A stretch of DNA of 64,000 bases from Thermus oshimai DSM 12092 (GTDB lineage: Bacteria; Deinococcota; Deinococci; Deinococcales; Thermaceae). The notes beneath the pieces are model-generated. The model had not been told where the DNA came from, did not search any database, and was given only the letters and a program-made list of their open reading frames with translations. Location: contig NZ_KB890623.1 of NCBI RefSeq assembly GCF_000373145.1, forward strand, positions 1 to 64,000, in the 5' to 3' direction. This document shows, piece by piece, positions 1 through 64,000 of the stretch. Numbering within the stretch: the stretch's first letter is position 1; the number at the start of each line of letters is the position of its first letter. The position numbers and the translations under genes were made by a program.

Positions 1-245
1 CTGGGCGGTTGGAGGTACCGGAGGGGATCCGCTTGGTCTTTCTGCCACCTTACAGTCCTGAGCTGCAACCGGCGGAGCGGGTGTGGCCGTTGGTGAACGA
101 GGCGGTGGCCAACCGGTACTTTGCGACCCTGGAGGAGATGATGGGGGTGGTGGCCGAGCGGTGCCGGACCCTTGAGGAGGACCCAGCCACGGTGCGCAGG
201 CATACCCTCTTTCACTGGTGGCCTAGGGTGAAGGAATCTACGTAA
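1..245 (+). mobile_element. IS630-type transposase, C-terminal fragment
   Basis: The open frame enters from the left edge and stops at 243-245, giving about 80 C-terminal residues. The motif LPPYSPELQPAERVW is the hallmark of the third acidic residue of the IS630/Tc1-mariner DDE transposases (family knowledge). The catalytic Asp residues would lie upstream of the window, so completeness cannot be judged. The element ends within a few bases of the interrupted signal peptide of the next gene, where TA dinucleotides (the usual IS630 target) occur at 239-240 and 251-252. The terminal inverted repeat cannot be checked without the other end. Confidence 0.85.
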
Positions 246-279
246 AGGGGTATTAGCCCTCGGCCTGGCCCTGGGCCAG

Positions 280-987
280 GTGCGCACCCTGGACCAGATC
301 AAGCGTTCCGGGGAGATCCGCATCGGCACGGAAGGGGCTTTCCCCCCCTTCAACTACTTTGACGAGAAGAACCAGCTCACGGGCTTTGAAATAGACCTGG
401 GGAACGCCATCGCCCAAAAGCTCGGCCTCAAGCCCCGCTGGATCGCCCAGTCCTTTGACACCCTCCTCATCCAGCTCAACCAGGGGCGGTTTGACTTCGT
501 CATCGCCTCCCACGGCATCACCGAGGAGCGGGCCAAGGCCGTGGACTTCACCAACCCCCACTACTGCACGGGCGGGATCATCGTGAGCAAGAAGGGCGGC
601 CCCAAGACGGCCAAGGACCTCCAGGGCAAGGTGGTGGGGGTCCAGGTGGGCACCACCTACATGGAGGCCGCCCAGAAGATCCCCGGGGTGAAGGAGGTCC
701 GCACCTACCAGAAGGACCCCGACGCCCTCCAGGACCTCCTGGCGGGCCGTCTGGACGCCTGGATCACCGACCGCTTCGTGGCCAAGGAGGCCATCAAGGA
801 GAGGAAGCTGGAGGGCACCTTGCAGCTTGGGGAGCTGGTCTTCCAGGAGAAGGTGGCCATGGCGGTGGCCAAGGGGAACAAGACCGTCCTGGAGGCCCTC
901 AACAAGGCCCTTTCCGACCTCATGAAAGACGGCACCTACGCCAGGATCAGCGGGAAGTGGTTCGGGGAGGACGTGCGGTGCCGGTAA
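280..987 (+). CDS. Polar amino acid ABC transporter substrate-binding protein, 5' end removed by the IS
   Basis: Periplasmic binding protein of the HisJ/GlnH family (SBP_bac_3), which would deliver a polar amino acid to the permease downstream. The mature domain looks complete: DQIKRSGEIRIGTEGAFPPF at the start, a GxDFVIA-type core, and a C-terminal KWFGED. In the same frame upstream, codons 247-279 encode G-V-L-A-L-G-L-A-L-G-Q, which is the hydrophobic core and cleavage region of a signal peptide. No ATG, GTG or TTG lies in it, and an in-frame TGA is at 229-231. The first usable start is GTG 280, after the cleavage site, so the product would not be exported unless an unusual CTG start at 265 or 271 is used. 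I read it as a gene inactivated, or made cytoplasmic, by the IS insertion. Confidence 0.8.
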   Translation: MRTLDQIKRSGEIRIGTEGAFPPFNYFDEKNQLTGFEIDLGNAIAQKLGLKPRWIAQSFDTLLIQLNQGRFDFVIASHGITEERAKAVDFTNPHYCTGGIIVSKKGGPKTAKDLQGKVVGVQVGTTYMEAAQKIPGVKEVRTYQKDPDALQDLLAGRLDAWITDRFVAKEAIKERKLEGTLQLGELVFQEKVAMAVAKGNKTVLEALNKALSDLMKDGTYARISGKWFGEDVRCR

Positions 988-1005
988 AGGCCCCTTAGGC
1001 CGTTG

Positions 1006-1057
1006 GGGGTGCCCACCGAGGGCACCCCTCCTTTGAGCACCCCGAAGGCGCCTTCGG
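1006..1057 (+). terminator. Two tandem intercistronic hairpins between binding protein and permease
   Basis: First hairpin 1006-1028: GGGGTGCCC, loop ACCGA, GGGCACCCC, a 9-bp perfect stem followed by TCCTTTG. Second: the perfect palindrome CCGAAGGCGCCTTCGG at 1042-1057, followed by CCTCGTTT. Neither has a strong U tract, so they may act as partial terminators or mRNA 3'-end stabilisers. That would give more binding protein than permease, a common arrangement in ABC operons (inference). Confidence 0.55.
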
Positions 1058-1076
1058 CCTCGTTTGGTAGATCTCA

Positions 1077-1883
1077 ATGGGAAAGCACCTCGCTGGCATG
1101 CGCCCCTTGCGCTGGCTTCTCTTCCTTGGGCTCCTGGTTCTGGGGTACCTGGGGCTTTTCGCCCTGTTGGGCCTTCTCCTGGAACGCTACTTCCTCCTCA
1201 CGGGTTTCGGCCCCGAGCGGGCGGCCTCCGCCGCGGGGGCCATGGCTTTAGGGGCGGAGATCACCCTGAAGCTCACCCTCATCTCGGGGCTCGCCGGGCT
1301 CATCATCGGGGTCTTCGCGGGGATGTTCCGCCTGTCCTCGAGGCCCTGGGTGCGCCTCCCCGCCACCTTCTACATCTGGGTGACCCGGGGCACCCCCCTG
1401 CTCGTCCAGATCCTCTTCGCCTACAACGCCCTCCCCCTCCTCCTGAGGCCCCTCTGGCCCGAGGCCCAGGCCGTCCTCACCCCCTACTGGGCGGCCTTCA
1501 TCGCCCTTTCCTTCAACGTGGGGGCCTACAACGCGGAGGTGGTGCGGGCCGGCATCCAGGCCATCCCCCGGGGGCAGTGGGAGGCCGCCTGGTCCTTGGG
1601 GCTCTCCCCGGTGGACACCCTGCGCTTCGTCATCCTCCCCCAGGCCCTGAGGATCGTGGTCCCCCCCCTGGTGAACAACGTGGTGGCCCTCCTCAAGGAC
1701 TCCTCCCTGGCCAGCGTCATCACCCTGGCGGAGCTTTCCCTTTCGGGGCAACGGGTCATCTCCGCCACCTTCCGCCCGGTGGAGGTCTACCTGGCCGTGG
1801 CCGCCATCTACCTCCTCCTCACCACCGTCCTCACCTTCTTCACCAACGCCTTGGAAAGGCGGCTCAAGGTGGCGGGCCGCTAG
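1077..1883 (+). CDS. Polar amino acid ABC transporter permease (HisM/GlnP family)
   Basis: Integral membrane permease of 268 residues with about five hydrophobic segments. The BPD_transp_1/HEQRo signature region is visible: ITLKLTLISGLAGLIIG near residue 62, then the EAA-type loop EVVRAGIQAIPRGQWEAAWSLGLSP at about 155-180 and IVLPQALR-like RFVILPQALRIV. It would move a polar amino acid with the upstream binding protein. No ATP-binding subunit follows (the next gene is valS), so the ATPase must be elsewhere or be shared. The ATG at 1077 lies just after the second hairpin and has no obvious Shine-Dalgarno sequence. Confidence 0.9.
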   Translation: MGKHLAGMRPLRWLLFLGLLVLGYLGLFALLGLLLERYFLLTGFGPERAASAAGAMALGAEITLKLTLISGLAGLIIGVFAGMFRLSSRPWVRLPATFYIWVTRGTPLLVQILFAYNALPLLLRPLWPEAQAVLTPYWAAFIALSFNVGAYNAEVVRAGIQAIPRGQWEAAWSLGLSPVDTLRFVILPQALRIVVPPLVNNVVALLKDSSLASVITLAELSLSGQRVISATFRPVEVYLAVAAIYLLLTTVLTFFTNALERRLKVAGR

Positions 1884-1910
1884 GGCCTTTGGGTAAAGTA
1901 GGAGACCAGG

Positions 1911-4499
1911 ATGGACCTACCCAAGGCCTACGATCCCCAAACCGTGGAGCCCAAATGGGCCCGGCGCTGGGCGGAGCGCCCCTTCGTGGCGGACCCCAAA
2001 AGCGGCAAGACCCCCTTCGTCATCTTCATGCCCCCGCCCAACGTCACCGGCTCCCTGCACATGGGCCACGCCCTGGACAACACCCTCCAGGATGCCCTCA
2101 TCCGCTACAAGCGCATGCGGGGCTATGAGGCGGTCTGGCTCCCCGGCACGGACCACGCCGGGATCGCCACCCAGGTGGTGGTGGAAAGGCTCCTCCTCAA
2201 GGAGGGCAAGACCCGCCACGACCTGGGCCGGGAGGAGTTTTTAAAACGGGTCTGGCGGTGGAAGGAGGAGTCCGGGGGGCGGATCCTGGAGCAGCTCAAG
2301 CGGCTTGGGGCCAGCGCCGACTGGAGCCGGGAGGCCTTCACCATGGACGAAAAGCGCTCCCGGGCGGTGCGCTACGCCTTCAGCCGCTACTACCACGAGG
2401 GCCTGGCCTACCGGGCCCCCCGCCTGGTGAACTGGTGCCCCCGGTGCGAGACCACCCTCTCGGACCTGGAGGTGGAGACCGAGCCCACCCCGGGCCGGCT
2501 CTACACCCTCCGCTACGAGGTGGAGGGGGGCGAGGCCATCGCCATCGCCACCGTGCGCCCGGAGACGGTCTTCGCCGACCAGGCCATCGCCGTCCACCCG
2601 GAGGACGAGCGCTACCGTCACCTCATCGGGAAGAAGGCGCGCATCCCCCTCACGGGGATCTGGATCCCCATCCTGGCCGACGCTGCGGTGGAAAAGGAGT
2701 TCGGCACCGGGGCCCTCAAGGTCACCCCCGCCCACGACCCCCTGGACTACGAGATCGGCGAGCGGCACGGCCTGGAGCCGGTTTCGGTCATCGACCTTTC
2801 GGGGCGCATGGTGGGGGAGAGGGTGCCTGAGCCCTTGAGGGGCCTGGACCGCTTTGAGGCCCGGAAGAAGGCGGTGGAGCTCTTCCGGGAGGCGGGCCAC
2901 CTCCTCAAGGAGGAGGAGTACACCATCGGCATGGCCGCCTGCTCCCGCTGCGGCACCCCCATTGAGTACGCCATCTTCCCCCAGTGGTGGCTTTCCATGC
3001 GCCCCCTGGCGGAGAAGGTGATCGGGGGCCTCGAGCGGGGGGAGATCGCCTTCGTGCCCGAGCGCTGGAAGAAGGTCAACCTGGACTGGCTCAAAAACGT
3101 CCGGGACTGGAACATCTCCCGCCAGCTCTGGTGGGGGCACCAGATCCCCGCCTGGTACTGCGGGGACTGCGGGGGGGTGACCGTGCCCCTCCCCGAGCGC
3201 TACCTGGAAGACCCCACCCACTGCGCCCACTGCGGAAGCGCAAACCTCAAGCGGGATGAGGACGTCTTTGACACCTGGTTCTCCTCTGCCCTCTGGCCCC
3301 TTTCCACCCTGGGCTGGCCCGAGGAGACGGAGGACCTGAAGGCCTTCTACCCCGGGGATGTCTTGGTCTCGGGGTACGACATCCTCTTCCTCTGGGTTTC
3401 CCGCATGGAGGTCTCGGGCTACCACTTCCGGGGGGAGAGGCCCTTCAAGACCGTCCTCCTCCACGGCCTGGTCCTGGACGAGAAGGGGCAGAAGATGTCC
3501 AAGTCCAAGGGGAACGTCATTGACCCCTTGGAGATGGTGGAGCGCTACGGGGCCGACGCCCTCCGCTTCGCCCTGGCCTACCTGGCCACGGGGGGGCAGG
3601 ACATCCGGCTGGACCCCCGCTGGCTGGAGATGGCCCGGAACTTCGCCAACAAGCTCTACAACGCCGCCCGCTTCGTCCTCCTGGCCCGGGAGGGCTTCCG
3701 GGCTGAAGGGGACGAGCCCACCCTGGCCGACCGCTGGATGACGAGCCGCCTGGCCCGGGGGGTGCGGGAGGTCACCGCCCTCTACGAGGCCTTGGACCTG
3801 GCCCAGGCGGCCCGGGCGGTGTACGAGCTGGTTTGGAGCGAGTTCTGTGACTGGTACCTGGAGGCCAGCAAACCGGCCCTTAGGGCAGGGAACGCCCACA
3901 CCCTAAGGACCCTGGAAGGGGCCCTGGAGACCCTCCTCAAGCTCCTCCACCCCTTCATGCCCTTCCTCACCAGCGAGCTCCACCAGGCCCTCACCGGGCG
4001 GGAGGAGCTCGCCCTGGAGCCCTGGCCCGAGGCGGGGGGGGAGGACCTTGAGGCCGAGGCCCGCTTCGAGGCCTTGAGGCAGGCCGTCACGGGGGTGCGG
4101 GCCCTCCGCGCGGAGGCCGGGCTTGCGCCGGGCCAGGAGGTGCGGGTCCACCTGGAGGGGGAGGTGGGGCCGGTGCTGGAGAACCTGGAGGTCTTCCGCT
4201 TCCTGGCCCGGGCGGAGCTTATTTCGGAAAAGCCCGAAAGGGCCCTGGTGCGGGCCGAGCCCAAGATCACGGTGCGCATGCCCCTGGAGGGGCTTTTGGA
4301 CGTGGCGGTCTGGAAGGCCCGCCAGGAGAAGCGCCTGAAGGAGCTCCTCGCCTTGGCGGAGCGGAGCGAAAAGAAGCTTTCCGCCCCCGGCTTCCGGGAA
4401 AAGGCCCCGAAAGAGGTGGTGGAGGCGGAGGAGGCGAGGCTTAGGGAGAACCTGGACCAGATCCGCCGCATCCGGGAGGCCCTCAGCCAAATAGGGTGA
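1911..4499 (+). CDS. valS: Valyl-tRNA synthetase
   Basis: Class Ia aminoacyl-tRNA synthetase that charges tRNA-Val and edits misactivated threonine. It has 862 residues, the length of the Thermus enzyme. The HIGH motif is HMGH at 50-53 in PPNVTGSLHMGHALDN, and KMSKS is at 528-532. The editing insert (about 190-340) contains TVRPETVFADQAIAVHP. Cys pairs at CPRC, CSRC, CGDC and CAHC fit zinc-binding knuckles. The C-terminus is a coiled coil rich in Lys/Glu (about 800-862), the tRNA-binding arm typical of ValRS. The ATG follows AGGAG at 1900-1904. The 3' end overlaps the convergent gene by 17 bp. Confidence 0.98.
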   Translation: MDLPKAYDPQTVEPKWARRWAERPFVADPKSGKTPFVIFMPPPNVTGSLHMGHALDNTLQDALIRYKRMRGYEAVWLPGTDHAGIATQVVVERLLLKEGKTRHDLGREEFLKRVWRWKEESGGRILEQLKRLGASADWSREAFTMDEKRSRAVRYAFSRYYHEGLAYRAPRLVNWCPRCETTLSDLEVETEPTPGRLYTLRYEVEGGEAIAIATVRPETVFADQAIAVHPEDERYRHLIGKKARIPLTGIWIPILADAAVEKEFGTGALKVTPAHDPLDYEIGERHGLEPVSVIDLSGRMVGERVPEPLRGLDRFEARKKAVELFREAGHLLKEEEYTIGMAACSRCGTPIEYAIFPQWWLSMRPLAEKVIGGLERGEIAFVPERWKKVNLDWLKNVRDWNISRQLWWGHQIPAWYCGDCGGVTVPLPERYLEDPTHCAHCGSANLKRDEDVFDTWFSSALWPLSTLGWPEETEDLKAFYPGDVLVSGYDILFLWVSRMEVSGYHFRGERPFKTVLLHGLVLDEKGQKMSKSKGNVIDPLEMVERYGADALRFALAYLATGGQDIRLDPRWLEMARNFANKLYNAARFVLLAREGFRAEGDEPTLADRWMTSRLARGVREVTALYEALDLAQAARAVYELVWSEFCDWYLEASKPALRAGNAHTLRTLEGALETLLKLLHPFMPFLTSELHQALTGREELALEPWPEAGGEDLEAEARFEALRQAVTGVRALRAEAGLAPGQEVRVHLEGEVGPVLENLEVFRFLARAELISEKPERALVRAEPKITVRMPLEGLLDVAVWKARQEKRLKELLALAERSEKKLSAPGFREKAPKEVVEAEEARLRENLDQIRRIREALSQIG

Positions 4500-5046
4500 G
4501 CCGGGGGTCGTGCCCCTCCCCGGGGGCCTCGGCGATGGCCTCGGCCTCCCGCAGGTTCACGGTCACGAAGGGGAAGCGCTCCAGGGGGGCGAGGTCCACG
4601 ATGGGCCGGTCCGGCAGTAGGAGGTAAAGCCCCGCCTCCAAGAGGGTCTGGAAGGGCTTGGTCTGGGAAAGGTAGTCCGAAAGCCTCACCCCCTTGGGCA
4701 CCTGGAGCCGCCCGGAGAGGAGGTAGTCCCCGAAGAGAAAGGCGAGGCGTCGCTCTTCCAAGAGGGCGGGGCTGGTGCGGGGTTGGGCGGGTTTGCCCCC
4801 CGCCACCCACTGGATCCTTTCCTTGCGTAGGGCGAGGAAGCCCGTGCTCCCCTTGAGCTCCCCCGCCTCCGGGGGGTGGCGGAAGCCCGGGGTGTAGATG
4901 AGGGCCCCGGTTACGGGCAGGTAGAGCTTTTCCCCGTTCAGGAGGTCCGCGGTGCCGGTGCCTGGCACCAGGTGGATCAGGCCGTAGATCCGGTAGGCCT
5001 GGGTGTAGATGCGGGCCTCGAGGGCCTCCCTAGGTTGCCTGTACAC
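4483..5046 (-). CDS. Conserved-looking hypothetical protein, 187 aa
   Basis: I do not recognise this family. The 187-residue product is soluble, with no signal peptide or membrane segment. It starts MYRQPREALEARIYTQAYRIYGLIHLV and is rich in Leu, Pro and Arg; the N-terminal half looks like beta strands around LYLPVTGALIYTPGFRHPP. Its start overlaps the recJ stop region by 17 bp on the same strand, so it is probably translated with recJ as the last gene of the trpC-hisA-recJ run. Codon use matches its neighbours (strong G/C third positions), which supports a real gene. Its 3' end overlaps convergent valS by 17 bp. Confidence 0.7.
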   Translation of the reverse strand: MYRQPREALEARIYTQAYRIYGLIHLVPGTGTADLLNGEKLYLPVTGALIYTPGFRHPPEAGELKGSTGFLALRKERIQWVAGGKPAQPRTSPALLEERRLAFLFGDYLLSGRLQVPKGVRLSDYLSQTKPFQTLLEAGLYLLLPDRPIVDLAPLERFPFVTVNLREAEAIAEAPGEGHDPRLTLFG

Positions 5047-6997
5047 GCTTCACCTCCCAGTACCGCGCCAAGGCCTCGCTGAAAAGCCCTGCGTGGGGCA
5101 GGTCGTAGGCCAAAAGGAGCCTTCGGATGAGGGCCTGGGCCAAGGGGTCTTTTTCCCCTAAGAGCCGGGCCCGGCTCTCCCGCCCCAGGGCCACCCGCAC
5201 CCCCTCCCGCCTTGCGGGGTAGGGGGGAAGGCCGAGCCAGAGCCCTGCGCGCTCGGGAGGCTCCAGGCGGAAGCCCTGGGCCCGGGCGTAGGCCAGGCCC
5301 TCGGGGTTCTCCTCGGGGACGTAGACCCCTTCCCCCAGCCGGGCCCGCCCTAGGGCCTCGGGGAGGGGGATGGGGTGGGCCCAGGCCTCCCCCTCCGCCC
5401 AAAGGGCCTCTTCCTCGAGGAAGGCCGCCACCTGGGCCTCATAGCTCACGGTGCCGTTCCAGCGGTTTTCCGTGAGGAGGACCGCGGCCCCCACCCTGCC
5501 CTTAAGGGCCCGTTCCCCCTGCCGCCAGGCCACCGCCCGCACCCCCTCTACCCGGAAGGCCAGGTGCCGGCCCTCCCCCAGGGTGCGCACCTCCTCCGCC
5601 TCTCCCGAGAGGAGGAAGAGGGGCTCGGGGTTCCCCGGCCCGAAGGGCTCCAGGGCCTCCAGGGCCCGGTGGAGGGCGGGGAGTTCGGAAAGGGGAGGGA
5701 GGGGCCCCAGGACCTCCACCTCCTTAAGGGGCGCGGGGTGGCGGGCGGCGTAGGCCTGGATCCTCCGCTTGAACTCGGGGAAGAGGGCCTCGTCCAGGGC
5801 AAAGCCTGCGGCCTCCCGGTGCCCGCCGAAGCGCTTTAAGAGGTCCGCCGCCTCCCTCAGGGCCCCCACCGCGCTCACCGGGGGCAGGCTCCGCACGCTC
5901 CCCTTCCCCCCCGCCACCAGGAAGACCGGGCGGAGGGTGGCCTCGAGGATCCGGCTCGCCACGATGCCCATGACCCCGGGGTGGCCTTCCTCGTCCAGGA
6001 GGACGATGGCTGGCTCCTCGGGGTCCGCCTGGGGGAGGAGGCGGGCCAGCATCTCCTCCTCTATGCGCTGGCGCTGGCTGTTGAGGCGGTGGAGTTCGGC
6101 CACCAGGGCCTCCGCCTCCCTCTCGTCCTCGGTAAGGAGGAGCCTTAAGGCTACCTCCGCCTGGCCCAGGCGGCTTGCCGCGTTGATGCGGGGGGCGATG
6201 CGGAAGGCCACCTCCACCGCCTTCCCCGTGAACCCCACCGCCTCCGCCAGGGCCCTTAGGCCCACGTGGGCCGAGGCCTTAAGGCGAAGGAGGCCTTCCC
6301 TCACCAGGGCCCGGTTCCAGCCCGTAAGGGGGGCCACGTCGGCCACCGTGCCCACCGCGGCCAGGTCGGCCATGGGGAGGGGCGGGGGAAGGCCCAGGCG
6401 CTCGTGGAGGGCCCAGAGGAGGAGGAAGGCCACCCCGGCCCCCGTGGGGTGCTCCCCGAGCCCAGGGGAGAGGGCGGGGTGGACCAGGACGCCTGGGGGG
6501 AGGGTGGGGCCTGGGGTGTGGTGGTCCGTGACCAGGACCTCCACCCCGTTTTCCACAAGCTCGGCGAGTTCCGCCACGTTGGCGATGCCGCAATCCACGG
6601 TGACGAAGACCTCCGCGGCCTCCAGGTGCTCGGGCACCCGTTCGGGCAGGACCCCATACCCCTCCTCCAGCCGGTGGGGGATGAAGGGGTGGACCTCGGC
6701 CCCTAAGGCCCTTAGGCCCTTGAGGAGGATGGCCGTGCCCGTGAGCCCGTCCGCGTCGTAGTCCCCGTGGATGCGGATGCGCTTTCCTTCCCGGATGGCC
6801 CGCTCCAGGAGGGCCGCTCCTTCCTCCAGGCCCTTCAGGGGGAGGCGGTATAGGGGAGGGGTAAGGTCCTCAGGGGCCCTAAAGCCCCGGAGGAGGTAGG
6901 CGAGGGCGGCCTCCGGCCCCACCCCGAAGCGGACCATGGCCTCCCGCCAGGCCTCCACGGGGGGGAGGGGGGTAAAGCGCCAGCGAAGGCGGCTCAT
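5030..6997 (-). CDS. recJ: Single-stranded-DNA-specific 5'-3' exonuclease RecJ
   Basis: DHH-superfamily nuclease that degrades single-stranded DNA 5' to 3' in recombination and repair. The 655 residues match the Thermus enzyme in length. Motifs visible: HGDYDADGLTG at 77-87, the metal-binding VDCG at 134-137, and the DHH triad TDHHTPG at 157-163. DHHA1 features follow, including GGHREAAGFALDE, the usual GGH motif. An OB-like C-terminal region follows. The ATG overlaps the preceding gene by 4 bp (ATGA), so translation is probably coupled to the small membrane protein upstream. Confidence 0.96.
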   Translation of the reverse strand: MSRLRWRFTPLPPVEAWREAMVRFGVGPEAALAYLLRGFRAPEDLTPPLYRLPLKGLEEGAALLERAIREGKRIRIHGDYDADGLTGTAILLKGLRALGAEVHPFIPHRLEEGYGVLPERVPEHLEAAEVFVTVDCGIANVAELAELVENGVEVLVTDHHTPGPTLPPGVLVHPALSPGLGEHPTGAGVAFLLLWALHERLGLPPPLPMADLAAVGTVADVAPLTGWNRALVREGLLRLKASAHVGLRALAEAVGFTGKAVEVAFRIAPRINAASRLGQAEVALRLLLTEDEREAEALVAELHRLNSQRQRIEEEMLARLLPQADPEEPAIVLLDEEGHPGVMGIVASRILEATLRPVFLVAGGKGSVRSLPPVSAVGALREAADLLKRFGGHREAAGFALDEALFPEFKRRIQAYAARHPAPLKEVEVLGPLPPLSELPALHRALEALEPFGPGNPEPLFLLSGEAEEVRTLGEGRHLAFRVEGVRAVAWRQGERALKGRVGAAVLLTENRWNGTVSYEAQVAAFLEEEALWAEGEAWAHPIPLPEALGRARLGEGVYVPEENPEGLAYARAQGFRLEPPERAGLWLGLPPYPARREGVRVALGRESRARLLGEKDPLAQALIRRLLLAYDLPHAGLFSEALARYWEVKRVQAT

Positions 6998-7308
6998 GCC
7001 TCGTCCCGGTCGGGGATGCGGGGGATCTCCTCAATCCGCGCCCGCTTCAGGGCGTTCACCTCCTCCTGCAGGCGGCGGATCTCCCGGAGGAGCCCCCGCT
7101 TTTCCCCGTAGGCCTTGAGGGAAAAGGCCAGGGCGTAAAGCCCCGAGAGGAGAAGGCCCAGGGCGTAGGCCGCAGGGAGGGCCAGGCTCAGGGGCCAGGG
7201 GCCGAAGGGGGTGGGGAGGTCCAGAAAGGGCAGGGCCAGGTGGAGGTAGAGGGCAAACCCCCCCACCAGGAGGCTTGTGAGGAGAAGGAGCCAGTGGAGG
7301 AGGTTCAC
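6994..7308 (-). CDS. Small membrane protein with two TM segments and a coiled-coil tail (LapA-like)
   Basis: The 104-residue product has two hydrophobic segments (about 4-27 and 42-66), followed by a charged helical tail, EKRGLLREIRRLQEEVNALK, that should form a coiled coil. This layout resembles the LapA/DUF1049 family, but similarity is only architectural. It overlaps hisA by 4 bp upstream and recJ by 4 bp downstream, so it is translationally coupled on both sides. A function cannot be given from the sequence. Confidence 0.75.
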   Translation of the reverse strand: MNLLHWLLLLTSLLVGGFALYLHLALPFLDLPTPFGPWPLSLALPAAYALGLLLSGLYALAFSLKAYGEKRGLLREIRRLQEEVNALKRARIEEIPRIPDRDEA

Positions 7309-8003
7309 CCCGCCCTCCTTAAGCTGACCCGTCCCTCGTAGAGGGCTTTGCCCAAAAGGGCCCCCTCCACCCCCAAGGCCTTTAGGCCCTCCAGGTCCTC
7401 GGGGCTTCCAATCCCGCCCCCTACGATGAGCTCGTGGGGCCAGGCCGCCCGCACCTGGGCCACCACCTCCAGGTCCAGCCCTTTCAGGGTTCCGTCCCGG
7501 CGCACGTCGGTGTAGATCACCGTCCTCACCCCCATCCCTGCCCAGCGCCCCAGGAGGTCCAAGGCGGAAAGGGGGACCTCCTCCTGCCAGCCCGAGACCA
7601 CCACCCTAAGCCCCCGGGCGTCCAGGGCCAGGGCCAGCCGCTTGGGGCCAGCCAGGGCCAGCATCCTTTCCAGGAGGCCAGGGTCCTTCACCGCCACCGT
7701 GCCCACCACGGCCCGGTGGGCCCCAAGGTCCAGAACTTCTTGTAGAGTTTCCAGAGAGCGGATCCCGCCCCCCACCTGGAAGGGGATCCGGAGGTGCCGG
7801 GCGATGGTGCGGAGGGCTTCCCGGTTGTCCCCCCGGCCCAGGGCCCGGTCCAGGTCCACCAGGTGGAGGAGGTCCGCCCCTTCCTCCTGCCAGCGCAAGG
7901 CGGCCTCCAGGGGGTCCCCGTAGACCGTGGCCGCCTCGGGGCGCCCCTCGTAGAGGCGCACGGCCTTTCCCCCCAGGAGGTCCACCGCGGGGATCAGCTT
8001 CAT
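7305..8003 (-). CDS. hisA: ProFAR isomerase (phosphoribosylformimino-AICAR-P isomerase) HisA
   Basis: TIM-barrel enzyme of histidine synthesis that converts N'-ProFAR to PRFAR. The 232 residues have the HisA signature MKLIPAVDLLGGKAVRLYEG with the catalytic Asp8 at the end of strand 1. Next come the first phosphate loop PFQVGGGIRS at about 76-85, the second catalytic region YTDVRRDGTLKG with Asp near 127-132, and the second phosphate loop LIVGGGIGS at about 191-199. Other his genes are not in the window. It lies just downstream of trpC, which catalyses a chemically similar Amadori rearrangement. Confidence 0.96.
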   Translation of the reverse strand: MKLIPAVDLLGGKAVRLYEGRPEAATVYGDPLEAALRWQEEGADLLHLVDLDRALGRGDNREALRTIARHLRIPFQVGGGIRSLETLQEVLDLGAHRAVVGTVAVKDPGLLERMLALAGPKRLALALDARGLRVVVSGWQEEVPLSALDLLGRWAGMGVRTVIYTDVRRDGTLKGLDLEVVAQVRAAWPHELIVGGGIGSPEDLEGLKALGVEGALLGKALYEGRVSLRRAG

Positions 8004-8012
8004 GGGCCTATC

Positions 8013-8780
8013 CTAAACCCCGCTGAGAAGCCCCTTCAAGGCGCCTTCTAGGTCCTTTGCTTCCATGAGGCTTGTACCGATGAGGACCGCGTCAAAAAGC
8101 CCCTCCAGCGCCCTTAGCTCCTCCCCCGTGCGGTAGCCCGACTCGGCCACCAGGATGCCGGAAAACCCCCGCTTCCGGGCCAGGCGACCCAGGCGGGGGG
8201 CGGTGGTGAGGTCTATGGCGAGGGTGTGGAGGTCGCGGTTGTTCACCCCTAGGATCTCCGCCCCGGCCTCGAGGGCCACCTCCAGCTCCCGTTCCGTGTG
8301 CACCTCCACCAGGGCGTCCAGGCCCACCCTCCGCGCCTCTTCCAGGTAGGCCCCCGTCTCTTCCCCCAGGAGGGCCACGATGAGGAGGGCGGCGCTGGCC
8401 CCGAAGGCCCGGGCCTCCTCCAGCATGAAGGGGTCCACCGCGAAGTCCTTGCGCAGGAGGGGAAGGCCCGCCCCCCGGGCCCGCACCAGGTCTTCCAGGC
8501 TCCCTCCGAACCAGTGGGGCTCGGTGAGGACGCTTAGGGCCCTGGCCCCGCCCCGGGCGTAGGCCAAGGCGGCCTCCAGGGGGTCCACCTCGCGGATGGG
8601 CCCTTGGGAGGGGCTTTTCTTCTTGATCTCCGCGATGACGGAAAGGCCGGGGCCCAAAAGGGCTTCCCGGAAGGAGGGTACGGGGGGCGGAGGGGGCAGA
8701 GGGTAGGGGCGCACCTCGGCGAGCCTTTTCCGGGCGATCTCCCCTAGGACCCCGGGCACCTTCTTAAGGTCGGGCCGCAT
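8013..8780 (-). CDS. trpC: Indole-3-glycerol phosphate synthase TrpC
   Basis: TIM-barrel enzyme that closes the indole ring in tryptophan synthesis (CdRP to indole-3-glycerol phosphate). The 255-residue protein shows the catalytic-lysine motif [15 protein letters not shown] near 50-64, then [11 protein letters not shown] with the second Lys and Asp, LEVGANNRDL-like [12 protein letters not shown] with the conserved Asn, and the phosphate loop [12 protein letters not shown]. Its start codon lies 7 nt from the -10 hexamer TACAAT (minus strand, 8787-8792), so the mRNA is probably leaderless. It heads the minus-strand group hisA-TM protein-recJ-hypothetical. Confidence 0.96.
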
Positions 8781-8785
8781 GGGGC

Positions 8786-8792
8786 TATTGTA
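8786..8792. promoter_or_regulatory. Overlapping divergent -10 hexamers for trpC and the PIN gene
   Basis: Seven bases hold TATTGT on the plus strand (8786-8791) and TACAAT on the minus strand (8787-8792). Each is 6-7 nt from an ATG: trpC at 8780 and the PIN gene at 8798. Both messages would be leaderless. I see no good -35 box for either. The assignment rests on -10 spacing only. Confidence 0.5.
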
Positions 8793-8797
8793 AGTCC

Positions 8798-9403
8798 ATG
8801 GGGCTTCCCAGAGTCCTGTTCCTGGATGCCTGTGTCCTTTACCCCGCCCAGATCCGGGACATCTTTGTGGAACTGGCCTTGGAGGGGGTGGTGCGCCTCA
8901 AGTGGAGCGTTGAGGTGCAGGAGGAGTGGCTCAGGCGCCTTTTGGAGGATAGGCCACATCTTTCCGAGGAACAGAGGGCACGCTTGCGGCAAACGCCAGG
9001 GAAGATGGCGGAGGCGTTGGCGGCCCAGGAACCCCTAGTGGAGGGGTACGAGTTCCTCATAGGGCAGGTTTCCTTGCCCGATCCCCACGACGCTCATGTG
9101 GTGGCTGCCGCTTTTCACGGTGGGGCGGAGGCCATACTCACTTTCAACCTGGCCGATTTCCCTGAGGAAACCCTAGGGCGTTTTGATCTTTCCGCATGGC
9201 ACCCCGATGAGTATCTGGTGGAGCTAGCCGAAGGCCTAATCCGGCATAACGCCTTACCGGAACCCTTGCTTTCCGCCCTTAAGCGGATCCGGGAACGCCT
9301 TAAGAATCCGCCTCTGGATCCCGAAGGCTATATTCGCGCCTTGGAGCGAGCCGGCCTGGGAAGGTTTGCCGCCCTACTCCGTTCCTTCAGGCCCCACCTC
9401 TAA
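8798..9403 (+). CDS. PIN-domain toxin (PIN_3 type), putative ribonuclease
   Basis: The 201-residue protein begins [10 protein letters not shown], with the first conserved Asp of PIN nucleases. [32 protein letters not shown] carries the later Asp pair plus the Asn/Asp of the fourth position (PF13470-like pattern, family knowledge). It probably cleaves RNA with Mg2+ and is neutralised by the HTH protein encoded next, only 45 nt downstream. Toxin precedes antitoxin, the reverse of the usual vapBC order. Codon use is visibly more AT-rich than in neighbouring genes (for example TTT, GAT, CTT and GCC mixed), which suggests transfer. ATG 8798 is preferred because of its position relative to the -10 box. 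Confidence 0.8.
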
Positions 9404-9409
9404 CCGGTC

Positions 9410-9438
9410 TTGCGTTTATTTCGTTTGTCTGCTACCCT
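9410..9438 (+). promoter_or_regulatory. Promoter of the HTH antitoxin gene
   Basis: The -35 TTGCGT at 9410-9415, a 17-nt spacer and the -10 TACCCT at 9433-9438 end ten bases before ATG 9449. Transcription would start at or next to the ATG. It lies in the gap after the toxin stop, so the antitoxin can be made separately from the toxin. The spacing is ideal, but no mapped start is available. Confidence 0.65.
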
Positions 9439-9448
9439 ACAGGCAGGT

Positions 9449-9859
9449 ATGCGGCCTGTTCAGCTGACCCCCGAACTTCAGGAAGAAGCCCGGGCGCTTC
9501 TTGGAGGGTTGCGCCCAGGGGCCTTTCTGCGGGTGGATCAAACCATCATCCCCTTAACCCCCGGGTTGGCGGGGCTATTGCGGGAGCTCCTGGAGCCTCT
9601 CTTGGCGGGCCAGCCGGTGGTCCTGGTGCCCCTCGAGGCCGAGCTCACCACCCAAGAGGCCGCGGACCTTCTCGGGGTGTCCCGTCCCTACCTCATCCAG
9701 CTCTTGGAAAGGGGAGAGATCCCCTACCGCAAGGTGGGGACCCACCGTCGGATCAAGGCCGCCGACCTTCTGGCCTACCAGGAGCGGAGCAAGGCGCGGG
9801 GGCGCCGCATCCTGGACGAGCTGGTGGAGGAGGCCCAGGAGCTCGGCCTCGGGTACTGA
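9449..9859 (+). CDS. Excisionase-like HTH protein, probable antitoxin of the PIN toxin
   Basis: The start is placed at ATG 9449, giving 136 residues, because the longer TTG at 9410 falls inside the promoter. The C-terminal half has a MerR/excisionase-type helix-turn-helix: [20 protein letters not shown], then the wing [22 protein letters not shown]. The helical C-terminus [17 protein letters not shown] could wrap the toxin. The N-terminal 70 residues are helical and Leu-rich. Such HTH_17 proteins are known partners of PIN_3 toxins. It may also repress its own promoter. Confidence 0.75.
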
Positions 9860-9895
9860 GGGCTTGGAGCCTGCCCTTCGGGGTAGGCTTTCGCT

Positions 9896-10744
9896 ATGCG
9901 GGGTGTTGCTCTGGCCCTGGGCGGGGGCGGCGTGCGCGGCTACGCCCACCTGGGGGTTCTTAAGGTCCTGGAGGAGGCCGGGATTCCCATCCGCGCCCTT
10001 TCGGGAAGCTCCGCGGGGGCCCTGGCCGCCGCGGCCTGGGCCTTCGGCCACAAGGACCCCTTCCGCATCCAGGAGGCCATCTTTGACCAGGAGGTGGCCG
10101 CCCTGAAGAAGGCGGGAAGCCTCAGGGCCCTGGCCCGCCTTTTCACCGCCCTGCGAAGGCCCCACCTGGTGGGCTGGGAGCGGGTGGAGGCGGGGCTTAG
10201 GGCGCTTTTCGGAGAGGCCCGTCTGGAGGAAAGCCCCATCCCCTTGGCCCTCCAGGCCGCGGACCTCCTCACGGGGGAGGGGGTGGTCTTGAGGGAAGGC
10301 CCGGTGTGGCGGGCGGTGCTGGCCAGCATGGCCATCCCCGGCCTCTTCCCCCCGGTGGAGTGGGAAGGCCGCCTCCTGGTGGACGGGGACGTGGCGGAGA
10401 AGGTGCCCGTGCGGGCTGCCAAGGCCCTCTTCCCCAGGGTGGTGGCGGTGGACGTGTCCAACCCGCCCCCCAAGGAGGGGCCAAGGACGGCCCTCGAGGC
10501 CGCCCTCCTGGCGGGGGAGGCAAGCCGGAGAAGGCTTAAGGAGGAGGCCCTAAAGGAGGCGGACCTGGTCCTCCGCCTGGACCCCCCTGCCCCCATAGAC
10601 ACCTTTGACCACGAGAAGCTCCCTTTGGTCTACCGGCTGGGCCAGGAGCGGGCCCGGGCCCGGCTTAAGGAGATCCAGGCCCTGGCCCGCCCCCGCTTCC
10701 GGGACTTCCTTGGGGCCTGGCGAGGGCGGCCTCCGCGGACCTGA
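9896..10744 (+). CDS. Patatin-like phospholipase (RssA/NTE family)
   Basis: Predicted serine acyl hydrolase of 282 residues with a Ser-Asp dyad. The oxyanion loop LGGGGVRGYAHLG is at 8-20, the nucleophile elbow GSSAG at 37-41 has Ser39, and the dyad Asp163 is in LLVDGDVAEKVPV (DG[GA]-type motif, here DGD). There is no signal peptide, so it is cytoplasmic or membrane-associated; the substrate is unknown. ATG 9896 lies 6 nt after TAGGCT (9884-9889), a possible leaderless promoter with a poor -35. The last 80 bp overlap the convergent membrane protein gene. Confidence 0.9.
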   Translation: MRGVALALGGGGVRGYAHLGVLKVLEEAGIPIRALSGSSAGALAAAAWAFGHKDPFRIQEAIFDQEVAALKKAGSLRALARLFTALRRPHLVGWERVEAGLRALFGEARLEESPIPLALQAADLLTGEGVVLREGPVWRAVLASMAIPGLFPPVEWEGRLLVDGDVAEKVPVRAAKALFPRVVAVDVSNPPPKEGPRTALEAALLAGEASRRRLKEEALKEADLVLRLDPPAPIDTFDHEKLPLVYRLGQERARARLKEIQALARPRFRDFLGAWRGRPPRT

Positions 10745-11108
10745 GCACCCGGAGGAAAAAGCCGCCCCCGAGGAGGAGGAGAAAAAGCCCCTCGGGCCTC
10801 AGGAGAAGGCCCATCACCCCCAGGAAGAAGAACCCCGCCCCCCCAAGCCCCACGGCCACCAAGGGGGCGGAGGGGCCCTCCTCCCTCAGGCCCCCCTGGA
10901 CCCAAAGCGCCACCCCCCCTAGGCCCAGGAGGGCGAGGCCCCAAAGGAAGGGGTGGCCCCGGGCCGGGAGGAGGGGCAGGAGGAGCAGGAGGACCAGGCC
11001 GTGGAGGGAAAGGAGCCCTAAGGCGTAGGCCCGAAGCCCCCTTCGCCTCTCCTCTAGGGGGGCTTTGGGGTCCGGCAGGGCCTTTAGGGCAGGGAAGAGG
11101 CGCCTCAC
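10665..11108 (-). CDS. Small integral membrane protein, unknown function
   Basis: The 147-residue product has about four hydrophobic stretches (near 28-48, 53-70, 83-102 and 104-122), rich in Leu and Gly. The C-terminus is low-complexity (GSPGSGGGPGPGSP). I do not recognise the family. The C-terminal 26 codons overlap the convergent patatin gene, so that tail may not be conserved. Its start is 40 bp from that of the divergent acyl-CoA dehydrogenase. Confidence 0.55.
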   Translation of the reverse strand: MRRLFPALKALPDPKAPLEERRRGLRAYALGLLSLHGLVLLLLLPLLPARGHPFLWGLALLGLGGVALWVQGGLREEGPSAPLVAVGLGGAGFFFLGVMGLLLRPEGLFLLLLGGGFFLRVLRSAEAALARPQGSPGSGGGPGPGSP

Positions 11109-11148
11109 CAGGGCCCAGTTTAGCCCAGGATGGGGGTATACTCCCTTC

Positions 11149-12261
11149 GTGGAAGCCCAAGTGCGGGCGCTCGCCCGGCGGTTCGCCCGGGAGCGGATCC
11201 TGCCCCAAGCGGCCCACTGGGACCGGGAGGCCCGCTTCCCCTGGCCCCTGTTCCGGGAGGCGGCGGGGCTGGGGTTTCCCGTCCTGGTGGTCCCCGAGGC
11301 CCTGGGGGGGGTGGGGCTCGGCCCGGTGGCCCTGGTGGGGGTGGCGGAGGAGCTGGGCTACGCCTGCACGGGCATCGCCGCGGCGCTCCTCCTCAACAAC
11401 CTGGTGGCCGATGCCCTCATCCTTTCGGGAAGCCCCTACGCGACAGGGTTCCTCCCCCGCCTTAGGGCGGAGGTGGCCAGCTACGCCCTCACCGAGCCCC
11501 AGGCGGGCTCGGATGTGGCCGCCTTAAGAACCCGGGCCGAGCCCGTGCCGGGGGGGTACCGGCTTTGGGGGCGGAAGACCTGGATCAGCCACGCCCCTGA
11601 GGCCGCGTTCTTCCTGGTCTTTGCCCGGCTGGGGGAGGGGCGGGAGGGCATCGCCCTCTTCCTGGTGGAGCGGGAACGGGGGGTGGAGGTGGGCGCCCCC
11701 CTGCCTAAGCTGGGCCAGAAGGCCTCTTCCGCGGCGGAGGTCCACCTGGAAGGGGTTTTCGTACCCGAGGAGGCCCTCCTCACCCGGGAGGGCTTCCGGC
11801 TGGCCATGCGGGTCTTTAACCGCTCCCGGCCCATGGTGGCGGGGCTGGCCCTGGGCCTTTTGGGTCGCGCCCTGGACGAGGCCTTGGCCTACGCCAACCT
11901 GCGGGAGGCCTTCGGCAAGCCCCTTTGGGAGCACCAGGGGGTGGGGTTCAAGCTGGCGGAGATGGCCATGGACCTCGAGGCCCTCCGCCTTTTGGCCCTG
12001 AGGGCCGCGGAGCTGGCGGAAAAAGGGGAGCCCAACGCCCTGGAGGCCGCGGCGGCCAAGGCCCTGGCCGCGGACGCCGCCCTAAGGGGCGCGGTGGAGG
12101 CGGTCCAGATCTTCGGGGCCAACGGCTACAGCGAGGAGTACCCCGTGGCCAAGCTCTACCGGGACGCCAAGGTGCTCCAGATCTACGAGGGCACGGGGGA
12201 GATCCAGAGGCTCATCGTGCTGAGGGAGCTTTTGAGGAGGCGGGGATGGGAGAAGCGGTGA
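11149..12261 (+). CDS. Acyl-CoA dehydrogenase
   Basis: FAD enzyme that makes the trans-2,3 double bond in acyl-CoA, passing electrons to ETF. GTG 11149 is chosen because it sits 6 nt after the -10 TATACT (11137-11142), giving 370 residues; further upstream, residues would be unlike the family. Motifs: YALTEPQAGSDVAALRT (FAD/substrate loop), WISHAPEAAFFLVFAR, and the C-terminal IYEGTGEIQRLIV, where the Glu is at or near the catalytic base position of many members. It overlaps the thiolase gene by 16 bp and starts a four-gene CoA cluster. Confidence 0.93.
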   Translation: MEAQVRALARRFARERILPQAAHWDREARFPWPLFREAAGLGFPVLVVPEALGGVGLGPVALVGVAEELGYACTGIAAALLLNNLVADALILSGSPYATGFLPRLRAEVASYALTEPQAGSDVAALRTRAEPVPGGYRLWGRKTWISHAPEAAFFLVFARLGEGREGIALFLVERERGVEVGAPLPKLGQKASSAAEVHLEGVFVPEEALLTREGFRLAMRVFNRSRPMVAGLALGLLGRALDEALAYANLREAFGKPLWEHQGVGFKLAEMAMDLEALRLLALRAAELAEKGEPNALEAAAAKALAADAALRGAVEAVQIFGANGYSEEYPVAKLYRDAKVLQIYEGTGEIQRLIVLRELLRRRGWEKR

Positions 12262-13400
12262 TCCTCGAGGCGGTGCGCACCCCCATCGGCAAGCGGAACG
12301 GGGCCCTTAGGGCCTGGCGGCCCGACGCCCTCTACGCCCAGGTGCTGGACGCCCTCTTGGAGCGGACGGGGATAGACCCGGGCCTGGTGGAGGACGTGGT
12401 CACGGGCTGCGTGACCCAGGTGGGGGAGCAGGGGGCCAACGTGGGGCGGCTTGGGGTCCTCCTCTCCCGCCTTCCCAAGGAGGTCCCCGCGGTCTCCTTA
12501 AACCGCATGTGCGGCTCCAGCCAGCAGGCGGTGCACTTCGCCGCCCAGGCCATCGCCGCCGGGGATATGGCCTTCGCCGTCGCGGGGGGCGTGGAGAGCA
12601 TGACCCGGGTGCCCATGTTCTCGGACATCGGGGGCGGCTTCGGGACCCTAAACCCCGAGCTCTTCCGCCGGTATGAGCTCGTCCACCAGGGGGAGAGCGC
12701 GGAGAGGATCGCCAGGAAGTACGGCTTTTCCCGGGAAGAGCTGGACCGGTGGGGCCTCCTCTCCCACCGGCGGGCCGCCTTAGCCACGGAGCGGGGCTAC
12801 TTCCGCCCCCAGATGGTGCCCCTAGAGGGCCTGGACGGGGAGGGCCGGCCCTTCCTCCTCACCTGGGACGAGGGGATCCGCCCGGACGCGAGCCTGGACC
12901 GGATGCTCGCCCTCAAGCCCGCCTTCCGGGAGGACGGGGTGGTGACCGCAGGGAATAGCAGCCAGATCTCCGACGGGGCCGCGGCCCTCCTCCTGGGGGA
13001 GCGGGAAAAGGCCGAGGCCTTGGGGCTTAAGCCCAGGGCCCGCTTCCTGGCCCGGGTGGTGGTGGCGGGGGACCCCACCCTCCAGCTCCTCGAGGTCATC
13101 CCCGCGGCCCGGAAGGCCCTGGAAAGGGCCGGGCTTTCCTTCAAAGACCTAGACGTCATCGAGGTCAACGAGGCCTTCGCCAGCGTGGTCCTGGCCTTTT
13201 TGGCGGAGACGGGGGCTGACCCCGAGCGGGTGAACCCCTTGGGAGGCGCCATTGCCCACGGCCACCCCTTAGGGGCCACGGGGGCGGTGCTCATGACCAA
13301 GCTCCTCTACGAGCTGGAAAGGCGGGGCGGGGAGTTCGGCCTCCAGGTGATGTGCATCGGCCACGGCCAGGCCACGGCCACGGTGATCCAAAGGATCTAG
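12246..13400 (+). CDS. Thiolase (acetyl-CoA acyltransferase)
   Basis: Claisen-type enzyme of 384 residues that cleaves 3-ketoacyl-CoA to acetyl-CoA and a shortened acyl-CoA, or runs in reverse. The start at ATG 12246 gives the normal N-terminus [16 protein letters not shown]. The nucleophile Cys89 is in [10 protein letters not shown], His lies in [15 protein letters not shown], and the second catalytic Cys370 is in [11 protein letters not shown]. It overlaps the dehydrogenase gene by 16 bp and is probably translated with it, so a beta-oxidation role is likely; substrate length cannot be read. Confidence 0.95.
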
Positions 13401-13411
13401 GGGGGACGGGT

Positions 13412-14140
13412 ATGGAGCGGAGCGCCTTGGTCACGGGTGGGGCCTCGGGGCTTGGGCGGGCGGCCGCCTTGGCCCTGAAGGCCAGGGGCTTCCGGGTGGT
13501 GGTGCTGGACCTCAAGCGGGGCCCGGACGACCTCCTCTACGTGGAGGGGAGCGTTGCCGAGGAGGAGGACGTGAGGCGGGCGGTGGAAAGGGCGGTGGGG
13601 GAGGCCCCCCTCTTCGCCTTGGTGAACGCCGCGGGGGTGGCCCACGCGGAGAGGGTCCTCACCCGGGAGGGCCCCCATGGCCTCGCCGCCTTCCGGAGGG
13701 TCCTCGAGGTCAACCTCCTCGGCACCTTCAACGCCCTGCGCCTGGCCGCCTGGGCCATGCGGGAAAACCCGCCGGACGCCGAGGGCCAGCGGGGGGTCAT
13801 CGTCAACACCGCCAGCGTGGCCGCCTACGAGGGCCAGGTCGGCCAGGCGGCCTACGCCGCCAGCAAGGCGGGGGTGGTGGGCCTCACCCTGCCCGTGGCC
13901 CGGGAGCTCGCCGAGTGGGGCATCCGGGTGGTGACCGTGGCCCCCGGGGTCTTCGCCACCCCCATGCTCCAGGGGCTTCCCGAGAAGGTCCAGGAGGCCC
14001 TGGCCGCCCAGGTGCCCTTTCCCAAGCGCCTGGGCCGACCGGAGGAGTACGCCGCTCTGGTCCTCCACATTCTGGAAAACCCCATGCTGAACGGGGAGGT
14101 GATCCGGCTGGATGGGGCCCTCCGCCTTCCCCCCCGGTAG
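13412..14140 (+). CDS. Short-chain dehydrogenase, probable 3-hydroxyacyl-CoA dehydrogenase type
   Basis: NAD(P)-dependent Rossmann enzyme of 242 residues. The cofactor loop TGGASGLG is at 8-15, VNAAGVAH follows the NNAG position, and the catalytic YxxxK is in [13 protein letters not shown]. An Asp-rich D-L-K after strand 2 (VVVLDLKRG) favours NAD over NADP. The start is ATG 13412, 11 nt after the thiolase stop, following GGGGGACGG. Its place between thiolase and a CoA transferase and its HSD17B10-like pattern suggest oxidation of 3-hydroxyacyl-CoA (inference). Confidence 0.9.
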
Positions 14141-14957
14141 GGTCCTGGACCTCACCCGCCTTCTCCCGGGGCCCTTGGCGGGGCGGTTCCTCCTCAGGCT
14201 TGGCTTTCCCGTGCTCAAGCTGGAGCCCCCAGGGGGCGACCCCCTCGCCTCCCTCGCCCCCGAGGCCTACCGCTTCCTGAACGAGGGCAAGCGGGTGGAG
14301 GTCCTGGACCTCAAGGGGGAGGCGGGCCGGCGCCGCCTCCTCGCCCTGGTGCGGGAAAGCGCCCTCCTCTTGGAGGCCAACCGCCCCGGGGTTATGGAGC
14401 GGCTGGGGGTGGGGCCGGAGGTCCTCCTCCGGGAGAACCCCCGGCTGGTCTACGTGCGCCTTAGGGGGTACCCGGATGGCCCCGACCCCGGCCACGACCT
14501 CACCTACCTGGCGGAGGCGGGCCTCCTCGAGCGCTTCCCCTGGCGGGCCTTCCAGTTCGCCGACCTGGCGGGGGCCTTGGCCCTGGCCCTCACCGCCTTG
14601 AAGGGCCTCCTCTTGGGCGGGGGGTTCTACGAGGTGGCCCTTTCCGAGGCGGTGAAGGCGCTCGCCTACCCGCCCATCCCCTTCCTGGACGGCTCCGTCC
14701 TCTGCTACGGGGTCTACCCCGCCCAGGAGGGCAGGGTGGCCCTGGCGGCCCTCGAGCCCCACCTCTGGGCCCGCTTCTGCGAAAGGGCGGGCCTGCCTGA
14801 GCTCCTGGACGCGGCCTTTTCCCCCGCCCAGGAGGGAAACCCTGCTTACCGGAGGCTATGCGCCTTCTTCGGGGAGAGGGAGGCGGAGGCCCTGGAGGCC
14901 TGGGCCAGGCGGGAGGGGCTCCCCTTAAGGCGGGTCAAAACCCCCAAGGACCCCTAA
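14112..14957 (+). CDS. CaiB/BaiF-family CoA transferase or racemase, short form
   Basis: Family III CoA-transferase/alpha-methylacyl-CoA racemase homologue. Motifs: [18 protein letters not shown], the usual N-terminal signature; [18 protein letters not shown], the nucleotide-binding region; and [17 protein letters not shown], holding the likely catalytic Asp. It has 281 residues against about 360-400 in most members, so the C-terminal domain is reduced. The ATG lies inside the end of the SDR gene (29-bp overlap). The cluster suggests CoA activation or epimerisation of a branched acyl-CoA, but the donor and acceptor cannot be assigned. Confidence 0.85.
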
Positions 14958-14970
14958 AGGGTCCTGGGGG
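14941..14970. terminator. Bidirectional terminator between CoA cluster and secDF
   Basis: CCCCCAAGGACCC, a short loop and GGGTCCTGGGGG form a long hairpin with one bulged A. It overlaps the stop codon of the CoA transferase. On the minus strand the stem is followed by TTTTG, so it most likely ends secDF transcription. On the plus strand it is followed by GCGGAAAAGG, which lacks a U tract. Confidence 0.65.
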
Positions 14971-14983
14971 GCGGAAAAGGCCT

Positions 14984-17191
14984 TTAGGCGGGTTTTTTCA
15001 CCCGGGCCTCCCGGAAGCTCCGCCAGAAGACCACCAGGGCCGAGACCACGTAGATGGAGCTGTAGGTCCCCACGAAGATGCCCACCAGGATGGCCAGAGA
15101 GAAGTCCCTCAGGACGCTTCCCCCGAGGAAGAGGAGGGCGATGATGGGGAGCAGGGTGGTGAGGCTCGTCATCACCGTGCGGGAGAGGGTCTGGTTGATG
15201 GAGCGGTTCACCACCTCCCTAAAGGGCACCCCCCTCAGGAGCTTCTGGTTCTCCCGGATCCGGTCCGAAACCACGATGGTGTCGTTGATGGAGTAGCCCA
15301 CGATGGTGAGGAGGGCGGCGATGGTGGGGATGGAGAACTCCAGGCCGAGGAGGCTGTACATCCCCGCCACGATGGCCACGTCGTGGGCCACCGCTAGGAC
15401 GCTCGCCACCCCGAAGGTCCAGTCAAAGCGGAAGGCCACGTAGATGAGGATGAGGCCAAGCCCCACCAGCACCGCCTTGACCGCGTTTTGCCGAAGCTCG
15501 GCCCCGATGGCCGGCCCCACGGTCTCCGAGGTGAGGACCTGGGCCTTAAGCCCCTCGGCCAGGAGGCGCTCAAGCTCCAGCCGCTTTTCGTCGGAGAGGG
15601 GCGGGAGCTTTAGGGCGTACTCCCGGTAGTCCGCCGCCGGGGCCTGGACCTGGGTGATCACCGCCTCTTTGGCGGGGAAGCCCCTCTCCTCCAGGAAGCG
15701 CCTTAGGGTGTCCACCCCCACCTCGGGGCCCGTCCTCAGGGTGAAGGCGGTGCCCCCGGTGAAGTCAATGCTGTAGTTGAAGCCCTTGGTGAAGACCACC
15801 CCTGCGGCCAGGAGGGCCAGGAGGAGGGAGGCCAGGGTGATGAAGCGGGCCGGGCCCATGAAGTTGAAGCGGGGGTTCACCAGCCACATGGGCGGGCGGA
15901 TCTCCCCCCGCTCGGCCATCCTCTCCAGGAGGTAGCGGCTGAAGACCAGGTTGGAGAAGACGCTGGCCACCACCCCGATGGCCAGGATCACCGCAAAGCC
16001 CCGCACCGGGCCGGTGGCGTACTGGTAGAGGGCGGCCGCGGCCAGTAGGTGGGCCGCGTTCACGTCCAGGATGGTGAGGGTGGAGTGCTTGAACCCCTCG
16101 GGGATGGCCTGGCGGAACTTTTTCCCCGCCCGGAGCTCCTCCTTGATGCGCTCAAAGGAGAGCACGTTCCCGTCCACCGCCGCGCCCAGGGTGAGGACCA
16201 GGCCCGCGATGCCGGGGAGGGTCAGGGTGGCCCCAAGCCCCGAGAGGAGGCCCAGGATGAGCACCGAGGTGTAGATGAGGCCCAAGGAGGCCACCAGGCC
16301 GAGGCTTGGGCCGTAGTAGGCGAGGATGAGGAGGAAGATGGCCAGGGTGCCGATGAGGGCGGAGCGGATGCCCGCCTGGATGGCGTCCTGGCCCAGGGTG
16401 GGGCCGATAGCCCGGATCTCGGCCACCTTCAGGGGCACCGGCAGGGAGCCGGAGCGGAGGACCAAGGCGATCTCGCTGGCCTCCTCCAGGCCGGAAAGCC
16501 CCTCGATCACCGCCTGGCCCCCGGTGATGGCCTGGCGGATCACGGGGGCGGTGTAGACCTTACCGTCCAGGACGATGGCCAGCTGCTTGCCCACGTTGGC
16601 CCGGGTGACCTCCTCAAACTTCTTGGCCCCTTCCGGGGTGAAGGTGAGGGAGACCTGGGGGCGGCCGAACTGGTCAAAGACCGCCCGGGCGTCCGCCAGG
16701 TCGGCCCCCGTGAGGAGGGGCGGCCCTAGGTCTTCGGGCTTGATGAGGTCCTTTTCCAGCTCCTCCCGCTTGAGCCTGGGGTTTTCCCGAAGGGCCTGGT
16801 TGATCTGGGCCACGGTGGTGCCCGTGGCCCCCTCCTTGAGGATGCGGAACTCCAAGACGGCCCGCTGCCCGATGAGCTTCAGGGCGCGGTCCTGGTCTGC
16901 CTGAGAGAGGCCCGGGAGCTCCACCACGATGCGCTTCTGCCCCTGGATCTGGATGAGGGGCTCGGCCACCCCCAGGGCGTTGATGCGGTTTTCCAGGACG
17001 GTCCGGGCCTTTTCCAGGTCGTCCAGGGTGGGGTTTTCCACGTCGGCCTCGAGGAGGATCCTTAAGCCCCCCTTGAGGTCCAGCCCCAGGCGGATTTTGG
17101 GCTCCTGAGGAGCCCAAGGTTTCCAGAAAAACAGCAGGGAAAGGAGGAAAAGTCCTAGGAGAAAGAGTCCACTCCAAACCTTTGGTTTCAT
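14984..17191 (-). CDS. secDF: Protein translocase subunit SecDF (fused)
   Basis: Fused SecD-SecF of 735 residues, the length of the structurally known Thermus protein, which uses the proton gradient to pull secreted proteins through SecYEG. The SecD half has TM1 at 7-25, the motif RLGLDLKGGLRILLE, and the large P1 periplasmic region to about 265. The SecF half starts near residue 440 at GPARFITLASLLLALLAAG with FNYSIDFTGGTAF. About twelve TM segments are visible. The signature GYSINDTIVVSDRIREN of SecF and the SecD equivalent DGNVLSFERIKEELR are intact. A GAGGTGG Shine-Dalgarno lies before the ATG. Confidence 0.97.
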   Translation of the reverse strand: MKPKVWSGLFLLGLFLLSLLFFWKPWAPQEPKIRLGLDLKGGLRILLEADVENPTLDDLEKARTVLENRINALGVAEPLIQIQGQKRIVVELPGLSQADQDRALKLIGQRAVLEFRILKEGATGTTVAQINQALRENPRLKREELEKDLIKPEDLGPPLLTGADLADARAVFDQFGRPQVSLTFTPEGAKKFEEVTRANVGKQLAIVLDGKVYTAPVIRQAITGGQAVIEGLSGLEEASEIALVLRSGSLPVPLKVAEIRAIGPTLGQDAIQAGIRSALIGTLAIFLLILAYYGPSLGLVASLGLIYTSVLILGLLSGLGATLTLPGIAGLVLTLGAAVDGNVLSFERIKEELRAGKKFRQAIPEGFKHSTLTILDVNAAHLLAAAALYQYATGPVRGFAVILAIGVVASVFSNLVFSRYLLERMAERGEIRPPMWLVNPRFNFMGPARFITLASLLLALLAAGVVFTKGFNYSIDFTGGTAFTLRTGPEVGVDTLRRFLEERGFPAKEAVITQVQAPAADYREYALKLPPLSDEKRLELERLLAEGLKAQVLTSETVGPAIGAELRQNAVKAVLVGLGLILIYVAFRFDWTFGVASVLAVAHDVAIVAGMYSLLGLEFSIPTIAALLTIVGYSINDTIVVSDRIRENQKLLRGVPFREVVNRSINQTLSRTVMTSLTTLLPIIALLFLGGSVLRDFSLAILVGIFVGTYSSIYVVSALVVFWRSFREARVKKPA

Positions 17192-17256
17192 GCACCACCT
17201 CGCTCTTCTTTGCCAAAACCCTTAACGCCGATGGCCTGTTGGGGTGGGGGAGGGCC

Positions 17257-17523
17257 CTACCCCCCGTCCATCTGCAGCCGGGCGTAGAGGAGGTGGAGCC
17301 GTCTTCCCGGGGGCGGGCTTGGGGGTGGGCGTAGGGGCGAGGGGAGGGGTGTGGAGAAGAGGAGGGCCAGGGGGCGCTGGGGGGGAAGGGAAGGGGAAAG
17401 GAGGGGATGGCCCCGGTCCTCCTTGAGGACCAGGTAGGGCCCCCCCAGGAGGAGCCCCACCTCCCCCTGGGCCTGGGGCTGGGGCCAGTCCACCCCCTGG
17501 CCCAATAGGGCCAGAAGGGCCAA
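17257..17523 (-). CDS. Possible small secreted protein, start uncertain
   Basis: This is the only candidate in the 352-bp gap between secDF and infB. The frame gives LALLALLGQGVDWPQPQAQGE, a signal-peptide-like run, followed by about 70 Pro/Leu/Arg-rich residues ending LYARLQMDGG. No ATG exists; TTG 17523 is the first start, and the frame is open further upstream into infB. Third positions are G/C-rich but so is the whole gap. I do not recognise it and it may be noise. The rest of the gap (17192-17256) is the secDF leader. Confidence 0.3.
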   Translation of the reverse strand: MALLALLGQGVDWPQPQAQGEVGLLLGGPYLVLKEDRGHPLLSPSLPPQRPLALLFSTPLPSPLRPPPSPPPGRRLHLLYARLQMDGG

Positions 17524-17543
17524 GAGCTTTAAGGCACCTAGCC

Positions 17544-19259
17544 TCAGGCGGGCACCTCCACCATCTGGAAGGCCTCGATGATGTCCCCTTCCTGGAAGTC
17601 GTCAAAGCCCTCGAGGCCGATCCCGCACTCGTACCCCTGGGCCACCTCGCGCACGTCCTCCTTGAAGCGCTTGAGGCTGGCCATCTTCCCCTTCCAGATC
17701 TCCTGGCCCTTGCGCAGGACCCGGACCTCCGCGTTCCTTAGGATGCGGCCTTGGGTCACCATGCACCCCGCCACCTGCTTCCCTCCGGGCAGGCGGAAGA
17801 TGGCCCGCACCTCGGCCCGGCCCAGGACCTCCTCCTTGTACTGGGGCTCCTTCTGCCCCTTCACCATGGCCCGCACCTCGTCGATGAGGTCGTAGATGAT
17901 GCGGAAGGTCTTGAGGAGGACCCCCTTTTGCTCGGCGATCTTCTTCACCGAGCCCGGGGGGGTGACCCCAAAGGCCAGGATGGCCGCGTGGGCGGTCTGG
18001 GCCAGGAGGATGTCGGACTCCGTGGGGGCCCCCACCTGGGCCAGGAGGACGTTGATCTTCACCTCCTCCGTGCTCTCCTTGGCCAGGATGTGCTGGATGG
18101 CCTCCAAAGAGCCCTGGGTGTCCGCCCGCAGGATGAGGTTCACCTCCTTCTTCCCCTCCTCCTGCATGGCCTTCAGGAGGTCGGCCATGGTCCTGGGGCG
18201 GCGGGCCTGGGCCTCCTCCTCCTGGGCGCGGCGGGCTTCTTTTCGCTCCTCGGCGATCTCCTTGGCCGCCTCCAGGTCCGGCACCCACTCCACCACCTCC
18301 CCCGCCTGGGGGAGCTCCTGGAAGCCCAGGACCTGGACCGCGCTCCCAGGCCCCGCCTCCTTCCTCTGGTTGCTGTCCGCGTCGGTCATGGCCCGGATGC
18401 GCCCGTACGCCTCCCCGGCCACCACGTAGTCCCCCACGCGGAAGGTGCCCTCCTGGACCAGCATGTTCACCAGGATGCCCGCCTGCTTGTCCAGCCGGGA
18501 CTCCAGGATGACCCCCCTGGGCTCGGCCTCGGGGTCGGCCCGGAGGTCCTCCAGCTCCGCCAGGAGGAGGATCATCTCCAGGAGGTCGTCCACGCCCTTG
18601 CCGGTCTTGGCGCTGATGGGCACCACGATGGCCTCCCCCCCGTACTCCTCGGGGACGAACCCCCGCTCCATGAGCTGCCGCTTCACCCGCTCGGGGTCGG
18701 CCTGGGGCAGGTCCATCTTGTTGATGGCGAAGATCATCTTGGCCCCGGCGGCCTTGGCGTGGGCGATGGCCTCGTCCGTCTGGGGCATGATGCCGTCGTC
18801 CGCGGCGATGACGATCACCGCGATGTCCGCCACCCTGGCCCCCCGCTGGCGGATGCTGGTGAAGGCCTCGTGGCCGGGGGTGTCGATGAAGACCACCGTG
18901 CCCCCGGGGGTTTTCACCTCAAAGGCGCCCACGTGCTGGGTGATGCCCCCCGCCTCCTTCTCGGCGATGCGGCTTTTGCGCAGGTAGTCCAGGAGGGTGG
19001 TCTTCCCGTGGTCCACGTGGCCCATGATGACCACCACGGGGGGGCGCTTGGGGAGGTTTTTCCTCCGTTCCTCCTCCGCCAGCTTTTCCTGTAGGCCCCG
19101 CTGTTCCCTAACGAGCTCCCGCACCGCCTCCGCGTCCTTCTCCTCGAGGGTGGAGGCGTGGGACTTATAGCTCACCCCCATCTGGGAAAGGAGCTCCAGG
19201 AGCTCCTGGTTTTCCATGCCCAGCTCCTTGGCCAGCTGGTAAATCCGTACTTTCGCCAT
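17544..19259 (-). CDS. infB: Translation initiation factor IF-2
   Basis: GTPase that places fMet-tRNA on the 30S subunit and promotes subunit joining. It has 571 residues, the short Thermus form with a brief N-terminal domain (about 1-70) instead of the long E. coli extension. The G domain shows GHVDHGKTTL at 80-89, DTPGHEAF, and NKMDLP. Domains II, III and IV (fMet-tRNA binding) follow to FQEGDIIEAFQMVEVPA. It is the last gene of the rimP-nusA-ylxR-infB operon. AGGAGGTAAGG lies before the ATG, inside the ylxR frame. Confidence 0.98.
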   Translation of the reverse strand: MAKVRIYQLAKELGMENQELLELLSQMGVSYKSHASTLEEKDAEAVRELVREQRGLQEKLAEEERRKNLPKRPPVVVIMGHVDHGKTTLLDYLRKSRIAEKEAGGITQHVGAFEVKTPGGTVVFIDTPGHEAFTSIRQRGARVADIAVIVIAADDGIMPQTDEAIAHAKAAGAKMIFAINKMDLPQADPERVKRQLMERGFVPEEYGGEAIVVPISAKTGKGVDDLLEMILLLAELEDLRADPEAEPRGVILESRLDKQAGILVNMLVQEGTFRVGDYVVAGEAYGRIRAMTDADSNQRKEAGPGSAVQVLGFQELPQAGEVVEWVPDLEAAKEIAEERKEARRAQEEEAQARRPRTMADLLKAMQEEGKKEVNLILRADTQGSLEAIQHILAKESTEEVKINVLLAQVGAPTESDILLAQTAHAAILAFGVTPPGSVKKIAEQKGVLLKTFRIIYDLIDEVRAMVKGQKEPQYKEEVLGRAEVRAIFRLPGGKQVAGCMVTQGRILRNAEVRVLRKGQEIWKGKMASLKRFKEDVREVAQGYECGIGLEGFDDFQEGDIIEAFQMVEVPA

Positions 19260-19503
19260 CCTTACCTCCTAACAGGGCGTTTAGGGCCTCGCTTAAGGCC
19301 TTGGCCCTGGCCCCAGCGAAGCGCCTGAGCTTTTTTTCCGACCAGCACTCCGGGGTGTCGGGGCAGACGTAGGCCCCCCGGCCCGGTGCTTTTCCGCTTG
19401 GGTCCAGGAAGAACCCTTCGGGCGTGAGAAGGATGCGCAGAAGCTCCCCCTTGGGCCGCCTTCGCCGGCAGGCTACGCACATCCTTACGGGGACGTGCTT
19501 CAT
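19165..19503 (-). CDS. ylxR: YlxR/DUF448-family RNA-binding protein
   Basis: Small nucleic-acid-binding protein usually encoded between nusA and infB. It shows the family signature PVRMCVACRRRRPKGELLR at 5-23 and GRGAYVCPDTPEC at 42-54. The 112-residue frame runs 95 bp into infB. The usual family end is near LNALLGG (about residue 79), so the last 33 residues, read from the infB start region in another frame, are an unusual extension. ATG 19503 overlaps the nusA stop by 4 bp. Confidence 0.9.
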   Translation of the reverse strand: MKHVPVRMCVACRRRRPKGELLRILLTPEGFFLDPSGKAPGRGAYVCPDTPECWSEKKLRRFAGARAKALSEALNALLGGKDGESTDLPAGQGAGHGKPGAPGAPFPDGGEL

Positions 19504-20663
19504 GTGAGGTCACGGAAGAGCTTCTCAAAGGCCTCCCGGCCCTTCTTCTCCCGGGCTTCCTCCTCCTCCTCGGCCGCGCGGCGCAGGGCCTCGTCCAGGT
19601 CGGAGATCTCCGCTTCCTCAAACTGGATCTCGTAGCCGGTGAGCTTGGAGGCCAGGCGTACGTTCTGCCCCTGGGCCCCGATGGCCAGGGAGTGCTGGTC
19701 CTTGCTCACCTTGACCCGGGCCACTTTCTTCTCGGGATCCAGCTCAATGGAGCCCACCTGGGCGGGGGAGAGGGCGTTCCTTATGAACTCCTTGGGGTCT
19801 TTGGACCAGAGGATGATGTCCACCTTTTCCCGGCCAAGCTCCGCGGACACCGCCTGGATCCTTTGCCCCTTGTGGCCGATGCAGGCCCCGATGGGGTCCA
19901 CGTTGGGGTTGTGGCTGGTCACCGCCACCTTGCTCCGGCGGCCGGGCTCGCGGGCGATGGCCTTGACCTCCACGATGCCCTCGGCGATCTCCGGCACTTC
20001 CTGCTTGAGGAGGTGCTCCAAAAGCTTCTCGTGGGCCCGGCTCACCAGAAGGGAAGGCCCCTTGGCGGAGCGGTCCACCTTCTTGAGGTAGACCTTGATG
20101 CGCTGCCCCGGATGGTACTTCTCCGTGGGGATCTGCTCTGCCTTGGGCAGGTAGGCCTCCCCCCGGCCCAGCTCCACGAAGACGTTGCCCCGGTTGTCCA
20201 CCCGGGTGACCACCCCGGTGAGGACCTGGCCCTCCTTGTCCTTGTACTCGTTGTAGATGCGGTTGCGCTCGGACTCCTTGAGGCGCTGGGTGAGCATCTG
20301 CCTCAGTTCCTGGATGGCCATCCGGGAAAGGCCCTCGGGGTCTATGGGGAACTCCATCTCGTCCCCCACCTGGACCTCGGGGTCGTACTGCAGGGCGTCC
20401 GCGAGGGCGATCTCCTTGTCGGGGTCCTCCACCTTCTCCACCACGGTGCGGACCTCCACCATCTCAATGCGGCCCGTCTGGGGGTCAATGTAGACGTCCA
20501 CCACGGGCCCCTTGCCCTCGTCTATGTCCTCTTTTCTAAGCCCCTTTTGCCGCTTGAGGTAGGCCTTGCGCAGGGCCTCCTTAAACGCTTCCAGGACCTC
20601 TTCCGTGCTGACCCCCCGTTCCAGGGCCAGCTGCTGCATGGCTTCCATGAACTCCCGGTTCAT
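19500..20663 (-). CDS. nusA: Transcription termination/antitermination factor NusA
   Basis: RNA polymerase-binding factor that modulates pausing, termination and antitermination. It has 387 residues from the ATG at 20663 (MNREFMEAMQQLALERGVS), preceded by GGGGGAAGG. Order: N-terminal polymerase-binding domain (1-125), S1 domain with GVVTRVDNRGNVFVELG (about 130-200), then KH1 and KH2 with GACIGHKGQRIQAVSAELG and SLAIGAQGQNVRLASKLTG. There are no acidic repeats at the C-terminus, as in most non-proteobacterial NusA. Confidence 0.97.
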   Translation of the reverse strand: MNREFMEAMQQLALERGVSTEEVLEAFKEALRKAYLKRQKGLRKEDIDEGKGPVVDVYIDPQTGRIEMVEVRTVVEKVEDPDKEIALADALQYDPEVQVGDEMEFPIDPEGLSRMAIQELRQMLTQRLKESERNRIYNEYKDKEGQVLTGVVTRVDNRGNVFVELGRGEAYLPKAEQIPTEKYHPGQRIKVYLKKVDRSAKGPSLLVSRAHEKLLEHLLKQEVPEIAEGIVEVKAIAREPGRRSKVAVTSHNPNVDPIGACIGHKGQRIQAVSAELGREKVDIILWSKDPKEFIRNALSPAQVGSIELDPEKKVARVKVSKDQHSLAIGAQGQNVRLASKLTGYEIQFEEAEISDLDEALRRAAEEEEEAREKKGREAFEKLFRDLT

Positions 20664-20673
20664 CCTTCCCCCT

Positions 20674-21105
20674 TTATCTTGGCTCCTCAGGCCATTCGGC
20701 GAGGTGGGCGCGGAAGGTGCCGATCTTGAGCGCCTTTTCCTCCCCACCGACCCCAAAGACCACCACGTCCTCTTCCACCCTCAGGATGCGCCCCGTGAAG
20801 GTTTCCTCTCCCTGGACCTTGGCCTTAAGGCCCTGGAAGCGCTCAAAGTGGCGGCGGGTAAGGAGGGGGCGCTTGGGCCCGGGGGATTCCACCAAGAGCC
20901 GGTAGCTTCCGGGGATGGGGTCCTCCCGGTCCAGGAGGACCTCTATGGCCCGGCTGGCCTGCTCCAGGTCGGCCACGGTGATGGGCCGCTCGTCCTTGCG
21001 CTCCAGCCGCACCAGAAACTCCCCCCGGCCCAGATGGACCTCGAGGACCTCCAGGCCCAAGGGCTCCACCGCTTCCTTCACCAGCTGCCAAAGGTCCACC
21101 GGCAC
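20674..21105 (-). CDS. rimP: Ribosome maturation factor RimP
   Basis: 30S-subunit assembly factor, 143 residues, first gene of the nusA-infB operon. The start is taken as GTG 21105 (then PVDLWQLVKEAVEPLGLEV) because GGGAGGTGGGGAG lies just upstream; an in-frame ATG at 21147 would add 14 residues unlike the family. The core shows the ADLEQASRAIEVLLDREDPIPGSYRLLVESPGPKRPL pattern (family: Y.LEVSSPG.dRPL), followed by a C-terminal SH3-like barrel. Confidence 0.92.
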   Translation of the reverse strand: MPVDLWQLVKEAVEPLGLEVLEVHLGRGEFLVRLERKDERPITVADLEQASRAIEVLLDREDPIPGSYRLLVESPGPKRPLLTRRHFERFQGLKAKVQGEETFTGRILRVEEDVVVFGVGGEEKALKIGTFRAHLAEWPEEPR

Positions 21106-21130
21106 CTCCCCACCTCCCTTCACAAAGGAA

Positions 21131-21149
21131 GGGTGGGCTGAGCCCACCC
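21131..21149 (-). promoter_or_regulatory. Leader hairpin upstream of rimP
   Basis: GGGTGGGC, loop TGA, GCCCACCC is an 8-bp perfect stem in the 5' leader of the rimP operon, about 25 nt before its GTG. No U tract follows, so it is not a terminator. It may stabilise the message or be an RNA-level control point (inference). Confidence 0.4.
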
Positions 21150-21173
21150 CCCTCCCTTGGGAGCACTGCCCCT

Positions 21174-21203
21174 AGTTTACACCGCCCTGCCCCTTGACTA
21201 CAA
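21174..21203 (-). promoter_or_regulatory. rimP: Promoter of the rimP-nusA-ylxR-infB operon
   Basis: On the minus strand: -35 TTGTAG (21198-21203), an 18-nt spacer and -10 TAAACT (21174-21179). A leader of about 60 nt follows before GTG 21105. The -35 shares two bases with the -35 of the divergent tmRNA promoter. Confidence 0.6.
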
Positions 21204-21223
21204 CCCCTTTAGTCCCCTATACT
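21194..21223 (+). promoter_or_regulatory. ssrA: Promoter of tmRNA
   Basis: The -35 TTGACT (21194-21199), an 18-nt spacer and -10 TATACT (21218-21223) make the strongest consensus promoter in this part of the window. The transcript would start near 21230, about 27 nt before the mature 5' end, consistent with RNase P processing. Confidence 0.75.
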
Positions 21224-21256
21224 CAAGCTTGGTCGGTCCAAGCCCGGCCCACACAT

Positions 21257-21605
21257 GGGGGTGAACGGTCTCGACGGGGGTCGCCGAGGGCGAGCCTGCG
21301 CGCCGAGGTGCGGGTGGCCTCGTTAAAACCCGCAAACCCACAAAGGCCAACAAGCCTGCTTACGCGCTCGCGGCCTAATCGCCGCGCCCTCGCCTGGAAG
21401 CCCCGCCGGTGGCTCGCCAGCGCGGGGACACAAAACCGGCTAGCCTGGGGCCACGCCCTCTAACCCTGGGCGAAACCTAAGGGGGCTTGCCCCTGGCCGC
21501 CCGTCCGCGGGCCAAGCCAGGGGGACACCTGAAACGCGGACTACGCGCGTAGACGGCCGCTGTAGGGACCTTCGGACGGGGGTTCAACTCCCCCCACCTC
21601 CACCA
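21257..21605 (+). ncRNA. ssrA: tmRNA (transfer-messenger RNA)
   Basis: Rescues stalled ribosomes with SmpB by adding a degradation tag. The 349-nt RNA begins GGGGGTGAACGGTCTCGAC and ends GACCTTCGGACGGGGGTTC, then the acceptor strand and an encoded CCA at 21603-21605. GGGGGTG pairs with CACCTCC to form the acceptor stem with one G-U. The tag frame at 21346-21378 reads Ala-Asn-Lys-Pro-Ala-Tyr-Ala-Leu-Ala-Ala-stop. The C-terminal ALAA is the ClpXP-recognised end. The tag differs from the T. thermophilus tag as I remember it (ANTNYALAA). Pseudoknot-forming G/C blocks follow the tag. Confidence 0.96.
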
Positions 21606-21642
21606 AAAAGGCGCCCAAGGCCCTGGGCGCCTCGCCTTTTTC
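21606..21642 (+). terminator. Rho-independent terminator of tmRNA
   Basis: GGCGCCC (21610-21616), an 8-nt loop and GGGCGCC (21625-21631) are followed by TCGCCTTTTT. This is a canonical strong stem with a U tract. Confidence 0.85.
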
Positions 21643-21666
21643 CACCACGGCATGTACCATGACCTT

Positions 21667-21903
21667 ATGGAGAGGGCCACGTTTTACCTTCCTAAGGAGC
21701 TGAAGCGCCTTCTCGCCCTTCGCGCCAGAAGGGAAGGCCGCTCCCAGGGGGAAATCATCAGGGAGGCTCTGGCCCGCTATCTGGCCCGCCCGGAGTCCAA
21801 GTCTCTGGGGGCGGGTGAGGACGTTGAGGTTTCGGGGAGAACCGCGGAGGCCTGGTTGGAAGCCGCATGGCAGGGGGAGCAGGACGGCCGTGCCCGTAAA
21901 TAG
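21667..21903 (+). CDS. vapB: Ribbon-helix-helix antitoxin (VapB/CopG type)
   Basis: The 78-residue protein starts MERATFYLPKELKRLLALRA, a CopG/RHH strand and helix, with GRSQGEIIREALARYL as the second helix. The C-terminal segment (WLEAAWQGEQDGRARK) would bind the toxin. ATG 21667 lies 6 nt after TACCAT (21655-21660), suggesting a leaderless message beginning right after the tmRNA terminator. It overlaps the toxin gene by 14 bp. It should repress its own operon with the toxin bound. Confidence 0.85.
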   Translation: MERATFYLPKELKRLLALRARREGRSQGEIIREALARYLARPESKSLGAGEDVEVSGRTAEAWLEAAWQGEQDGRARK

Positions 21904-22321
21904 CTGGGTTCTGGTCTTGGATACCTCTGCCCTTTTTGCCTGGATCAACAAAAAGGATCCCGATCATCCTTGGGTTAGGCACCATCTGGAAAACTTCCCT
22001 GGAGACCTACTTTTTCCCATTCCCTTGCTTTCGGAGGTTGGGTATCTTGTGGAAAGGCGCATGGGGGTAGGCGTCCTGGCCCGCTTTTTGGAAGACCTCG
22101 AGGCGGGTTTTTTCGTGGGCTATTGGGACCCGGCGATCCTCCCCCAGGTTCGTCGTCTGGTTTTGCGGTACCAGGACCTTCCCCTGGGGTTTGCTGATGC
22201 CTACGTGGCCGTTACGGCTCTCGTTCAGGAAGCGCCCGTGGTGACCCTAGACCACCACTTTCTCGTTTTGGCCCGGGGAGAGGGGCTAACCGTGCTCCAC
22301 CCGGACATTCCTCCCCCTTAA
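21890..22321 (+). CDS. vapC: VapC-type PIN ribonuclease toxin
   Basis: The 143-residue PIN protein has VLVLDTSALFAWI with the first catalytic Asp, LLSEVGYLV with the Glu, PLGFADAYVAVTAL with the third acid, and VVTLDHHFLVL with the fourth. It cleaves RNA when freed from VapB. GTG 21890 is chosen for its GGGGGAGCAGGAC leader and the 14-bp overlap with vapB. Third positions are less G/C-rich than in flanking genes (many GTT, TTT, CTT), a sign of acquisition. The pair sits directly downstream of tmRNA. Confidence 0.88.
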   Translation: MPVNSWVLVLDTSALFAWINKKDPDHPWVRHHLENFPGDLLFPIPLLSEVGYLVERRMGVGVLARFLEDLEAGFFVGYWDPAILPQVRRLVLRYQDLPLGFADAYVAVTALVQEAPVVTLDHHFLVLARGEGLTVLHPDIPPP

Positions 22322-22327
22322 ACCTGC

Positions 22328-22333
22328 TAAAGT
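22328..22333 (+). promoter_or_regulatory. Likely -10 box of the rib operon
   Basis: TAAAGT with an upstream G-C (TGCTAAAGT) lies shortly after the vapC stop and about 20 nt before the riboswitch. No convincing -35 is seen at 17 nt, so this is tentative. Confidence 0.4.
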
Positions 22334-22339
22334 GGGCTT

Positions 22340-22355
22340 GGTGCCTTTAGGCACC
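22340..22355 (+). promoter_or_regulatory. Upstream hairpin overlapping the riboswitch P1 strand
   Basis: GGTGCC, loop TTTA, GGCACC forms a perfect 6-bp hairpin. Its last two bases (22354-22355) are also the first two of the 5' P1 strand of the FMN riboswitch, so it can compete with part of P1. Confidence 0.6.
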
Positions 22356-22471
22356 TCCTTCGGGGCGGGGTGGAAGTCCCCACCGGCGGTGAAAGCCCGC
22401 GAAGCCCCCCTAGGGGCCCGACCCGGTGGAACTCCGGGGCCGACGGTGAAAGTCCGGATGGGAGAAGGAGG
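22354..22471 (+). promoter_or_regulatory. FMN riboswitch (RFN element) controlling riboflavin synthesis
   Basis: The conserved RFN blocks are present in order: CTTCGGGGCGGGGTGGAAG, CCCACCGGCGGTGAAAGCC, CCGGTGGAACTCCGGGGCC, GACGGTGAAAGTCCGGATGG and GAGAAGG. Closing stem P1 pairs CCTCCTTC (22354-22361) with GAAGGAGG (22464-22471) in 8 bp. The 3' strand is the Shine-Dalgarno of ribD, five bases before its TTG start. FMN binding should therefore stabilise P1 and block translation directly; no separate terminator is visible. Confidence 0.95.
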
Positions 22472-22476
22472 GCCGC

Positions 22477-23607
22477 TTGGATCTGGACGAGCGTTTCCTT
22501 AGGCGCGCGCTGCAGCTTGCGGAACGTGGCCGGGGCCACACCCACCCCAACCCCCTGGTGGGGGCGGTGGTGGTGAAGGGGGGCCGGGTGGTGGGGGAGG
22601 GGTTCCACCCCAGGGCGGGCCTCCCCCACGCGGAGGTCTACGCCCTGGAGGAGGCGGGGCCGGAGGCCAGGGGGGCCACGGTCTACGTCACCCTCGAGCC
22701 CTGCAACCACTTGGGCCGCACCCCCCCTTGCAGCCTGGCCCTCCTCCAGGCGGGGGTGGCCCGGGTGGTGGTGGCCGCCCGGGACCCGAACCCTGTGGCG
22801 GCGGGGGGCCTGGAGCGCCTCAAGGGGGCGGGGGTACAGGTGGAGGCCGGGCTTCTAGAGGAGGAGGCCAGGCTCCAGAACGAGGTCTTCTTCACCGTGC
22901 AGAGGAAAGGCCTCCCCTTCGTCCTCCTCAAGATGGCCCTCACCCTGGACGGGCGGGCGGCCGCCCCTGGGGGGGATGCCCGCTGGATCTCCTCCCCGGA
23001 AAGCCGCCGGGTGGCCCACGCCTACCGCCAGTGGCTCCCCGCCCTTCTCGTGGGGGTGGGGACGGTCCTCCAGGACGACCCCCACCTCACCGTGCGCGAC
23101 CCCGACTTCCGCCCCTTCCCCCACATGCTGGAGCCTCCGCCCCTCAGGGACCCCTGGAAGGTGGTCCTGGACACCGAGGCCCGCACCCCCCCTACCGCGC
23201 GCCTCTTCCGCCCCGGGCCCAGGGGGGAGGCCCCTAAGGTCCTCATCCTGGCGGGGGCGGGGGCCCCGAAGGACCGGCTTAAGGCCTTGGAGGCCGCGGG
23301 GGCGGAGGTGGCCGAGCTTCCCCGGGAAGGGGGAAGGGTCTCCCTGGAGGGGGCGTTGGCCTTCCTCCTGGAGCGGGGGTTGGACGGGGTCTTGGTGGAA
23401 GGGGGCCCCAAGGTGGCGGGGGCCTTGGTGGAACGGGGCCTGGTGGACAAGTACGCGCTTTTCCTCGCCCCCAAGCTCCTTGGGGAGGGGCGGGGGGCGC
23501 TGGAGGGCTTGGCGGTGGAAAAGGTGGCCGAGGCCAAGGGGCTCCGCCTGGCCCGGGTGGAGCGGCTGGGGGGGGACCTTTGGCTCGAGGCCTACCCGGA
23601 GGGGTGA
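22477..23607 (+). CDS. ribD: Bifunctional riboflavin deaminase/reductase RibD
   Basis: Carries out the second and third steps of riboflavin synthesis: deamination of the pyrimidine, then NADPH reduction of the ribose. It has 376 residues. The deaminase domain has [14 protein letters not shown], the zinc/proton-shuttle [11 protein letters not shown] near 50-60, and the Cys pair in [18 protein letters not shown]. The reductase domain runs from about 147 ([14 protein letters not shown]) with [17 protein letters not shown] 22477 is used because AAGGAGG lies five bases upstream, within the riboswitch. Confidence 0.95.
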
Positions 23608-24195
23608 ATGTTCACGGGACTGGTGGAGGAAACGGGCGAGATCCTAAAGGTGGAGGAGGGCCCCTTCCTGAAGGTGAGGATCGGGGCCAAGGAGGTGCTT
23701 TCCGACCTCAAGGTGGGGGACTCGGTGGCCGTGGACGGGGTCTGCCTCACCGCGGTGGCGGTGGACGGGGAGGGGTTTTGGGTGGAGCTCGCCCAGGAAA
23801 CCCTCCGCCGCACCGCCCCCACCTGGCGGGTGGGCCACCGGCCCAACCTGGAGCGGGCCCTAAAGGTGGGGGACCGGCTTGGGGGGCACTTCGTCACCGG
23901 GCACGTGGACGGGGTGGCGGAGCTGGTGGAGGTCCGCGAGGCCCCCGGGGCCAAGGACTACTTCTTCCGCGCGCCCCAGGGCCTTCGCCGCTACATCGCG
24001 GAGAAGGGGAGCGTGGCCCTAAACGGGGTTTCCCTCACCGTGGCCGGGCTTTTCCCGGAAGGGTTTTGGGTTACCCTCATCCCCCACACCCTGGCGGTCA
24101 CCAACCTGGGGGCCCTAAGGGTGGGGGAGGGGGCGAACCTGGAGGTGGACCTCATCGCCCGGTATCTGGAACGGCTCATGAAGGGAGCGGAATGA
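23608..24195 (+). CDS. ribE: Riboflavin synthase alpha subunit
   Basis: Converts two molecules of dimethylribityllumazine to riboflavin plus pyrimidinedione. The 195-residue protein holds two lumazine-binding repeats: [12 protein letters not shown] with [14 protein letters not shown], and [13 protein letters not shown] with [15 protein letters not shown]. The start follows the ribD stop directly, and the stop overlaps ribBA by 4 bp. Confidence 0.96.
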
Positions 24196-25391
24196 ACAGG
24201 CTAGCCACCACCCAAGAACTTTTGGAGGAGCTCCGCCAGGGCCGCCCGGTGATCCTGGTGGACGACGAGGACCGGGAGAACGAGGGCGACCTCATCATGG
24301 CCGCGGAGCACGTCAGCCCGGAGTGGGTGAACTTCATGCTGAAGGAGTGCCGGGGCCTCCTCTGCGTGGCCCTCACGGAGGAGAGGGCGAGGGCCTTGGA
24401 CCTAAAGCCCATGGTGGAGAAGAACCAAGACCCCCAGGGCACCCTCTTCACCGTGAGCGTGGACGCCAAGGGGGTGACCACGGGGATCTCGGCCTACGAG
24501 CGGGCGGCCACCATCCGCCTCCTCGCCGACCCTGAGGCCACCTCCCAGGACTTCCGCCGCCCCGGGCACATCTTCCCCCTCATCGCCCGGCCTGGAGGGG
24601 TGTTGCGCCGCGCCGGGCACACGGAGGCCACGGTGGACCTGTTGCGCCTTGCGGGCCTTACCCCCGTGGGGAGCCTCATTGAGATCCTGAAGGAGGACGG
24701 GACCATGGCCCGCCTCCCCGACCTCCTGGAGTTTGCCGGGCGCCACGGACTCAAGGTGGGGACCATCGCCGACCTCATCCGCCACCGGCTGGAGCGGGGG
24801 GACCTCTACGTGCGGCGCGAGGCCGAGGCCCTTCTCCCCACCCGCTTCGGGGAGTTCCGCATCCTGGCCTACCGGGACACCCTCACGGGGGAGGAGCACG
24901 CCGCCTTGGTCATGGGCGCCTGGGAGGCGGAGGAGCCCGTTTTGGTGCGCATGCACTCCGAGTGCCTCACGGGGGATGCCCTCCACTCCCTACGCTGCGA
25001 CTGCGGCTTCCAGCGGGACCTGGCCCTGGAGAAGATCGCCCAGGAGGGGAAGGGGGTTCTCGTGTACCTCCGGCAGGAGGGCCGAGGGATTGGCCTGGTG
25101 AACAAGATCCGGGCCTACCACCTCCAGGACCAGGGGCTGGACACGGTGGAGGCCAACCTGGCCCTGGGCTTCCCCCCGGACCTCCGGGACTACGGGGTGG
25201 GGGCCCAGATCCTCTACGACCTGGGGGTGCGCAAGATGCGCCTCCTCACCAACAACCCCCGCAAGGTGAAGGCCCTTTCCGGCTTCGGGATTGAGATCGT
25301 GGAGCGCGTCCCCTTGAGGGCCGGGGACAACCCCCACAACGAGCGCTACCTCCAGGCCAAGAAGGAGAAGCTGGGGCACTGGATGGATTAG
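24192..25391 (+). CDS. ribBA: Bifunctional DHBP synthase / GTP cyclohydrolase II RibBA
   Basis: Makes both precursors of riboflavin: dihydroxybutanone phosphate from ribulose-5-P and the pyrimidine from GTP. It has 399 residues. The DHBP synthase half (1-200) has [18 protein letters not shown] and [25 protein letters not shown]. The cyclohydrolase half (about 205-399) has [13 protein letters not shown] and the zinc Cys residues of [20 protein letters not shown] and LLTNNPRKV are intact. ATG 24192 overlaps ribE. ribH (lumazine synthase) is not in this operon or window. Confidence 0.97.
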
Positions 25392-25416
25392 GCACCCCCC
25401 CAAAGGTGGGGGGGCC
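25391..25416 (+). terminator. Hairpin at the end of the rib operon
   Basis: GGCACCCCCCC, loop AAAG, GTGGGGGGGCC begins at the ribBA stop codon and can form a long G/C stem, though register slippage is possible. AAGAGG follows instead of a U tract, so termination may be partial. Confidence 0.5.
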
Positions 25417-25463
25417 AAGAGGGGCTACAGACCGCTACCCGAGCGGCCCTATAGCATAGGGGC

Positions 25464-27593
25464 ATGCGCCTCCTCCGGCTGGGGGTCCTCTTCCTCCTCC
25501 TCCTTGTTGTCTTGGACCCCAGGCTTCCCCGCCCGGGGCGGACGGTCTACTTTCTGGACTTCTCCCCCTCGGCCCGGGAGGGGGTTTTCGCCCTGGCGGA
25601 AAGGCTTCCCCGGGAAGGGCTGTACCTGGCCTTTGCGGAGGAGGTGGCCCGGCTTCCCGCCCCCACCGCCCGGCGGCTGGACCTGGGGGAGGGGACGGAC
25701 CTGAGGAGGGCCTTCCAGGAGGCCCTAAAGCTCAGGCCCGACCGGGTGGTCCTGGTTTCGGACGGGCTCTTTGCCCCCCTTCCTCCCCCCTTTCCCCTGG
25801 ACGCGGTCTATGTCCCCCCTAGGCCCTGGGTGGCCCTGCGCCTCCTCCCGCCCCCCTACCCCCTCTACGGGGAGACCGTGGGGGTGCGGGTGGTCCTGGA
25901 GGCCCCTAGGCCCGCCGAGGCCCGGGTGCGGGTGGAGGGCCCGGGCGGGGTTTTAGAGCGGCGCCTTTTGGTGGAGGGCACGCGGGTCCTCACCTACGCC
26001 TTCCCCCTCACGGAAGGGGCCGAGGTGCGGGCGGTGGCCGAGGGCCCTTGGGGGAGGAGCGAGGCCCGGGCCCAGGTGGCCCCCCTGGACCGGGGGCGGG
26101 CCCTGGTCCTGGGGGACGAGGCCCTGGCCCGTGTCCTCGAGGCCCAGGGCTTCCAGGTGGACCGGGGACCCTTCCGCCTCCCCCTGGAGGCGGACCTGGT
26201 GGCCCTTGGGGTGGGGGTTTTGGACCTGCCGGAAGGGGCCCCCGAGGCCCTAAAGGACTTCCTCCGCCAGGGGGGCGGCCTCCTCTTCACCGCCACCCCC
26301 AGGGGGCTTTTCCTGGGGGGGTGGGACCGGGCCCTCCCGGAGGACTTTCCCTTAAGGCCCTTGGGCCGGAAGGGGGCGGCCTTGGTCCTGGTCCTGGACG
26401 TCTCGGGGAGCATGGAGGGGGAAAAGCTGGCCCTGGCCCTTGCGGGGGCGGTGGAGCTGGTGCGGAGCGCGGCCCCCGAGGACTGGGTGGGGGTGGTCCT
26501 CTTCAGCTCTTCTCCCAGGATCCTCTTCCCCCCAAGGCCCATGACGGCGCAGGGGAAGAAGGAAGCGGAAAGCCTCCTTCTTTCGGTGCGCCCCGGTGGG
26601 GGAACGGTCTTGGGCCCCGCCTTCCGGGAGGCGGTGCGCCTTTTGGAGGGGGTACCCGTGGAGCGGAAGGGGATCCTGGTCCTCACCGACGGCCTCCTTT
26701 CCGACCCCAAGGAGCCCATCCTGGAGCTGGCCCAGGCCTCGAGGCTGGAGGTGAGCGCCCTGGCCCTGGGGCAGGACGCGGACCGGGCCTTTTTGGAAGC
26801 CCTTGCCCGAAGGGGGGGTGGGCGGTTCTACTTCGCCGCCCGCCCGGAGGAGCTTCCCAGGCTTTTCCTCCGGGAAGGCCAGGAGATCTTCCAGGAAGAG
26901 GGGCTGAGGGGGCGTTTCCCCATAGAGGCCAGGCCCCACCCCCTCACAGAGGGCTTCCGCTTTCCCCCCCTTTCCTTCCTCCTCCCCGCCCGGGCGGAGC
27001 CCTGGGCGGAGGTCCTCCTCGCCAGCGGCGAGCGGGCGGTTTTGGCCCTGGGGGAGCGGGGGGCGGGGCGGGTGGCCGCCCTGGCCACGGACCTTTCCCT
27101 TGCCTGGGAGGGCTGGGAGGGCCTGGCCCCCTTCCTTGGGGGCCTGGCCCGCCACCTCATGGGGGGGAGGAAGGCCCTTGCCCTCTACGCCTACCCGGAA
27201 GGGGAGGGGGTGCGGGCGGTGGCCCTGGGGGCCCTGGAGGCCCCGCGCCTCCTCGTGGGGGGCGAGGAGGTCCCCATGGTGCCCACGGGCCCCGGGCGGT
27301 TTGAGGGGGTGGTGCGGGGGGAAGGGGTCCTCCTGGATGGGGAAAAGCGCATTCCCCTGGTCCTCCCCCTCCCCGGGGAGTGGACCCCCAGGGACGGGCG
27401 GGCGGTCCTAAGGGCCCTGGCCGAGGGGAGCGGGGGGCGGTTCTTTGAGGGGGAGGTCCCCGCCCCCTCCCCTCAGGCCGCCCTCCCCCTAAGGCCCTAC
27501 CTCCTGGCCCTGGCCCTCCTCCTCTTCCTCCTGGAACGCCTTTGGGCCTACAAGGTGGCGGGGGTTACGGAAGCCCCCCGCCCTTCCCTTTAA
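25464..27593 (+). CDS. Membrane-anchored von Willebrand factor A protein
   Basis: The 709-residue protein has an N-terminal hydrophobic segment (3-19) and a C-terminal TM helix (about 677-696), so most of it is likely extracytoplasmic. Residues near 215-290 resemble the glutamine-amidotransferase-like region of BatA-type membrane proteins. A vWA domain follows from about 306 with the metal (MIDAS) motif LVLDVSGSM and then TDG in VLTDGLL. Proposed role: protein-protein or metal-dependent scaffold; no MoxR ATPase is nearby. A -10-like TATAGC (25450-25455) lies 8 nt before the ATG, suggesting a leaderless message. Confidence 0.8.
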   Translation: MRLLRLGVLFLLLLVVLDPRLPRPGRTVYFLDFSPSAREGVFALAERLPREGLYLAFAEEVARLPAPTARRLDLGEGTDLRRAFQEALKLRPDRVVLVSDGLFAPLPPPFPLDAVYVPPRPWVALRLLPPPYPLYGETVGVRVVLEAPRPAEARVRVEGPGGVLERRLLVEGTRVLTYAFPLTEGAEVRAVAEGPWGRSEARAQVAPLDRGRALVLGDEALARVLEAQGFQVDRGPFRLPLEADLVALGVGVLDLPEGAPEALKDFLRQGGGLLFTATPRGLFLGGWDRALPEDFPLRPLGRKGAALVLVLDVSGSMEGEKLALALAGAVELVRSAAPEDWVGVVLFSSSPRILFPPRPMTAQGKKEAESLLLSVRPGGGTVLGPAFREAVRLLEGVPVERKGILVLTDGLLSDPKEPILELAQASRLEVSALALGQDADRAFLEALARRGGGRFYFAARPEELPRLFLREGQEIFQEEGLRGRFPIEARPHPLTEGFRFPPLSFLLPARAEPWAEVLLASGERAVLALGERGAGRVAALATDLSLAWEGWEGLAPFLGGLARHLMGGRKALALYAYPEGEGVRAVALGALEAPRLLVGGEEVPMVPTGPGRFEGVVRGEGVLLDGEKRIPLVLPLPGEWTPRDGRAVLRALAEGSGGRFFEGEVPAPSPQAALPLRPYLLALALLLFLLERLWAYKVAGVTEAPRPSL

Positions 27594-27617
27594 CCTCTCC
27601 CTGAAAGGAGGCCAGGT

Positions 27618-28529
27618 ATGGAGCGAAGGGCTTTTCTCAAGGGCGTGAACCTTTTGGCCGCCGCGGCGGGGATGGGGGGGGCGTGGGCCCAGGCCCCAAG
27701 CCCCAAGGGGGTTCAGGGGGGCGGGTTTTACCGCTTCCCTTTGGGCCGCTACACCGTGACCGTCCTCTCCGACGGCCAGTCGGCCCCGGGGCCCCTCCTT
27801 CCGAGCTGGGGGGCGAACCCCGAACTCCAGGAGGAGTTCCGCCGGGTCCTTCTGGAACACTTCCTGGACCCCAACGCCACCCCCAACAACTTCAACCCCG
27901 TCCTGGTGGACACGGGTAGCGCCCGGCTCCTGGTGGACACCGGGCGGGGCCAGGGGGGGAGGCTTCTTGAGCACCTGGCCCTGGCGGGCTACGCCCCTGG
28001 CGACCTTACCCACGTCTTCCTCACCCACGGCCACCCCGACCACATCGGGGGCTTGGTGGACGGAGGGGGGAGGCCCGCTTTCCCGAACGCCCTCCACCTC
28101 ATGGGCCGGGTGGACCTGGACTACTGGCTGAAAAACCCCACCCCTGCGGTGGAGCGGGCCCTTTTCCCCTTACGGGAGCGCATCCGGCCGGTGGAGGACG
28201 GGGAGGAGATCCTCCCCGGGGTGCGGGCCGTGGCCTCCTTCGGCCACACCCCCGGGCACATGAGCCTCGAGGTCCTCTCGGAGGGGCAGAAGCTCTTCAT
28301 CTTCGGGGATGCCGCCGGGCACTACCTCCTCTCCCTGCGCTTCCCCCAGGCCTACCTGGGCTTTGACATGGACCGGGCCCAGGTGGTGGCCACCCGGGCC
28401 CGGCTCTTCCGCAAGGTGGCCGAGGAGAAGGCCCTCCTCACCGCCTACCACTTCCCCTGGCCCGCCCTGGGCTACCTCCGCCCCTTGGGGGAGGGGTACG
28501 AGTTCGTCCCCGCCTTCTTCAGGTTCTAA
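27618..28529 (+). CDS. Tat-exported metallo-beta-lactamase-fold hydrolase
   Basis: The 303-residue protein begins MERRAFLKGVNLLAAAAGMG, a twin-arginine signal, with likely cleavage after AWA. The metal site is HxHxDH in LTHGHPDHIGG (about 135-145), with further ligands in GHTPGHMSLEV, FGDAAGH and a late His in TAYHFPWP. It is predicted to fold and load metal before export and to act outside the membrane. The substrate is unknown; lactonase- and phosphodiesterase-like members share these motifs. AAAGGAGG lies before the ATG, 24 bp after the vWA gene, so the two may be co-transcribed. Confidence 0.85.
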   Translation: MERRAFLKGVNLLAAAAGMGGAWAQAPSPKGVQGGGFYRFPLGRYTVTVLSDGQSAPGPLLPSWGANPELQEEFRRVLLEHFLDPNATPNNFNPVLVDTGSARLLVDTGRGQGGRLLEHLALAGYAPGDLTHVFLTHGHPDHIGGLVDGGGRPAFPNALHLMGRVDLDYWLKNPTPAVERALFPLRERIRPVEDGEEILPGVRAVASFGHTPGHMSLEVLSEGQKLFIFGDAAGHYLLSLRFPQAYLGFDMDRAQVVATRARLFRKVAEEKALLTAYHFPWPALGYLRPLGEGYEFVPAFFRF

Positions 28530-28586
28530 GGGTTCTCATGTGCAAAGCTCACGCCCGCTCCCTTGGGTTTCCTCCAGCCTAGGGGT

Positions 28587-28964
28587 ATGCTGCACTGGGA
28601 CGATGAGCTAGACCGCCGGATCCGGCTGGAGAAGGAGGGGCGGCGCCTCCAGGAAGCACCTTTTCGCAAGCGCATCATGGAGCTGGAGGCGGAGATCGTG
28701 AAATTCCGCTTCCGCCTGCAGCAGCTGGAGGAGGAGAAGAGGATCCTCTACTGGGAGAAGCGGGAGATCGCCCTGGGCCGGGCCTTCCCCGGCCCCCTCC
28801 TGGAGGAGGCCAAGCGCACCCTGGAGGAGGCCTGGCTGGACCTCACCCTCATGGGCTCGCCCCAGGCCCCCAGGGTGGAGGAGCTTATCCGCCACCTGGA
28901 GCGGATCCTGAACGACCGAAACCCTCGCCGATCTGAACGAGAACCGCCTCGCCGCGAACCGTAA
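28587..28964 (+). CDS. Coiled-coil protein, unknown function
   Basis: The 125-residue product from ATG 28587 (MLHWDDELDRRIRLEKEG) is highly charged. From about 14 to 60 it has long heptad-like runs (RIMELEAEIVKFRFRLQQL), so it should form a coiled coil. No signal or membrane segment is seen. I do not recognise it. The last 80 bp, an Arg-rich tail, overlap the convergent thioesterase gene. Confidence 0.6.
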   Translation: MLHWDDELDRRIRLEKEGRRLQEAPFRKRIMELEAEIVKFRFRLQQLEEEKRILYWEKREIALGRAFPGPLLEEAKRTLEEAWLDLTLMGSPQAPRVEELIRHLERILNDRNPRRSEREPPRREP

Positions 28965-29373
28965 GGACCCCCTCGGCGAAGAGCTCGGTTTCCACCACCA
29001 CCTTCTTCCCCTTCACCTCCCGGGCCCGGCCCACCAGGAGGAGCTCCGGGCCCAGGGGGGTGGGCTTCAGGTAGTCCACCTTGAGGCTGGCGGTGACGAA
29101 GCGCAGGGGGTGGGCCTCGAGGCTAAGCCCCTCCGCCTGGGCCTTGGCCGCGGCGGCGGTGGCCGTGGAATGGCAGTCCACCAAGGAGGCGAGAAGCCCC
29201 CCGTAGACGAAGCCAGGGACGGCGGTGTGGTAGGGCTTCGGGGTGAAGCGGGTTTCGCTTTCCCCCCGCTCGGGGTGCCAGTGGGTTTCTATACGGAGCC
29301 CCTGGGCGTTTAGGTAGCCGCACCCGTAGCAGTGGGCCCACTCCGGGGGGTAGTAGAGCTGGACCGCCTTCAT
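28885..29373 (-). CDS. Hotdog-fold acyl-CoA thioesterase (PaaI/4HBT type)
   Basis: The 162-residue protein hydrolyses acyl-CoA thioesters (prediction by family). [16 protein letters not shown] matches the C-x-GCG-x-N-x-GL signature of this thioesterase group, and [20 protein letters not shown] is the hotdog helix with the active-site Asp. ATG 29373 overlaps the stop of the mutase small subunit as ATGA, so translation is coupled. It may free CoA when methylmalonyl- or succinyl-CoA accumulates (inference). Confidence 0.85.
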
Positions 29374-29789
29374 GAAAGCCCCTGGGCCCTCCAGCGCTCG
29401 GGCACCTTGGCCTTGAGGAAGTCCACGATCTCCTGGGTGCTGGTCCCCGGCCCGAAGACCGCGGCCACCCCCAGGGCCTTCAGCTTGGGCACGTCCTCGT
29501 CGGGGATGATGCCCCCCCCGAAGAGGAGGATGTCCGAGGCCCCCTGCTCTTCCAGAAGCCTTTTCACCTCCCGGAAGTAGTGCATGTGGGCTCCGGAGAG
29601 GATGGAAAGCCCGATGGCGTCCACGTCCTCCTGGATGGCCGCGGAGACGATCATCTCCGGGGTCTGGCGGAGCCCGGTGTAGATGACCTCCATCCCCGCG
29701 TCCCTTAGGGCCCGGGCCACCACCTTGGCCCCCCGGTCGTGGCCGTCCAGGCCTGGTTTGGCGATGAGCACCCGTATGCGCCGGTCCAT
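29370..29789 (-). CDS. mcmA2: Methylmalonyl-CoA mutase, B12-binding small subunit
   Basis: The 139-residue cobalamin domain has [15 protein letters not shown], carrying the D-x-H-x-x-G base-off motif with the lower-ligand His at about 17. SILSGAH at about 62-68 and [14 protein letters not shown] complete the nucleotide-tail binding loops. It works with the separate large subunit 95 bp upstream to interconvert methylmalonyl-CoA and succinyl-CoA, as in archaeal-type split mutases. Confidence 0.95.
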
Positions 29790-29884
29790 GGGTCAACCTC
29801 CCTCAGCGTTGGGATGGGGTGGCCTGGGGGCAAAGCCCCTTTGGCCGCCCGTGCGCTCCCATCGTACACCTCGGCCCGCGCCGG

Positions 29885-31540
29885 TCAGACGTAGGCGGGC
29901 TCCTGGTAGGTGCCGTAGACCTCCCGGAGAACGTCCATCATCTCCCCCAAGGTGCAGTAGGCCAGGGCGCAGTCCACGAAGTAGGGCATGGTGTTCTGCC
30001 CTTCCACCGCCGCCTGCCTTAGGGCCTTTAGGGCCTCCTCCGCCCGCTTGGGGTCGCGCTCCCGCCGCACGCGGGCCAGCCTTTCCGCCTGCACCCTTTC
30101 CACCTCGGGGTCCACAAGCTGGATGGGGACCTTTAGGGGGATCTCGTCGGTGAAGGCGTTCACCCCCACGATGATGCGCTCTTTCCGCTCCACCTCCTGC
30201 TGGTAGCGGTAGCTGGCCTCGGCGAGCTCCCTTAGGAAGTAGCCCTCCTCGATGGCCCGCACCACCCCGCCCATGCGCCGGATCTCCTCAATGATGGCCA
30301 TGGCCTGGCGCTCCATCTCGTCCGTGAGCCACTCCACGTAGTAGCTCCCCGCCAGGGGGTCTATGGTGTGGGTGACCCCGGTCTCGTAGGCGATGATCTG
30401 CTGGGTCCTTAGGGCGATGGTGGCGGACTCCTCCGTGGGGAGGGCCAGGGCCTCGTCGTAGGCGTCGGTGTGGAGGCTGTTGGTCCCCCCCAGGACCGCG
30501 GCCAGGGCCTGGATGGCCACCCGGGCGATGTTGTTCAGGGGTTGCTGGGCGGTGAGGGAGACCCCGGCGGTCTGGGCGTGGGTGCGGAGCATCCAGCTCT
30601 CCGGGCGCTTGGCCCCGTAGCGGTGGCGCATCTCCTTGGCCCAGATGCGCCGGGCCGCGCGGAACTTGGCGATCTCCTCAAAGAAGTCGTTGTGCACGTC
30701 AAAGAAGAAGCTGATCCGGGGGGCGAACTCGTCGATGTCCAGGCCCCGCTTAAGCGCGGCCTCCACGTACTCAAACCCGTCCGCCAGGGTCCAGGCCAGC
30801 TCCTGCACCGCGGTGGAGCCCGCCTCGCGGATGTGGTAGCCGGAAACGGAGATGAAGTTCCACTTGGGGACGTTCTTGGGCCCCCACTCAAAGGTGTCTA
30901 TGACCAGCTTTACGCTGGGCTCCGGGGGGAAGATGAACTCCTTTTGGGCGATGAACTCCTTGAGGATGTCGTTCTGGATGGTCCCCCCAAGCTTCTTCCA
31001 GTCGTAGCCCTTCTTCTTGGCCACCGCCAGGTACATGGCCCAGATGGCGTTGGCCGGGGAGTTGATGGTCATGGAGGTGGTGACCTCCTCGAGGTTGATC
31101 CCCTCAAAGAGGATCTCCATGTCCGCCAGGCTGGACACCGCCACCCCGCACTTCCCCACCTCCCCCTTGGAAAGGGGGTGGTCGGAGTCGTAGCCCATGA
31201 GGGTGGGGAGGTCAAAGGCCACGGAAAGCCCCGTCTGCCCCGCTTTGAGGAGCTTTTTAAAGCGCTCGTTGGTCTGCTCCGCGGTGCCGAAGCCCGCGAA
31301 CATGCGCATGGTCCAGAGCTTGGACCGGTACATGGAGCCGTAGACCCCCCGGGTGTAGGGGTACTCCCCGGGGAAGCCCCGCTTCTCCTCGTACTCGGGG
31401 TCCAGGACCCCGATGTCCTCCGGGGTGTAGAGGGGCTCGGGGGCGATCTCCGAGAGGGTGCGGTGGGCCACGGGCCTCTCGGGCATCTTTTCCAGGCTCT
31501 TCCGGTAGGTTTCCCTGAGCCAGTCGTGCTTTTTGCGCAT
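29885..31540 (-). CDS. mcmA1: Methylmalonyl-CoA mutase, large (catalytic TIM-barrel) subunit
   Basis: The 551-residue protein holds only the substrate-binding barrel domain; the B12 domain is on the next gene. Key segments: [37 protein letters not shown], the usual N-terminal region with the active-site Tyr; [10 protein letters not shown]; and [36 protein letters not shown]. It belongs to propionate/branched-chain degradation. A meaB chaperone gene is not seen in the window. Confidence 0.96.
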
Positions 31541-31560
31541 GGGCCCTCCCTTTGCCCCCG

Positions 31561-31566
31561 ATTATA
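31561..31566 (-). promoter_or_regulatory. -10 box of the mcmA1 promoter
   Basis: A perfect TATAAT on the minus strand lies 21 nt before ATG 31540, with AAGGGAGGG as Shine-Dalgarno in between. The -35 region (TTTCCC at 17 nt) is weak. Confidence 0.6.
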
Positions 31567-31594
31567 CGCTTTTTTGCGGGGAGGGGAAAGGGCG

Positions 31595-32461
31595 TTATCC
31601 CTGGCGCTCGCTTTCCGGCTCCACGTGGATCGTGACGGAAAGCCCCGGCACCGCCTTCTTCAACTCCTCCTCCAGGCGGTCGCAAAGCCGGTGGGCCTCC
31701 TCCACGGACATCCTCCCCGGCACCACCAGGTGGAACTCCAGAAAGGCCTTGGGCCCCGCCCGGCGGGTCTTGAGGTCGTGGACCTCTAAGGCGCCCTGGG
31801 CCAGGTGGGCCTTAAGCACCTCCTGGATGCGGCTAAGCTCCTCCGGCCCCAGCCCCTCGTCCATAAGCCCACCCACAGACTGCCGCACCAGGCGGAGGCC
31901 GATGAGGAGGATGTGCCCCGCCACTAGGAGGGCCAGAAGGGGGTCCAGCCACCAGCGCCCGGTGGCCCAGGCCAGGCCCACCCCGAGGAGGACCCCCAGG
32001 GAGGTGAGGACATCCGAGAGGACGTGGTACCCGTCCGCGGTGAGGGCGGGGGAGCGGAGGGCCTTCCCCTTCCCGATGAGGAGGAGGGCCAAGAGGGCGT
32101 TCAGGCCCGTGGCCAGGAGGTTCAGGCCCATTCCGGGGCCAAGGCCCTCGAGGGGCAGGGGCTGGAGGAGGCGGGGCAGGGCCTCCTTGGCGATGAGAAG
32201 GGCGGCCAGGACCACCAGGACCCCTTCCGCCACCGCGGAGAAGTACTCGGCCTTGGTGTGGCCGAAGGGGTGGTTGTGGTCCGGGGGTTTTTCCGCGATG
32301 CGGAGGGCGGTGAGGGCGAGGAGGGCCGCGGCCACGTTCACCGTGGACTCCAGGGCATCGGAGAGGAGGGCCACCGAGCCCGTGAGGCGGTAGGCGAGAA
32401 GCTTGAGCCCCAGGACCAGGAGGGCCACCAGGAGGCTTAGGGTGGCCAGGCGTCTGCCCAT
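31595..32461 (-). CDS. czrB: Cation diffusion facilitator, CzrB-like Zn/Cd exporter
   Basis: Proton-coupled metal exporter of 288 residues with six TM helices. Transport-site residues lie in LLSDALESTVNVAAALLAL (TM2, SDxxxS/N) and HVLSDVLTSLGVLLG (TM5, HxxxD). The C-terminal cytoplasmic ferredoxin-like domain (from about 200) has EVHDLKTRRAGPKAFLEFH and VTIHVEPESE, matching what I remember of the Thermus CzrB structure. It lies 8 bp after lysS and probably shares its transcript. Metal choice (Zn/Cd) is by homology only. Confidence 0.9.
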   Translation of the reverse strand: MGRRLATLSLLVALLVLGLKLLAYRLTGSVALLSDALESTVNVAAALLALTALRIAEKPPDHNHPFGHTKAEYFSAVAEGVLVVLAALLIAKEALPRLLQPLPLEGLGPGMGLNLLATGLNALLALLLIGKGKALRSPALTADGYHVLSDVLTSLGVLLGVGLAWATGRWWLDPLLALLVAGHILLIGLRLVRQSVGGLMDEGLGPEELSRIQEVLKAHLAQGALEVHDLKTRRAGPKAFLEFHLVVPGRMSVEEAHRLCDRLEEELKKAVPGLSVTIHVEPESERQG

Positions 32462-32468
32462 GGGGGGG

Positions 32469-33944
32469 TTACGCCTCCTCGGCTTCCCCCTCTTTCCTGG
32501 GCTTCATGAGGGGGAAGAGGAGGACATCCCTTAAGGAGGGCTGGTCGGTGAAGATCATGGCCAGGCGGTCAATGCCGAGGCCTAGCCCCGCCGCGGGGGG
32601 CATGCCGTACTCCAGGGCCAGGAGGAAGTCCTCGTCGGGCTCGGGGGCCTCCTCGTCCCCCTCCTTGCGCCTTCTTGCCTGCTCCAGGAAGCGCTCCCGC
32701 TGGTCCAGGGCGTCGTTCAGCTCGGAGTAGCAGGGGGCGATCTCCATGCCCCCGATGTAGAGGTCCCAGCGCTCGGTAAGCCCGGGCTTTTCCCGGTGGC
32801 GCTTGGCCAGGGGGCTTAGGACGAGGGGGAAGTCCATGACGAAGGTGGGGTCCTGGAGGCTGGGCTCCACGTAGATCCCGAAGAGCTTGTCCAGGAGCTT
32901 GTAGGCGGGCACCTGGGCGAGCTCGGGGTGGTGGGCGTCCGCCCAGAGGCGGAGCCTGTCCAGGTCCAGGGGGTCAAAGGGGAGGCCCGCGGCCTCCTTC
33001 AGGCTTTCCACGAAGGAGATGCGCCGGAAGGGGGGCTGGAAGTTGAGGGTCCTTCCCCCGTAGGGCACCTGGTGGCTTCCCATAAGGGCCAGGGCCAGCC
33101 CCGAGAGGAGCTCCTCCACCAGGGCCAGCATGTCCAGGTAGTCCGCGTAGGCCCAGTAGGCCTCCAGCATGGTGAACTCGGGGTTGTGGTTGTGGTCGAT
33201 CCCCTCGTTGCGGAAGTTGCGCCCGATCTCAAAGACCTTCTCAAACCCCCCCACGAGGAGGCGCTTGAGGTAAAGCTCTAAGGAGATGCGCAGGAAGAAC
33301 TCGTGGTCCAGGGCGTTGTGGTAGGTCTTGAAGGGCCTAGCCTCCGCCCCCCCGGTGGTGGGCTGGAGGATGGGGGTTTCCACCTCCAAGAACCCCTTTT
33401 CCTCAAAGAAGCGCCGGATGTACCGGACCATCTCGGAGCGCTTCCGGAAGACCTCCTTGGCCTCGGGGTTCATGATGAGGTCCAGGTAGCGCCTCCGGTA
33501 GCGGGCCTCCTTGTCCTTGAGGCCGTGCCACTTGTCCGGCAGGGGGTGGAGGCTTTTCACCAGGGGGGTCCAGGAGAGGACCTTCACCGTGACCTCCCCG
33601 GTCTTGGTGGTGAAGACCGTGCCCTTCACCCCCAGGAGGTCCCCCACGTCCAGCTTTTTCAGGAGCTCGTACTGGGGGGTGGTGTCCTTGGCGAAGTAGA
33701 GCTGGATGCGGCCGGACTCGTCCTGGAGGTGGGCGAAGGTGACCTTGCCCATCCGCCTCAGGGCCAGGATGCGCCCGGCCAGGGCCACCTCCTCCGGCCA
33801 CTCCGTTCCCGGGGGGGCGCCCTTTTTGTCCTCTAGGATCTCCAGGGCCGCGTGGGTCTTGGGGAAGCGGTAGGGGTAGGGCTCAAAGCCCGCCTCCACC
33901 AGGGCCTCGAGGTTGAGAAGGCGCTGGCGCGTCTGCTCGTTCAT
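32469..33944 (-). CDS. lysS: Lysyl-tRNA synthetase (class II)
   Basis: The 491-residue enzyme charges tRNA-Lys. An N-terminal OB-fold anticodon-binding domain (about 60-150) has [21 protein letters not shown]. The class II motifs are motif 1 in [12 protein letters not shown], motif 2 [21 protein letters not shown], and motif 3 [19 protein letters not shown]. The start overlaps the gfh1 stop by 4 bp (ATGA). Confidence 0.97.
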
Positions 33945-34411
33945 GCGCGGATGTCCACCACCCTGAACTCCCGCTTGCCCTTGGGGGTTTCCAGGGTGAG
34001 CACGTCCCCCACCCGGTGGCCCAGGAGGGCCCGGCCCATGGGGGAGGCGTCGGAGATCTTCATGGGGGTTTCCAGGACGTTGGCCTCCGCGGGGGAGACC
34101 ACCTGCACCTCCAGCCTTTCCCCGCTCAAGGGGTCTTCCAGGACCACCACCGAGCCCAGGCCGATGGTCTCCCCGCCCACCCCCTCCAGGATGACCGCCC
34201 GGGAGAGGATGTCCTCGAGGCTGTCAATGCGGGCCTCAATGCGGGCCTTTTCCTGCTTGGCCGCCTCCAGCCCCGAGTCGTCGTAGTCGTCGGAGGATTC
34301 CATGAGCTCCTGCAGGATGCGGGTGGCCTCCTGGAGCCGTTCCCTTTCCTGCAGAAGCTGCTGCATGAGCCGCTCGTAACCGGCCTTGGTGAGCTTCACC
34401 TCGCGCGCCAT
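33941..34411 (-). CDS. gfh1: Gfh1, GreA-like RNA polymerase inhibitor
   Basis: The 156-residue Gre-family protein binds the polymerase secondary channel. The coiled-coil tip carries [14 protein letters not shown], the four-Asp loop of Thermus Gfh1, rather than the D-E pair of GreA, so it should inhibit transcription instead of stimulating RNA cleavage (family knowledge). The N-terminal coiled coil spans 1-75, and the C-terminal FKBP-like domain has [28 protein letters not shown]. It is translationally coupled to lysS. Confidence 0.95.
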
Positions 34412-34474
34412 AGTGCACCTCGTAAGTCATGGAGGCCGGCTTCAGCCGACCCCCGCGGCCCAAAGGCCCAGTTC

Positions 34475-34834
34475 TCAGGTGAGTATACCCCGAAGGAGGA
34501 TTTCCCTCAAACGTTCAGGCCGGGCGTGCTCCGCGCAGGACGGGGTGTCCTGGCAGAGGATGAGGTAGCGCACGTGCTCCCATCGCCCCCCCACCGGGTG
34601 GCGGAAGAAGGCCAGGGCGCTTCCCGAGAGGTGGCGGCGGCAGGCCTCGCACACCTGGGGGGCGGAAGGGGTGCCCAAGGGCTCCAGGGTGAGGTGGAGC
34701 TCGGGAGGGCCTTTCTCCAGGATGTGCACCCGCCCCTCCCCGTCCCGGTAATAAAGAATCTCCCCTAAGGGGAGAAGCTCGGGGGATGTGCCCGGGAAGA
34801 GCTCAAGGATGAGCTCCCGTTCCTCGTAGTCCAT
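34475..34834 (-). CDS. Hypothetical protein with possible Cys4 zinc site
   Basis: The 119-residue protein has no membrane segment. The C-terminal half shows VCEACRRHLSGSALAFF and, 30 residues on, LCQDTPSCAEH, i.e. C-x2-C and C-x5-C pairs that could bind zinc in a treble-clef-like fold. The pattern is reminiscent of the zinc domain of EF-G-binding FBP proteins, but I am not certain. The gfh1 promoter lies inside its 3' end. Confidence 0.65.
   Translation of the reverse strand: MDYEERELILELFPGTSPELLPLGEILYYRDGEGRVHILEKGPPELHLTLEPLGTPSAPQVCEACRRHLSGSALAFFRHPVGGRWEHVRYLILCQDTPSCAEHARPERLREILLRGILT
34482..34510 (-). promoter_or_regulatory. Promoter of gfh1-lysS-czrB
   Basis: On the minus strand: -35 TTGAGG (34505-34510), a 17-nt spacer and -10 TATACT (34482-34487). 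A leader of about 65 nt follows, including the inverted repeat GGCCCAAAGGCC near 34459. The promoter overlaps the end of the preceding hypothetical gene. Confidence 0.7.
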
Positions 34835-34838
34835 GCCC

Positions 34839-35183
34839 CTAGCTTAGCCCAAGCCGCCGGAGGAGGGGGGGGAGGAAGAGGTAGAGCCCCCCAAGGAGGG
34901 CGAAGAGGCTCGCCAGGAGCACCGCGGCCGCGGCCGCGTCCTTGGCCGCCTTGGCCAGGGGGTGGTAGACGGGGCTCGTGAGGTCCACAAGGGCCTCCAG
35001 GGCGGTGTTCATGAGCTCCAGGGAGAGCACCAGGGCGCTGAAGAGGAGGATGGGGAGGGGGTCCACCCCGAGCCAGAGGGCGAGGAGGAGGGCGAGAAGG
35101 CCCAGGTAGGCCTCGAGGCGGAAGTTCCGCTGCACCCGCCAGGCGTAGCGGAGCCCCTCCAGGGCGTAGCCGAAGGAGCGCAG
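34839..35183 (-). CDS. dgkA: Diacylglycerol/undecaprenol kinase family protein
   Basis: Small membrane kinase, about 114 residues with three TM helices. The active-site signature ALVLSLELMNTALEALVDL and HPLAKAAKDAAAAAVLL matches the DgkA/undecaprenol kinase family exactly. The N-terminus is LRSFGYALEGLRYAWRVQRNFRLEAYLG. The start is a problem: no ATG, GTG or TTG lies between the ybeY stop and the conserved region, and the frame stays open into ybeY. I placed it at CTG 35183, just after the ybeY stop, as the most family-like boundary. Confidence 0.8.
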   Translation of the reverse strand: MRSFGYALEGLRYAWRVQRNFRLEAYLGLLALLLALWLGVDPLPILLFSALVLSLELMNTALEALVDLTSPVYHPLAKAAKDAAAAAVLLASLFALLGGLYLFLPPLLRRLGLS

Positions 35184-35191
35184 GACCCCCT

Positions 35192-35611
35192 TTAGAGGTC
35201 TAGGATCCTCTCTTGGACGCGGTGGAACCCGGCCCAATCCTCCTCCTTCTGGTGGTCGTGGCCGAGGAGGTGCCACAGGCCGTGGGCCGCGAGCACCAGG
35301 ACCTCCTCCTCGAGGCTCGCCCCCCGGGCCTCGGCCTGCCTTTTGGCGGTGTCCAGGCTGATCCAGATGTCCCCGAGGTGGGGGGGGATGAAGGGGTCCC
35401 CGGGCTCGTAGTGGGGGAAGGAGAGGACGTCCGTGGCCTCGTCCTCCCCCCACCACGCCCGCTTCAGGGCCCTTAAGCGCCGGTCCCCGGAGAGGACCAC
35501 CGTCACCCCCTTGTCCCCCACCCCGAGCTCCTCCATGAGCCTTCCCAGGGCCCGCCTAAGCCTCGGGCGCAGGCCCCTAGGGGGCTTCTTGTTGGCCACC
35601 ACCGTCACCAT
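35192..35611 (-). CDS. ybeY: Endoribonuclease YbeY (rRNA maturation)
   Basis: The 139-residue zinc endoribonuclease acts in 16S rRNA 3'-end maturation and ribosome quality control. The metal site H3xH5xH is in VLAAHGLWHLLGHDH (about 111-125). The family core DEATDVLSFPHYEP and LGDIWISLDTAKRQA is intact. Start: ATG 35611 (ATGGTGACGG). It is closely followed by dgkA, as in many genomes. Confidence 0.95.
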   Translation of the reverse strand: MVTVVANKKPPRGLRPRLRRALGRLMEELGVGDKGVTVVLSGDRRLRALKRAWWGEDEATDVLSFPHYEPGDPFIPPHLGDIWISLDTAKRQAEARGASLEEEVLVLAAHGLWHLLGHDHQKEEDWAGFHRVQERILDL

Positions 35612-35623
35612 AAGGCCCCGGGG

Positions 35624-36652
35624 TCAGTATACCGGCCGCCCCTTCCAGCGCCGGCCCGGAAGGAGGGCCTTCAGGTAGATGGGAAGGAGAAGAAGGGGCA
35701 GAAGGGGGGTGAGGAGGGCGGGCCAGAGGGGCCCCTTTAGGGCCCTTTGCACCAGGAGCCGCTCCAGCACCCCCAAGGCCCCGAGCTCGGGCCGGCCGAG
35801 GAGCCAGGGGAGGGTGTAGAGGGCCAGGTGGTAGAAGGCCGAGCCCAGGAGGACCAGGGGGTTTTTCAGGTGGATGGGGAGGAAGTTCTTGGCGAAGCCC
35901 TCCACCGCCTCCCGGTAGTTCCGGTACATGCGGGTGGAGAAGAGCCCCACCCCCAGGAAAAGCCCGTACGCCCCTACCCGCCGGGCCAGGGCCACGTCCT
36001 CCAGGACCTCGCCCCGCACCGCCTTGTGCCCCCCGAAGCGGAAGTAGGCCTCCCGCCGGAAGGCCAGGACCTGGCCGTTGGCCACCCTCAGGGCCTCCAG
36101 AAAGGGGTGGGGGAGGGTGGAGAGGAGGCTTCCCATGACGAAGGCCACCACCCCGCCCCCCAAGGGGTCCATGGGCTCCTGCCGGGGGAGGGCGGAAAGG
36201 GCCTCCCGCCCCTCCAAGGCCTCCAAAAGCCCCCCCAAGGCCCCCTCCTCCCAGAAGACGTCCGCGTCGGTGAAGACCAGGACCTCCCCCCGGGCCGCCT
36301 GGGCCAGCTGGAAGCAGGCCCAGTTCTTCCCCGTCCAGCCCGGAGGGGGCGGGGCGCCCCGGAGGAGGCGGAAGCCGGGGTGCCCCCTTCCTAGGGCCTC
36401 GGCCACCGCCCCGGTGCCGTCCTCCGAGAGGTCGTCCAGTACCAGCACCTCCAGGGCGTTTTGGCGGAGGAGGCGGGGGAGGGTGCGCCTTAGGTTTTCC
36501 GCCTCGTTCCGCGCCGGGACGAGGAGGGAGGCGGTGGGGGAGGGGGGCGTGGGGCGGGGCCTTAGGGCGGGGAAGCGGAGGAGGTTGTAGAAAAGGCTCA
36601 GGAACCGTAGGAGGAGGAAGAGGAAGACCCCGAAGAAGAAGTCCCCGGTCAC
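35624..36652 (-). CDS. Family 2 glycosyltransferase, probable carotenoid glucosyltransferase (CrtQ/CruC-like)
   Basis: The 342-residue membrane enzyme has an N-terminal TM segment (4-22), GT2 motifs SLLVPARNEAENLRRTLPRLL, VLDDLSEDGT, FTDADVFWEEG (DxD) and EDVALARRV (the ED-x acid). C-terminal hydrophobic segments follow from about 275. GTG 36652 overlaps the acyltransferase stop (GTGA). As last gene of the crtB operon it most likely puts glucose on zeaxanthin, the sugar step of thermozeaxanthins. CruC- or CrtQ-type enzymes are the closest models; activity is inferred. Confidence 0.82.
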   Translation of the reverse strand: MTGDFFFGVFLFLLLRFLSLFYNLLRFPALRPRPTPPSPTASLLVPARNEAENLRRTLPRLLRQNALEVLVLDDLSEDGTGAVAEALGRGHPGFRLLRGAPPPPGWTGKNWACFQLAQAARGEVLVFTDADVFWEEGALGGLLEALEGREALSALPRQEPMDPLGGGVVAFVMGSLLSTLPHPFLEALRVANGQVLAFRREAYFRFGGHKAVRGEVLEDVALARRVGAYGLFLGVGLFSTRMYRNYREAVEGFAKNFLPIHLKNPLVLLGSAFYHLALYTLPWLLGRPELGALGVLERLLVQRALKGPLWPALLTPLLPLLLLPIYLKALLPGRRWKGRPVY

Positions 36653-37296
36653 CTTAGGGCCTCCACCAGGGGCCTGATCCGCTCCTCCAGGCTCCGCCTG
36701 CCCCTAAGGATCTCCCGGAAGCCCTCGGGGAGGGCGCGGGGGTGGGTCTTGGCGAGAAGGGCGTCCAGCTCCCGGAGGAGGCCCCCCAGGGCGCGCTCCA
36801 GGTCCCCTTCCGGGGGCAGGGGGTCCCCCACCCAGAGGAAGGCCTCGGGGTGCTCAAAGCCCCGGAGGACCACCCTCGAGGCCACCGGCAGGAGGGGCAC
36901 CCCCGCTTTCCTCGCCAGGTAGGCCGCCCCCCCCTTCAGGGGGCCCAGGGGGCCGGGAAACCGCATCTCCCCTTCCGGGAAGAGGGCCACCCACCCGCCC
37001 CCTTTGAGCCGCCTCAGGGCCTCCCGCACCCTCCCCGCCTCCAGGGCCCCCCCGAGGCGGAGCACGGGGAAGGCCTTCAGGTTCTCCTCCGCCACCAGGA
37101 GGGTGAAGGGGGCCCCCTTCCGCCTCGCCAGGTGCCAGAGGAGGTGGCCGTCAAAGAAGCTGTGGTGGTTCATGGCCACCACCAAGGGCCCCTCCGGCAC
37201 CTCCCCCCGCAGGTAGACCCCCCGGAGGCTTCCCTTTAGGCTCAGGAGGAGGAACCCCTCCACGAAGAGGCGCAAAAGCCTTTCCCAGGGCCTCAC
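36649..37296 (-). CDS. Lysophospholipid-type acyltransferase, probable carotenoid-glucoside acyltransferase
   Basis: PlsC-family acyltransferase of 215 residues from GTG 37296. The catalytic H-x4-D is in AMNHHSFFDGHLL (NHHSFFD), and the acyl/phosphate motif is ALFPEGEMRFPGPL. GTG 37296 overlaps the lycopene cyclase stop by 4 bp, so it is coupled. In this operon it probably esterifies the glucose of zeaxanthin glucoside with a fatty acid, the final step to thermozeaxanthin (inference by context). An ordinary phospholipid role is less likely but possible. Confidence 0.8.
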   Translation of the reverse strand: MRPWERLLRLFVEGFLLLSLKGSLRGVYLRGEVPEGPLVVAMNHHSFFDGHLLWHLARRKGAPFTLLVAEENLKAFPVLRLGGALEAGRVREALRRLKGGGWVALFPEGEMRFPGPLGPLKGGAAYLARKAGVPLLPVASRVVLRGFEHPEAFLWVGDPLPPEGDLERALGGLLRELDALLAKTHPRALPEGFREILRGRRSLEERIRPLVEALR

Positions 37297-37994
37297 CGAA
37301 GCCTCCTTAAGGCCTCGGGGTGCCAGGCCAGGAGAAGCCCCCCCACCACCGCCAGGTTGGTAAAGAGGAAGAAGACCATCTCCTCCAGGGGAAGCCCCGC
37401 CACCTCGAGGCCCAGGGTGTATTCCTCGGCGATCCACCAGATCCCCTCCCGACGGATGGCCCAGAAGTCCGCGGCCCAGAGGTACAGGGTGGGGACGGAA
37501 ACCCCCAGGAAAAAGGCCCGCCGCCAGGCCCAAAGGAGATCCCCCCCATAGGCCCACTGCAGGAGGAAGACCGGGGCGAAGTAGGCGAGGATAAGCCCGA
37601 GGTAGAGGTACCGCCCCTCGAGGGCCACGAGGAGCACCCCCAGGGCGGCCACCAAAAGCCACGCCCCGCCCCCCACCACCCGCGCGAGGCCCTTACCCCC
37701 CTCCGGGGGCCTCCCCGCCACCTTGAGGAGGAAGGCCCCGGTGAGGAGGGGCTGGAGGAGGAAGAAGAGGTACTCCTCCAGGGGGACGTACCCGATGCGG
37801 AAGAGGACCCGCCCCTCCGGGTAGCCCCAGACCCCCTTCCAGACCAGGTAGTTGTCCCAGGGGGTGGTGTAGAGGAGGGCGATGAGGGGCATGAGGAGGT
37901 AGGCCCAGAGCCTGGGGGGCCTAGGCCGGGCCAGAAGGAGGAGGAGGAGAAGGGGGGGCAGGATGAAGACGAGGTGGAACCCCAGGTAGGTCAT
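37293..37994 (-). CDS. Lycopene beta-cyclase, CrtYcd-type membrane protein
   Basis: The 233-residue protein has about seven hydrophobic segments and two internal repeats with the lycopene cyclase domain signature: PWDNYLVWKGVWGY and PLEEYLFFLLQPLLTG in the first half, then GIWWIAEEYTLG and PLEEMVFFLFTNLAVVGG in the second. These match fused CrtYc-CrtYd cyclases of actinobacteria and archaea (family knowledge). It would turn lycopene into beta-carotene for the P450 encoded upstream. ATG 37994 overlaps the P450 stop (ATGA). Confidence 0.9.
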   Translation of the reverse strand: MTYLGFHLVFILPPLLLLLLLARPRPPRLWAYLLMPLIALLYTTPWDNYLVWKGVWGYPEGRVLFRIGYVPLEEYLFFLLQPLLTGAFLLKVAGRPPEGGKGLARVVGGGAWLLVAALGVLLVALEGRYLYLGLILAYFAPVFLLQWAYGGDLLWAWRRAFFLGVSVPTLYLWAADFWAIRREGIWWIAEEYTLGLEVAGLPLEEMVFFLFTNLAVVGGLLLAWHPEALRRLR

Positions 37995-39154
37995 GCCTCC
38001 TCCAGCTTGGCCCAAAGCCCCCCCTCGGGCCTTAAGGTGACCCCCGCGTGGACCTTGGGCTTGGGGAGAGGGCCCAGCCGGAAGCGGCGGAAGAAGGCCT
38101 GGAGGGCGATGGGGCCTTCCAGGAGGGCGAAGTCCCGCCCCAGGCAGAGCCGCTTGCCGAAGCCGAAGGGGAAGTAGCGCCCGCTTGGGGTATTCCTTTC
38201 CTCCAGGAAGCGCTCCGGCAGGAAGGCTTCCCCTTGGGGGAAGTAGAGCCGGTGGGTCACGTAGGGGGAGAGGACGGCGGTGGTCCCCCTGGGCAGGACC
38301 TCCCCGGGAAGCTCCAGGGGGTCTTCCACCTTCCGGGTGAGGACCCAGGCGGGGGGGAAGAGCCTCAGGGCCTCCTGGAAGGCGGAAAGGGCGAAGGCGA
38401 AGTCCTCCGCGGCCCTTTCCTGCCAGGCCCGGTTCCCCGAGAGGAGGTAGAGGCTCCAGGTGAGGGCGCTGGCCGTGGTCTCGTGCCCCGCCACCAGAAG
38501 GGTCTTGGCCTCGGAAAGGGCCCGTTCCCGGGGGAGGCCCGTGAGGGGCGGGTGGGCGATGAGGGCCTCGGCCTCCCGCTCCAGGGCCCGTTTTTTCTCC
38601 CGGAAGGCGCTCTCCCGCAGGAGGTTCAGGCGGCTTAGGGGGTGTTGCATCCGTTCTATGATGCGCTCCAGGGCCTGTAGGGCGAGCTCCGCGATCCCTT
38701 CGGGCAAGGGTTTTCCCCAAAGGGCCCGCCCCAGGAAGCGCAAGGAAAGGTGGAGCATCTCCCGGTCCAGGTCCCGCCTTTCTCCCGGCCTCCAGGGGGC
38801 GAAGAAGGCCTCCGCCTCCTCCTCCCAAAGGGCCCGGTAAAGGGCCACGCTCCTCGGGAGAAAGGGGTCTTTCAGGGCCTTCCTGGCCTCCTTCCAGCCC
38901 TCCCCCTGGTCCGTAAGCAGGCCCCGGCCCGTGAGGCGGGAGAGCTCCCGGTACTGGAAGGTGGCCTTGCTCTCCGCGCCGAGGAGCACCGCCTCCACCC
39001 CCTCGGGGTCAAAGACCAGGTGCAGGGGAAAGCCGGGGAGGGAAATGCGCAGGCGGGGGTGGGCCTTCCCCCAGGCCAGGAGGGCCTCCAGGGGCTCGTC
39101 CCGGAGGCGCTTTAGGTCGGGGAGTGCCCCTTTCAGGTCCAGGGTAGCGGTCAT
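37991..39154 (-). CDS. Cytochrome P450, CYP175A1-type beta-carotene hydroxylase
   Basis: Soluble thermostable P450 of 387 residues, hydroxylating beta-carotene at C3 and C3' to zeaxanthin. I-helix TLLVAGHETTASALTW (about 218-233), ExxR in FQEALRLFPPAW, and the heme Cys loop PFGFGKRLCLGRDF are intact. LTGRGLLTD and TPSGRYFPFG closely follow remembered CYP175A1 sequence, but many other positions differ, which fits a distinct species. It starts 15 bp after the photolyase stop. Confidence 0.93.
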   Translation of the reverse strand: MTATLDLKGALPDLKRLRDEPLEALLAWGKAHPRLRISLPGFPLHLVFDPEGVEAVLLGAESKATFQYRELSRLTGRGLLTDQGEGWKEARKALKDPFLPRSVALYRALWEEEAEAFFAPWRPGERRDLDREMLHLSLRFLGRALWGKPLPEGIAELALQALERIIERMQHPLSRLNLLRESAFREKKRALEREAEALIAHPPLTGLPRERALSEAKTLLVAGHETTASALTWSLYLLSGNRAWQERAAEDFAFALSAFQEALRLFPPAWVLTRKVEDPLELPGEVLPRGTTAVLSPYVTHRLYFPQGEAFLPERFLEERNTPSGRYFPFGFGKRLCLGRDFALLEGPIALQAFFRRFRLGPLPKPKVHAGVTLRPEGGLWAKLEEA

Positions 39155-39169
39155 GGTTCCAGCCTACCT

Positions 39170-40420
39170 TTAGAGGGCCCCTGCCAGGGCCAAGTAGCGC
39201 CTTCGGGCCTCCTTAAGGTCCACCACGGGGTCTTTTGGCTCATAGGAGGGGTACTCGGGGGCGAAGCGCCGGAGCCAGGCCCCTTCGGGGTCGTGCCGGC
39301 GGCCCTGCTCCACCAGGTTGAAGACCCGGAAGTAGGGGGCAGCGTCCACCCCCAGGCCCCCCGCCCACTGCCAGCCCTGGAGGTTCACCGCGGTGTCCCC
39401 GTCCAGGAGGAGGTTCTTGAAGACGCTCTCCGCCTTTTTCCAGGGCAGGAGGAGGTACTTCACCGCGAACTGGGCGGCGCACATCCGGGCCCGGTTGGAG
39501 AGGAAGCCCGTGGCCTGGAGTTCCCGCATGGCCGCGTCCACCAGGGGCACCCCGGTGCGCCCCTCGAGCCAGGCCTGGAAGAGCCCCTCGTCCTCCCGCC
39601 AGGGAAGGGCCTCAAAGCGGGGGTCCAGGGCCCTTTGGGCCATTTCGGGGAAGTGGTAGAGGAGGTGGTAGGAGAAGTCCCGCCAGAGGAGTTCGGACAC
39701 CCACTTCCTAGCCCCCTCGCCCCCGCGCCGCAGGGCCTCCCAGGCGGCCAGGCGGGGGGAGAGGACCCCGAGGGCGAAGTAGGGGGAGAGCCTCGAGCCC
39801 CCCCTCCCGTCCAGCCGGTCCCGCTCCAGGGGGTAGCGGGCCAGGCCCTCTTCCAGGAAGGCCCTGAGCCGCGCCAGGGCCGCCTCCTCCCCGGGCGGGG
39901 GCAGGGGGACGTCGCTTTTCTCCTCAGGGATCTCCCCCTCCTCGGGGAAGGGGGGGAGGGCCTCGGGGGCGGGGAGGGGAGGGTCTACCCCTTGGAAGCG
40001 GCGGCTAAAGGGGGTGTAGACCCGGTAGGGCCTTTCCAGGTCGGGGGGGATGAGGTGGGGGGCGGGGAGGAGGTGGAGGGGCACGGGCAAAGCCTCCCGC
40101 ACCCGCGTGTCCCGGTGGCGCCCGTAAGGGGTGTAGCTCTTCAGGGCGTAGACCGCCTGGGCCCTCACCGCCTTGGCCGCCTCCGGCACCCGAAGCCAGG
40201 GGGGGCCCTCCAAGACCCAGAGGGCCCCGCCCCGGGCCCGGTAGGCCGCCCTAAGGGCCCGGACGTTTTCCAAAAACCAGGCCCGCCTTCTCCTGGAGGC
40301 CCCTTCCAGGTTGTTGAGGTCCAGGACCACCAGGCCCACTATGGGGCCTTCCTTCAGGGCCTCCAGGAGGGCCGGGTGGTCGTGGAGGCGGAGGTCGCCC
40401 CGGTGCCAGACCAGGCGCAT
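39170..40420 (-). CDS. phr: Deoxyribodipyrimidine photolyase
   Basis: Light-driven flavoenzyme that splits cyclobutane pyrimidine dimers. It has 416 residues. The N-terminal antenna domain starts MRLVWHRGDLRLHDHPALLEA. The C-terminal FAD domain has GRTGVPLVDAAMRELQATGF, MCAAQFAVKYLLLPW, and GWQWAGGLGVDAAPYFRVFNLVEQGRRHDP. It lies in the light-regulated operon between crtB and the P450 gene, so DNA repair and carotenoid synthesis are induced together. Confidence 0.96.
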   Translation of the reverse strand: MRLVWHRGDLRLHDHPALLEALKEGPIVGLVVLDLNNLEGASRRRRAWFLENVRALRAAYRARGGALWVLEGPPWLRVPEAAKAVRAQAVYALKSYTPYGRHRDTRVREALPVPLHLLPAPHLIPPDLERPYRVYTPFSRRFQGVDPPLPAPEALPPFPEEGEIPEEKSDVPLPPPGEEAALARLRAFLEEGLARYPLERDRLDGRGGSRLSPYFALGVLSPRLAAWEALRRGGEGARKWVSELLWRDFSYHLLYHFPEMAQRALDPRFEALPWREDEGLFQAWLEGRTGVPLVDAAMRELQATGFLSNRARMCAAQFAVKYLLLPWKKAESVFKNLLLDGDTAVNLQGWQWAGGLGVDAAPYFRVFNLVEQGRRHDPEGAWLRRFAPEYPSYEPKDPVVDLKEARRRYLALAGAL

Positions 40421-40460
40421 GGGGGCAGGCTACCCCAAGAGGCCCTCCGACCCGTGTGGC

Positions 40461-41294
40461 CTAGGCCTCAGAGGTGCGGGCCAGGGCGAAGGCCTTGGGG
40501 AAGAGGCGGAGCCGCTCCCAGGGCTTCAGGTGGGCTCTTTGGGAGAGGTTGTCGTACCCCTGGAGGCGGAGCTTGTCCAGGATGCCCTGGTACTGGAGGG
40601 CGGCGAGGGCGACGGCCGCCCGCCCCACCCTTAACCCCTTAAGCCCGGAAAGCCCCTCCCGGTAAAGGGCCCGGGCCTTGGCCTCCAGGTGCTGGAGGAG
40701 GGCCCGGTACTGGGGGGTGACCCGCCCCCGGCGGAGGTCCGCAAGGTCCACCCCGAAGCGCTCGAGGAGCTCCCGGGGGAGGTAGACCCGGTCCATCCCC
40801 AGGTCCTCCCCCACGTCCCGGAGGATGTTGGTGAGCTGCATGGCCTGGCCCAGGCGGACCGCCTTCTCCTCCACCTCCTTCCCCCCGCCCGCGATGGGGG
40901 CCATCATCCGCCCCACCGTGCCCGCCACCCGGTAGCAGTAGAGGAGGAGCTCCTCTTCCGTTTCCAGCCGCACCGGGCCGAGGTCCGTGAGGAACCCCTC
41001 CCGCATGTGGGCGAAGGCCTCCAAGGGGATGGCCCAGCGCTCCAGGGCCCAGGCGAGGCCCCGCTCCCACGCCGCCCTTGGCCTTCCCCCATAGGCCCGC
41101 TCCACCCCCTTCCACCAGGCCTCGAGGGCCCTTTCCCCCCCGCCCCGGTCCACCGCGTCGTCCCCCAGGCGGCAGGCGGCGTAGACCGCCCAGGCCCCCT
41201 TGCGCTCCTCTTTGGGAAAGAGGAGGCTTCCCCAGTAAAAGGTGGCGGAGTGGACACGCACCACCCTGGCCAGGGCTTTCCAATCCGGTTCCAT
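40461..41294 (-). CDS. crtB: Phytoene synthase
   Basis: Condenses two geranylgeranyl diphosphates to phytoene, the first committed carotenoid step. The 277-residue protein has both Asp-rich sites: CRLGDDAVD near 42-50 and LTNILRDVGEDLGMDRVYLP near 155-174, the squalene/phytoene synthase signature. It is the first gene of a six-gene minus-strand operon. The upstream sequence holds a -10-like TAAGAT (minus strand) 24 nt from the ATG but a poor -35, as expected for an activator-dependent promoter. Confidence 0.96.
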   Translation of the reverse strand: MEPDWKALARVVRVHSATFYWGSLLFPKEERKGAWAVYAACRLGDDAVDRGGGERALEAWWKGVERAYGGRPRAAWERGLAWALERWAIPLEAFAHMREGFLTDLGPVRLETEEELLLYCYRVAGTVGRMMAPIAGGGKEVEEKAVRLGQAMQLTNILRDVGEDLGMDRVYLPRELLERFGVDLADLRRGRVTPQYRALLQHLEAKARALYREGLSGLKGLRVGRAAVALAALQYQGILDKLRLQGYDNLSQRAHLKPWERLRLFPKAFALARTSEA

Positions 41295-41295
41295 A

Positions 41296-41311
41296 ATGAA
41301 CTTAGGTTCAT
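41296..41311. promoter_or_regulatory. Palindrome just upstream of crtB, possible operator
   Basis: ATGAAC, spacer TTAG, GTTCAT is a perfect 6-bp inverted repeat two bases before the crtB start codon, next to a second CTTAG. It overlaps the expected transcription start or early leader of crtB. A protein-binding role is inferred. Confidence 0.45.
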
Positions 41312-41353
41312 CTTAGCGTGCCTCCGGGACATTTGCCCCGGCTACACTTGGTA

Positions 41354-41386
41354 GATGGACATATATTTGACAAAGCTTGTACACCC
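41354..41386 (+). promoter_or_regulatory. Three 11-bp direct repeats, putative CarH/LitR operator
   Basis: Three consecutive 11-bp units read GATGGACATAT (41354-41364), ATTTGACAAAG (41365-41375) and CTTGTACACCC (41376-41386), sharing T-x-[GT]-A-C-A at the same position. This fits the tandem 11-bp repeat (consensus T-x-T-A-C-A) that I remember for T. thermophilus CarH. The middle unit contains the -35 of litR, so binding would block polymerase. Confidence 0.75.
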
Positions 41387-41395
41387 TGTTACCCT
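41367..41395 (+). promoter_or_regulatory. Promoter of litR
   Basis: Consensus -35 TTGACA (41367-41372), a 17-nt spacer and -10 TACCCT (41390-41395). Transcription should begin at about ATG 41402, giving a leaderless message. Confidence 0.8.
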
Positions 41396-41401
41396 AAGGC
41401 C

Positions 41402-42238
41402 ATGGTCCGCTCCGGGGTGTACACCATCGCCGAGGTGGAGGCCATGACCGGCCTCTCCGCTGAGGTCCTGAGGCAGTGGGAGCGCCGCTACGGCTTCCCC
41501 CGCCCCGAGCGCACCCCTGGGGGGCACCGCCTGTACCGCGAGGAGGACGTGGAGGCCCTCAAGGCCATCCGCCGCTACCTGGAGGAGGGGGCCACCCCCC
41601 AGGCCGCCATCCGCCGCTACCTGGCCCAGGGGGTCCGGCCCCAGGGCTTAGAGGAAGACCTCCTCCAGGCCCTCCTCCAGGCCGACCTCCCCCGGGCGGA
41701 GGCCCTTTTCCGCAAGGGCCTGAGGCTTCTGGGCCCCGAAGGGGCGCTCACGGGGCTTCTCGTCCCCGTGCTCCGGGCGGTGGGGGAGGCCTGGCACCGG
41801 GGGGAGGCCAGCGTGGCCCAGGAGCACCTGGCGAGCCACTTCCTCCGGGCCCGCATGCACGAGCTATTGGACCTGGTGGGCCAGCCCAAGGGGCCCCCCA
41901 TCCTGGCCACCACCCCTCCGGGGGAGCGGCACGAGATGGGGGCCATGCTGGCCGCCTACTTCCTGCGCCGGGGGGGGTTGCCCGCCCTCTACCTGGGCCC
42001 CGACACCCCCCTTTCCGACCTCAAGCACCTGGCGGAGCGGCTTTCCGCCCGGGGGGTGGTCCTCTCCGCCCTCCTGCCGGACCCCCTTAGGGCCCTTCCC
42101 GACGGGGCCCTGAAGGGCCTGGCCCCCAAGGTGGTCCTGGGGGGGCAGGGGGCGAGCCCCGAGGAGGCGGCGCGGCTGGGGGCGGTGTACGTGGAGGATC
42201 TGGAGAGGCTGCCCGAGGTTTGGGAGGAGAGAGCATGA
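41402..42238 (+). CDS. litR: LitR/CarH, B12-dependent light-responsive MerR-family repressor
   Basis: Adenosylcobalamin photoreceptor and repressor of carotenoid genes, 278 residues. The N-terminal MerR helix-turn-helix reads [27 protein letters not shown], followed by the four-helix B12 cap. The light-sensor motif W-x9-EH is present (W followed by nine residues, then EHLASHFLR). The B12 fold follows with ERHEMG as the E-x-H-x-x-G lower-ligand loop and [12 protein letters not shown]. In the dark, the tetramer should bind the 11-bp repeats; light breaks the Co-C bond and frees DNA. The start is chosen from the leaderless promoter; 28 further upstream codons cover the promoter. Confidence 0.95.
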
Positions 42239-42822
42239 AACGCTATAGCCGCAAGGAGGCCATCTATCTCGCCGGAGACCGGGCGGACACCCTCTACCGG
42301 CTTCAGGAAGGCTTGGTGCGCATCGTGGAACTCCTGCCCGACGGCCGCACCCTCACCCTGCGCCACATCCTCCCCGGGGACTTCTTCGGGGAGGAGGCCC
42401 TGGAGGGGAAGCGCCACCGCTACGCCGCGGAGGCCATGACCGAGGCGGTGGTGGTGGGCCTGGACCCCAAGCGCATGGGCCACGAGGAGCTCCAGCTGGT
42501 GGCCCGCAACCTGGCCCGGCAGATGCGCCGCGTCCAGGCCTACGAGGCCCACCTGCAGACCGGGGAGCTTCGGGCCCGCATCGCCCGCTACCTCCTCTTC
42601 CTGGCGGACACCCCGGCCTCCTTCCGGGACGAAAGGGGCCTTTACGTCACCGCCTCCCACGAGGAGATCGCCGACGCCACCGCTTCCACCCGGGAGTCCG
42701 TGTCCAAGCTCCTTTCCGAGCTCCGCCGGGAAGGGTTTTTGGAGACCTCCTACCGCCGGGTCTACCTCCTGGACCTAAAGGCCCTCGAGGCCCTGGCGGA
42801 GGGCCAGCTGGAGGCGGCATGA
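42235..42822 (+). CDS. ldrP: CRP/FNR-family transcription activator, LdrP-like
   Basis: The 195-residue regulator has a cyclic-nucleotide-binding-like barrel: [32 protein letters not shown]. The C-terminal winged helix has [33 protein letters not shown]. The cAMP pocket Arg-Ser pair is not seen, so it may act without ligand. Length and place match T. thermophilus TTHB099/LdrP, which activates crtB. The ATG overlaps the litR stop (ATGA), so LitR indirectly controls the operon through this protein. Confidence 0.9.
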
Positions 42823-43739
42823 GCTGGCCGAGGCCCAGGCTGGTGGTGAGCGCCTGCTTCCTGGGGGCCTTCCGCTACGACGGGGGCCGGGTGCGGGAGC
42901 CGGTCCTCGAGGCCCTCCGCCCCCACGTGGACCTCATCCCCGTCTGCCCCGAGGTGGGGGTGGGCCTGGGGGTGCCCCGGCCCACGGTGCGCCTGGTGCG
43001 CCGGGGGGAAGGGGTGGCCCTGGTCCAGCCGGAAACGGGGGAGGACCTCACCGGAAAGATGGAGGCCTTTTCAGAGCGCTTCCTGGAGGCCCTTCCCGAG
43101 GTGGACGGCTTCCTCCTCAAAAACCGCTCCCCCTCCTGCGCCCTCAAGGACGCCAAGGTCTACGCCCACCCCACCGGCGGGGGCACGGTGGCCCGGGGCC
43201 CCGGGCTTTTTGCCAGGAAGGTTCTGGAGGCCTTTCCCTTCTTCCCCGTGGAGGAGGAGGGGCGGCTAAGGGACCCCGCCATCCTGGCCTCCTTCCTCAC
43301 CCGCCTCTTCGCCCTGGCCCGGCTGCGGGAAACCGCCTCCTTAGGGGAGCTCATGGCCTTCCACGCCCGCTACAAGCTCCTCCTCCTGGCCTACGACCCC
43401 CAGGCGGCCCGGGACCTGGGCCGCCTCCTGGCCCGGAGCGCTTCCTTCCTCGAGGCCAAGCGGGCCTACCGGGAGGGGTTTCTCAGGGCCACGGCCAAGC
43501 TTCCCCGCCCTGGGCGGATGGCGGATGCCCTCCTCCACGCCTTCGGGCACCTGGACGGGCTTTCCCGGGAGGAGAAGGCCTACTTCCTGGAAAGGCTTAG
43601 GGACTTCCGGGAGGGGCGGCTTTCCCTGGAGGCCCTCCTCACCCTCCTCCGGGCCTGGGCCCTGCGCTTCAGGGCCCCCTACCTCGAGGCCCAGGCCCTC
43701 CTGGAACCCTTCCCACCGGCCCTGAAGGGGGTAGCCTAA
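42819..43739 (+). CDS. DUF523-DUF1722 (YbgA-like) protein
   Basis: The 306-residue two-domain protein starts SACFLGAFRYDGG with the conserved Cys; the DUF523 region runs to about 150, with VCPEVGVGLGVPRPTVRL and FLLKNRSPSCALKDAKVY. The DUF1722 region (about 175-290) has FHARYKLLLLAYDP and ADALLHAFGHLDGLSREEKAYFLERL. The biochemical role is not known to me; members are often found next to photolyase or carotenoid genes. It is translationally coupled to ldrP (ATGA). Confidence 0.88.
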   Translation: MSWPRPRLVVSACFLGAFRYDGGRVREPVLEALRPHVDLIPVCPEVGVGLGVPRPTVRLVRRGEGVALVQPETGEDLTGKMEAFSERFLEALPEVDGFLLKNRSPSCALKDAKVYAHPTGGGTVARGPGLFARKVLEAFPFFPVEEEGRLRDPAILASFLTRLFALARLRETASLGELMAFHARYKLLLLAYDPQAARDLGRLLARSASFLEAKRAYREGFLRATAKLPRPGRMADALLHAFGHLDGLSREEKAYFLERLRDFREGRLSLEALLTLLRAWALRFRAPYLEAQALLEPFPPALKGVA

Positions 43740-43743
43740 AGGG

Positions 43744-44607
43744 ATGCGGGTCCTGGTCATCGGCGGCACGGGGTTCCTCGGGGGGTATGTCCTTAAGGCC
43801 CTCCTGGAAAGGGGCCACACCCCCCTGGTCCTGGCCCGCCGCCCCCGCCCCCTGCCCGAAGGGGTCCGGTACCTTCCTGGGGACATCACCCGGGAGGTGC
43901 CCGACCTTAGAGGGGTGGAGGCCGTCTTCTACCTGGCGGGGATCATCCGGGAGCGGGGCCAGACCTTCCGGGAGGTGCACGTGGAGGGGGTGCGGAACAC
44001 CCTGAGGGCCATGGAGCGCTCCGGGGTGGACCGCCTGGTCCACCTCTCGGCCCTGGGGGCGAGGAGGGGCACGGGAAGCCGCTACTTTGAGACCAAGGCC
44101 GAGGCGGAAGCGCTCATCGCCCAAAGCGGCCTAAAGGCCACCCTCCTCCGCCCGAGCCTCATCTTTGGCCCGGGGGACGAGTTTTTTGGAAAGATCCTGA
44201 GGGGCCTGGTCTGCCAGCCCCTCCCCTTCGTGCCCCTCCTGGGGGATGGGGGCTTTCCCTTCCGGCCCGTCTACGCGGGGGACGTGGCGGAGGTGGCCGT
44301 GGGGGCCTTGGAAAAGGGGGTCTTTGGCCCCTTGGACCTGGTGGGGCCCAAGGAGTACACCCTTAGGGGCCTTCTGGAGCTCGTGATGGAGGCGGTGGGC
44401 CGGAAGAAGCCCTTCTTTCCCATCCCCCTTCCCCTCCTGGACCTCCTGGTTCCCCTCCTCTCCCCCCTGCCCTTCGCCCCCATCACCCTGGACCAGTACC
44501 GGATGCTCAAGCTGGGGAACACCGCCCCCTTCCCCGAGGCCCTAAAGGGCCTCCTCCCGCGCCCCACGCCCCTGGAGGAGGTCCTGCCCCGCTACCTCCG
44601 GTGCTAG
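43744..44607 (+). CDS. NAD(P)-binding protein, NDUFA9-like epimerase family
   Basis: Extended SDR of 287 residues. The Rossmann loop VIGGTGFLGGYVLKALLERGH is at 5-25; the usual catalytic Tyr-x3-Lys is represented by SRYFETKAEAEALI, which retains Y and K, and LRPSLIFGPGDEFF follows. The C-terminus resembles NDUFA9-type quinone/NAD proteins and carotenoid-linked reductases. It is the last gene of the litR operon. Substrate unknown. The last 66 bp overlap the convergent transporter gene. Confidence 0.85.
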   Translation: MRVLVIGGTGFLGGYVLKALLERGHTPLVLARRPRPLPEGVRYLPGDITREVPDLRGVEAVFYLAGIIRERGQTFREVHVEGVRNTLRAMERSGVDRLVHLSALGARRGTGSRYFETKAEAEALIAQSGLKATLLRPSLIFGPGDEFFGKILRGLVCQPLPFVPLLGDGGFPFRPVYAGDVAEVAVGALEKGVFGPLDLVGPKEYTLRGLLELVMEAVGRKKPFFPIPLPLLDLLVPLLSPLPFAPITLDQYRMLKLGNTAPFPEALKGLLPRPTPLEEVLPRYLRC

Positions 44608-45753
44608 GCGGCAAAGGGGCCTGAGCCGCATCCCTAAGGCGGTGCCCAAGAGGGCGGCAAGCCCCCAGACGTAGCCGTGGAGGCTGAAGGAGGCCACCCC
44701 GCCTAGGTAGGCCCCGATGTTGCACCCGGAGGCCAGCCGGGCCCCATAGCCCATGAGCACCCCGCCCAGGAAGACCCCGAGGAGGGTGGATAGGGGAATC
44801 CGGCGGGGGTCCTGGAAGCGGAGGTTGCCCCCCAAGGCCGCCCCCAGGAAGGCCCCCAGGAAAAGCCCGAAGTCCATGACGCTGGTGGGGTCCTGGAGGA
44901 CGCTTCCCATGAGCCTCTCCGCGAACTCCGGGGCCTGGAAGAGGGCCCAGTCCAAGACGGGGACCCCCAAGGCCTCCGCCAGCTTCCCGCCCCAGAGGGC
45001 GAAGGCCGAGGTGATGCCCCACGGCCGCCCCAAAAGGAGCAGGGTGAGGAGGCTTCCCAGGGCCAGGGCCAAGGCCCCCACCCCCAAGGACCAGGGCCCA
45101 AAGAGGGGGTGGCCCTGCCCCTGCCAGAGGGGCTCCACCCGCCCCCTGCGCGCCCGCTCCACCCGGGCCACCAGGAGGTAAAGCCCGAGGAGAAGGGCCA
45201 TCCAAAGGGCGTAGCCCAGAACCGCCCCCCAAGGCCCCCCGAACCACTCCAGGGCGCTGCCCGGGGCCAACTGGGGCAGGCCCTGCCAGTAGGGGAGGTG
45301 GAAGACCCCGAGCAGGGAGCCCACCATGAACCCGAGGAGGGTGAAAAGCCCCCGGGTGTCCCCGCTCCCCGTGTGGTAGAGGGTGCCCGAGGCGCACCCG
45401 TCCCCAAGCTGCATCCCGATTCCGAAGAGGAAGGCCCCCAGGAGGAGCCCCACCCCCAGGGGCACCACGAACCCCGAGGCCATCCCCGTGGCCAGGAAGG
45501 GGGCGAAGAGGGTGGCGGTGAGGGCGAAGAGGAGGAAGTGGGCCCGGATCAGGCGGCTTTCCCCCGTGAGGAGGAAGCGCCGGAAGCCCGAGGCGAAGCC
45601 GAAGCGGGCGTGGAAGAGGGCCAGGCCCAGCCACACCCCAAGCCAGAAGGCCAGGACCAACCTTAGGCCCCCCGCCTGGAGGACGGCCCAGGAGAGGGCC
45701 AGGGCCGAGAGGCCGAAGACCAGGAGGGGTAAGGGTTGGGGACGCCGCGCCAT
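44542..45753 (-). CDS. YeeE/YedE-family sulfur-compound transporter
   Basis: The 403-residue membrane protein has about ten TM helices and two conserved Cys motifs, GDGCASGTLYHTGSG and ARLASGCNIGAYLGGVASFSLHGY, as in YeeE (TsuA), which imports thiosulfate. The start is placed at ATG 45753 because the longer ATG 45768 lies in the promoter. It follows the molybdoenzyme operon on the same strand but has its own promoter and is preceded by a terminator. It may bring in or move reduced sulfur linked to that system (inference). Confidence 0.88.
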   Translation of the reverse strand: MARRPQPLPLLVFGLSALALSWAVLQAGGLRLVLAFWLGVWLGLALFHARFGFASGFRRFLLTGESRLIRAHFLLFALTATLFAPFLATGMASGFVVPLGVGLLLGAFLFGIGMQLGDGCASGTLYHTGSGDTRGLFTLLGFMVGSLLGVFHLPYWQGLPQLAPGSALEWFGGPWGAVLGYALWMALLLGLYLLVARVERARRGRVEPLWQGQGHPLFGPWSLGVGALALALGSLLTLLLLGRPWGITSAFALWGGKLAEALGVPVLDWALFQAPEFAERLMGSVLQDPTSVMDFGLFLGAFLGAALGGNLRFQDPRRIPLSTLLGVFLGGVLMGYGARLASGCNIGAYLGGVASFSLHGYVWGLAALLGTALGMRLRPLCRLAPEVAGQDLLQGRGAREEAL

Positions 45754-45759
45754 GGCTTC

Positions 45760-45787
45760 AATATACATATGAGCACATTAAAGTCAA
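45760..45787 (-). promoter_or_regulatory. Promoter of the YeeE-type transporter
   Basis: On the minus strand: -35 TTGACT (45782-45787), a 16-nt spacer and -10 TATATT (45760-45765). The ATG at 45753 is 6 nt from the -10, so the message is leaderless. Confidence 0.7.
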
Positions 45788-45807
45788 GGGTATGTTTCGC
45801 CCCGCAA

Positions 45808-45842
45808 AACGCGCCCCGGGGGACCCTAAGCCCCCGGGGCCT
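45808..45842 (-). terminator. Terminator of the molybdoenzyme operon
   Basis: GCCCCGGGGG (45813-45822), an 8-nt loop and CCCCCGGGGC (45831-45840) form a perfect 10-bp stem. On the minus strand it is followed by GCGTTTTGC, so it probably ends the operon before the YeeE promoter. Confidence 0.7.
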
Positions 45843-45850
45843 AAAGGGCT

Positions 45851-46411
45851 TTAGAAGGCGAAGTCCTCCACGTACCAGCGCTCGGTCTTCTTGTGCTCCT
45901 CCTTGGGGTCCATCTTTTCCGCGTGGGCCAGGAGGAGGATGAGCTTCCGGCCGGCGGCGAGGTCCACGTCGGTGGGCTCCCCGGTCTTCAGCTTCCGGCT
46001 CCACTCCACACTCCAGCGGCCCCCCTCGTGGGTGGCGGCGCTGGCCAGGATGGAGTTCTTGCCCCCCTCCTTGTCGTCGGGTACGGGCGCGCCGGTGCGC
46101 TTGGTCTGGTACATGTCCAGGGCCACCAGCTTGCCCCCTTCCAGGTAGAAGAGGTACTGGTCCGCCCCCTGCTTCTTGTTGGTCTTCTCCGAGAGGAACC
46201 CAACCCCGATCCAGCCCTTGCTCTCGCCCTCGAGGGCCAGGTAGAGGGTATCCCCCACGATGCTCCAGTAGAGGGTGATCCCCGACTTATCGTGCTTGTA
46301 ACTCTTGGCGTACTCGCCCGCGGCGATCTTGCCGTCCACCTTGGGGGCCTGCGCCAGGGCCAGGCCCAACGCCACCATCCCGAACCAGAGTAGGCCTTTG
46401 ATCTTCTCCAT
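45851..46411 (-). CDS. Secreted DOMON-domain protein, putative heme subunit of the molybdoenzyme
   Basis: The 186-residue protein starts with a Sec signal peptide (MEKIKGLLWFGMVALGLALAQA). The remainder is a DOMON-type beta sandwich: DGKIAAGEYAKSYKHDKSG, GDTLYLALEGESKGWIGVGF (the usual GWIGVGF strand), and YLFYLEGGKLVALDMYQ. DOMON domains in dehydrogenases carry heme b or a sugar; candidate Met/His/Lys ligands exist, but none can be assigned. It is the last gene of the operon, three bases from the preceding 4-TM gene. An electron-transfer role outside the membrane is inferred. Confidence 0.8.
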   Translation of the reverse strand: MEKIKGLLWFGMVALGLALAQAPKVDGKIAAGEYAKSYKHDKSGITLYWSIVGDTLYLALEGESKGWIGVGFLSEKTNKKQGADQYLFYLEGGKLVALDMYQTKRTGAPVPDDKEGGKNSILASAATHEGGRWSVEWSRKLKTGEPTDVDLAAGRKLILLLAHAEKMDPKEEHKKTERWYVEDFAF

Positions 46412-46413
46412 GC

Positions 46414-46863
46414 TTACCTCCCGTCCCGTATGGTTATCCCCACCACAAAGGCCACGGCCCCCACGTGGGTGTGGGCCAAAGCCGCCAGCACCGGCCGGCT
46501 TCCTTTAAAAGCCTCCAGGAACCCCGAGAGGCTCCAAAGGCTCACCTCCGCGTCCTGGGCGTTCCAGAGGAGGTGGTAGTAGGCCCCCAGGACCCCGGTG
46601 AGGACGCTCGCCAGCATCCAGAGGAGGAAGGGGTAGCGCACCCAGGGCCCCCGGTGGAAGAACATGAGGAAGGTCAAGGGGGCCCCCACCAGGGAGACGT
46701 AGAAGGGGATGCGGCTCTGCCAGCTCTCCGTCCAGTGGTCCAGGACCCAGTGCTCCATGCCGTAGAAGAGGAACCCCACTAGGGCGATGAGGAGGAAGGT
46801 GCTCTGCAGGAACTCCAGGAGGCGCTCCTCCTCGGTTTGGGCTTTGATGAGGGCTTCGATCAT
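46414..46863 (-). CDS. 4-TM membrane protein, second of two paralogues (putative cytochrome b-like subunit)
   Basis: The 149-residue protein has about four TM helices (near 20-38, 53-70, 77-98, 123-143). It shares with the preceding gene HWTExWQSRIPF, ASVLTGxLGAYxHLLWN and GSRPVLAALAxTH. The conserved His are 43, 97 and 133, with additional His at 38, 70 and 131. I do not recognise the family. With these His in or near TM ends, b-type heme binding is possible. It lies 12 bp downstream of its paralogue and 2 bp from the DOMON gene. Confidence 0.85.
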   Translation of the reverse strand: MIEALIKAQTEEERLLEFLQSTFLLIALVGFLFYGMEHWVLDHWTESWQSRIPFYVSLVGAPLTFLMFFHRGPWVRYPFLLWMLASVLTGVLGAYYHLLWNAQDAEVSLWSLSGFLEAFKGSRPVLAALAHTHVGAVAFVVGITIRDGR

Positions 46864-46875
46864 CCTGCACCTCCT

Positions 46876-47313
46876 TCAGCGGGCCCGGTAGATGGAGAGG
46901 AGGCCCGTGACCCCCATGTGGGTGAAGGCTAGGGCCGCCAAAACCGGCCGGCTTCCCGCCATGGCCTCCATGGCGGCTGCAAAGTCCCAGTCCACCTCCC
47001 CCTCAAAGTTCCAGAGAAGGTGGAAGTAGGCCCCCAAGGCCCCGGTGAGCACCGAGGCCCACATGGTGAGGAGGAAGGCCCAGCGCACCCAGGAGGTCTT
47101 CCGGTCAAAGAGCACCCACAGGGTGAAGATAAACCCCGGCACCGCCACGAAGAAGGGGATGCGGCTTTGCCAGGCCTCCGTCCAGTGTTCCAAAAGGAGG
47201 AGCTCCAAAGGGTACATGACCCAGCCCACCAGGCAGAGGAGGAGCATCACCGTGCGGATGAACTCCAGCGCCCACCGGGCTTGGCCTTTTGCTTCGCGCA
47301 GAGCGGGAATCAC
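46876..47313 (-). CDS. 4-TM membrane protein, first of two paralogues (putative cytochrome b-like subunit)
   Basis: The 145-residue protein has four predicted TM helices and the shared motifs LEHWTEAWQSRIPFF, WASVLTGALGAYFHLLWNF and GSRPVLAALAFTHMG. The conserved His are 43, 98 and 132. GTG 47313 is preceded by AAGGAGGTGAAG, a strong Shine-Dalgarno. It may anchor the molybdoenzyme and exchange electrons with quinone in place of an NrfD subunit; this is inference from context. A strong hairpin separates it from the catalytic gene. Confidence 0.85.
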   Translation of the reverse strand: MIPALREAKGQARWALEFIRTVMLLLCLVGWVMYPLELLLLEHWTEAWQSRIPFFVAVPGFIFTLWVLFDRKTSWVRWAFLLTMWASVLTGALGAYFHLLWNFEGEVDWDFAAAMEAMAGSRPVLAALAFTHMGVTGLLSIYRAR

Positions 47314-47368
47314 GCCTTCACCTCCTTACCCCCAAGCAAAACCTTACCATGGGTATCCTAGTAGCTTT

Positions 47369-47394
47369 GTCCCCCCGGGTGGCCCCGGGGGGAC
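47369..47394 (-). terminator. Strong intercistronic hairpin between catalytic and membrane subunits
   Basis: GTCCCCCCGGG, loop TGGC, CCCGGGGGGAC is a perfect 11-bp stem 5 nt past the molybdoenzyme stop. No U tract follows (AAAGC), so it is more likely an mRNA-stability or partial-termination element inside the operon. Confidence 0.6.
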
Positions 47395-47399
47395 TTGGG

Positions 47400-50300
47400 C
47401 TAGACAGGGATGAGGTTGACCTTGGTCTCGTAGAAGACCACGCTACCCCCCACGGTGTCCGTGAGGGCCATGTCCTTCAGGTAGGGGTCCAGGCGCATGG
47501 CGGCGTTGGCGTGGACCCCCTGGGCCCGGCGGGGGTCCCCCTTGAGGACCTGCCCGTTCACCACGATGTCTGTGGCCCCGTAGGCCCAGTGGCCCCAGCC
47601 CAGGGCGAAGGACACGCACCCCGGGCGCATCCCCTGGACCACCTTCACCTTCCCCACCATGGGCTTCTTGCCGAAAGGCCCCAGGTCCCACTCCCCTTTG
47701 GGGTTGGTGGCGGAGACCACCCTGACCTTCTGCCCGTCCTTAAGGCCCAGGCGCTGGGCGTCTTCCGCGCTCACCAGGAGGGCGTTTTCCGGCTTGATGC
47801 TGAGGAGCCAGTAGTTGCTTACGGTGCGGCTCTTGGTCTGGAGGATGTCCCGGTGGGTGAGGAGGGTGAGGCCGTAACCGGGGTCGGCGAGGGGGTTCCC
47901 CAGGACGTCCCGGTAGGGGGGGAGGTAGGTGGGCAGGGGCCCGTAGGGCTTCCCGGTCATGGCGTTCTTGGAGAGGAGCTGCTTCTCCAGGAAGAGATTC
48001 ACCTGCTTCCCGTAGCGGTTGGCCACCAGGTCGTTCTGGGCGTAGGCCTTGGCGAACTCCTGGAAGCGCCCGCCCCGGTTCAGGAGGTAGACCACCCGCC
48101 TAAAGAGCCCCTCGTCCCCCACCGCTTCCCGCCAGCGGTTCTCGTCAAAGACCGAAGGGGGGAGGTGGCGGCGGGCCTTCCGGAAGACCTGAAGCTCCCT
48201 CTCGTCCGCCTCGGGCAGGGCCTCCGAGCCGTCCGCCTTCTCCCCGAAGGCCAGGTTGGCCGCCAGCTTCAGGTAGAAGTGGTCCATGTGGGTGAAGGGC
48301 ATGCCGTTGGCGAAGCCCTTTTCCCCGAAGCCCGGAACCCCAAGCCGCTCCGCCAGGGCCAGGAGGAAGCTTTCCAGAGAGATGGGCATCCGCTGGCCGA
48401 AGACCTCCACCTCCTCGGGGATGGGGGGGATGGCGGGCTGGCGCACGGGCTGGACCTTCCAGATGATGGAGGGGTGGGAGCCGTGGAACTCCCAGCGCTC
48501 GAGGTAGGAGAGGTCGGGGATGATGTAGTCCGCGAAGAGGTAGGAGTCCCCCACCACGATGTCAAAGGCCACGATGAGGGGGATCTGGTCCGGGTCCAGC
48601 ATGGCCCGGATCTGCTCGTGCCCGCCCGGAAGGGCGTAGGCCGGGGAGCCCATGTAGTGGAAGAGAATCTTCACCGGGTAGGGGTAGCCCTGGGCCGCGG
48701 AGGGCAGGATCTCCTGGTAGACGTCCGAGGCGTGGGGGTACCAGGGGCGCTTGGCGGGGTAGCCCTGGAAGAGGGTGGTGTCCTCGTACTTCACCTCGTG
48801 GCGGATGAGGCTGATGCCGAAGGGGCTTAGGGGCTTGGGGTGGAGCTTGCTTAAGGCGAAGGGCCCGCCCGCCTTGCCCCCGGTGATGTCGTAGGTGCTG
48901 GCCTGGACGAACCCCCCCTGGTGGTCCAGGTTGCCCACGAGGACGTTCACCGCAAACCAGGCGAAGACGTTGTAGAAGCCGTTGGTGTGCTGGCTGGCCC
49001 CCCGGTGGACGTCCACCACCGCTTTCTTGCCGTACTGGGCAAACTTCTCCGCCAGGAAGCGGATGTCCTCCTCCCTCACCCCGGCGAGGGCGGCCCAGGT
49101 CTTCACCTGGTGCTTGAAGGCCTCTTCCTTTAGGAGCTGGAGGGCGCTTTTCACCGGGATCCCCTCCAGGCGGGTGTCCACGAAAAGCTCCCCGAAGGCC
49201 GCCTGGGTTTCATCGTTGGGGTTGAAGGCCAGGGGCCGCCCTTGTGCCAGGACCACGGGGGCGTCCAGCTCCACCTCCTTGTCCCCCACCTTGGCCTTGG
49301 GCTTGGGAAGGCCCAGGTCGCTGGCCCTGAGGAGCCGTTCTGGCTGGCCGTCTTTCATCTTCACCAGCCAGGCGGCGTTGCTCCAGGTGCTTTCCCCGAT
49401 GGCCTTGGCCGCGGCCTTGTTGGCGGCGGAGAGGAAGCGGCGGTCAATCTTGTCCCACTCCAGGAGGAGGCGGATGACCCCGAGGGCGATGGCCGCGTCG
49501 TGGCCCGGCTTGGGGGCGATCCAGCGGCTGGCCCCCTTGATGCCCTTCTGCCCCCTGGGGTCCACGATGGCGTACTCCAGTTCTCCCTTGGCCGCCCGTT
49601 CCGTGATCCAGCCCACCCGCAAGGGGGGCCCGTAGTTCCCCTCGAAGACGTTGGCCCCCACGAAGACCACGAAGCGGGCCTTGGAGAGGTCCGCCTGCCA
49701 GTAGAACTTGGCCCCCCCAGACCAGGAGAGCTTGCCCGAAGCGTCAAAGGTGGGCTGCTCGCTCATGGCCTTGCCGGTGAAGTACATGGAGCCCTGGCAG
49801 ACGGTGGTGTGGCCGTGGAGGTTCACGGTGCCTAGGCCCTGGCCGAAGAACCAGCGGATGAACTCGCTCCGCCCCGCCTTGAGCCGGCCCCAGGCGAAGA
49901 CCACCTGGTTGTTCTTGGGCCCCAGGTCGGGGTGGTCGGGGTGGATGAGGGTGTGGAGGTGTTCCCTGAAGTCTTCCTTGAACTTCTCCACCAGCGCCTT
50001 TTTCTTGGCGGGGTCCTTCTCCGCCCAGATGGCCTTCACCGCGTCCCCCATGGCCTTCATCACCTGGGGGTCCCGGAGGGCCCAGACCTCCTTAAGGCCG
50101 GGGTAGTGGCGTTCGTCGCCGATCTCCTTGAAAAGCTGCCCCCCCTCCACGATCTCCCGCACCGCCTGCTCAAAGGGGATCTCCACCCACTTGCCGCTGC
50201 CCCGGGGGCCGGCCCGCTTCAGGACCCGGCGGACGCGGTAGGGGTCGTAGGCGGTCTGGATGCCCGCCTGGCCCTTGGGGCAGAGGGCCCCGTCCACCTT

Positions 50301-50585
50301 GGCCAGGGTCTCTAGGTCCGTATTCAGGGGCAGGTGGGGCCGGAAGGTCCAGGGGGAGAGGGGGTTGCCGTCCATCTTGGCCGCCACGCCCTCGTAGAGC
50401 TTCACCTTGATGGGGCAGCCGGTGTTGCACTGGAGGCAGGAGGAGTAGATGGTGTTTTCGGGGAGCTGGACCTCGTAGGCCAGGCCCCCTTGGGCCGAAG
50501 CCTCCTGCAGGGCGAGCCCCAAGGGGCCAAGAAGGGCGCCCGCCCCCGAAAGCTTGAGGAGTTCACGCCGGGAAACCTTTTCCAT
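47400..50585 (-). CDS. Molybdopterin oxidoreductase catalytic subunit (TtrA-like, Tat-exported)
   Basis: DMSO-reductase-family enzyme of 1061 residues. The Tat signal is VSRRELLKLSGAGALLG (about 4-20). An N-terminal [4Fe-4S] site is C50-x2-C53-x3-C57-x44-C102. The Mo ligand is predicted as Cys263 in HTTVCQGSMYF, as in tetrathionate, arsenate and polysulfide enzymes rather than Ser (DMSO) or Asp (Nar). The C-terminal pterin-binding domain includes LVSAEDAQRLGLKDGQKVRV. Its partner ferredoxin lies directly upstream. Tetrathionate or another sulfur/arsenic oxyanion is plausible; the substrate is unproven. Confidence 0.9.
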   Translation of the reverse strand: MEKVSRRELLKLSGAGALLGPLGLALQEASAQGGLAYEVQLPENTIYSSCLQCNTGCPIKVKLYEGVAAKMDGNPLSPWTFRPHLPLNTDLETLAKVDGALCPKGQAGIQTAYDPYRVRRVLKRAGPRGSGKWVEIPFEQAVREIVEGGQLFKEIGDERHYPGLKEVWALRDPQVMKAMGDAVKAIWAEKDPAKKKALVEKFKEDFREHLHTLIHPDHPDLGPKNNQVVFAWGRLKAGRSEFIRWFFGQGLGTVNLHGHTTVCQGSMYFTGKAMSEQPTFDASGKLSWSGGAKFYWQADLSKARFVVFVGANVFEGNYGPPLRVGWITERAAKGELEYAIVDPRGQKGIKGASRWIAPKPGHDAAIALGVIRLLLEWDKIDRRFLSAANKAAAKAIGESTWSNAAWLVKMKDGQPERLLRASDLGLPKPKAKVGDKEVELDAPVVLAQGRPLAFNPNDETQAAFGELFVDTRLEGIPVKSALQLLKEEAFKHQVKTWAALAGVREEDIRFLAEKFAQYGKKAVVDVHRGASQHTNGFYNVFAWFAVNVLVGNLDHQGGFVQASTYDITGGKAGGPFALSKLHPKPLSPFGISLIRHEVKYEDTTLFQGYPAKRPWYPHASDVYQEILPSAAQGYPYPVKILFHYMGSPAYALPGGHEQIRAMLDPDQIPLIVAFDIVVGDSYLFADYIIPDLSYLERWEFHGSHPSIIWKVQPVRQPAIPPIPEEVEVFGQRMPISLESFLLALAERLGVPGFGEKGFANGMPFTHMDHFYLKLAANLAFGEKADGSEALPEADERELQVFRKARRHLPPSVFDENRWREAVGDEGLFRRVVYLLNRGGRFQEFAKAYAQNDLVANRYGKQVNLFLEKQLLSKNAMTGKPYGPLPTYLPPYRDVLGNPLADPGYGLTLLTHRDILQTKSRTVSNYWLLSIKPENALLVSAEDAQRLGLKDGQKVRVVSATNPKGEWDLGPFGKKPMVGKVKVVQGMRPGCVSFALGWGHWAYGATDIVVNGQVLKGDPRRAQGVHANAAMRLDPYLKDMALTDTVGGSVVFYETKVNLIPV

Positions 50586-50594
50586 GGCTACCTC

Positions 50595-51425
50595 CTACAC
50601 CAGGTAGTACACCCGGGGCTTGGTGCCCGCTTCCTCCTTAAGCCGGATGGCGTTGGGGGACTTGGCCAGGTGGTGGACCAAGGAGGCGGGGTCCTCCAGG
50701 TCCCCGAAGAAGGTGGCGCGCCCGATGCAGGTGGTGACGCACTGGGGAAGGAGGCCCTGGGAGATCCGGTGCAGGCAGAAGTGGCATTTGCGCACCTTGT
50801 CCATGGGGCCGGCCTCGTCCTCCCGGGCCACCTTCTTGCCCCACTCGTAGACGGGAAGGGTTTCGTAGGGCATCTCCCCCTGGCCCGGGGTCCTTTCCGT
50901 CCAGTAGGCGCCATCGTCCTTGTGGCGGGCGCCATAGGGGCAAGGGGGGATGCACTTTTCGCACCCCACGCAGAGCTCGTAGTCGATCTCCACGATGCCG
51001 TCTTCCCGCTTCCAGGTGGCGTCGTAGGGGCAGGCGGGCACGCAGGGGGGGTCGTCGCACTGCATGCAGGGACGGGGGACGAAGCGGTAGGTGACGTTGG
51101 GGTAGGTTCCCACCTCCTCCTCCGTCACCGGCCGGTAGACCACGCCCGGGGGAAGGCGGTTTTCCGCCATGCAGCTCACGGTGCAGGCGTGGCAGCCCAC
51201 GCACTTCCTGAGGTCGATCACCATGCCCCAGCGGCGCTTGGGGTTTTTAAGCGCCCGCTCCAGGTCCTCCTGCATGCGCAGGAGGACGTCCTTGTCCTCC
51301 CCCGTGGGGGGCGGGGTTTGGGGCAGGGCCTGGGCCAGGCCCGGGGCCACCATGGAGGCGAAGACGGCGCTGGCGAACTTGGAGAGGAAGCGCCGCCGTT
51401 CCTCCGGATTCAGGGGTTGTTCCAT
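50595..51425 (-). CDS. Four-cluster ferredoxin subunit of the molybdoenzyme (TtrB/PsrB-like)
   Basis: The 276-residue electron-transfer subunit has four Cys motifs: [50 protein letters not shown] and [21 protein letters not shown]. This is the DmsB/TtrB type with four [4Fe-4S] clusters. The N-terminus ([22 protein letters not shown]) looks like its own Tat signal, which fits TtrB-like proteins working on the periplasmic face. It is the first gene of the operon, 9 bp before the catalytic gene. Confidence 0.92.
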
Positions 51426-51563
51426 CGCCCACCTCCTTTCGCCTTCAGGCTAGGCTTGGGCCTAAGGGGGCGGTAGCGGGCGGTCTTTGGACGGGCTTGT
51501 CCGGGAGAAGGCGGACAGGGGCGAGGACATTTATACCCCTTAGCCTCTTCTAGGCTGGGGTTG
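51426..51563. promoter_or_regulatory. Divergent control region of the molybdoenzyme operon and its sensor operon
   Basis: This region holds TATAAAT on the minus strand (51529-51535) and TAGGCT on the plus strand (51551-51556), 7 nt before ATG 51564. Between 51489 and 51528 are four GGAC-type half-sites: GGAC 51489, GTCC 51499, GGAC 51513, GGAC 51525. One pair forms TGTCCG-N8-CGGACA (51498-51517). A further inverted repeat, TAGGC-N4-GCCTA, is at 51452-51465. No good -35 boxes are visible, consistent with activator control. Confidence 0.5.
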
Positions 51564-52400
51564 ATGCGGGGGCTTGGGGTCTTGGCGCTTCTTCTTGCGG
51601 CCTGCGCCCGCCCGCCGGAGGTGGCGCTGGCCCCGCCCTACGCCCCCGAGGCCCCCACGGGGACGGTCCGGGTGGTGGTGGCGGGGATGCGCTCCCCCAA
51701 GGAGGCCAAACCCTACCGGGCCCTCTTCCAGGGCCTGGGGGAGTGGCTCGGGGTGCGGGTGGAGGTCTTCGGCCGCCGCACTTATGGGGAGGTCCTCGAG
51801 GCCCTGCGCCAAGGCCGGGCCCATCTGGGCTTCCTCTGCACCCTGGCCGCGGGGCTCGGGGCGGAGGAGGGGGTTTTGGAGGTGCTCCTGGCCGGGGAGA
51901 CGTTCGTGCCCTACCAGAGCCTGGTGGTGGTGCGGGCCTCCTCCCCTTACCGCACCCTGGCGGATCTGAAGGGCCTCCCCTTTGCCTTCACCGACCCCCT
52001 TTCCAACACCGGCCACGCCTGGCCTAAGCTGGCCGCCCGGGGTCTCGGGGAGGGGTTCTTCGCCCAGGCCTTCTTCGCTTACCACCACGACCGGGCCCTC
52101 TTGGCCGTGCTCCAAGGCCTGGCGGAGGGGGCGGCGGTGGACCGGGTGGTGTATGAAACCCTGGGCCTCTCTGGGCTGCGGGTGGTTTGGCGGGGGCCCA
52201 CCGACCCCCCGCCCCCCATCGTGGCCCGCAAGGGGCTGGACCCTGGCCTTAAAGACCGCCTCTTAAAGGGTCTTCTCGCCTACGCCGGCACCCCGGAGGG
52301 GCAGCGGGTTTTGCGGACGCTGGGCCTTAAGGGGTTCCGGCCCGCAGAGGCTTGGGACTACGTGCGGGTGTACCGCCGGGCGGAGGAGGTGTTGCCGTGA
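51564..52400 (+). CDS. PhnD-like periplasmic binding lipoprotein, sensor component
   Basis: The 278-residue lipoprotein has the lipobox LLLAACARPP (Cys about 14). The rest matches the phosphonate/phosphite-type binding fold (PhnD): TGTVRVVVAGMRSPKEAKPYRALFQGLGEWLGVRVEVF, ALRQGRAHLGFL, VVVRASSPYRTLADLKGLPFAFTDPLSNTGHAWP. No transporter genes follow. Instead a kinase and regulator are coupled to it (GTGA), as with AioX/ArxX and the PhnD domain of TtrS. It probably binds the substrate oxyanion and signals to the kinase. Confidence 0.85.
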   Translation: MRGLGVLALLLAACARPPEVALAPPYAPEAPTGTVRVVVAGMRSPKEAKPYRALFQGLGEWLGVRVEVFGRRTYGEVLEALRQGRAHLGFLCTLAAGLGAEEGVLEVLLAGETFVPYQSLVVVRASSPYRTLADLKGLPFAFTDPLSNTGHAWPKLAARGLGEGFFAQAFFAYHHDRALLAVLQGLAEGAAVDRVVYETLGLSGLRVVWRGPTDPPPPIVARKGLDPGLKDRLLKGLLAYAGTPEGQRVLRTLGLKGFRPAEAWDYVRVYRRAEEVLP

Positions 52401-54085
52401 GGTGGGGGCTCGTCCACCAGCTCTTCGCCACCCTGCTCCTCTCGGCCCTGGTCACAGGGGGGGTGCTCATCCTGGGCGGGGCCACCTTCCTTTGGGCGGA
52501 GGGGGAGAAGGCCCTTTGGCAGCGGGCTCGAGGCGCGGCCCAAGACCTGGCCGCCCTCCTTGCGGACGACCTCCTCCTGGGGGACCGCTTTTCCGCCTGG
52601 GAGCGGCTCCGCGCCGCCCAGGCCCGCGATCCAGACCTGGCCTACGCCTACGTGCTGGACCCGGAGGGCTGGGTCCTGGTGCACACCCTGGAGGGGGGGG
52701 TGCCCGAGGCCCTTCGGGCCCTGGGGGGGGAGAGGACGCTGAGCCTAGAGGGCCAGACCGTCTACCAGACCGAGGCGGAGATCTTTGGGGGGCAGATCGG
52801 TCGGCTCCGCCTGGGGTTCTACCAGGCCCCTCTCTGGGCGGAGGTGGGCCAGGTGGCGCGCACAGGGCTTTTCGGTCTTCTCTGGGCCGTGGGCCTGGGG
52901 GGCGGGCTCGGGTACTTCCTCCTTCTCAGGCACCTGGAGCCTCTGAGGGCCATGACCGAACGGGTGGCCCGGGTGGGCCAGGGGGAGGCCCCGGTCTTCC
53001 CCGAGCCCAAGAACGAGCTTGGGCTTTTGGGCCGGGCCCTGAACGAGATGGGCCAGGCGGTGGCCCAGCAAAGGCGCCAGCTCCTCCTCCTAAACCGCCT
53101 CCTGGCCGAGGCCCACGCCCTAAGGCTGGAGGAGCTGGCCGAGCGGGTCCTTTCCCTCCTCACGCGGGAGCTGGGCTTTTTGTGCGGGGACCTCTGGGTG
53201 GAGGGCCGGGTGGTCCACTGCCGGGCCTGCCAGCGCCTCTGCCCCCTGGGGGCGGTGGGCCCCCTGGCCGAGGAGGCCCTCCGCCGGGGCCAGGTGGTGG
53301 TGGCCCCCGGGGGGGTGGCGGTGCCGGTGCCGCCCAGGGGGGCCCTGGTCCTCCACGGCGCCCCCCAGGTGGAGGAGGCCTGGCTGAGGGAGTTTCTGGG
53401 GGCCCTTTCCCTGCCCCTGGCCTCGGCTCTGGAAAACGCCCGGCTCTACGGCCTCCTGGAGGAAAAGGAGCGCCAGCGGGCCCGGCTCATGAGCGCCTGG
53501 CTGGCCGCCCAGGAGGAGGAGCGGGGGCGGCTGGCCCGGGAGCTCCACGACGAGATCGGCCAGGCCCTCACCGGCCTCCTTCTGGGGTTGGAAAGCCTTC
53601 CCGGGTCCGAGCCCCTAAAGGAGCTGGTCCGGCGCACCCTGGCCGAGGTGCGCCGCCTGGCCTGGGACCTAAGGCCAAGCGTCCTGGACCACCTGGGCCT
53701 CAAGGCGGCCCTGGAGCGCTACGTGCGGGAGTTTTCCGAGCGCACGGGGATCCGGGTGGACCTTTCCTTCCACCTCCTCCACCCCCTGCCCCGGGAGTGG
53801 GAGACCGTCATCTACCGGGTGGTCCAGGAGGCCCTGACCAACGTGGCCCGGCACGCGGAGAGCCCCTGGGCGGCGGTGGGGGTTTTGGAGGCGGAGGGGG
53901 AGGTGCGGGTCTTCGTGGAGGATGGGGGCCGGGGCTTCGTGCCCGAGGCGGTGGAGGCGGGCCGGCAGGGGCTTTTGGGCATGCGGGAGCGGGTGGAGCT
54001 GGTGGGGGGCCGGTTCCTGCTGGAAAGCGCCCCCGGCCGGGGCACCTGGATCCAGATCCGCCTGCCCCTGGAGGTGAAGGCGTGA
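52397..54085 (+). CDS. Sensor histidine kinase, NarX/NreB type with four-Cys cluster
   Basis: The 562-residue kinase has TM1 (about 8-28), a periplasmic part to about 155, TM2 (near 158-180), then HAMP and a GAF-like region. Within it are Cys263, Cys275, Cys278 and Cys282 (CRACQRLC), a possible Fe-S or redox site. The HisKA_3 motif RLARELHDEIGQALTGLL has His384, and the ATPase domain has VVQEALTNVARHA and GLLGMRERVELVGG. GTG 52397 overlaps the lipoprotein gene. It should phosphorylate the next gene's regulator in response to the PhnD-like protein, redox, or both. Confidence 0.9.
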   Translation: MRWGLVHQLFATLLLSALVTGGVLILGGATFLWAEGEKALWQRARGAAQDLAALLADDLLLGDRFSAWERLRAAQARDPDLAYAYVLDPEGWVLVHTLEGGVPEALRALGGERTLSLEGQTVYQTEAEIFGGQIGRLRLGFYQAPLWAEVGQVARTGLFGLLWAVGLGGGLGYFLLLRHLEPLRAMTERVARVGQGEAPVFPEPKNELGLLGRALNEMGQAVAQQRRQLLLLNRLLAEAHALRLEELAERVLSLLTRELGFLCGDLWVEGRVVHCRACQRLCPLGAVGPLAEEALRRGQVVVAPGGVAVPVPPRGALVLHGAPQVEEAWLREFLGALSLPLASALENARLYGLLEEKERQRARLMSAWLAAQEEERGRLARELHDEIGQALTGLLLGLESLPGSEPLKELVRRTLAEVRRLAWDLRPSVLDHLGLKAALERYVREFSERTGIRVDLSFHLLHPLPREWETVIYRVVQEALTNVARHAESPWAAVGVLEAEGEVRVFVEDGGRGFVPEAVEAGRQGLLGMRERVELVGGRFLLESAPGRGTWIQIRLPLEVKA

Positions 54086-54705
54086 TCCGGGTGGTGCTGG
54101 TGGAGGACCACGCCCTGGTGCGCACGGGGCTTAAGCACCTCCTGGAGGCCCGGGGGGTGAGGGTGGTGGGGGAGGCGGGGAGCGGCCTCGAGGCCCTGGG
54201 CCTTCTGGAGGGCCTGGAGGCCGACGTGGCCATCCTGGACGTTGCCCTGCCGGACATGAACGGGATAGAGCTGGCCCAGCGCCTAAGGGCCCGTTTCCCC
54301 CACCTCAGGCTTCTCGCCCTTTCCATGCACGAGGACCTGGAGTACGTGCGGGGCTTCCTCCAGGCGGGGGGGCAGGGGTACGTGAGCAAGGGGGCGGTGG
54401 ACCACGAGCTTCTGGATGCCCTCCTCACCGTGGCCCGGGGGGGGCGCTACCTCAACCCCGCCCTGGCCATGCGCCTGGCGGTGGAGCTGGTCCAGAAGGA
54501 GGGGGAGGAGGCCCCCCTCTCCCCCCGGGAGGAGGAGGTCCTCCGCCTTTTGGCCCAGGGCCTTTCCCACAAGGAGGTGGCCGAACGCCTGGGGATTTCC
54601 GAAAAGACCGTGGCCACCTACCGGGAGCGGGGCATGGAGAAGCTGGGCCTGAAAAGCCGGGGCGAGCTCCTCCGCTACGCCGCCCGCAAGGGCTGGCTCG
54701 GCTAA
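54082..54705 (+). CDS. NarL/FixJ-family response regulator
   Basis: The 207-residue regulator has the receiver motif VAILDVALPDMNG with Asp53, Lys in YVSKGAVDHE, and the LuxR-type helix-turn-helix LSPREEEVLRLLAQGLSHKEVAERLGISEKTVATY. GTG 54082 overlaps the kinase stop (GTGA). The obvious target is the molybdoenzyme promoter, where GGAC half-sites occur. Confidence 0.94.
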   Translation: MIRVVLVEDHALVRTGLKHLLEARGVRVVGEAGSGLEALGLLEGLEADVAILDVALPDMNGIELAQRLRARFPHLRLLALSMHEDLEYVRGFLQAGGQGYVSKGAVDHELLDALLTVARGGRYLNPALAMRLAVELVQKEGEEAPLSPREEEVLRLLAQGLSHKEVAERLGISEKTVATYRERGMEKLGLKSRGELLRYAARKGWLG

Positions 54706-54715
54706 GCCCCCCGCT

Positions 54716-55969
54716 TTAGGGCAGGCCCAGCTCCTTCAGGTAGGCCAGGATGGCCCTGGCGGTCCGGCCCTCCCGCTCCGTGAGGAGGTCCAGGTGGGTG
54801 AGGCCGGGGAGGATCTCGGCCCGGACGGGGGTCCTGGGGAAGAGCTCGTCCAGGCGGAACCCCTCTTCCCGGGGCAAAAGCCCCCGGCCCGCCCCCAGGC
54901 CCAGGATGGGGTAGGGGAGGGGCCGGGGCCCAAGCCCCGGCAGCACGTGGGGGTAGCCCCCCAGCTCCAGGAGGAGGCGCAAGGGGAAGTACCACTCGGA
55001 AAAGCCGGTCTCTTCCCGGGCAAAGGCCCGCAGGAAGGCCCGGGGGTCGGTGGCCTCCCCGGTGTCCTGCCAGCGGACCGCCCCGCCCCTGGGCCCCCGC
55101 ACGGTGCGCACCAGCCGCCCCTGGAGGAGCCCGAGGAGGCTAAACCCTTCCCGGGCCCAGGCCCGGCCCGCGCTCACCGCGAAAAGGGGGAAGAGGCTAT
55201 AGTCGTCGTCCACCCGAAGGAGGGCCCGGGCCTCCCGGGTGGCCCGGTGGGGGCCGAGGGGCACCGCTTCCTCCGGCCTTTGGGCGGCCAAAAAGGCCTC
55301 CGCCTCCGCCAGGGCCAGGGCCTTTGGCCCCAGGAAGGGCAGCCGGAAAACGGGGTCGGCCCTGCCCGCGAGGAGGTCGGAAAGCCCGGGCAGGGCACCG
55401 AAGGGGGTCCTCGTCCCCCGTTCCAGGGCCTCCCTGGTGAGGGTTGGGGGGTTTAGGGTGCCGTCCAGAAGGACGAGGCCCTTTAGCTTTTCCCCGTGCT
55501 GGAGGGCGTACAGGGCGGCCAGGGCCGCCCCCAGGGAGTGGCCCAAAAGGACCACCGGCCCCCGCCTCCCTGCCTCCTCCACCGCCCGGTCCAGGTCCTC
55601 TAGGTGCACCCGGAGGCCAAAGGCCCGCAAGGGGCTGAGGTCGGGCTCCGCCAGGGTTTCGTAGTAGGCCAGGGGGTCTTCCCGGCGGAAGCCCCGGCGG
55701 TCCTCGAGGCCGTTGGCCCGCCGTTCCCAGGCCCAGACCTCCGCCCAGGGGGCAAGGGCCCGGAGCCTTTCCGCCAGGAGGGCGAAGTTGGTGCTCCCCC
55801 CGAGGAGGCCCGGCACGAAGAGGAGCACCGCCTTGGGGGCCTCCGCCTCGTACACCAGGGCGTAGCTTCGGTCTAGAGGGCCCCAGCCGGTCTCCGCCCC
55901 GGGGAGGGCCCGGTAGACCTGGGCCAGGCCCAACCCCAGGCCCAGAAGGAGGGCGAGAAACCTCCGCAT
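54716..55969 (-). CDS. Secreted alpha/beta hydrolase
   Basis: The 417-residue protein has a Sec signal (MRRFLALLLGLGLGLAQ). The nucleophile elbow GHSLGAA follows (Ser near 145), then Asp in VLLDGTLNPP and a late His in LPGLTHLDLL. Oxyanion loop: LFVPGLLGGSTNF. It resembles lipase/esterase proteins; the natural substrate is unknown. It stands alone on the minus strand, between the response regulator and ruvC. Confidence 0.8.
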   Translation of the reverse strand: MRRFLALLLGLGLGLAQVYRALPGAETGWGPLDRSYALVYEAEAPKAVLLFVPGLLGGSTNFALLAERLRALAPWAEVWAWERRANGLEDRRGFRREDPLAYYETLAEPDLSPLRAFGLRVHLEDLDRAVEEAGRRGPVVLLGHSLGAALAALYALQHGEKLKGLVLLDGTLNPPTLTREALERGTRTPFGALPGLSDLLAGRADPVFRLPFLGPKALALAEAEAFLAAQRPEEAVPLGPHRATREARALLRVDDDYSLFPLFAVSAGRAWAREGFSLLGLLQGRLVRTVRGPRGGAVRWQDTGEATDPRAFLRAFAREETGFSEWYFPLRLLLELGGYPHVLPGLGPRPLPYPILGLGAGRGLLPREEGFRLDELFPRTPVRAEILPGLTHLDLLTEREGRTARAILAYLKELGLP

Positions 55970-56002
55970 AGGCCCAGTATGGGTGGGCGTTAGGGGTTTT
56001 GG

Positions 56003-56506
56003 CTACAGGGGCTTGGCCGCGGAGAGCCGGGCGTAAAAGGCGTGGGTCAGGGCGATGGCCAGGGCGTCCGCCAGGTGGCTCGGCTTGGGGGCCTCCTTAA
56101 GGCCCAGCGCCCCCCGCACCGCCAAGGCCACGGCCTCCTTGGGGGCGTGGCCGTGCCCCACCAGGGCCTGCTTCACCTGCATGGGGCCGTAGGCGAAGAC
56201 CGGCACCCCCCTCTGGTGGGCCGCCACCAGCACCGCCCCCAGGGCCCAGCCCACCTTGTAGGCCAGCTCGTTCTGCCGGTAGAAGTACTGCTCCTCCACC
56301 GCCAGGGCCTCGGGGGCGTGGGCCTCGAGGGCCGCCCGCACCCTTTCGTAGATCCGGCCCACCCGGTTTGCGGCCCCTTCCTTGCTGGAGGTCTCCACCA
56401 CCTCCCCGTGGAGGAGGAAGGCCTTGAGGGCCCCCCGCCCCCCCTCCACCCGGATCACCCCTAGGCCCAGGTGGGTGATGCCGGGGTCCACCCCTAGGAC
56501 CACCAT
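56003..56506 (-). CDS. ruvC: Holliday junction resolvase RuvC
   Basis: The 167-residue endonuclease cuts four-way DNA junctions. Catalytic acids: Asp7 (GVDPG), Glu in LAVEEQYFYRQN, and HLADALAIALTHAF with the last Asp. ATG 56506 lies 4 bp after the ftsZ stop, so it is in the division operon transcript. A longer frame upstream is inside ftsZ. Confidence 0.96.
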   Translation of the reverse strand: MVVLGVDPGITHLGLGVIRVEGGRGALKAFLLHGEVVETSSKEGAANRVGRIYERVRAALEAHAPEALAVEEQYFYRQNELAYKVGWALGAVLVAAHQRGVPVFAYGPMQVKQALVGHGHAPKEAVALAVRGALGLKEAPKPSHLADALAIALTHAFYARLSAAKPL

Positions 56507-56510
56507 CCTG

Positions 56511-57569
56511 CTAGTTCCCGCGCTTTGGAGGGTAGTCCCCGTCCCCGTAGCGCAGGAAGGCGGGGATCTCGTAGTTGTAGGGGTCCACGTGGCCCATGCC
56601 GAGGTCAATGGGGCGGGCGGGCCGGGGCACCACGGTGCTCTCCCCGAACCCCGCGGCGATGAGGATCACCCGGAGCTCGTCCTGGGCCCGTTCGTCGTAG
56701 GTGACCCCGTAGAGGATGTCCACCTCCTCGTGGCCGGTGGCCTCGCGGATCCTCTCCACCACCTCCGCGGCCTCCATGAGGGAGAGGTCCTCCGAGCCCA
56801 CCACGTTGAGGAGAAGCCGCCTTGCCCCCTCTATGGAGCGCTCCAGGAGGGGGCTTTGGGTGGCGGAGCGGGCGGCCTCCTCCACCCGCGCCTCCCCCCG
56901 GCCCGCCCCAATGCCCATGAGGACCTGGCCCGCCCCCTCCAGGAGGGCCTTCACGTCGGCGAAGTCCACGTTGATGAGGCCGGGGAGGTTGATGACGTCC
57001 GTGATCCCCTTCACCCCGTGGTAGAGGACCCGGTCGGCGATGAGGAAGGCGTCTTTCAGGGTCATCTTCTTGTCCACCGCGGAGAGGAGGCGGTCGTTCT
57101 GGACCACCACCATGGCGTCCACCCGCTCCCTCAGGCGCTTGATGCCCTCCTCCGCGGCCCGCATGCGCTTCGGACCTTCAAAGCTAAAGGGGCGGGTGAC
57201 CACGGCCACCGCCAGGGCCCCCTGCCGCTTGGCGATCTCCGCCACCACGGGGGCGCTTCCCGTGCCCGTGCCGCCCCCCATCCCCGCGGTGATGAAGACC
57301 AGGTCCGCCCCCTCCAGGGCCTCGGCGATGAGGTCTTCCGTTTCCAACGCCGCCTTCTCCCCCACCTCCGGGTTGGCCCCCGCCCCCAGGCCCCGGGTGA
57401 GCCGCTCCCCCAGCTGGATGCGCACGTCCGCCAGGCTCTTCGCCAGGACCTGGGCGTCGGTGTTGGCGGCGATGAACTCCACCCCCGAAAGCCCCGCCTC
57501 GATCATGCGGTTCACCGCGTTGTTCCCCGCACCCCCCAGGCCGATGACCTTGATCCGTGCTCCTTCCAT
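56511..57569 (-). CDS. ftsZ: Cell division GTPase FtsZ
   Basis: Tubulin-like protein of 352 residues that forms the division ring. The GTP site is [26 protein letters not shown]; the T7 loop reads [22 protein letters not shown]. The C-terminal peptide IPAFLRYGD matches the short tail that binds FtsA. ATG 57569 follows GGGGGAGGG, 9 bp after ftsA. Confidence 0.98.
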
Positions 57570-57578
57570 ACCCTCCCC

Positions 57579-58811
57579 CTAGAATAGATTGCTTAAAAAA
57601 TCTTTAATCTTAGCCAGAAATCCCTGCCCCTTCGGCCCCTCTTCGCTCCTCTTGGTCACCCTCCTTTCCGGGGTGCGCACGGGCAGGGTGGCCCCGTAGC
57701 GCACCAGCCCCACCGCGGCCGCGTGGGCCGGGGAGGCCACCACGTCCGTGAGGCCGGAAACCCCTTGGGGCTTGCCGATCCGCACCGGCAGGTTGTACTG
57801 CTGGCGGGCCAGGAGGTCCACCCCCCGCATGAGGGTGCTCCCCCCGGTGAGGACCACCCGGTTCACCCGGATCTCCAGGGGTCCCAGGGCCTCGTCCACG
57901 CTCTGGCGGGCCAGGTGGAGGATCTCCCGCAGGCGGGGGCGGATGATGCGGGCCAGCTCGGGAGCGGGCACCTCTCCCAGGGTGCCCCCTTCCTGGTTGA
58001 TCTCCAGGACCAGCTCCGGGTCGGCGAGCTCGGGGAGGGCGGCCCCGTACTTCCGCTTCACCCTTTCGGCCTCCTCAAAGGGGATTTTGAGGAGCTGGGC
58101 GATGTCGTTCGTCACGTGCTCCCCCCCAAGGGGCAGGACGGCGGTATGGGCCAGGCGGCCGTTTTTGAACACCGCCACGTCCGTGGTGCCGCCCCCGATG
58201 TCCAGGAGGAGGACGGTCATGTTCTCCTCCTCGGGGAGGAGGACCCCCAGGCCGCTGGCCAGGGCCTGGACCACGAAGGCCTCCACCTCCAGCCCTGCCC
58301 CCTCCACCGCCCGGCGCAGGTTGGCCAGGGGGCCGCGCCCTGCGGCCACCAGGTGCACGTCCACCTCGAGGCGCACCCCCGCCATGCCCACGGGGTCGCG
58401 GATCCCCTCCTGCCCGTCCACCCGGTACTCCAGGGGCAGGGCGTGGAGGAGCTCCATCTCCCCGTCCAGGGGGTAGGCCTTGGCCTGCTCAATGGCCCGC
58501 TCCACGTCCGCTTCGGCGATGGTGTGCCCCCGGCGGATGGCCGCCAGGCCGTGGCTGGTGACCCCTTTCAGGTGGGGGCCGCCCACCCCCACCACCACCC
58601 GCTCCACCTTGATGCCCGCCACCCTTTCCGCCTGGAAAAGGCTTTGCCGGATGGCCTCGGTGGTCCGTTCCAGGTTGACCACCACCCCCCGCTTGAGCCC
58701 CTGGGAGGGGACGGTGCTCTCGCCGATGATGTCCAAAACCCCATCGGGGGCGAGTTCCCCGATGACGGTGGTCACTTTGCTGGTCCCTACGTCCAATCCG
58801 GCGATGATCAT
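57579..58811 (-). CDS. ftsA: Cell division protein FtsA
   Basis: Actin-like protein of 410 residues that tethers FtsZ to the membrane. Phosphate 1 loop [19 protein letters not shown], phosphate 2 [15 protein letters not shown], and adenosine loop [13 protein letters not shown] are present. The last residues [13 protein letters not shown] form the amphipathic membrane-targeting helix. The start at ATG 58811 overlaps the ftsQ stop (ATGA-type). Confidence 0.97.
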
Positions 58812-59383
58812 GGGCGCTGGCTCACCCCCCAAGAATACAGGAAAACCTGGCCCTTAGGCCTGGGCGCTTGGGCATACTTTAGCAGAAGTTCTGCGCTTGG
58901 GGCAAAAAGGACAGCCTCGGGAAGCTCCACCCAGAACCCCGCGGGGGTGTAGCGGAGGCGGCGGGCCTCGGGGTAGGCCCGGGCCAGGGCCAGGAGGGCC
59001 TCCTTGGGAAGGGGCCCCCGGCCCACCACCCGGGGCCCGTGGGCGTGGGGGGCCCCTCCGGGGAGGAGGACCCCGTCCTCGGAGAGGGCCTGGCCGTCCT
59101 CCAGGGGAAGGAAGGGCTTCCGCTCCCGCACCACCACCCGCACCGCCCCCACCCGGGGCTTTTCCAGACGGGCCTCGGCCACCCAGGGGTTTTGTCCAAG
59201 GGCCTCCACCCGCCCGGGCAGGACCCAAAGCCAAGGGTCCCCGGGGGCGAGCTCGAGGGCTTTAAGCACCTCTTCCTCCCTAAGGTGCCTTAGCCCCTCC
59301 ACCCGCACCTCCTCCACGGGGAAAAGGGCCAGGCTCCCCACGTACAAGGTGGCGAGGAGAAGGCCCAGAAGGACCCACCTCAC
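58808..59383 (-). CDS. ftsQ: Cell division protein FtsQ/DivIB
   Basis: Bitopic membrane protein of 191 residues in the divisome. TM helix at 3-22 (VLLGLLLATLYVGSLALF), then a POTRA domain, VEEVRVEGLRHLREEEVLKALELAPGDPWLWV. GTG 59383 is chosen because it overlaps the murB stop as GTGA with GGGAGGTG upstream; an ATG five codons earlier is possible. Confidence 0.92.
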   Translation of the reverse strand: MRWVLLGLLLATLYVGSLALFPVEEVRVEGLRHLREEEVLKALELAPGDPWLWVLPGRVEALGQNPWVAEARLEKPRVGAVRVVVRERKPFLPLEDGQALSEDGVLLPGGAPHAHGPRVVGRGPLPKEALLALARAYPEARRLRYTPAGFWVELPEAVLFAPSAELLLKYAQAPRPKGQVFLYSWGVSQRP

Positions 59384-60177
59384 GGCCACACCTCCCATTC
59401 CAGCTCCAGGGGGAGCTCCTCCTGGATGGCCCGGACCAGGGCTAGGATGTCCTGGGCCTTGGCCCCCCCTAGGTTCACGATGAAGTTCCCGTGCTCCAGG
59501 GAGACCATGGCGTCCCCCACCCTAAGGCCCTTCAGCCCCCGCTGGTCGATGAGGCGGCCCGCGGACTGCCCGGGGGGGTTTTTGAAGGCGCAGCCCGCGC
59601 TTTTCTTCTTGGGCTGGCCCTTCCTGGCCGCGTCCACCTCGGCCATGCGCCGCCTTATCTCCTCCTGGGGCCGTTCCTTCAGCCTAAGCCGCACCCGGGT
59701 GACGATCCCCCCCGGGGGCAGGTGGCTTTTGCGGTAGCCGAAGCCGAGCTCCTGGGGCTCGTAGATCTGGAAGCGCCCCCCGTGGAAGATCTCCACCGCC
59801 TCCAGGGCGTCCGCCATCTCCCCGAAGCGGGTGCCCGCGTTCATCTTCACCGCCCCCCCCACCTGGGCGGGGATGCCGAGAAGGCCCTCCAGCCCCGAAA
59901 GCCCCTGGCGGGCGGCCTCCTGCACCAGAAGGGGGAGGAGGGCCCCCGCCCCCACCCACCCCTTCAGGTCCCATTCCGCGAAGACCCCCGAAAGGCGGAT
60001 CACCCGTTCCTCCACCCCCTCGTCCATCACCAGGAGGTTGGAGCCGTTGCCCAGGACCCGGTAGGGGGCTTCCGTGGCTTTTTTGAGGTCCTCCGGGGTC
60101 TCCACGGTCCAAAGCTCCGCCGGGCCCCCCACCCCTAGGGTGGTGTAGTCCTTTAGGAGCACGCGCTCAACCCTCAT
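59380..60177 (-). CDS. murB: UDP-N-acetylenolpyruvoylglucosamine reductase MurB
   Basis: FAD/NADPH enzyme making UDP-MurNAc. The 265-residue protein has YTTLGVGGPAELW, LGNGSNLLVMDEG (FAD site), and GIPAQVGGAVKMNAGTRFGEM. The proton-donor position reads KKSAGCAFKNPPGQSAGRLID: where many MurB proteins have Ser before the aliphatic-FKNP stretch, here it is Cys. It overlaps murC by 11 bp. Confidence 0.95.
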   Translation of the reverse strand: MRVERVLLKDYTTLGVGGPAELWTVETPEDLKKATEAPYRVLGNGSNLLVMDEGVEERVIRLSGVFAEWDLKGWVGAGALLPLLVQEAARQGLSGLEGLLGIPAQVGGAVKMNAGTRFGEMADALEAVEIFHGGRFQIYEPQELGFGYRKSHLPPGGIVTRVRLRLKERPQEEIRRRMAEVDAARKGQPKKKSAGCAFKNPPGQSAGRLIDQRGLKGLRVGDAMVSLEHGNFIVNLGGAKAQDILALVRAIQEELPLELEWEVWP

Positions 60178-61501
60178 GGACCAGCCTCTCCCCCAGGCGG
60201 TTCACGTCCCCTGCCCCCATGGTAAGCCAGAGGTCTTCCGGGCCCAGGTGCGCGCGGGCGTAGGCCAGGGCCTCCTCCTTCCCCAGGAAGCGGGCCTCCC
60301 TCCCCAGGGCGGATAGCCTCTCCGCAATCCGCCGGGCCAGCCCTTCCGCGTCCCCCCTCTCCCCGGCGGTGTAGACGGGGAGGACCACCACTTCGTCCGC
60401 CAGGGTTAGGGCCTCGGCGAAGGCCTCCCAGAGCTCCTCCGTGCGCAGGATGCGGTGGGGCTGGAAGAGGACCCGGACCCTCCTTCCCAGGCCCCGGGCG
60501 GCCTCGAGGGTGGCCCGCACCTCCGTGGGGTGGTGGGCGTAGTCGTCCACCACCAAGGCCCCCCGCACCTCCCCCAGGCGCTGGAAGCGCCGCCCCACCC
60601 CGGGGAAGCGGGAAAGGCCTTCCCGGATGGCCTCCGGCCCCACCCCGAAGCTCAGGGCGGCGAGGCCCGCGGCCAGGGCGTTTTGGACGTTGTGGGCCCC
60701 GGGGACCTTGAGCTCCACCGGCCCCAGGTCCTCTCCCTCGTAGACCAGGTGGAAGCGGCTTCCCAAGGGTAAGCGCTCCACCCCTTCCGCCCAAAGGGCC
60801 CCGCCCCGGCCGAAAAGCCTCCGGGGAAGCCCCTGGGAAAGCCCCAGGAGGAGGGGGTCCTCCGCGGGGAGGACGACCACCCCCGCCCGTTCCAGAAAGC
60901 CCCGCATGGCCTCTTTCAGCGCGGCGAAGCTCGGGTGGTAGTTGGGGGCCATCACCCCTTGGGGGGCCACGTGGTCGGCCTCGAGGTTGGTTACCACCGC
61001 CACCCCCACCGCCACTTCCCGGAAGAGGGGGTCGGACTCGTCCACCTCCGCCAGGCGGGGGCCCCTTCCGTAGCGGGCGTTTCCGGGAAGGAGGCTTAAC
61101 TCCCCTCCCAGGAGGACCCAGGGGTCCAGCCCCGCGGCGAGGAGGATGCTGGCCAGCATCCCCGTGGTGGTGGTCTTGCCGTGGGTGCCCGTGACCCCCA
61201 AGGAGGGCTTTTCCCCAAGGAGGTCCTTTAGGAGCTCCATGCGCCTCAAGACCTTAAGCCCCCGGGCCCTGGCCCCCTCCACCTCGGGGTGGTCCAGGGG
61301 GATGGGGGTGGGGACCACCAGGGTGTCCTCGTCCCCCAGGTGCTCGGGGCTGTGCCCCCGGTGCACGGGGACCCCCAGGGCCCTGGCCTTGGCCCCGGGG
61401 GCCAGGTCGCACCCCGTGACCCCGTGGCCCTCGGCCAGGAGGAGCCTTGCCAGGGCGCTCATGCCCACGCCCTCAATCCCCATGATGTGGAACTTCCTCA
61501 T
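60167..61501 (-). CDS. murC: UDP-N-acetylmuramate-L-alanine ligase MurC
   Basis: The 444-residue Mur ligase adds L-Ala to UDP-MurNAc with ATP. Rossmann start HIMGIEGVGMSALARLLLAEGH, P-loop LGVTGTHGKTTTTGML (about 100-115), and VDDYAHHPTEVRATLEAARGLG in the C-terminal domain. It overlaps murG by 4 bp. Confidence 0.97.
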   Translation of the reverse strand: MRKFHIMGIEGVGMSALARLLLAEGHGVTGCDLAPGAKARALGVPVHRGHSPEHLGDEDTLVVPTPIPLDHPEVEGARARGLKVLRRMELLKDLLGEKPSLGVTGTHGKTTTTGMLASILLAAGLDPWVLLGGELSLLPGNARYGRGPRLAEVDESDPLFREVAVGVAVVTNLEADHVAPQGVMAPNYHPSFAALKEAMRGFLERAGVVVLPAEDPLLLGLSQGLPRRLFGRGGALWAEGVERLPLGSRFHLVYEGEDLGPVELKVPGAHNVQNALAAGLAALSFGVGPEAIREGLSRFPGVGRRFQRLGEVRGALVVDDYAHHPTEVRATLEAARGLGRRVRVLFQPHRILRTEELWEAFAEALTLADEVVVLPVYTAGERGDAEGLARRIAERLSALGREARFLGKEEALAYARAHLGPEDLWLTMGAGDVNRLGERLVHEG

Positions 61502-62520
61502 AGCGCCTCCAGCCAGTCCGCAAGCCGCCCGGCTGCGCCCTCGGGCGAGAGGGCCGAAAGGGCCTTTTGGTACTGCTCTTTGCCTTCCAGCATCTCCATC
61601 ACCTGCGCCCCAAGCCGCCCGAACTCCCCTAGGGCCATCCCCCCGGATCGGGCGTAGGCCAGGGCGTTGGCCCGCTGGGCCCCCCCGTCCAGCTTAGGGT
61701 CTAAGGGGAAGAGGAGGGCGGGGAGGCGGTGGAAGGCGGCCTCCGCCAGGGTTCCCGCCCCGGCCCGGGCTAGGAGGAGGTCCGCGGCGCTCATGGCGAG
61801 GGGAACGTCCACGAAGCCCTGGACCCGGTAGTGCTCCTCCTCCAGTGCCTGGTAGCGCTCCGCCCAGCGGGGCCCCACCTGGTGGAGGACGGGGAGGCCC
61901 AAGGGTTTCAGGAGGGGCGGGAGCTTCTCGTTGAGCTCGAGGCTCCCCTGGCTCCCCCCGAGGACCAGGAGGAGGGGCTTATCCTCGGGGAAGCCGAGCC
62001 TGCGCTTGGCCTCCCCTTGGGGGTAGCGCACCTCCCGCACCGGGTAGCCCACCACCCGCGCCTTCTTTTCCAGGAAGGGGGGGAGGGGGGTGGGGAGGCT
62101 CAGGGCCAGGCCCCGGGCCCTTAAGGCCAGGGCCCGCGCCGCCAGGCCCAGCTTGGCGTTTTGCTCGTGGAGGAGGAGGGGGATCCCCATCCCCGCCCCC
62201 ACCCAGCCCCCGGGAAAGCCCGCGTACCCCCCGGTGGAGAGGATGGCCTTGGGGCCCACCTCCTCTAGCACCCTCCGGGCCCTCCTGAGCCCCTCCCTGA
62301 GCTTCCAGAACTCCCCCGGCCGGAAGGCGCTCCGGTCCAGCTTCCCCGCTGGGATGAGGGCGTGGGGGAGGCCGCTTTGGGGGAGGAGGGTGGCCTCGAG
62401 GCCCCCCTCGGCCCCCAGGTAGAAGACCTCGTGCCCCCTCTTCCTTAGGGCCTCGGCCACCGCCAGGGCGGGGAAGAAATGCCCCCCCGTTCCCCCCCCG
62501 GTCAGGAGGAAGCGGGCCAT
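61498..62520 (-). CDS. murG: Lipid II synthase MurG (GlcNAc transferase)
   Basis: Membrane-associated glycosyltransferase of 340 residues that converts lipid I to lipid II. The G loop LLTGGGTGGHFFPALAVAEAL starts the protein from ATG 62520; ILSTGGYAGFPG and LHEQNAKLGLA follow, and the donor site has LVLGGSQGSLELNEKL and LARAGAGTLAEAA. It overlaps ftsW by 19 bp. Confidence 0.97.
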   Translation of the reverse strand: MARFLLTGGGTGGHFFPALAVAEALRKRGHEVFYLGAEGGLEATLLPQSGLPHALIPAGKLDRSAFRPGEFWKLREGLRRARRVLEEVGPKAILSTGGYAGFPGGWVGAGMGIPLLLHEQNAKLGLAARALALRARGLALSLPTPLPPFLEKKARVVGYPVREVRYPQGEAKRRLGFPEDKPLLLVLGGSQGSLELNEKLPPLLKPLGLPVLHQVGPRWAERYQALEEEHYRVQGFVDVPLAMSAADLLLARAGAGTLAEAAFHRLPALLFPLDPKLDGGAQRANALAYARSGGMALGEFGRLGAQVMEMLEGKEQYQKALSALSPEGAAGRLADWLEAL

Positions 62521-63563
62521 GCCTTCCCCCCTTTCCGGCCCTCCCGCTCCAGGGAGAGGAGAAGCCCCAGGGCGAGCCCCGAAACGAGCAGGGAGCTTCC
62601 CCCGTAGGAGATGAGGGGCAGGGGCATCCCGGTCACGGGCAGAAAGCCCAGGGTGACCCCGATGTTGAGGGCCGCCTGCAGGGTGAGGTACAGGGTGAGC
62701 CCCATGGCCAAGACCCCCTCCCCCCCGGGGAGCTTTAGGGCCACGGAAAGCCCCCGCAGGAAAAGGAGGAGGTACAGGAAGAGGACCATGGCCCCCCCCA
62801 GCCACCCCATGGCGAAGACCACGCTGGCGAAGACCATGTCGTTGTGGGCTTCGGGGAGGTGGGGGAGGTTCCCCCCGGGCCCCTGGCCCAAGGGCCCCGC
62901 CAGGAGGATGGCCTTCTGGGCCTGGAGCACCTGGTAGGCCGTTTCCTTGGGGCTGGCCTCCCCCTTGAGGTAGGCCAAGAACCCCCCGAAGCGCTCGGAA
63001 ACGTACTGGAAGCGGCTGAGGTAGGCCCCGGCGAAGGGGGCCACCACCAAAGAGCCCGCCAGGCCGATGGCGATGAGCCGCCGCCAGGGCACCCCGGCCA
63101 GGATCAGGAGGAGGGTGGCCAGGGTGGCCAGGAAAAGGGCGGTGGAGAAGTCCGGCTCCACCAGGATGAGCCCCACCGTGGAGCCCACCAGGAGGACCGG
63201 CCCCACGATGGGGTAGTCGTTCCCCTTGCGCTTCACGAAGGAGGCCAGGTAGGCCACCACCGCCACCTTGGCCAGCTCCGAGGGCTGGAAGCCGAAAGAC
63301 CCCAGGTAAAACCACCGCCGCACCCCTCCCGGGCCATCCCCGAGGAGGAGGACCAGGGCGAGGAGGGCCAGGGTGGAAAGGAGGAGGCCAAACGCCCCTT
63401 TAAGGAGGAGCCTGGGGGGAATCAGGCTTCCCGCCAGCAGGACCAGGAGGGCCAGGCCCACCCTTAGGAGGTGCCCCGAAAGGAGGCCGGGTTCGGCCAC
63501 CCCCACCCCCAAAAGGCCAAAGGCCAGGAGGAGGAGGCCGGTCAGGAGGAGGATGGGGTCCAC
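62502..63563 (-). CDS. ftsW: Septal peptidoglycan glycosyltransferase FtsW
   Basis: SEDS-family polymerase of 353 residues with about ten TM helices. Signature FQPSELAKVAVVAYLASFV (the FxPSEhhK motif) and the C-terminal GFLPVTGMPLPLISYGGSSLL are intact. RodA is the alternative, but the mur/fts context favours FtsW. It overlaps murD by 22 bp. Confidence 0.95.
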   Translation of the reverse strand: MDPILLLTGLLLLAFGLLGVGVAEPGLLSGHLLRVGLALLVLLAGSLIPPRLLLKGAFGLLLSTLALLALVLLLGDGPGGVRRWFYLGSFGFQPSELAKVAVVAYLASFVKRKGNDYPIVGPVLLVGSTVGLILVEPDFSTALFLATLATLLLILAGVPWRRLIAIGLAGSLVVAPFAGAYLSRFQYVSERFGGFLAYLKGEASPKETAYQVLQAQKAILLAGPLGQGPGGNLPHLPEAHNDMVFASVVFAMGWLGGAMVLFLYLLLFLRGLSVALKLPGGEGVLAMGLTLYLTLQAALNIGVTLGFLPVTGMPLPLISYGGSSLLVSGLALGLLLSLEREGRKGGKAWPASS

Positions 63564-64000
63564 GGCTCACCTCCCATCTCCAAGACCGCCTCCCGGAAGG
63601 CCTGGGCCCGGTCCCGGTAGTCCCGGAACTGGTCAAAGCTGGCCGCCAGGGGGGCGAGGAGAACGCTTCCCTCCTCCAGCCGCTTCAGGGCCTCCGCCAC
63701 CGCCCGCCGCATGGCCGCCCTGCCGTCCTTTTCGGGGATCTCCACCACCTCCACCCCCCCTAGGGCCCGGGCCAGGCGGGGCCCGTCCCGGCCGATGGCC
63801 AGGACCACCCGCACCCGGGGGAGGAGGGGCCTTAGGGGCTCCAGGTCCGCCCCCTTGTCCTCCCCCCCAAGGATCCAGGCGATGGGCGGGGGGGCCGCCC
63901 CAAGGGCCGCGGCCACGGAGGGGGTGCGGGTGGCGATGGAGTCGTCGATGAAGACCACCTTCCCTTTGCGGGCGAAGGTCTGGAAGCGATGGGCGGGCTC
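63542..64000 (-). CDS. murD: UDP-N-acetylmuramoylalanine-D-glutamate ligase MurD, C-terminal part
   Basis: The frame runs in from the right edge, so only about 152 C-terminal residues are seen. HRFQTFARKGKVVFIDDSIATRTPSVAAAL is the ADP-binding domain signature (F-I-D-D-S-I-A-T), then WILGGEDKGADLEPL and SVLLAPLAASFDQFRDYRDRAQAFREAVL match the MurD end. It belongs to the ftsW-murG-murC-murB run. Confidence 0.93.
   Translation of the reverse strand, partial: EPAHRFQTFARKGKVVFIDDSIATRTPSVAAALGAAPPPIAWILGGEDKGADLEPLRPLLPRVRVVLAIGRDGPRLARALGGVEVVEIPEKDGRAAMRRAVAEALKRLEEGSVLLAPLAASFDQFRDYRDRAQAFREAVLEMGGEPWTPSSS

Follow-up and report, generated by a model that had tools for sequence, protein, structure and literature searches.

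Upstream of carH in Thermus oshimai DSM 12092, three short direct repeats extend across the predicted promoter of the gene, which raises the question whether they constitute the operator by which CarH (LitR) controls its own transcription. In Thermus thermophilus, the target of CarH is an array of three tandem 11-bp repeats of the form nnnnTnnACAn, with the -35 box falling within one of them (PMC9304148; PMC8156234). The protein does so as a tetramer loaded with adenosylcobalamin (AdoCbl), which uses three of its DNA-binding domains and dissociates into monomers in the light (PMC9304148; PMC8156234). Its repression extends to its own gene and to ldrP, the product of which is an activator of the photolyase gene and of the crt operon (PMC5401885). 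For our analysis we have used a stretch of 64,000 nucleotides of the T. oshimai genome (contig NZ_KB890623.1, positions 1 to 64,000), which is referred to as the window. The features of the locus are listed in Table 1.

Table 1. Features of the crtB-carH-ldrP region, with positions counted from the first nucleotide of the window.
Feature	Position	Strand	Remarks
Direct repeat 1, GATGGACATAT	41354-41364	+	T-nn-ACA at 41356-41361; predicted part of the CarH operator
Direct repeat 2, ATTTGACAAAG	41365-41375	+	holds the carH -35 box TTGACA (41367-41372)
Direct repeat 3, CTTGTACACCC	41376-41386	+	T-nn-ACA at 41378-41383
Predicted carH -10 box, TACCCT	41390-41395	+	TAnnnT in nearly all relatives
carH (litR)	41402-42238	+	MerR-type DNA-binding domain and cobalamin-binding domain
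ldrP, CRP/FNR-family activator	42235-42822	+	4-base overlap with the carH stop codon
crtB, phytoene synthase family	40461-41294	-	divergent from carH; synteny with HB27
Conserved element ATTTGCCCCGGCTACA (plus-strand reading)	41331-41346	-	belongs to the crtB promoter; consensus TTTTGYCCYGnCYACA
Predicted crtB -10 box, TAAGAT	41310-41315	-	relatives show TAnnnT at a similar position when inspected by eye

As read directly from the DNA, three copies of T-nn-ACA start at positions 41356, 41367 and 41378 in an exact 11-bp register. In the frame of the published motif nnnnTnnACAn the repeats occupy positions 41352-41362, 41363-41373 and 41374-41384, and together they match 12 of the 12 fixed bases. 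A previous sequence-only reading of the locus had described three repeats in this register with the shared pattern T-x-[GT]-A-C-A, with TTGACA contained in the central one and with a G in the first two repeats at the place where the third carries a T. Our inspection of 41354-41386 confirms each of these points, the base preceding ACA being G, G and T in repeats 1, 2 and 3, with the specification that the x and [GT] of this pattern correspond to unconstrained positions of the published motif. The 11-bp spacing which it had ascribed to the sites of the T. thermophilus tetramer agrees with the literature (PMC9304148; PMC8156234). A fourth repeat was convincing neither upstream nor downstream of the three, the downstream TTACCC at 41389 being only a partial match.

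Together with TACCCT, which follows after a spacer of 17 bp, the TTGACA hexamer of the central repeat forms the predicted carH promoter, a prediction made from sequence. A sigma-70 scan for TATAAT did not detect a promoter at carH because TACCCT fits this consensus at only three of six positions, and the -10 box was therefore called from its conservation across relatives. The ATG of carH (41402) is located six bases past this box, which predicts a carH-ldrP mRNA with little or no leader. The same six-base gap is also found in the Thermus loci that we have compared.

The identity of the encoded regulators is well defined. CarH scores 512.5 bits against the corresponding NCBIfam equivalog (cut-off 400), matches the Pfam families MerR_1 and B12-binding_2 and shares 76% of its residues with CarH from T. 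thermophilus HB27. Within the DNA-binding domain the two proteins do not differ over residues 4-33, and they share the Wx9EH motif that caps the adenosyl group (W131-x9-E141-H142), H132 and the lower axial H177 of the cobalamin motif. The T. thermophilus CarH structures (PDB 5c8d, 5c8e and 5c8f) are among those nearest to the protein. Its neighbour LdrP scores 362 bits against the NCBIfam LdrP equivalog (cut-off 300), and 107 bp separate the coding regions of crtB and carH. What the window itself establishes are the repeats, their register, their overlap with the -35 box, their uniqueness and conservation and the identity of CarH and LdrP. The region 41352-41386 is very probably the operator of the adjoining carH, orthologous to the one in HB27. 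The claim of the sequence-only reading that a CarH operator extends across the litR -35 box is thus supported by the identity of CarH, the comparison with HB27 and the published motif.

For an analysis of conservation we have assembled 26 Thermus carH loci (the one in the window, the one in HB27 and 24 from whole genomes), which comprise 23 distinct sequences and which all align without gaps between 48 and 16 bases ahead of the ATG. The repeats are not missing from close relatives, as the 25 other loci all carry the block with unchanged spacing to the carH ATG, although in most of them one outer repeat is degraded. Among the distinct sequences, TTGACA of repeat 2 is invariant (23/23), which taken alone could be explained by its role as -35 box. 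In repeat 1, AC is found in 23/23, the T in 18/23 and the last A in 18/23, and in repeat 3 the T and the C are found in 23/23, the first A in 15/23 and the last A in 19/23, with the n positions being mostly more variable than the T, A, C and A. Unlike many species with a degraded outer repeat, T. oshimai contains all three repeats in complete form. In three genomes (L010, L019 and L021) crtB is found apart from carH and the repeats have remained beside carH, from which we conclude that they serve the carH promoter. The knowledge of the T. thermophilus operator is in this way extended to another Thermus species, with the operator bases kept over 26 carH loci. A perfect triple is also present in L083, which represents the family's other genus with a closely related carH. 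The carH promoters of other, more distant Thermaceae (L090, L091, L093, L094 and L095) contain two tandem T-nn-ACA pairs instead of three contiguous repeats, the pairs being mostly 23 bp apart, around TTGACA.

Less conserved bases can tune the affinity of CarH, and a smaller number of full repeats leads to weaker binding (PMC9304148), both of which would speak for the suggestion of the sequence-only reading that CarH binds the array with affinities that differ sufficiently between repeats to permit graded repression. We regard such grading as unlikely. The G/T position from which it was derived is an n in the motif, repeat 2 has a G in every Thermus, which is fixed because of the -35 box, and in T. 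thermophilus a CarH tetramer spans all repeats (PMC9304148). As far as it rests on a base outside the published consensus, the remark is unsupported. A difference in repeat strength would more plausibly arise from the A of the secondary consensus nAnnTnnACAn (PMC8156234), which is found ahead of repeat 1 only (A at 41353, T at 41364 and G at 41375) and whose lack in repeats 2 and 3 would favour graded affinity; this base is variable among Thermus relatives too. Whereas HB27 carries the secondary A before all three repeats, it is absent before repeats 2 and 3 in the window, and the affinity of the operator may for this reason be lower than in HB27.

Could the array instead be an ordinary -35 box in AT-rich promoter DNA, with the two other T-nn-ACA copies arising by coincidence? 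TTGACA is the sigma-A -35 consensus, which by itself yields one repeat, and the sequence here is rich in A and T, against a GC content of about 69% for the window as a whole. We consider such a coincidence highly improbable. In repeats 1 and 3 the T, A, C and A are better conserved than most n positions and keep the exact register. A single copy of the exact triple, free of mismatches, is present in the genome of 2.26 Mb, compared to zero occurrences of a backwards control pattern, and a score of 12/12 was not reached in any of 400 dinucleotide-shuffled versions of the crtB-carH intergenic region. A search of the same genome with the exact pattern has revealed no second perfect triple. The tandem pair has two matches in the window, both at the carH operator, versus 0.12 expected, and ten across the genome, of which two are the carH operator site. 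Three of the other tandem-pair matches contain TTATCCACA and resemble DnaA boxes. When allowing for up to one mismatch, 27 Thermus genomes contain 38 sites for the pattern versus 9 for the control. By hand count, 21 of the 38 are carH operators and three are located between rhodopsin and retinal-synthesis genes, and the remaining 14 are near background level. A near-triple in another place of the T. oshimai genome (L088, G000:C1:79214-79241) was rejected as CarH target. It forms the palindrome TGTAAACCCAAAGTTTATA and overlaps with TTGACA, and since a similar palindromic promoter is found in G019 (L089), it is probably the site of another regulator.

Equally improbable in our view is the binding of another regulator of the crtB-carH region in place of CarH, such as the CRP-like LdrP, which is encoded next door and on which the T. 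thermophilus crt genes depend (PMC5401885), since the LdrP consensus is the palindrome TGTRnYCYRGRnYACA (PMC7662524) and not an 11-bp direct repeat, and since the best LdrP-like element is located outside of the repeats and travels with crtB and not with carH. This element, which is found at near-fixed distance from crtB in most relatives, is a candidate for an LdrP site or for the -35 region of crtB and lies outside the CarH operator. In genomes where crtB is farther from carH (L019, L021 and L025), the CarH repeats remain next to carH and the element, or what looks by eye like a close variant of it, accompanies crtB, which defines two separable promoters. In most relatives the element agrees with the LdrP consensus from the literature at 10-11 of 14 positions. 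In the T. oshimai sequence alone the fit is insignificant, with 464 of 2000 shuffles being as good, and an LdrP site was not accepted on this basis. A published study did not find an LdrP site near crtB (PMC7662524), and the element bears on the disagreement in the literature concerning such a site.

Besides the carH promoter, in-register repeats of the CarH type are found between genes encoding a microbial rhodopsin (PF01036) and a divergently oriented beta-carotene 15,15'-dioxygenase (PF15461) in each of the seven Thermus genomes that encode a full-length rhodopsin. The seven come from related species and are thus not independent. The PF15461 dioxygenase acts in retinal synthesis. In three of these genomes the repeats form perfect triples (L037, L044 and L048; 1501-1528). 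At the equivalent spot, three of the other four contain two good repeats and a partial one (L074, L075 and L078) and the last a weaker triple (L073). Taken singly, the sites are as good as 16/400 shuffles for L073 and 18/400 for L074, both of which are marginal, and 2/400 for L075, with L078 compared by eye only. In the first two repeats the T, A, C and A hardly vary, including in genomes whose middle repeat differs from TTGACA, and the intergenic region of one genome carries TACACAACACTTGTACAACTTGTGTACA. We consider it somewhat probable that these repeats constitute a second CarH operator in rhodopsin-bearing Thermus, by which the B12-dependent switch would also turn on rhodopsin phototrophy. 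If true, the gene pair would link a B12 photoreceptor to the capture of light energy, and the switch would cover rhodopsin phototrophy besides carotenoid shielding. No rhodopsin was found in the genome of T. oshimai, and this second operator therefore concerns its relatives only; plasmid records searched for rhodopsin did not contain a Thermus match. In the literature, of which our coverage is incomplete, we have found no link between CarH and Thermus rhodopsin, and the finding may be new. In a few Thermus genomes carH is interrupted or shortened, and in four others short rhodopsin remnants are found (loci L026, L027, L030, L031 and L079-L082). Both observations possibly reflect a loss of light-related genes within Thermus or assembly errors.

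For the carH operator itself, a mechanism can be proposed by analogy, in which binding, tetramer geometry, release by light and activation by LdrP are carried over from what has been published for HB27. In the dark, adenosylcobalamin-loaded CarH would assemble into a tetramer. Three of the four DNA-binding domains would contact the array of three 11-bp repeats from one face of the helix, masking the -35 box, and RNA polymerase would therefore be unable to start transcription of carH-ldrP. Light would break the Co-C bond, upon which the tetramer would fall apart into monomers and release the DNA, permitting transcription of carH and ldrP from the leaderless or nearly leaderless start. LdrP would in turn activate transcription from the opposite strand, of the crtB operon as well as of the photolyase gene.

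Judged by its sequence, the feature is an orthologous copy of the known T. thermophilus switch and as such ordinary. The comparison with the region upstream of T. thermophilus carH, which the sequence-only reading had proposed as a check, has revealed the same three repeats in the same place. HB27 (PDB 5C8E complex) and the window both contain three tandem 11-bp T-nn-ACA repeats with the -35 box in the middle one, equally far from the carH start and with crtB divergent and ldrP downstream, the repeats reading TGGACA/TTGACA/TGTACA in the window and TGTACA/TTGACA/TATACA in HB27. The CarH operators of Bacillus megaterium are alike in that 11-bp T-nn-ACA direct repeats overlap with the promoter but differ in their number, with four repeats, or three and one pseudorepeat, compared to three in Thermus (PMC9304148). 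Similarly, the myxobacterial CarA/CarH operators at Pcrt consist of 11-bp repeats with TTGACA within one of them, but there the repeats, full or partial, number five within about 55 bp, and CarA or CarH occupies them in dimeric or oligomeric form (PMC9304148).

Follow-up and report, generated by a model that had tools for sequence, protein, structure and literature searches.

A Ttr-clade molybdoenzyme of Thermus oshimai without an NrfD anchor: a candidate respiratory arsenate reductase with an arsenic-type sensor

Gene Content of the Locus

The window, a stretch of 64,000 nucleotides from Thermus oshimai DSM 12092 (contig NZ_KB890623.1, positions 1 to 64,000), holds nine open reading frames between 44542 and 54705, all of them found where the original prediction had placed them and belonging to the families it had named. 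Two adjacent genes on the minus strand encode the subunits of a molybdoenzyme: a Mo-bisMGD catalytic subunit of the Ttr/Srd/alternative-Arr clade (47400..50585; 1061 amino acids) and a four-cluster ferredoxin subunit of the TtrB/PsrB type (50595..51425; 276 amino acids). In an alignment with TtrA and PsrA, the catalytic subunit carries an N-terminal FS0 cluster (Cys 50/53/57/102) and Cys263 as the predicted Mo ligand. Its N-terminus is Tat-like, which suggests export through the Tat pathway. An RRxFL Tat-like signal is also found on the N-terminus of the FeS subunit and, judged by motif only, on the other FeS members of the anchor-less subtype with the order FeS-Mo to which this enzyme belongs (clade A, or type A; types B, C and F4 bear an NrfD). 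The idea that a lost ferredoxin cluster might point to a new electron route was ruled out, as the FeS subunit has kept 16 out of 16 cysteines, exactly the number for four clusters. On the clade A stem (branch length 0.97 in the tree), the ferredoxin underwent remodelling, with clade-specific changes from CIGCRYC to CVGCEKC, from CPYxARTxDFG to RHKDD/EG and from SPVGNARKC to GPxDKVRKC.

The best NCBIfam profile for the catalytic subunit is TtrA (NF011567), at 397 bits against a cut-off of 1750 that is not reached, and the identity to one enterobacterial TtrA is 27%. The ArrA profile (NF041714) gives 68.6 bits, likewise short of its cut-off of 1600, while the best profile for the FeS subunit is TtrB. 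By profile, the nearest characterised namesake is thus TtrA and not ArrA, a counterweight to any reading of the enzyme as an arsenate reductase.

Absence of the Anchor and Clade History

The gene order at this locus is B-A, in contrast to the B-C-A order with an NrfD-type TtrC in the Ttr clade. The enzyme had originally been described as lacking an NrfD subunit, and this description holds: no NrfD gene lies between or beside the genes of the locus, and a TtrC-type NrfD is absent from the source genome and from all other genomes with clade A as their only subtype. An NrfD gene elsewhere that belongs to the enzyme had been named as the outcome that would speak against it. Genome-wide, the sole match to PF03916 is ActC of alternative complex III and the sole match to PF14589 is PsrC, which belongs to a psrABC operon of its own. 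Two genomes that do have the enzyme, G005 and G012, lack PsrC.

A tree that took in the NrfD-bearing types B, C and F4, with long outgroup branches and with ArrA and SrdA left out, supports clade A at 100/100 and nests it within NrfD-bearing groups; A+B+C together are also supported at 100/100. The enzyme is placed with enzymes of B-C-A order, as befits the Ttr clade. The nesting among relatives of the order FeS-NrfD-Mo argues that the TtrC anchor of the clade A enzyme was lost rather than primitively absent.

Three-Component Sensor

Divergently from the enzyme, three genes on the plus strand encode a lipoprotein, a kinase and a regulator. The first, X (51564..52400), is predicted to be a periplasmic, PhnD-like lipoprotein of the ArrX/AioX type that binds arsenic oxyanions, as indicated by its pocket and by its best match in the PDB, which is ArrX (6x6b; 5.6e-28, 101 bits), compared with 59-64 bits for AioX and 55 bits for PhnD. 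The pocket of AioX consists of Tyr88, Cys106, Tyr131, Ser161, Ser163, His192 and Asp210 (PMC5908839). The corresponding residues of X are Y74, C92, Y117, S147, T149, H175 and D193 (with the ATG at 51564 as residue 1), so that six out of seven are identical, including the cysteine, the exception being Thr in place of Ser163. This cysteine is retained in 17 of the 18 X proteins checked. The pocket residues alone do not distinguish arsenate from arsenite (PMC5908839). The sensor histidine kinase S (52397..54085; HAMP, HisKA_3 and HATPase domains) has a GTG start that overlaps the stop codon of X, and contains a Cys-rich stretch, HCRACQRLC. The response regulator R (54082..54705) is of the NarL/LuxR type without an AAA+ domain, like ArrR and unlike AioR and ArxR.

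Close homologues of X (E < 1e-35) are confined to genomes with this enzyme family, including three that have no AioA (G025, G037 and G099), which agrees with the original assignment of the three genes to the enzyme as its own sensor. That the sensor serves arsenite oxidase instead was rejected, since X is distributed along with the molybdoenzyme rather than with AioA. X has decayed at two of the clade A loci (G002 and G015).

Arsenic Context Across Genomes

AioA scores over its cut-off in 13 of the 27 Thermus genomes, all of them among the 15 with the enzyme family and none among the 12 without it. With kinship ignored, the hypergeometric probability of this association is 5e-6 for Thermus and, at 23 out of 29, 1.7e-14 across the phylum. 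The two Thermus genomes with the enzyme and no AioA are G025 and G037. In six Thermus genomes AioA shares a contig with the enzyme at a distance of 9-36 kb, and in G071 the distance is 19 kb. Relatives of the enzyme in Meiothermus have aioBA some 3-7 kb away, among ArsR, ArsK-like, ArsC and ArsP genes, and Citrobacter arsenatis has a distant relative (33%) in an ars cluster on a plasmid. No ars genes were found beside the Thermus clade A loci. The co-occurrence with AioA, in which kinship is ignored, could also reflect arsenite oxidation.

The same 27 Thermus genomes contain no ArrA over the NF041714 cut-off. Respiration of arsenate was reported in 2001 for Thermus HR13, with no enzyme assigned to it, and the genome paper on T. 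scotoductus reports no other proteins for respiring arsenate (PMC3235269).

The 4-TM/DOMON Trio and YeeE

Three further genes on the minus strand follow the enzyme: two encode 4-TM proteins, TM4a (46876..47313; 145 amino acids) and TM4b (46414..46863; 149 amino acids), paralogues with about 50% identity, and the third a secreted DOMON protein (45851..46411; 186 amino acids; PF03351 at 61.7 bits, threshold 32.7, 1e-16). Invariant histidines occur in both 4-TM families; those of the TM4b proteins are H38, H43, H97 and H131. The AlphaFold model of the 4-TM protein consists of four long helices (pLDDT 92.9). Foldseek against the PDB returned nothing below E 0.001 for this model and no NrfD among the matches listed, and a Pfam scan of 19 4-TM members gave noise only. 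Neither profile nor fold likens the 4-TM proteins to any heme protein. Homology of the trio to NrfD was rejected after hhalign between the 4-TM and NrfD profiles (probability 0.1%). The DOMON model matches 2ivf_C (2.2e-5) and 7b04_O (2.4e-4); its fold resembles the heme-b gamma subunits EbdC and NxrC and the cytochrome of CDH, and its invariant H40, M167 and H173 (window numbering) are candidate heme ligands.

The trio is an independent module, restricted to Deinococcota and separable from the enzyme. It occurs without the enzyme in seven Thermus genomes, one of which keeps remnants of a deleted cassette (L092), and as a lone operon in one Meiothermus genome and many Trueperaceae genomes. A single scan of 84,980 species found it in Thermaceae and Trueperaceae only. 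In genus g5, trio and enzyme lie at separate loci (L149 and L093). The gap between enzyme and trio (47314..47403, minus strand) holds a GC hairpin, followed by a promoter-like block and the ribosome-binding site of TM4a. The hairpin directly follows the stop codon of the enzyme at all nine occupied sites seen, and the promoter-like block and ribosome-binding site are conserved at occupied and empty sites alike. A dedicated replacement of NrfD, the role originally proposed for the trio, is not what these observations describe, given a module that is kept without the enzyme, stands apart from it in g5, has its own upstream block and bears no likeness to NrfD. The neighbourhood search that had been suggested finds the 4-TM pair both with and without a molybdoenzyme next to it. 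It is nonetheless possible that the trio feeds the enzyme, because all 12 genomes with an anchor-less enzyme also have the trio: adjacent in Thermus, on another contig in the fragmented G020 and unlinked in G071.

The YeeE/YedE (Sulf_transp) gene (44542..45768, minus strand) is a separate unit with its own consensus promoter (TTGACT-16-TATATT, 45787-45760), which predicts a leaderless start at the ATG at 45753. It had been taken as a clue to a sulfur oxyanion. YeeE was ruled out as such a marker, as it goes with the trio locus, enzyme present or not, and does not adjoin it in T. brockianus.

Interpretation

We consider the locus to encode a two-subunit periplasmic molybdoenzyme of the Ttr clade, most likely, at somewhat better than even confidence, an inducible respiratory arsenate reductase that has an ArrXSR-type sensor, has lost its NrfD and relies on a separately encoded donor. 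Arsenic had originally been left as a substrate not excluded; the co-occurrence with AioA, the ArrX match and the pocket now make it the favoured one, and an archaeal arsenate reductase is among the members of the Ttr clade. In this reading, lipoprotein X would bind arsenate or a different arsenic oxyanion, upon which the kinase and the NarL-type regulator would turn on the FeS-Mo operon. Both subunits would leave the cell via Tat, and electrons would pass through the four FeS clusters to FS0 and on to the Mo site. With the anchor lost, the enzyme would have to take these electrons from a separately encoded donor, for which the trio is one candidate; trio and YeeE would otherwise be older neighbours in units of their own. 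In Shewanella, ArrAB, without an ArrC, depends on CymA.

Whether the trio is this donor, a standalone, CymA-like conduit oxidising quinol and so allowing the loss of NrfD, is doubtful but worth considering; it is compatible with arsenate as the substrate and does not exclude the favoured reading. The trio is present in 12 out of 12 genomes with the anchor-less enzyme and in 2 out of 15 whose enzymes all have NrfD, a contrast that within Thermus shrinks to 11/11 against 2/4. NrfD itself is built from a pair of four-helix bundles (PMC8076601), the DOMON model is like molybdoenzyme gamma subunits, histidines are invariant in both 4-TM families and the ferredoxin was reshaped on the clade A stem. 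But the trio's life without the enzyme in seven Thermus, a Meiothermus and many Trueperaceae genomes, its retention at L092 despite the deleted cassette, the hairpin and promoter-like block that set the two units apart, and the missing likeness of profile or fold to NrfD or any heme protein all weigh against it. The further step, that the trio is a previously undescribed quinol-to-periplasm conduit, a Deinococcota analogue of CymA without c-type hemes, with the Thermus arsenate reductase as a client that could hence dispense with NrfD, is speculative and rather improbable.

An ordinary Ttr function, the reduction of tetrathionate or another sulfur oxyanion, is unlikely. It draws on the top-ranking TtrA (397 bits) and TtrB profiles, on the gene features of the Ttr clade and on YeeE close by, and TtrSR follows a related sensing logic. 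The score, however, stays far under the TtrA cut-off at 27% identity, YeeE belongs with the trio, and both the likeness of X to ArrX/AioX, with the arsenic-binding cysteine, and the co-occurrence with AioA point to arsenic. Among arsenic reactions, oxidation of arsenite (or antimonite or thioarsenite) with electrons passing to a periplasmic cytochrome would suit the lost quinol link, the company of arsenite oxidase and a pocket that fits arsenite as well (PMC5908839); it is distinctly unlikely, as Aio is already there in these genomes, known clade members are reductases and the regulator resembles ArrR rather than AioR. That the enzyme borrows another NrfD of the cell is very unlikely: PsrC and ActC both occur in the source genome, but G005 and G012 have the enzyme without PsrC, and ActC belongs to alternative complex III.

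The favoured reading, arsenate reduction, offers a specific candidate for arsenate respiration in Thermus, with its own arsenic-type sensor, and the locus could be the missing enzyme of that reported activity. Screens based on ArrA would not be expected to detect such an enzyme. Moreover, type B with NrfD and type A without it form a natural before-and-after pair within one genus, a way to ask how a complex iron-sulfur molybdoenzyme manages without its quinone-binding membrane subunit.

Comparison with Known Systems

TtrBCA, SrdBCA and the archaeal alternative arsenate reductase have in common with the Thermus enzyme a Cys-ligated Mo subunit, predicted to be exported by Tat, a Tat signal on the FeS subunit too, and a four-cluster FeS gene upstream of the Mo gene. 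The Thermus enzyme differs from them by the missing NrfD (C) gene and a TtrA score far under the equivalog cut-off, and from Ttr also by a separate ArrX-type sensor gene, whereas TtrS has a fused sensor domain. ArrAB(C) with ArrXSR shares the ArrX-like lipoprotein, the kinase, the LuxR-type regulator and the proposed substrate, and certain Arr enzymes likewise have no anchor subunit (PMC2500031); the catalytic subunit at this locus, however, is not ArrA, and falls in another clade with another gene order. The secreted protein of the trio shares its DOMON fold with the heme-b gamma subunits EbdC and NxrC and with CYBDOM proteins, but its partners are two 4-TM proteins that fall into no known family, with or without a neighbouring molybdoenzyme. 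Close relatives are the Thermus type B and the Meiothermus type C enzymes (L042-L047, L153-L158), whose Mo subunits are 69-71% and about 66% identical, respectively. Unlike type A, both retain the order FeS-NrfD-Mo; a protoglobin gene comes after type B, and type C lies within ars/aio islands. Type B has a divergent X-S-R set identical in kind to that of type A, and two genomes carry both types.

Gene Content of the Locus

The genome of Thermus oshimai DSM 12092 comprises 2.26 Mb in 24 contigs, and a sequence check of the window confirmed every gene named in the original prediction, together with its coordinates. On the minus strand, the order of transcription runs from the ferredoxin (FeS) subunit (50595-51425) through the molybdenum (Mo) subunit (47400-50585), two 4-TM proteins, TM4a (46876-47313) and TM4b (46414-46863), and a DOMON protein (45851-46411) to YeeE (44542-45768). 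Lipoprotein X (51564-52400), a kinase (52397-54085) and a regulator (54082-54705) are encoded divergently on the plus strand. Exactly 16 cysteines are present in the ferredoxin subunit, which also bears a Tat-like RRxFL signal; the Mo subunit carries Cys50, Cys53, Cys57 and Cys102 as FS0 ligands and Cys263 as Mo ligand. The cytoplasmic part of the kinase contains a Cys-rich stretch, HCRACQRLC (Cys275, Cys278 and Cys282), which may serve as an additional sensor of redox state or thiols.

Loss of the NrfD Anchor

The predicted lack of an NrfD subunit for this enzyme holds genome-wide, as a PF03916 search returned a single NrfD, sited in the alternative complex III neighbourhood, and a PF14589 search returned PsrC alone, part of a complete psrABC operon. 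Within Thermus, Mo subunits of this anchor-less form (type A) are 85-88% identical to that of the window, and those of type B, with the gene order FeS-NrfD-Mo-protoglobin, are 69-71% identical; two genomes (G001 and G002) carry both. NrfD also accompanies type C in Meiothermus-group genomes (~66% identity) and a further family, f4 (46-47%). The order FeS-NrfD-Mo recurs in distant plasmid relatives from Halomicrobium, Azospirillum, Pseudomonas and Citrobacter (Ttr), the middle gene being annotated merely as hypothetical in Citrobacter arsenatis. In a tree of 31 rows with long outgroup branches, type A forms a single clade (100/100) whose nearest relatives are B (89/88) and then C, with 100/100 support for A, B and C together. 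With the type B NrfD as query against 111 Deinococcota genomes, strong matches were limited to genomes with B, C or f4 and to one other genome (G099), and none occurred in any type-A-only genome. The anchor was thus lost on the way to type A, at its root, because this type nests among NrfD-bearing relatives and type-A-only genomes have no TtrC-type NrfD. The type A stem branch is unusually long for the ferredoxin (0.97, versus 0.27 for the Mo subunit), which has changed at positions fixed in NrfD-bearing forms while keeping every cluster ligand; we read this as probable remodelling once the NrfD partner was gone.

The protoglobin gene following the type B enzyme (in locus L042, PF11563 at 7530-8081; same place in L043-L047) perhaps encodes a protein that senses, or protects against, oxygen or NO. 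In G001, a DnaB helicase gene with an inserted intein-like sequence neighbours the type B locus (L045, 12367-14985).

A Separate Membrane Module Behind the Enzyme

TM4a, TM4b and the DOMON protein (the trio) occur in about 31 of the 111 Deinococcota genomes (32 have matches, of which that in G030 is weak and limited to one gene) and, across the bacterial and archaeal species scanned, only in Thermaceae and Trueperaceae. Every one of the 12 genomes that encode the anchor-less enzyme also has the trio, versus two of the 15 with NrfD-bearing enzymes only (11/11 versus 2/4 within Thermus alone, ancestry being a confounder), which makes the trio a candidate electron donor. It had been proposed as the replacement of NrfD; a dedicated role of this kind is not supported, given its retention without the type A enzyme in seven Thermus genomes (G004, G006, G008, G013, G019, G023 and G024) and its separation in G071, a genome of another genus, where the type A cassette, followed by a DUF4397 gene, is on contig C35 and the trio on C38. 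In Trueperaceae, the trio is a stand-alone three-gene operon. In Thermus sp. 2.9, kinase and regulator remnants and a sequence scrap ahead of a hairpin, readable as the enzyme C-terminal YLKD, reveal a deletion of the cassette that left the trio in place.

Upstream of TM4a, the block GGGACA...CTCCC...ATACCTGTGnTA and a ribosome-binding site are present at occupied and empty sites alike. Between the enzyme stop codon and this block, a strong GC hairpin without a T-run, a putative terminator, occurs at all nine occupied sites examined. YeeE, formerly taken as a clue to a sulfur substrate, loses that value, as it also follows the trio in most of the seven Thermus genomes without type A and has its own promoter (TTGACT-16-TATATT), which predicts a leaderless start at 45753. 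The 4-TM protein has a well-predicted structure (pLDDT 92.9), yet profile and fold comparisons matched it to no NrfD and no known heme protein; the predicted structure of DOMON (pLDDT 75.5) resembles EbdC, NxrC and the cellobiose-dehydrogenase cytochrome. The trio is a separate, older module. All data would be consistent with a conduit of general use that also serves the enzyme, as they would with mere shared ancestry. As an uncharacterised Deinococcota-only operon encoding membrane proteins without a Pfam family, the trio merits study in its own right.

Beside the trio, the window encodes a light-response-like cluster (39170-42822) of photolyase, phytoene synthase and two regulators, one of the MerR/B12-binding (LitR-type) kind and one CRP-type; the latter could act on the conserved block ahead of TM4a. 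T. igniterrae (G013) has a bacteriorhodopsin-like gene (PF01036) close to the trio (L086, 13061-13843). In some Trueperaceae (L097, L099 and L108), the trio has, as judged by eye, a Fur-like regulator gene on one side and small DUF2249-/YwiC-like genes on the other.

Arsenic as Probable Substrate and the Associated Sensor

Genome content, relatives and the sensor all point to arsenic. The arsenite oxidase AioA is present in 13 of 27 Thermus genomes, all 13 of which have the enzyme family, and absent from all 12 without it (P ~5e-6, uncorrected for phylogeny). Where one contig carries both enzymes, the distance between them is 9-36 kb (six Thermus genomes) or 19 kb (G071). Type C is part of arsenic islands that also encode ArsR, an ArsK-like transporter, ArsC, ArsP and aioBA, and the distant relative on the Citrobacter arsenatis plasmid adjoins arsenic resistance genes. 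Tetrathionate and selenate reductases belong to the enzyme's clade, as does a Pyrobaculum reductase that probably acts on arsenate (PMC10100899, PMC7331816, PMC9751042). Thermus isolate HR13 respires arsenate with an unassigned enzyme (PMC3235269), and none of the 27 Thermus genomes has ArrA above the cut-off. On these grounds, reduction of arsenate is the simplest explanation, and arsenite oxidation via a soluble cytochrome a less likely alternative. Among the open-access papers examined, none ties a Thermus TtrA-like enzyme to arsenate, priority being uncertain. One Trueperaceae genome encodes a near-complete ArrA-like protein (G085:C304:3059-5626; 1048 bits, under the 1600 cut-off).

The assignment of the sensor to the enzyme is borne out by the distribution of X, which tracks the molybdoenzyme and not AioA; aioXSR has been reported from Proteobacteria only (PMC3834237). 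Decay of the X gene is seen at two loci, that of G015 and the type A one of G002 (L036, ~12546-12770; L038, ~12571-12702), where kinase and regulator are still open; in G007 (L034), a frameshift or a sequencing error interrupts the kinase. The AioX pocket comprises Tyr88, Cys106, Tyr131, Ser161, Ser163, His192 and Asp210, and PhnD lacks Cys106 (PMC5908839). The counterparts in X are Tyr74, Cys92, Tyr117, Ser147, Thr149, His175 and Asp193. Of 18 X proteins from types A, B and f4 and from G099, 17 keep the pocket Cys, the exception being a degenerate copy in G026. Among solved structures, X matches ArrX best (101 bits), followed by AioX (up to 64) and PhnD (55). The regulator, LuxR-type without an AAA+ domain, is like ArrR and unlike AioR and ArxR. 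The enzyme is an anchor-less member of the Ttr clade with an ArrXSR-type sensor and, as we judge it, currently the strongest candidate for the Thermus arsenate reductase.

Follow-up and report, generated by a model that had tools for sequence, protein, structure and literature searches.

To our knowledge, iron-sulphur molybdoenzymes are linked to the membrane by few kinds of subunit, mainly NrfD-like proteins and di-haem cytochromes b. In the window, the stretch of 64,000 nucleotides of Thermus oshimai DNA analyzed here, genes for a TtrA-like and a TtrB-like protein are followed by genes for two small membrane proteins, A145 and B149, and a secreted DOMON protein (gene order ttrB-ttrA, then A-B-DOMON). 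The locus raises the question of what such a pair of membrane proteins does beside a molybdoenzyme. The genes concerned are the following.

44542..45768, minus strand: YedE/TsuA-type sulphur transporter (Pfam Sulf_transp, 5.8e-57)
45851..46411, minus strand: secreted DOMON protein, 186 aa, directly after B149
46414..46863, minus strand: B149, four-helix membrane protein and paralogue of A145, 149 aa, ATG start
46876..47313, minus strand: A145, four-helix membrane protein, 145 aa, GTG start
47400..50585, minus strand: TtrA-like molybdopterin subunit (NCBIfam TtrA, E 1.3e-118), twin-arginine-like N-terminus
50595..51425, minus strand: TtrB-like 4Fe-4S subunit (NCBIfam TtrB, E 1.4e-51)
51561..52400, plus strand: PhnD-like periplasmic binding protein, divergent (Pfam Phosphonate-bd, 1.1e-46)
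52352..54085, plus strand: histidine kinase (HAMP, HisKA_3 and HATPase domains)
54082..54705, plus strand: response regulator, LuxR/NarL-like by eye, completing a two-component system

The locus resembles TtrABC systems in its TtrA and TtrB homologues, divergent PhnD-like protein, kinase and regulator, and a quinone-linked membrane part is expected in both. It differs in that TtrC/NrfD is missing and two four-helix proteins without NrfD similarity, together with the DOMON protein, are found instead. TtrA and TtrB were the best NCBIfam models for the two enzyme subunits, yet the scores were under the curated cut-offs (397 against 1750 bits and 175 against 416 bits, respectively). The TtrA clade also contains selenate and arsenate reductases (PMC10100899). 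The PhnD-like protein probably acts as the sensor component in a TtrS-like system, and the response regulator is conserved beside ttrBA in relatives. The sulphur transporter is a frequent, not a constant, neighbour of the A-B-DOMON module in Thermus.

A145 and B149 belong to an unnamed membrane protein family

An earlier note on this DNA had described A145 and B149 as tandem paralogous proteins with four transmembrane helices. This description was borne out by the reading frames, by 53% identity over 136 aligned residues (BLASTP), a likeness not due to chance given the E value of 2e-43, and by AlphaFold2 models with four long helices each (pLDDT 91.7 for B149 and 79.3 for A145). The three motifs quoted as shared (HWTExWQSRIPF, ASVLTGxLGAYxHLLWN and GSRPVLAALAxTH) were all found in both proteins, and the positions given for His43 (both proteins), His97 of B149/His98 of A145 and His133 of B149/His132 of A145 were correct.

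The earlier note had not recognized the family, and database searches agreed. Neither protein matched a Pfam or NCBIfam model above any curated cut-off, a negative that leaves room for distant relatives which sequence profiles may miss, and neither matched the cytochrome b561 families in Pfam. Searches of the PDB by sequence gave nothing usable: the single match for B149 (phmmer, E up to 10) was TRIC (5h36_E, E 0.77), and the top match for a joint profile of A and B (hmmsearch) was CorA (E 0.34). Comparison of the wider-family alignment with an NrfD alignment by hhalign indicated no homology (probability 0.7%, E 0.077, 26 columns). At the level of structure, Foldseek returned nothing at E <= 0.001. 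The top VIA-align match was a copper storage protein for B149 (Z 11.7, rmsd 2.5, 100 aligned residues) and an Fc epsilon receptor complex chain for A145 (8k7t_B, Z 11.3, rmsd 4.3, 129 aligned residues). Both scores were under the level that separates helical bundles and give no ground for a copper-storage reading of B149. The haem proteins among the listed fold matches were designed bundles; natural membrane cytochromes were absent from the lists, which excludes nothing. All in all, the fold matches are to generic helix bundles and decide nothing. A145 and B149 are members of a real and conserved family that has no name.

In a survey of 111 Deinococcota genomes, matches were found in 34 with the A+B profile A3 and in 40 with profile A4. 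A and B co-occur in the order A-B, as expected for a heterodimer. Beyond Deinococcota, the four-helix family is known from Actinomycetota plasmids only, with members on Nonomuraea and Rhodococcus plasmids (tblastn); a search of a plasmid collection with B149 itself gave no match. Relatives of the pair stand in other neighbourhoods, of which examples are listed here.

L130:11346-15004 (also L168-L174, L176 and L177): conserved cytochrome-linked cluster in Thermales, in the order YceI, five-CxxCH cytochrome c7-like protein, four-helix protein, OmpR-type regulator, kinase
L165:5655-9553: helix-hairpin-helix-linked arrangement in Trueperaceae, in the order secreted helix-hairpin-helix protein, four-helix relative, regulator, kinase
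L196:5456-8730: similar arrangement on a Rhodococcus plasmid, first protein without a Pfam match

The first protein of the Rhodococcus arrangement is a short secreted protein that precedes the four-helix relative and resembles the helix-hairpin-helix protein by eye only. Profile comparisons between groups with no rows in common connected the helix-hairpin-helix-linked type to B (E 1.4e-9), to A (E 1.8e-13) and to the cytochrome-linked type (E 1.3e-9). The direct comparison of B with the cytochrome-linked type was weak (E 0.0014, probability 18%). Comparison of alignment A1 with alignment A5 was discarded as proof of relatedness, since A5 includes rows from the window and the argument would be circular.

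In a tree of A, B and their relatives, B formed one clade (support 100/100). A was not resolved as one clade (two label changes needed; a single clade in 1% of the bootstrap trees), and the tree therefore leaves the A/B split undated. Both subfamilies contain Thermaceae as well as Trueperaceae. Two further genes were noted near members of the family: the gene of a Fur-family regulator, which in one Trueperaceae locus immediately precedes A (L041:6964-7434), and a rhodopsin-like reading frame, recognized by eye only, that lies within a few genes of the module of the Thermus genome G020 (L091:14461-15306).

TtrC is absent from Ttr loci of the window's clade

TtrA was found in 27 of the 111 Deinococcota genomes. 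One TtrA match, in a fragmented draft genome (G025:C65, L195), contains four in-frame TGA codons. Among the Ttr loci of Deinococcota that were read, those outside the clade of the window have an NrfD gene (ttrC) beside ttrA, with ttrB on its other side where the sequence allowed a reading; the exceptions are G035 (L135), where ttrA is a 437-aa fragment, L123, where TtrB was uncalled, and L187, where a long NrfD frame overran the TtrB region. The TtrA clade that includes the window has a support of 100/100 and comprises 12 rows with 9 distinct sequences, and some of the rows are the same genome drawn from two collections. No member has NrfD in the locus. In 11 of the 12 rows, A-B-DOMON follows directly after ttrA. 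In the remaining row (G028, L122), a TtrC-less ttrBA and A-B-DOMON are located on separate contigs, and both have been kept. No NrfD/TtrC was found in the window's locus. The only NrfD match of the genome lies on contig C2 in another operon, which by eye is similar to alternative complex III, and such a match was present in 16 of 16 tested Thermaceae, both those that have Ttr and those that lack it. The absence of TtrC beside A-B-DOMON is more interesting than the question of haem in the pair, on which the earlier note had centered.

Our preferred reading, to which we assign a probability of a little under one half (about 0.48), is that an A-B heterodimer and the DOMON protein pass electrons between the quinone pool and the periplasm, and that they replace TtrC in the window's clade. 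Against it, the location of A-B-DOMON beside ttrBA could be due to chance or to shared regulation. Co-occurrence with ttrBA is expected anyway because the genes are physically linked, and only one genome (G028) offers an unlinked case.

A-B-DOMON without any ttrA was found in Thermus (G013, G016, G020, G022 and G023), in Meiothermus (G078) and in eleven Trueperaceae genomes, and the module is therefore not an obligate part of Ttr. In G022, short kinase and regulator fragments lie directly upstream of A-B-DOMON (L133:8259-10349), as if ttrBA had been lost. An apparent break in the DOMON gene of this genome was dismissed, since an open 186-aa frame spans the site. Maintenance of the module with open genes in many genomes without ttrA, including one Thermus in which the regulatory fragments suggest that a ttr locus was lost and A-B-DOMON kept, would also suit an independent system that merely neighbours ttrBA, such as a periplasmic ferric reductase, for which the eukaryotic DOMON-cytochrome b561 proteins offer an analogy. 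TtrAB would then be fed in another way, for example by a soluble cytochrome. We regard such independence as rather unlikely: the well-supported TtrC-less clade coincides with A-B-DOMON linkage, and G028 has retained the trio in trans.

The DOMON protein is a candidate haem subunit

The protein encoded downstream of B149 contains a DOMON domain (PF03351, E 1e-16, 61.7 bits against a cut-off of 32.7) behind a signal-like N-terminus. Across the 111 genomes surveyed, a DOMON gene adjoins A-B wherever the pair is present; the sole exception is G085, which has a contig end there. His173 was invariant in 13 DOMON rows. Position 80 was a lysine in all rows linked to A/B and a methionine in three Deinococcota DOMON proteins encoded away from A/B. 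By analogy with DOMON proteins in general, Lys80 and His173 are the likely haem ligands, and Lys/His ligation would be predicted for the A/B-linked DOMON proteins, if they bind haem.

The only PDB sequence match of the DOMON profile was NxrC, the gamma (haem) subunit of nitrite oxidoreductase (E 9.4e-5), in an alignment of 40 columns that includes neither position 80 nor position 173. A match to TIGR03477 was weak (E 0.042). The protein shares with EbdC and NxrC, the gamma haem subunits of type II enzymes of the DMSO reductase family, that a secreted DOMON-like subunit adjoins molybdoenzyme genes. It differs from them in having Lys80 and His173 at the likely ligand positions, and in its association with a catalytic subunit that is TtrA-like and not of type II. 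A literature search for Thermus with DOMON gave, among the titles listed, none on the subject. Judging from its sequence, the DOMON protein is a probable b-type haem subunit and the clearest haem candidate of the operon.

Conserved residues point to one side of the membrane

In the A145 subfamily (24 rows), the invariant putative ligands were Glu37, His43 and His98. The B149 subfamily (24 rows) had invariant Glu37, His38, His43, His97, His131 and His133, with His131 found in B only. When A and B were aligned jointly, the invariant putative ligands were Glu37, His43 and His97. The wider family (25 rows from three neighbourhood types) keeps Glu37, His43, Gly93, His97, Pro124 and Ala127, and among putative ligands invariance was again limited to Glu37, His43 and His97. 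Of the three histidines that had been proposed as conserved, two (His43 and His97/98) are thus invariant family-wide. The third, His132 of A145, is an asparagine in 7 of 7 Trueperaceae rows, so that one of the three A145 histidines is lost in close homologues, a finding that the earlier note had named in advance as speaking against its proposal. The histidines listed in that proposal are present, but the list omitted the invariant His38 and His131 of B149 and Glu37 of both proteins.

In the helix map from the AlphaFold2 model of B149, the conserved histidines are found where TM1 ends, in the late part of TM3 and in the early part of TM4, all on one side of the membrane. Loop 2-3 is positively charged and loops 1-2 and 3-4 are acidic, and the side with the conserved Glu and His residues is therefore probably periplasmic. 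Because all conserved histidines are on one side, a two-haem bundle with one haem near each membrane face is unlikely. As to the heterodimeric eight-helix haem bundle suggested at first, the co-occurrence of A and B in the order A-B agrees with a heterodimer, and the one-sided histidines are unlike those of a classical two-haem bundle. Haem in A/B now appears less likely than first proposed.

A reading of A and/or B as b-type cytochromes would place a periplasmic-side haem on His43 and His97, or on His97 and His131 in B, and it could also be one form of the electron-transfer module proposed above. It draws on the invariance of His43 and His97 in 25 rows from three neighbourhood types, on the central position of His97/98 on the conserved, non-lipid face of TM3, which also carries Gly90 (a face analysis of TM4 gave no clear answer), on the similar depth of His97 and His131 from the periplasmic helix ends in the B149 model, and on the redox proteins encoded nearby (DOMON, TtrA/TtrB). 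We nevertheless consider it unlikely, as the third histidine of A145 is lost in Trueperaceae, His131 is limited to B, the model puts His43 past the end of TM1, and Glu37 is equally invariant, so that a metal or proton site fits equally well.

Such a site is the core of another explanation, in which A and B would not carry electrons but would bind a metal or protons as a membrane pair, or act as a sensor-linked anchor, and the module would only assemble or anchor the DOMON protein, with Glu37, His43 and His97 serving metal binding or proton transfer. The family invariants are indeed Glu-His-His, more than a pair of histidines; many relatives adjoin an OmpR-type regulator and a kinase, and in one Trueperaceae locus a Fur-family gene directly precedes A. 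The constant linkage to DOMON, the link of one clade to ttrBA without the usual quinol-reactive subunit and the multihaem cytochrome neighbour in Thermales argue in the other direction and make this explanation, in our judgement, fairly improbable.

A possible electron route to TtrAB

In the preferred reading of the module as an electron link that replaces TtrC, A and B would form a heterodimeric integral membrane module with the conserved Glu and His residues toward the periplasmic side, working with the secreted and putatively haem-bearing DOMON protein encoded directly downstream. In the window's clade, electrons would pass from quinol through A/B to the DOMON haem, on to the iron-sulphur clusters of TtrB and finally to the molybdenum site of TtrA, perhaps within a physical complex with TtrAB. 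We infer that the module would in this way do the job of the NrfD-type TtrC. The twin-arginine-like N-terminus of TtrA and the signal-like N-terminus of DOMON should place these partners on the predicted Glu/His side of A/B. The YceI and five-CxxCH cytochrome c7-like proteins beside the wider-family relatives in Thermales speak for a redox role; against it, the helix-hairpin-helix proteins and two-component systems beside other relatives are not obvious redox partners.

A and B need not carry a cofactor themselves. NrfD subunits consist of two four-helix bundles and are free of redox cofactors (PMC8076601), and the data are consequently as compatible with a cofactor-free A-B pair as with one that bears haem. 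If A and B form a dimer, they would likewise comprise two four-helix bundles in total, and the pair would copy the general NrfD architecture. Like NrfD-like subunits, the pair adjoins iron-sulphur molybdoenzyme subunits. It differs from them in the lack of profile similarity, in being encoded by two genes instead of one and in its conserved residues (Glu37, His43 and His97).

DOMON-cytochrome b561 proteins likewise join a DOMON domain to a small helical partner in the membrane, and the arrangement in the window differs from them in having separate genes. A broader version of the replacement idea, which we offer tentatively and as a doubtful extension, is that A-B represents a new quinol-reactive class of membrane module, a heterodimer of four-helix units with a site formed by Glu37, His43 and His97, which is linked to a Lys/His-ligated DOMON cytochrome, replaces NrfD in a molybdoenzyme complex and serves other periplasmic redox partners as well.

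If it is true that a small unnamed pair has been swapped for NrfD in one clade, the clade would be a natural experiment on what the membrane anchor of such an enzyme needs in terms of quinone contact, electron path and proton handling. A membrane family without a name, found in Deinococcota and, according to tblastn, on Actinomycetota plasmids, would also gain a function. The A-B-DOMON trio may represent a novel type of connection between a respiratory enzyme and the membrane.
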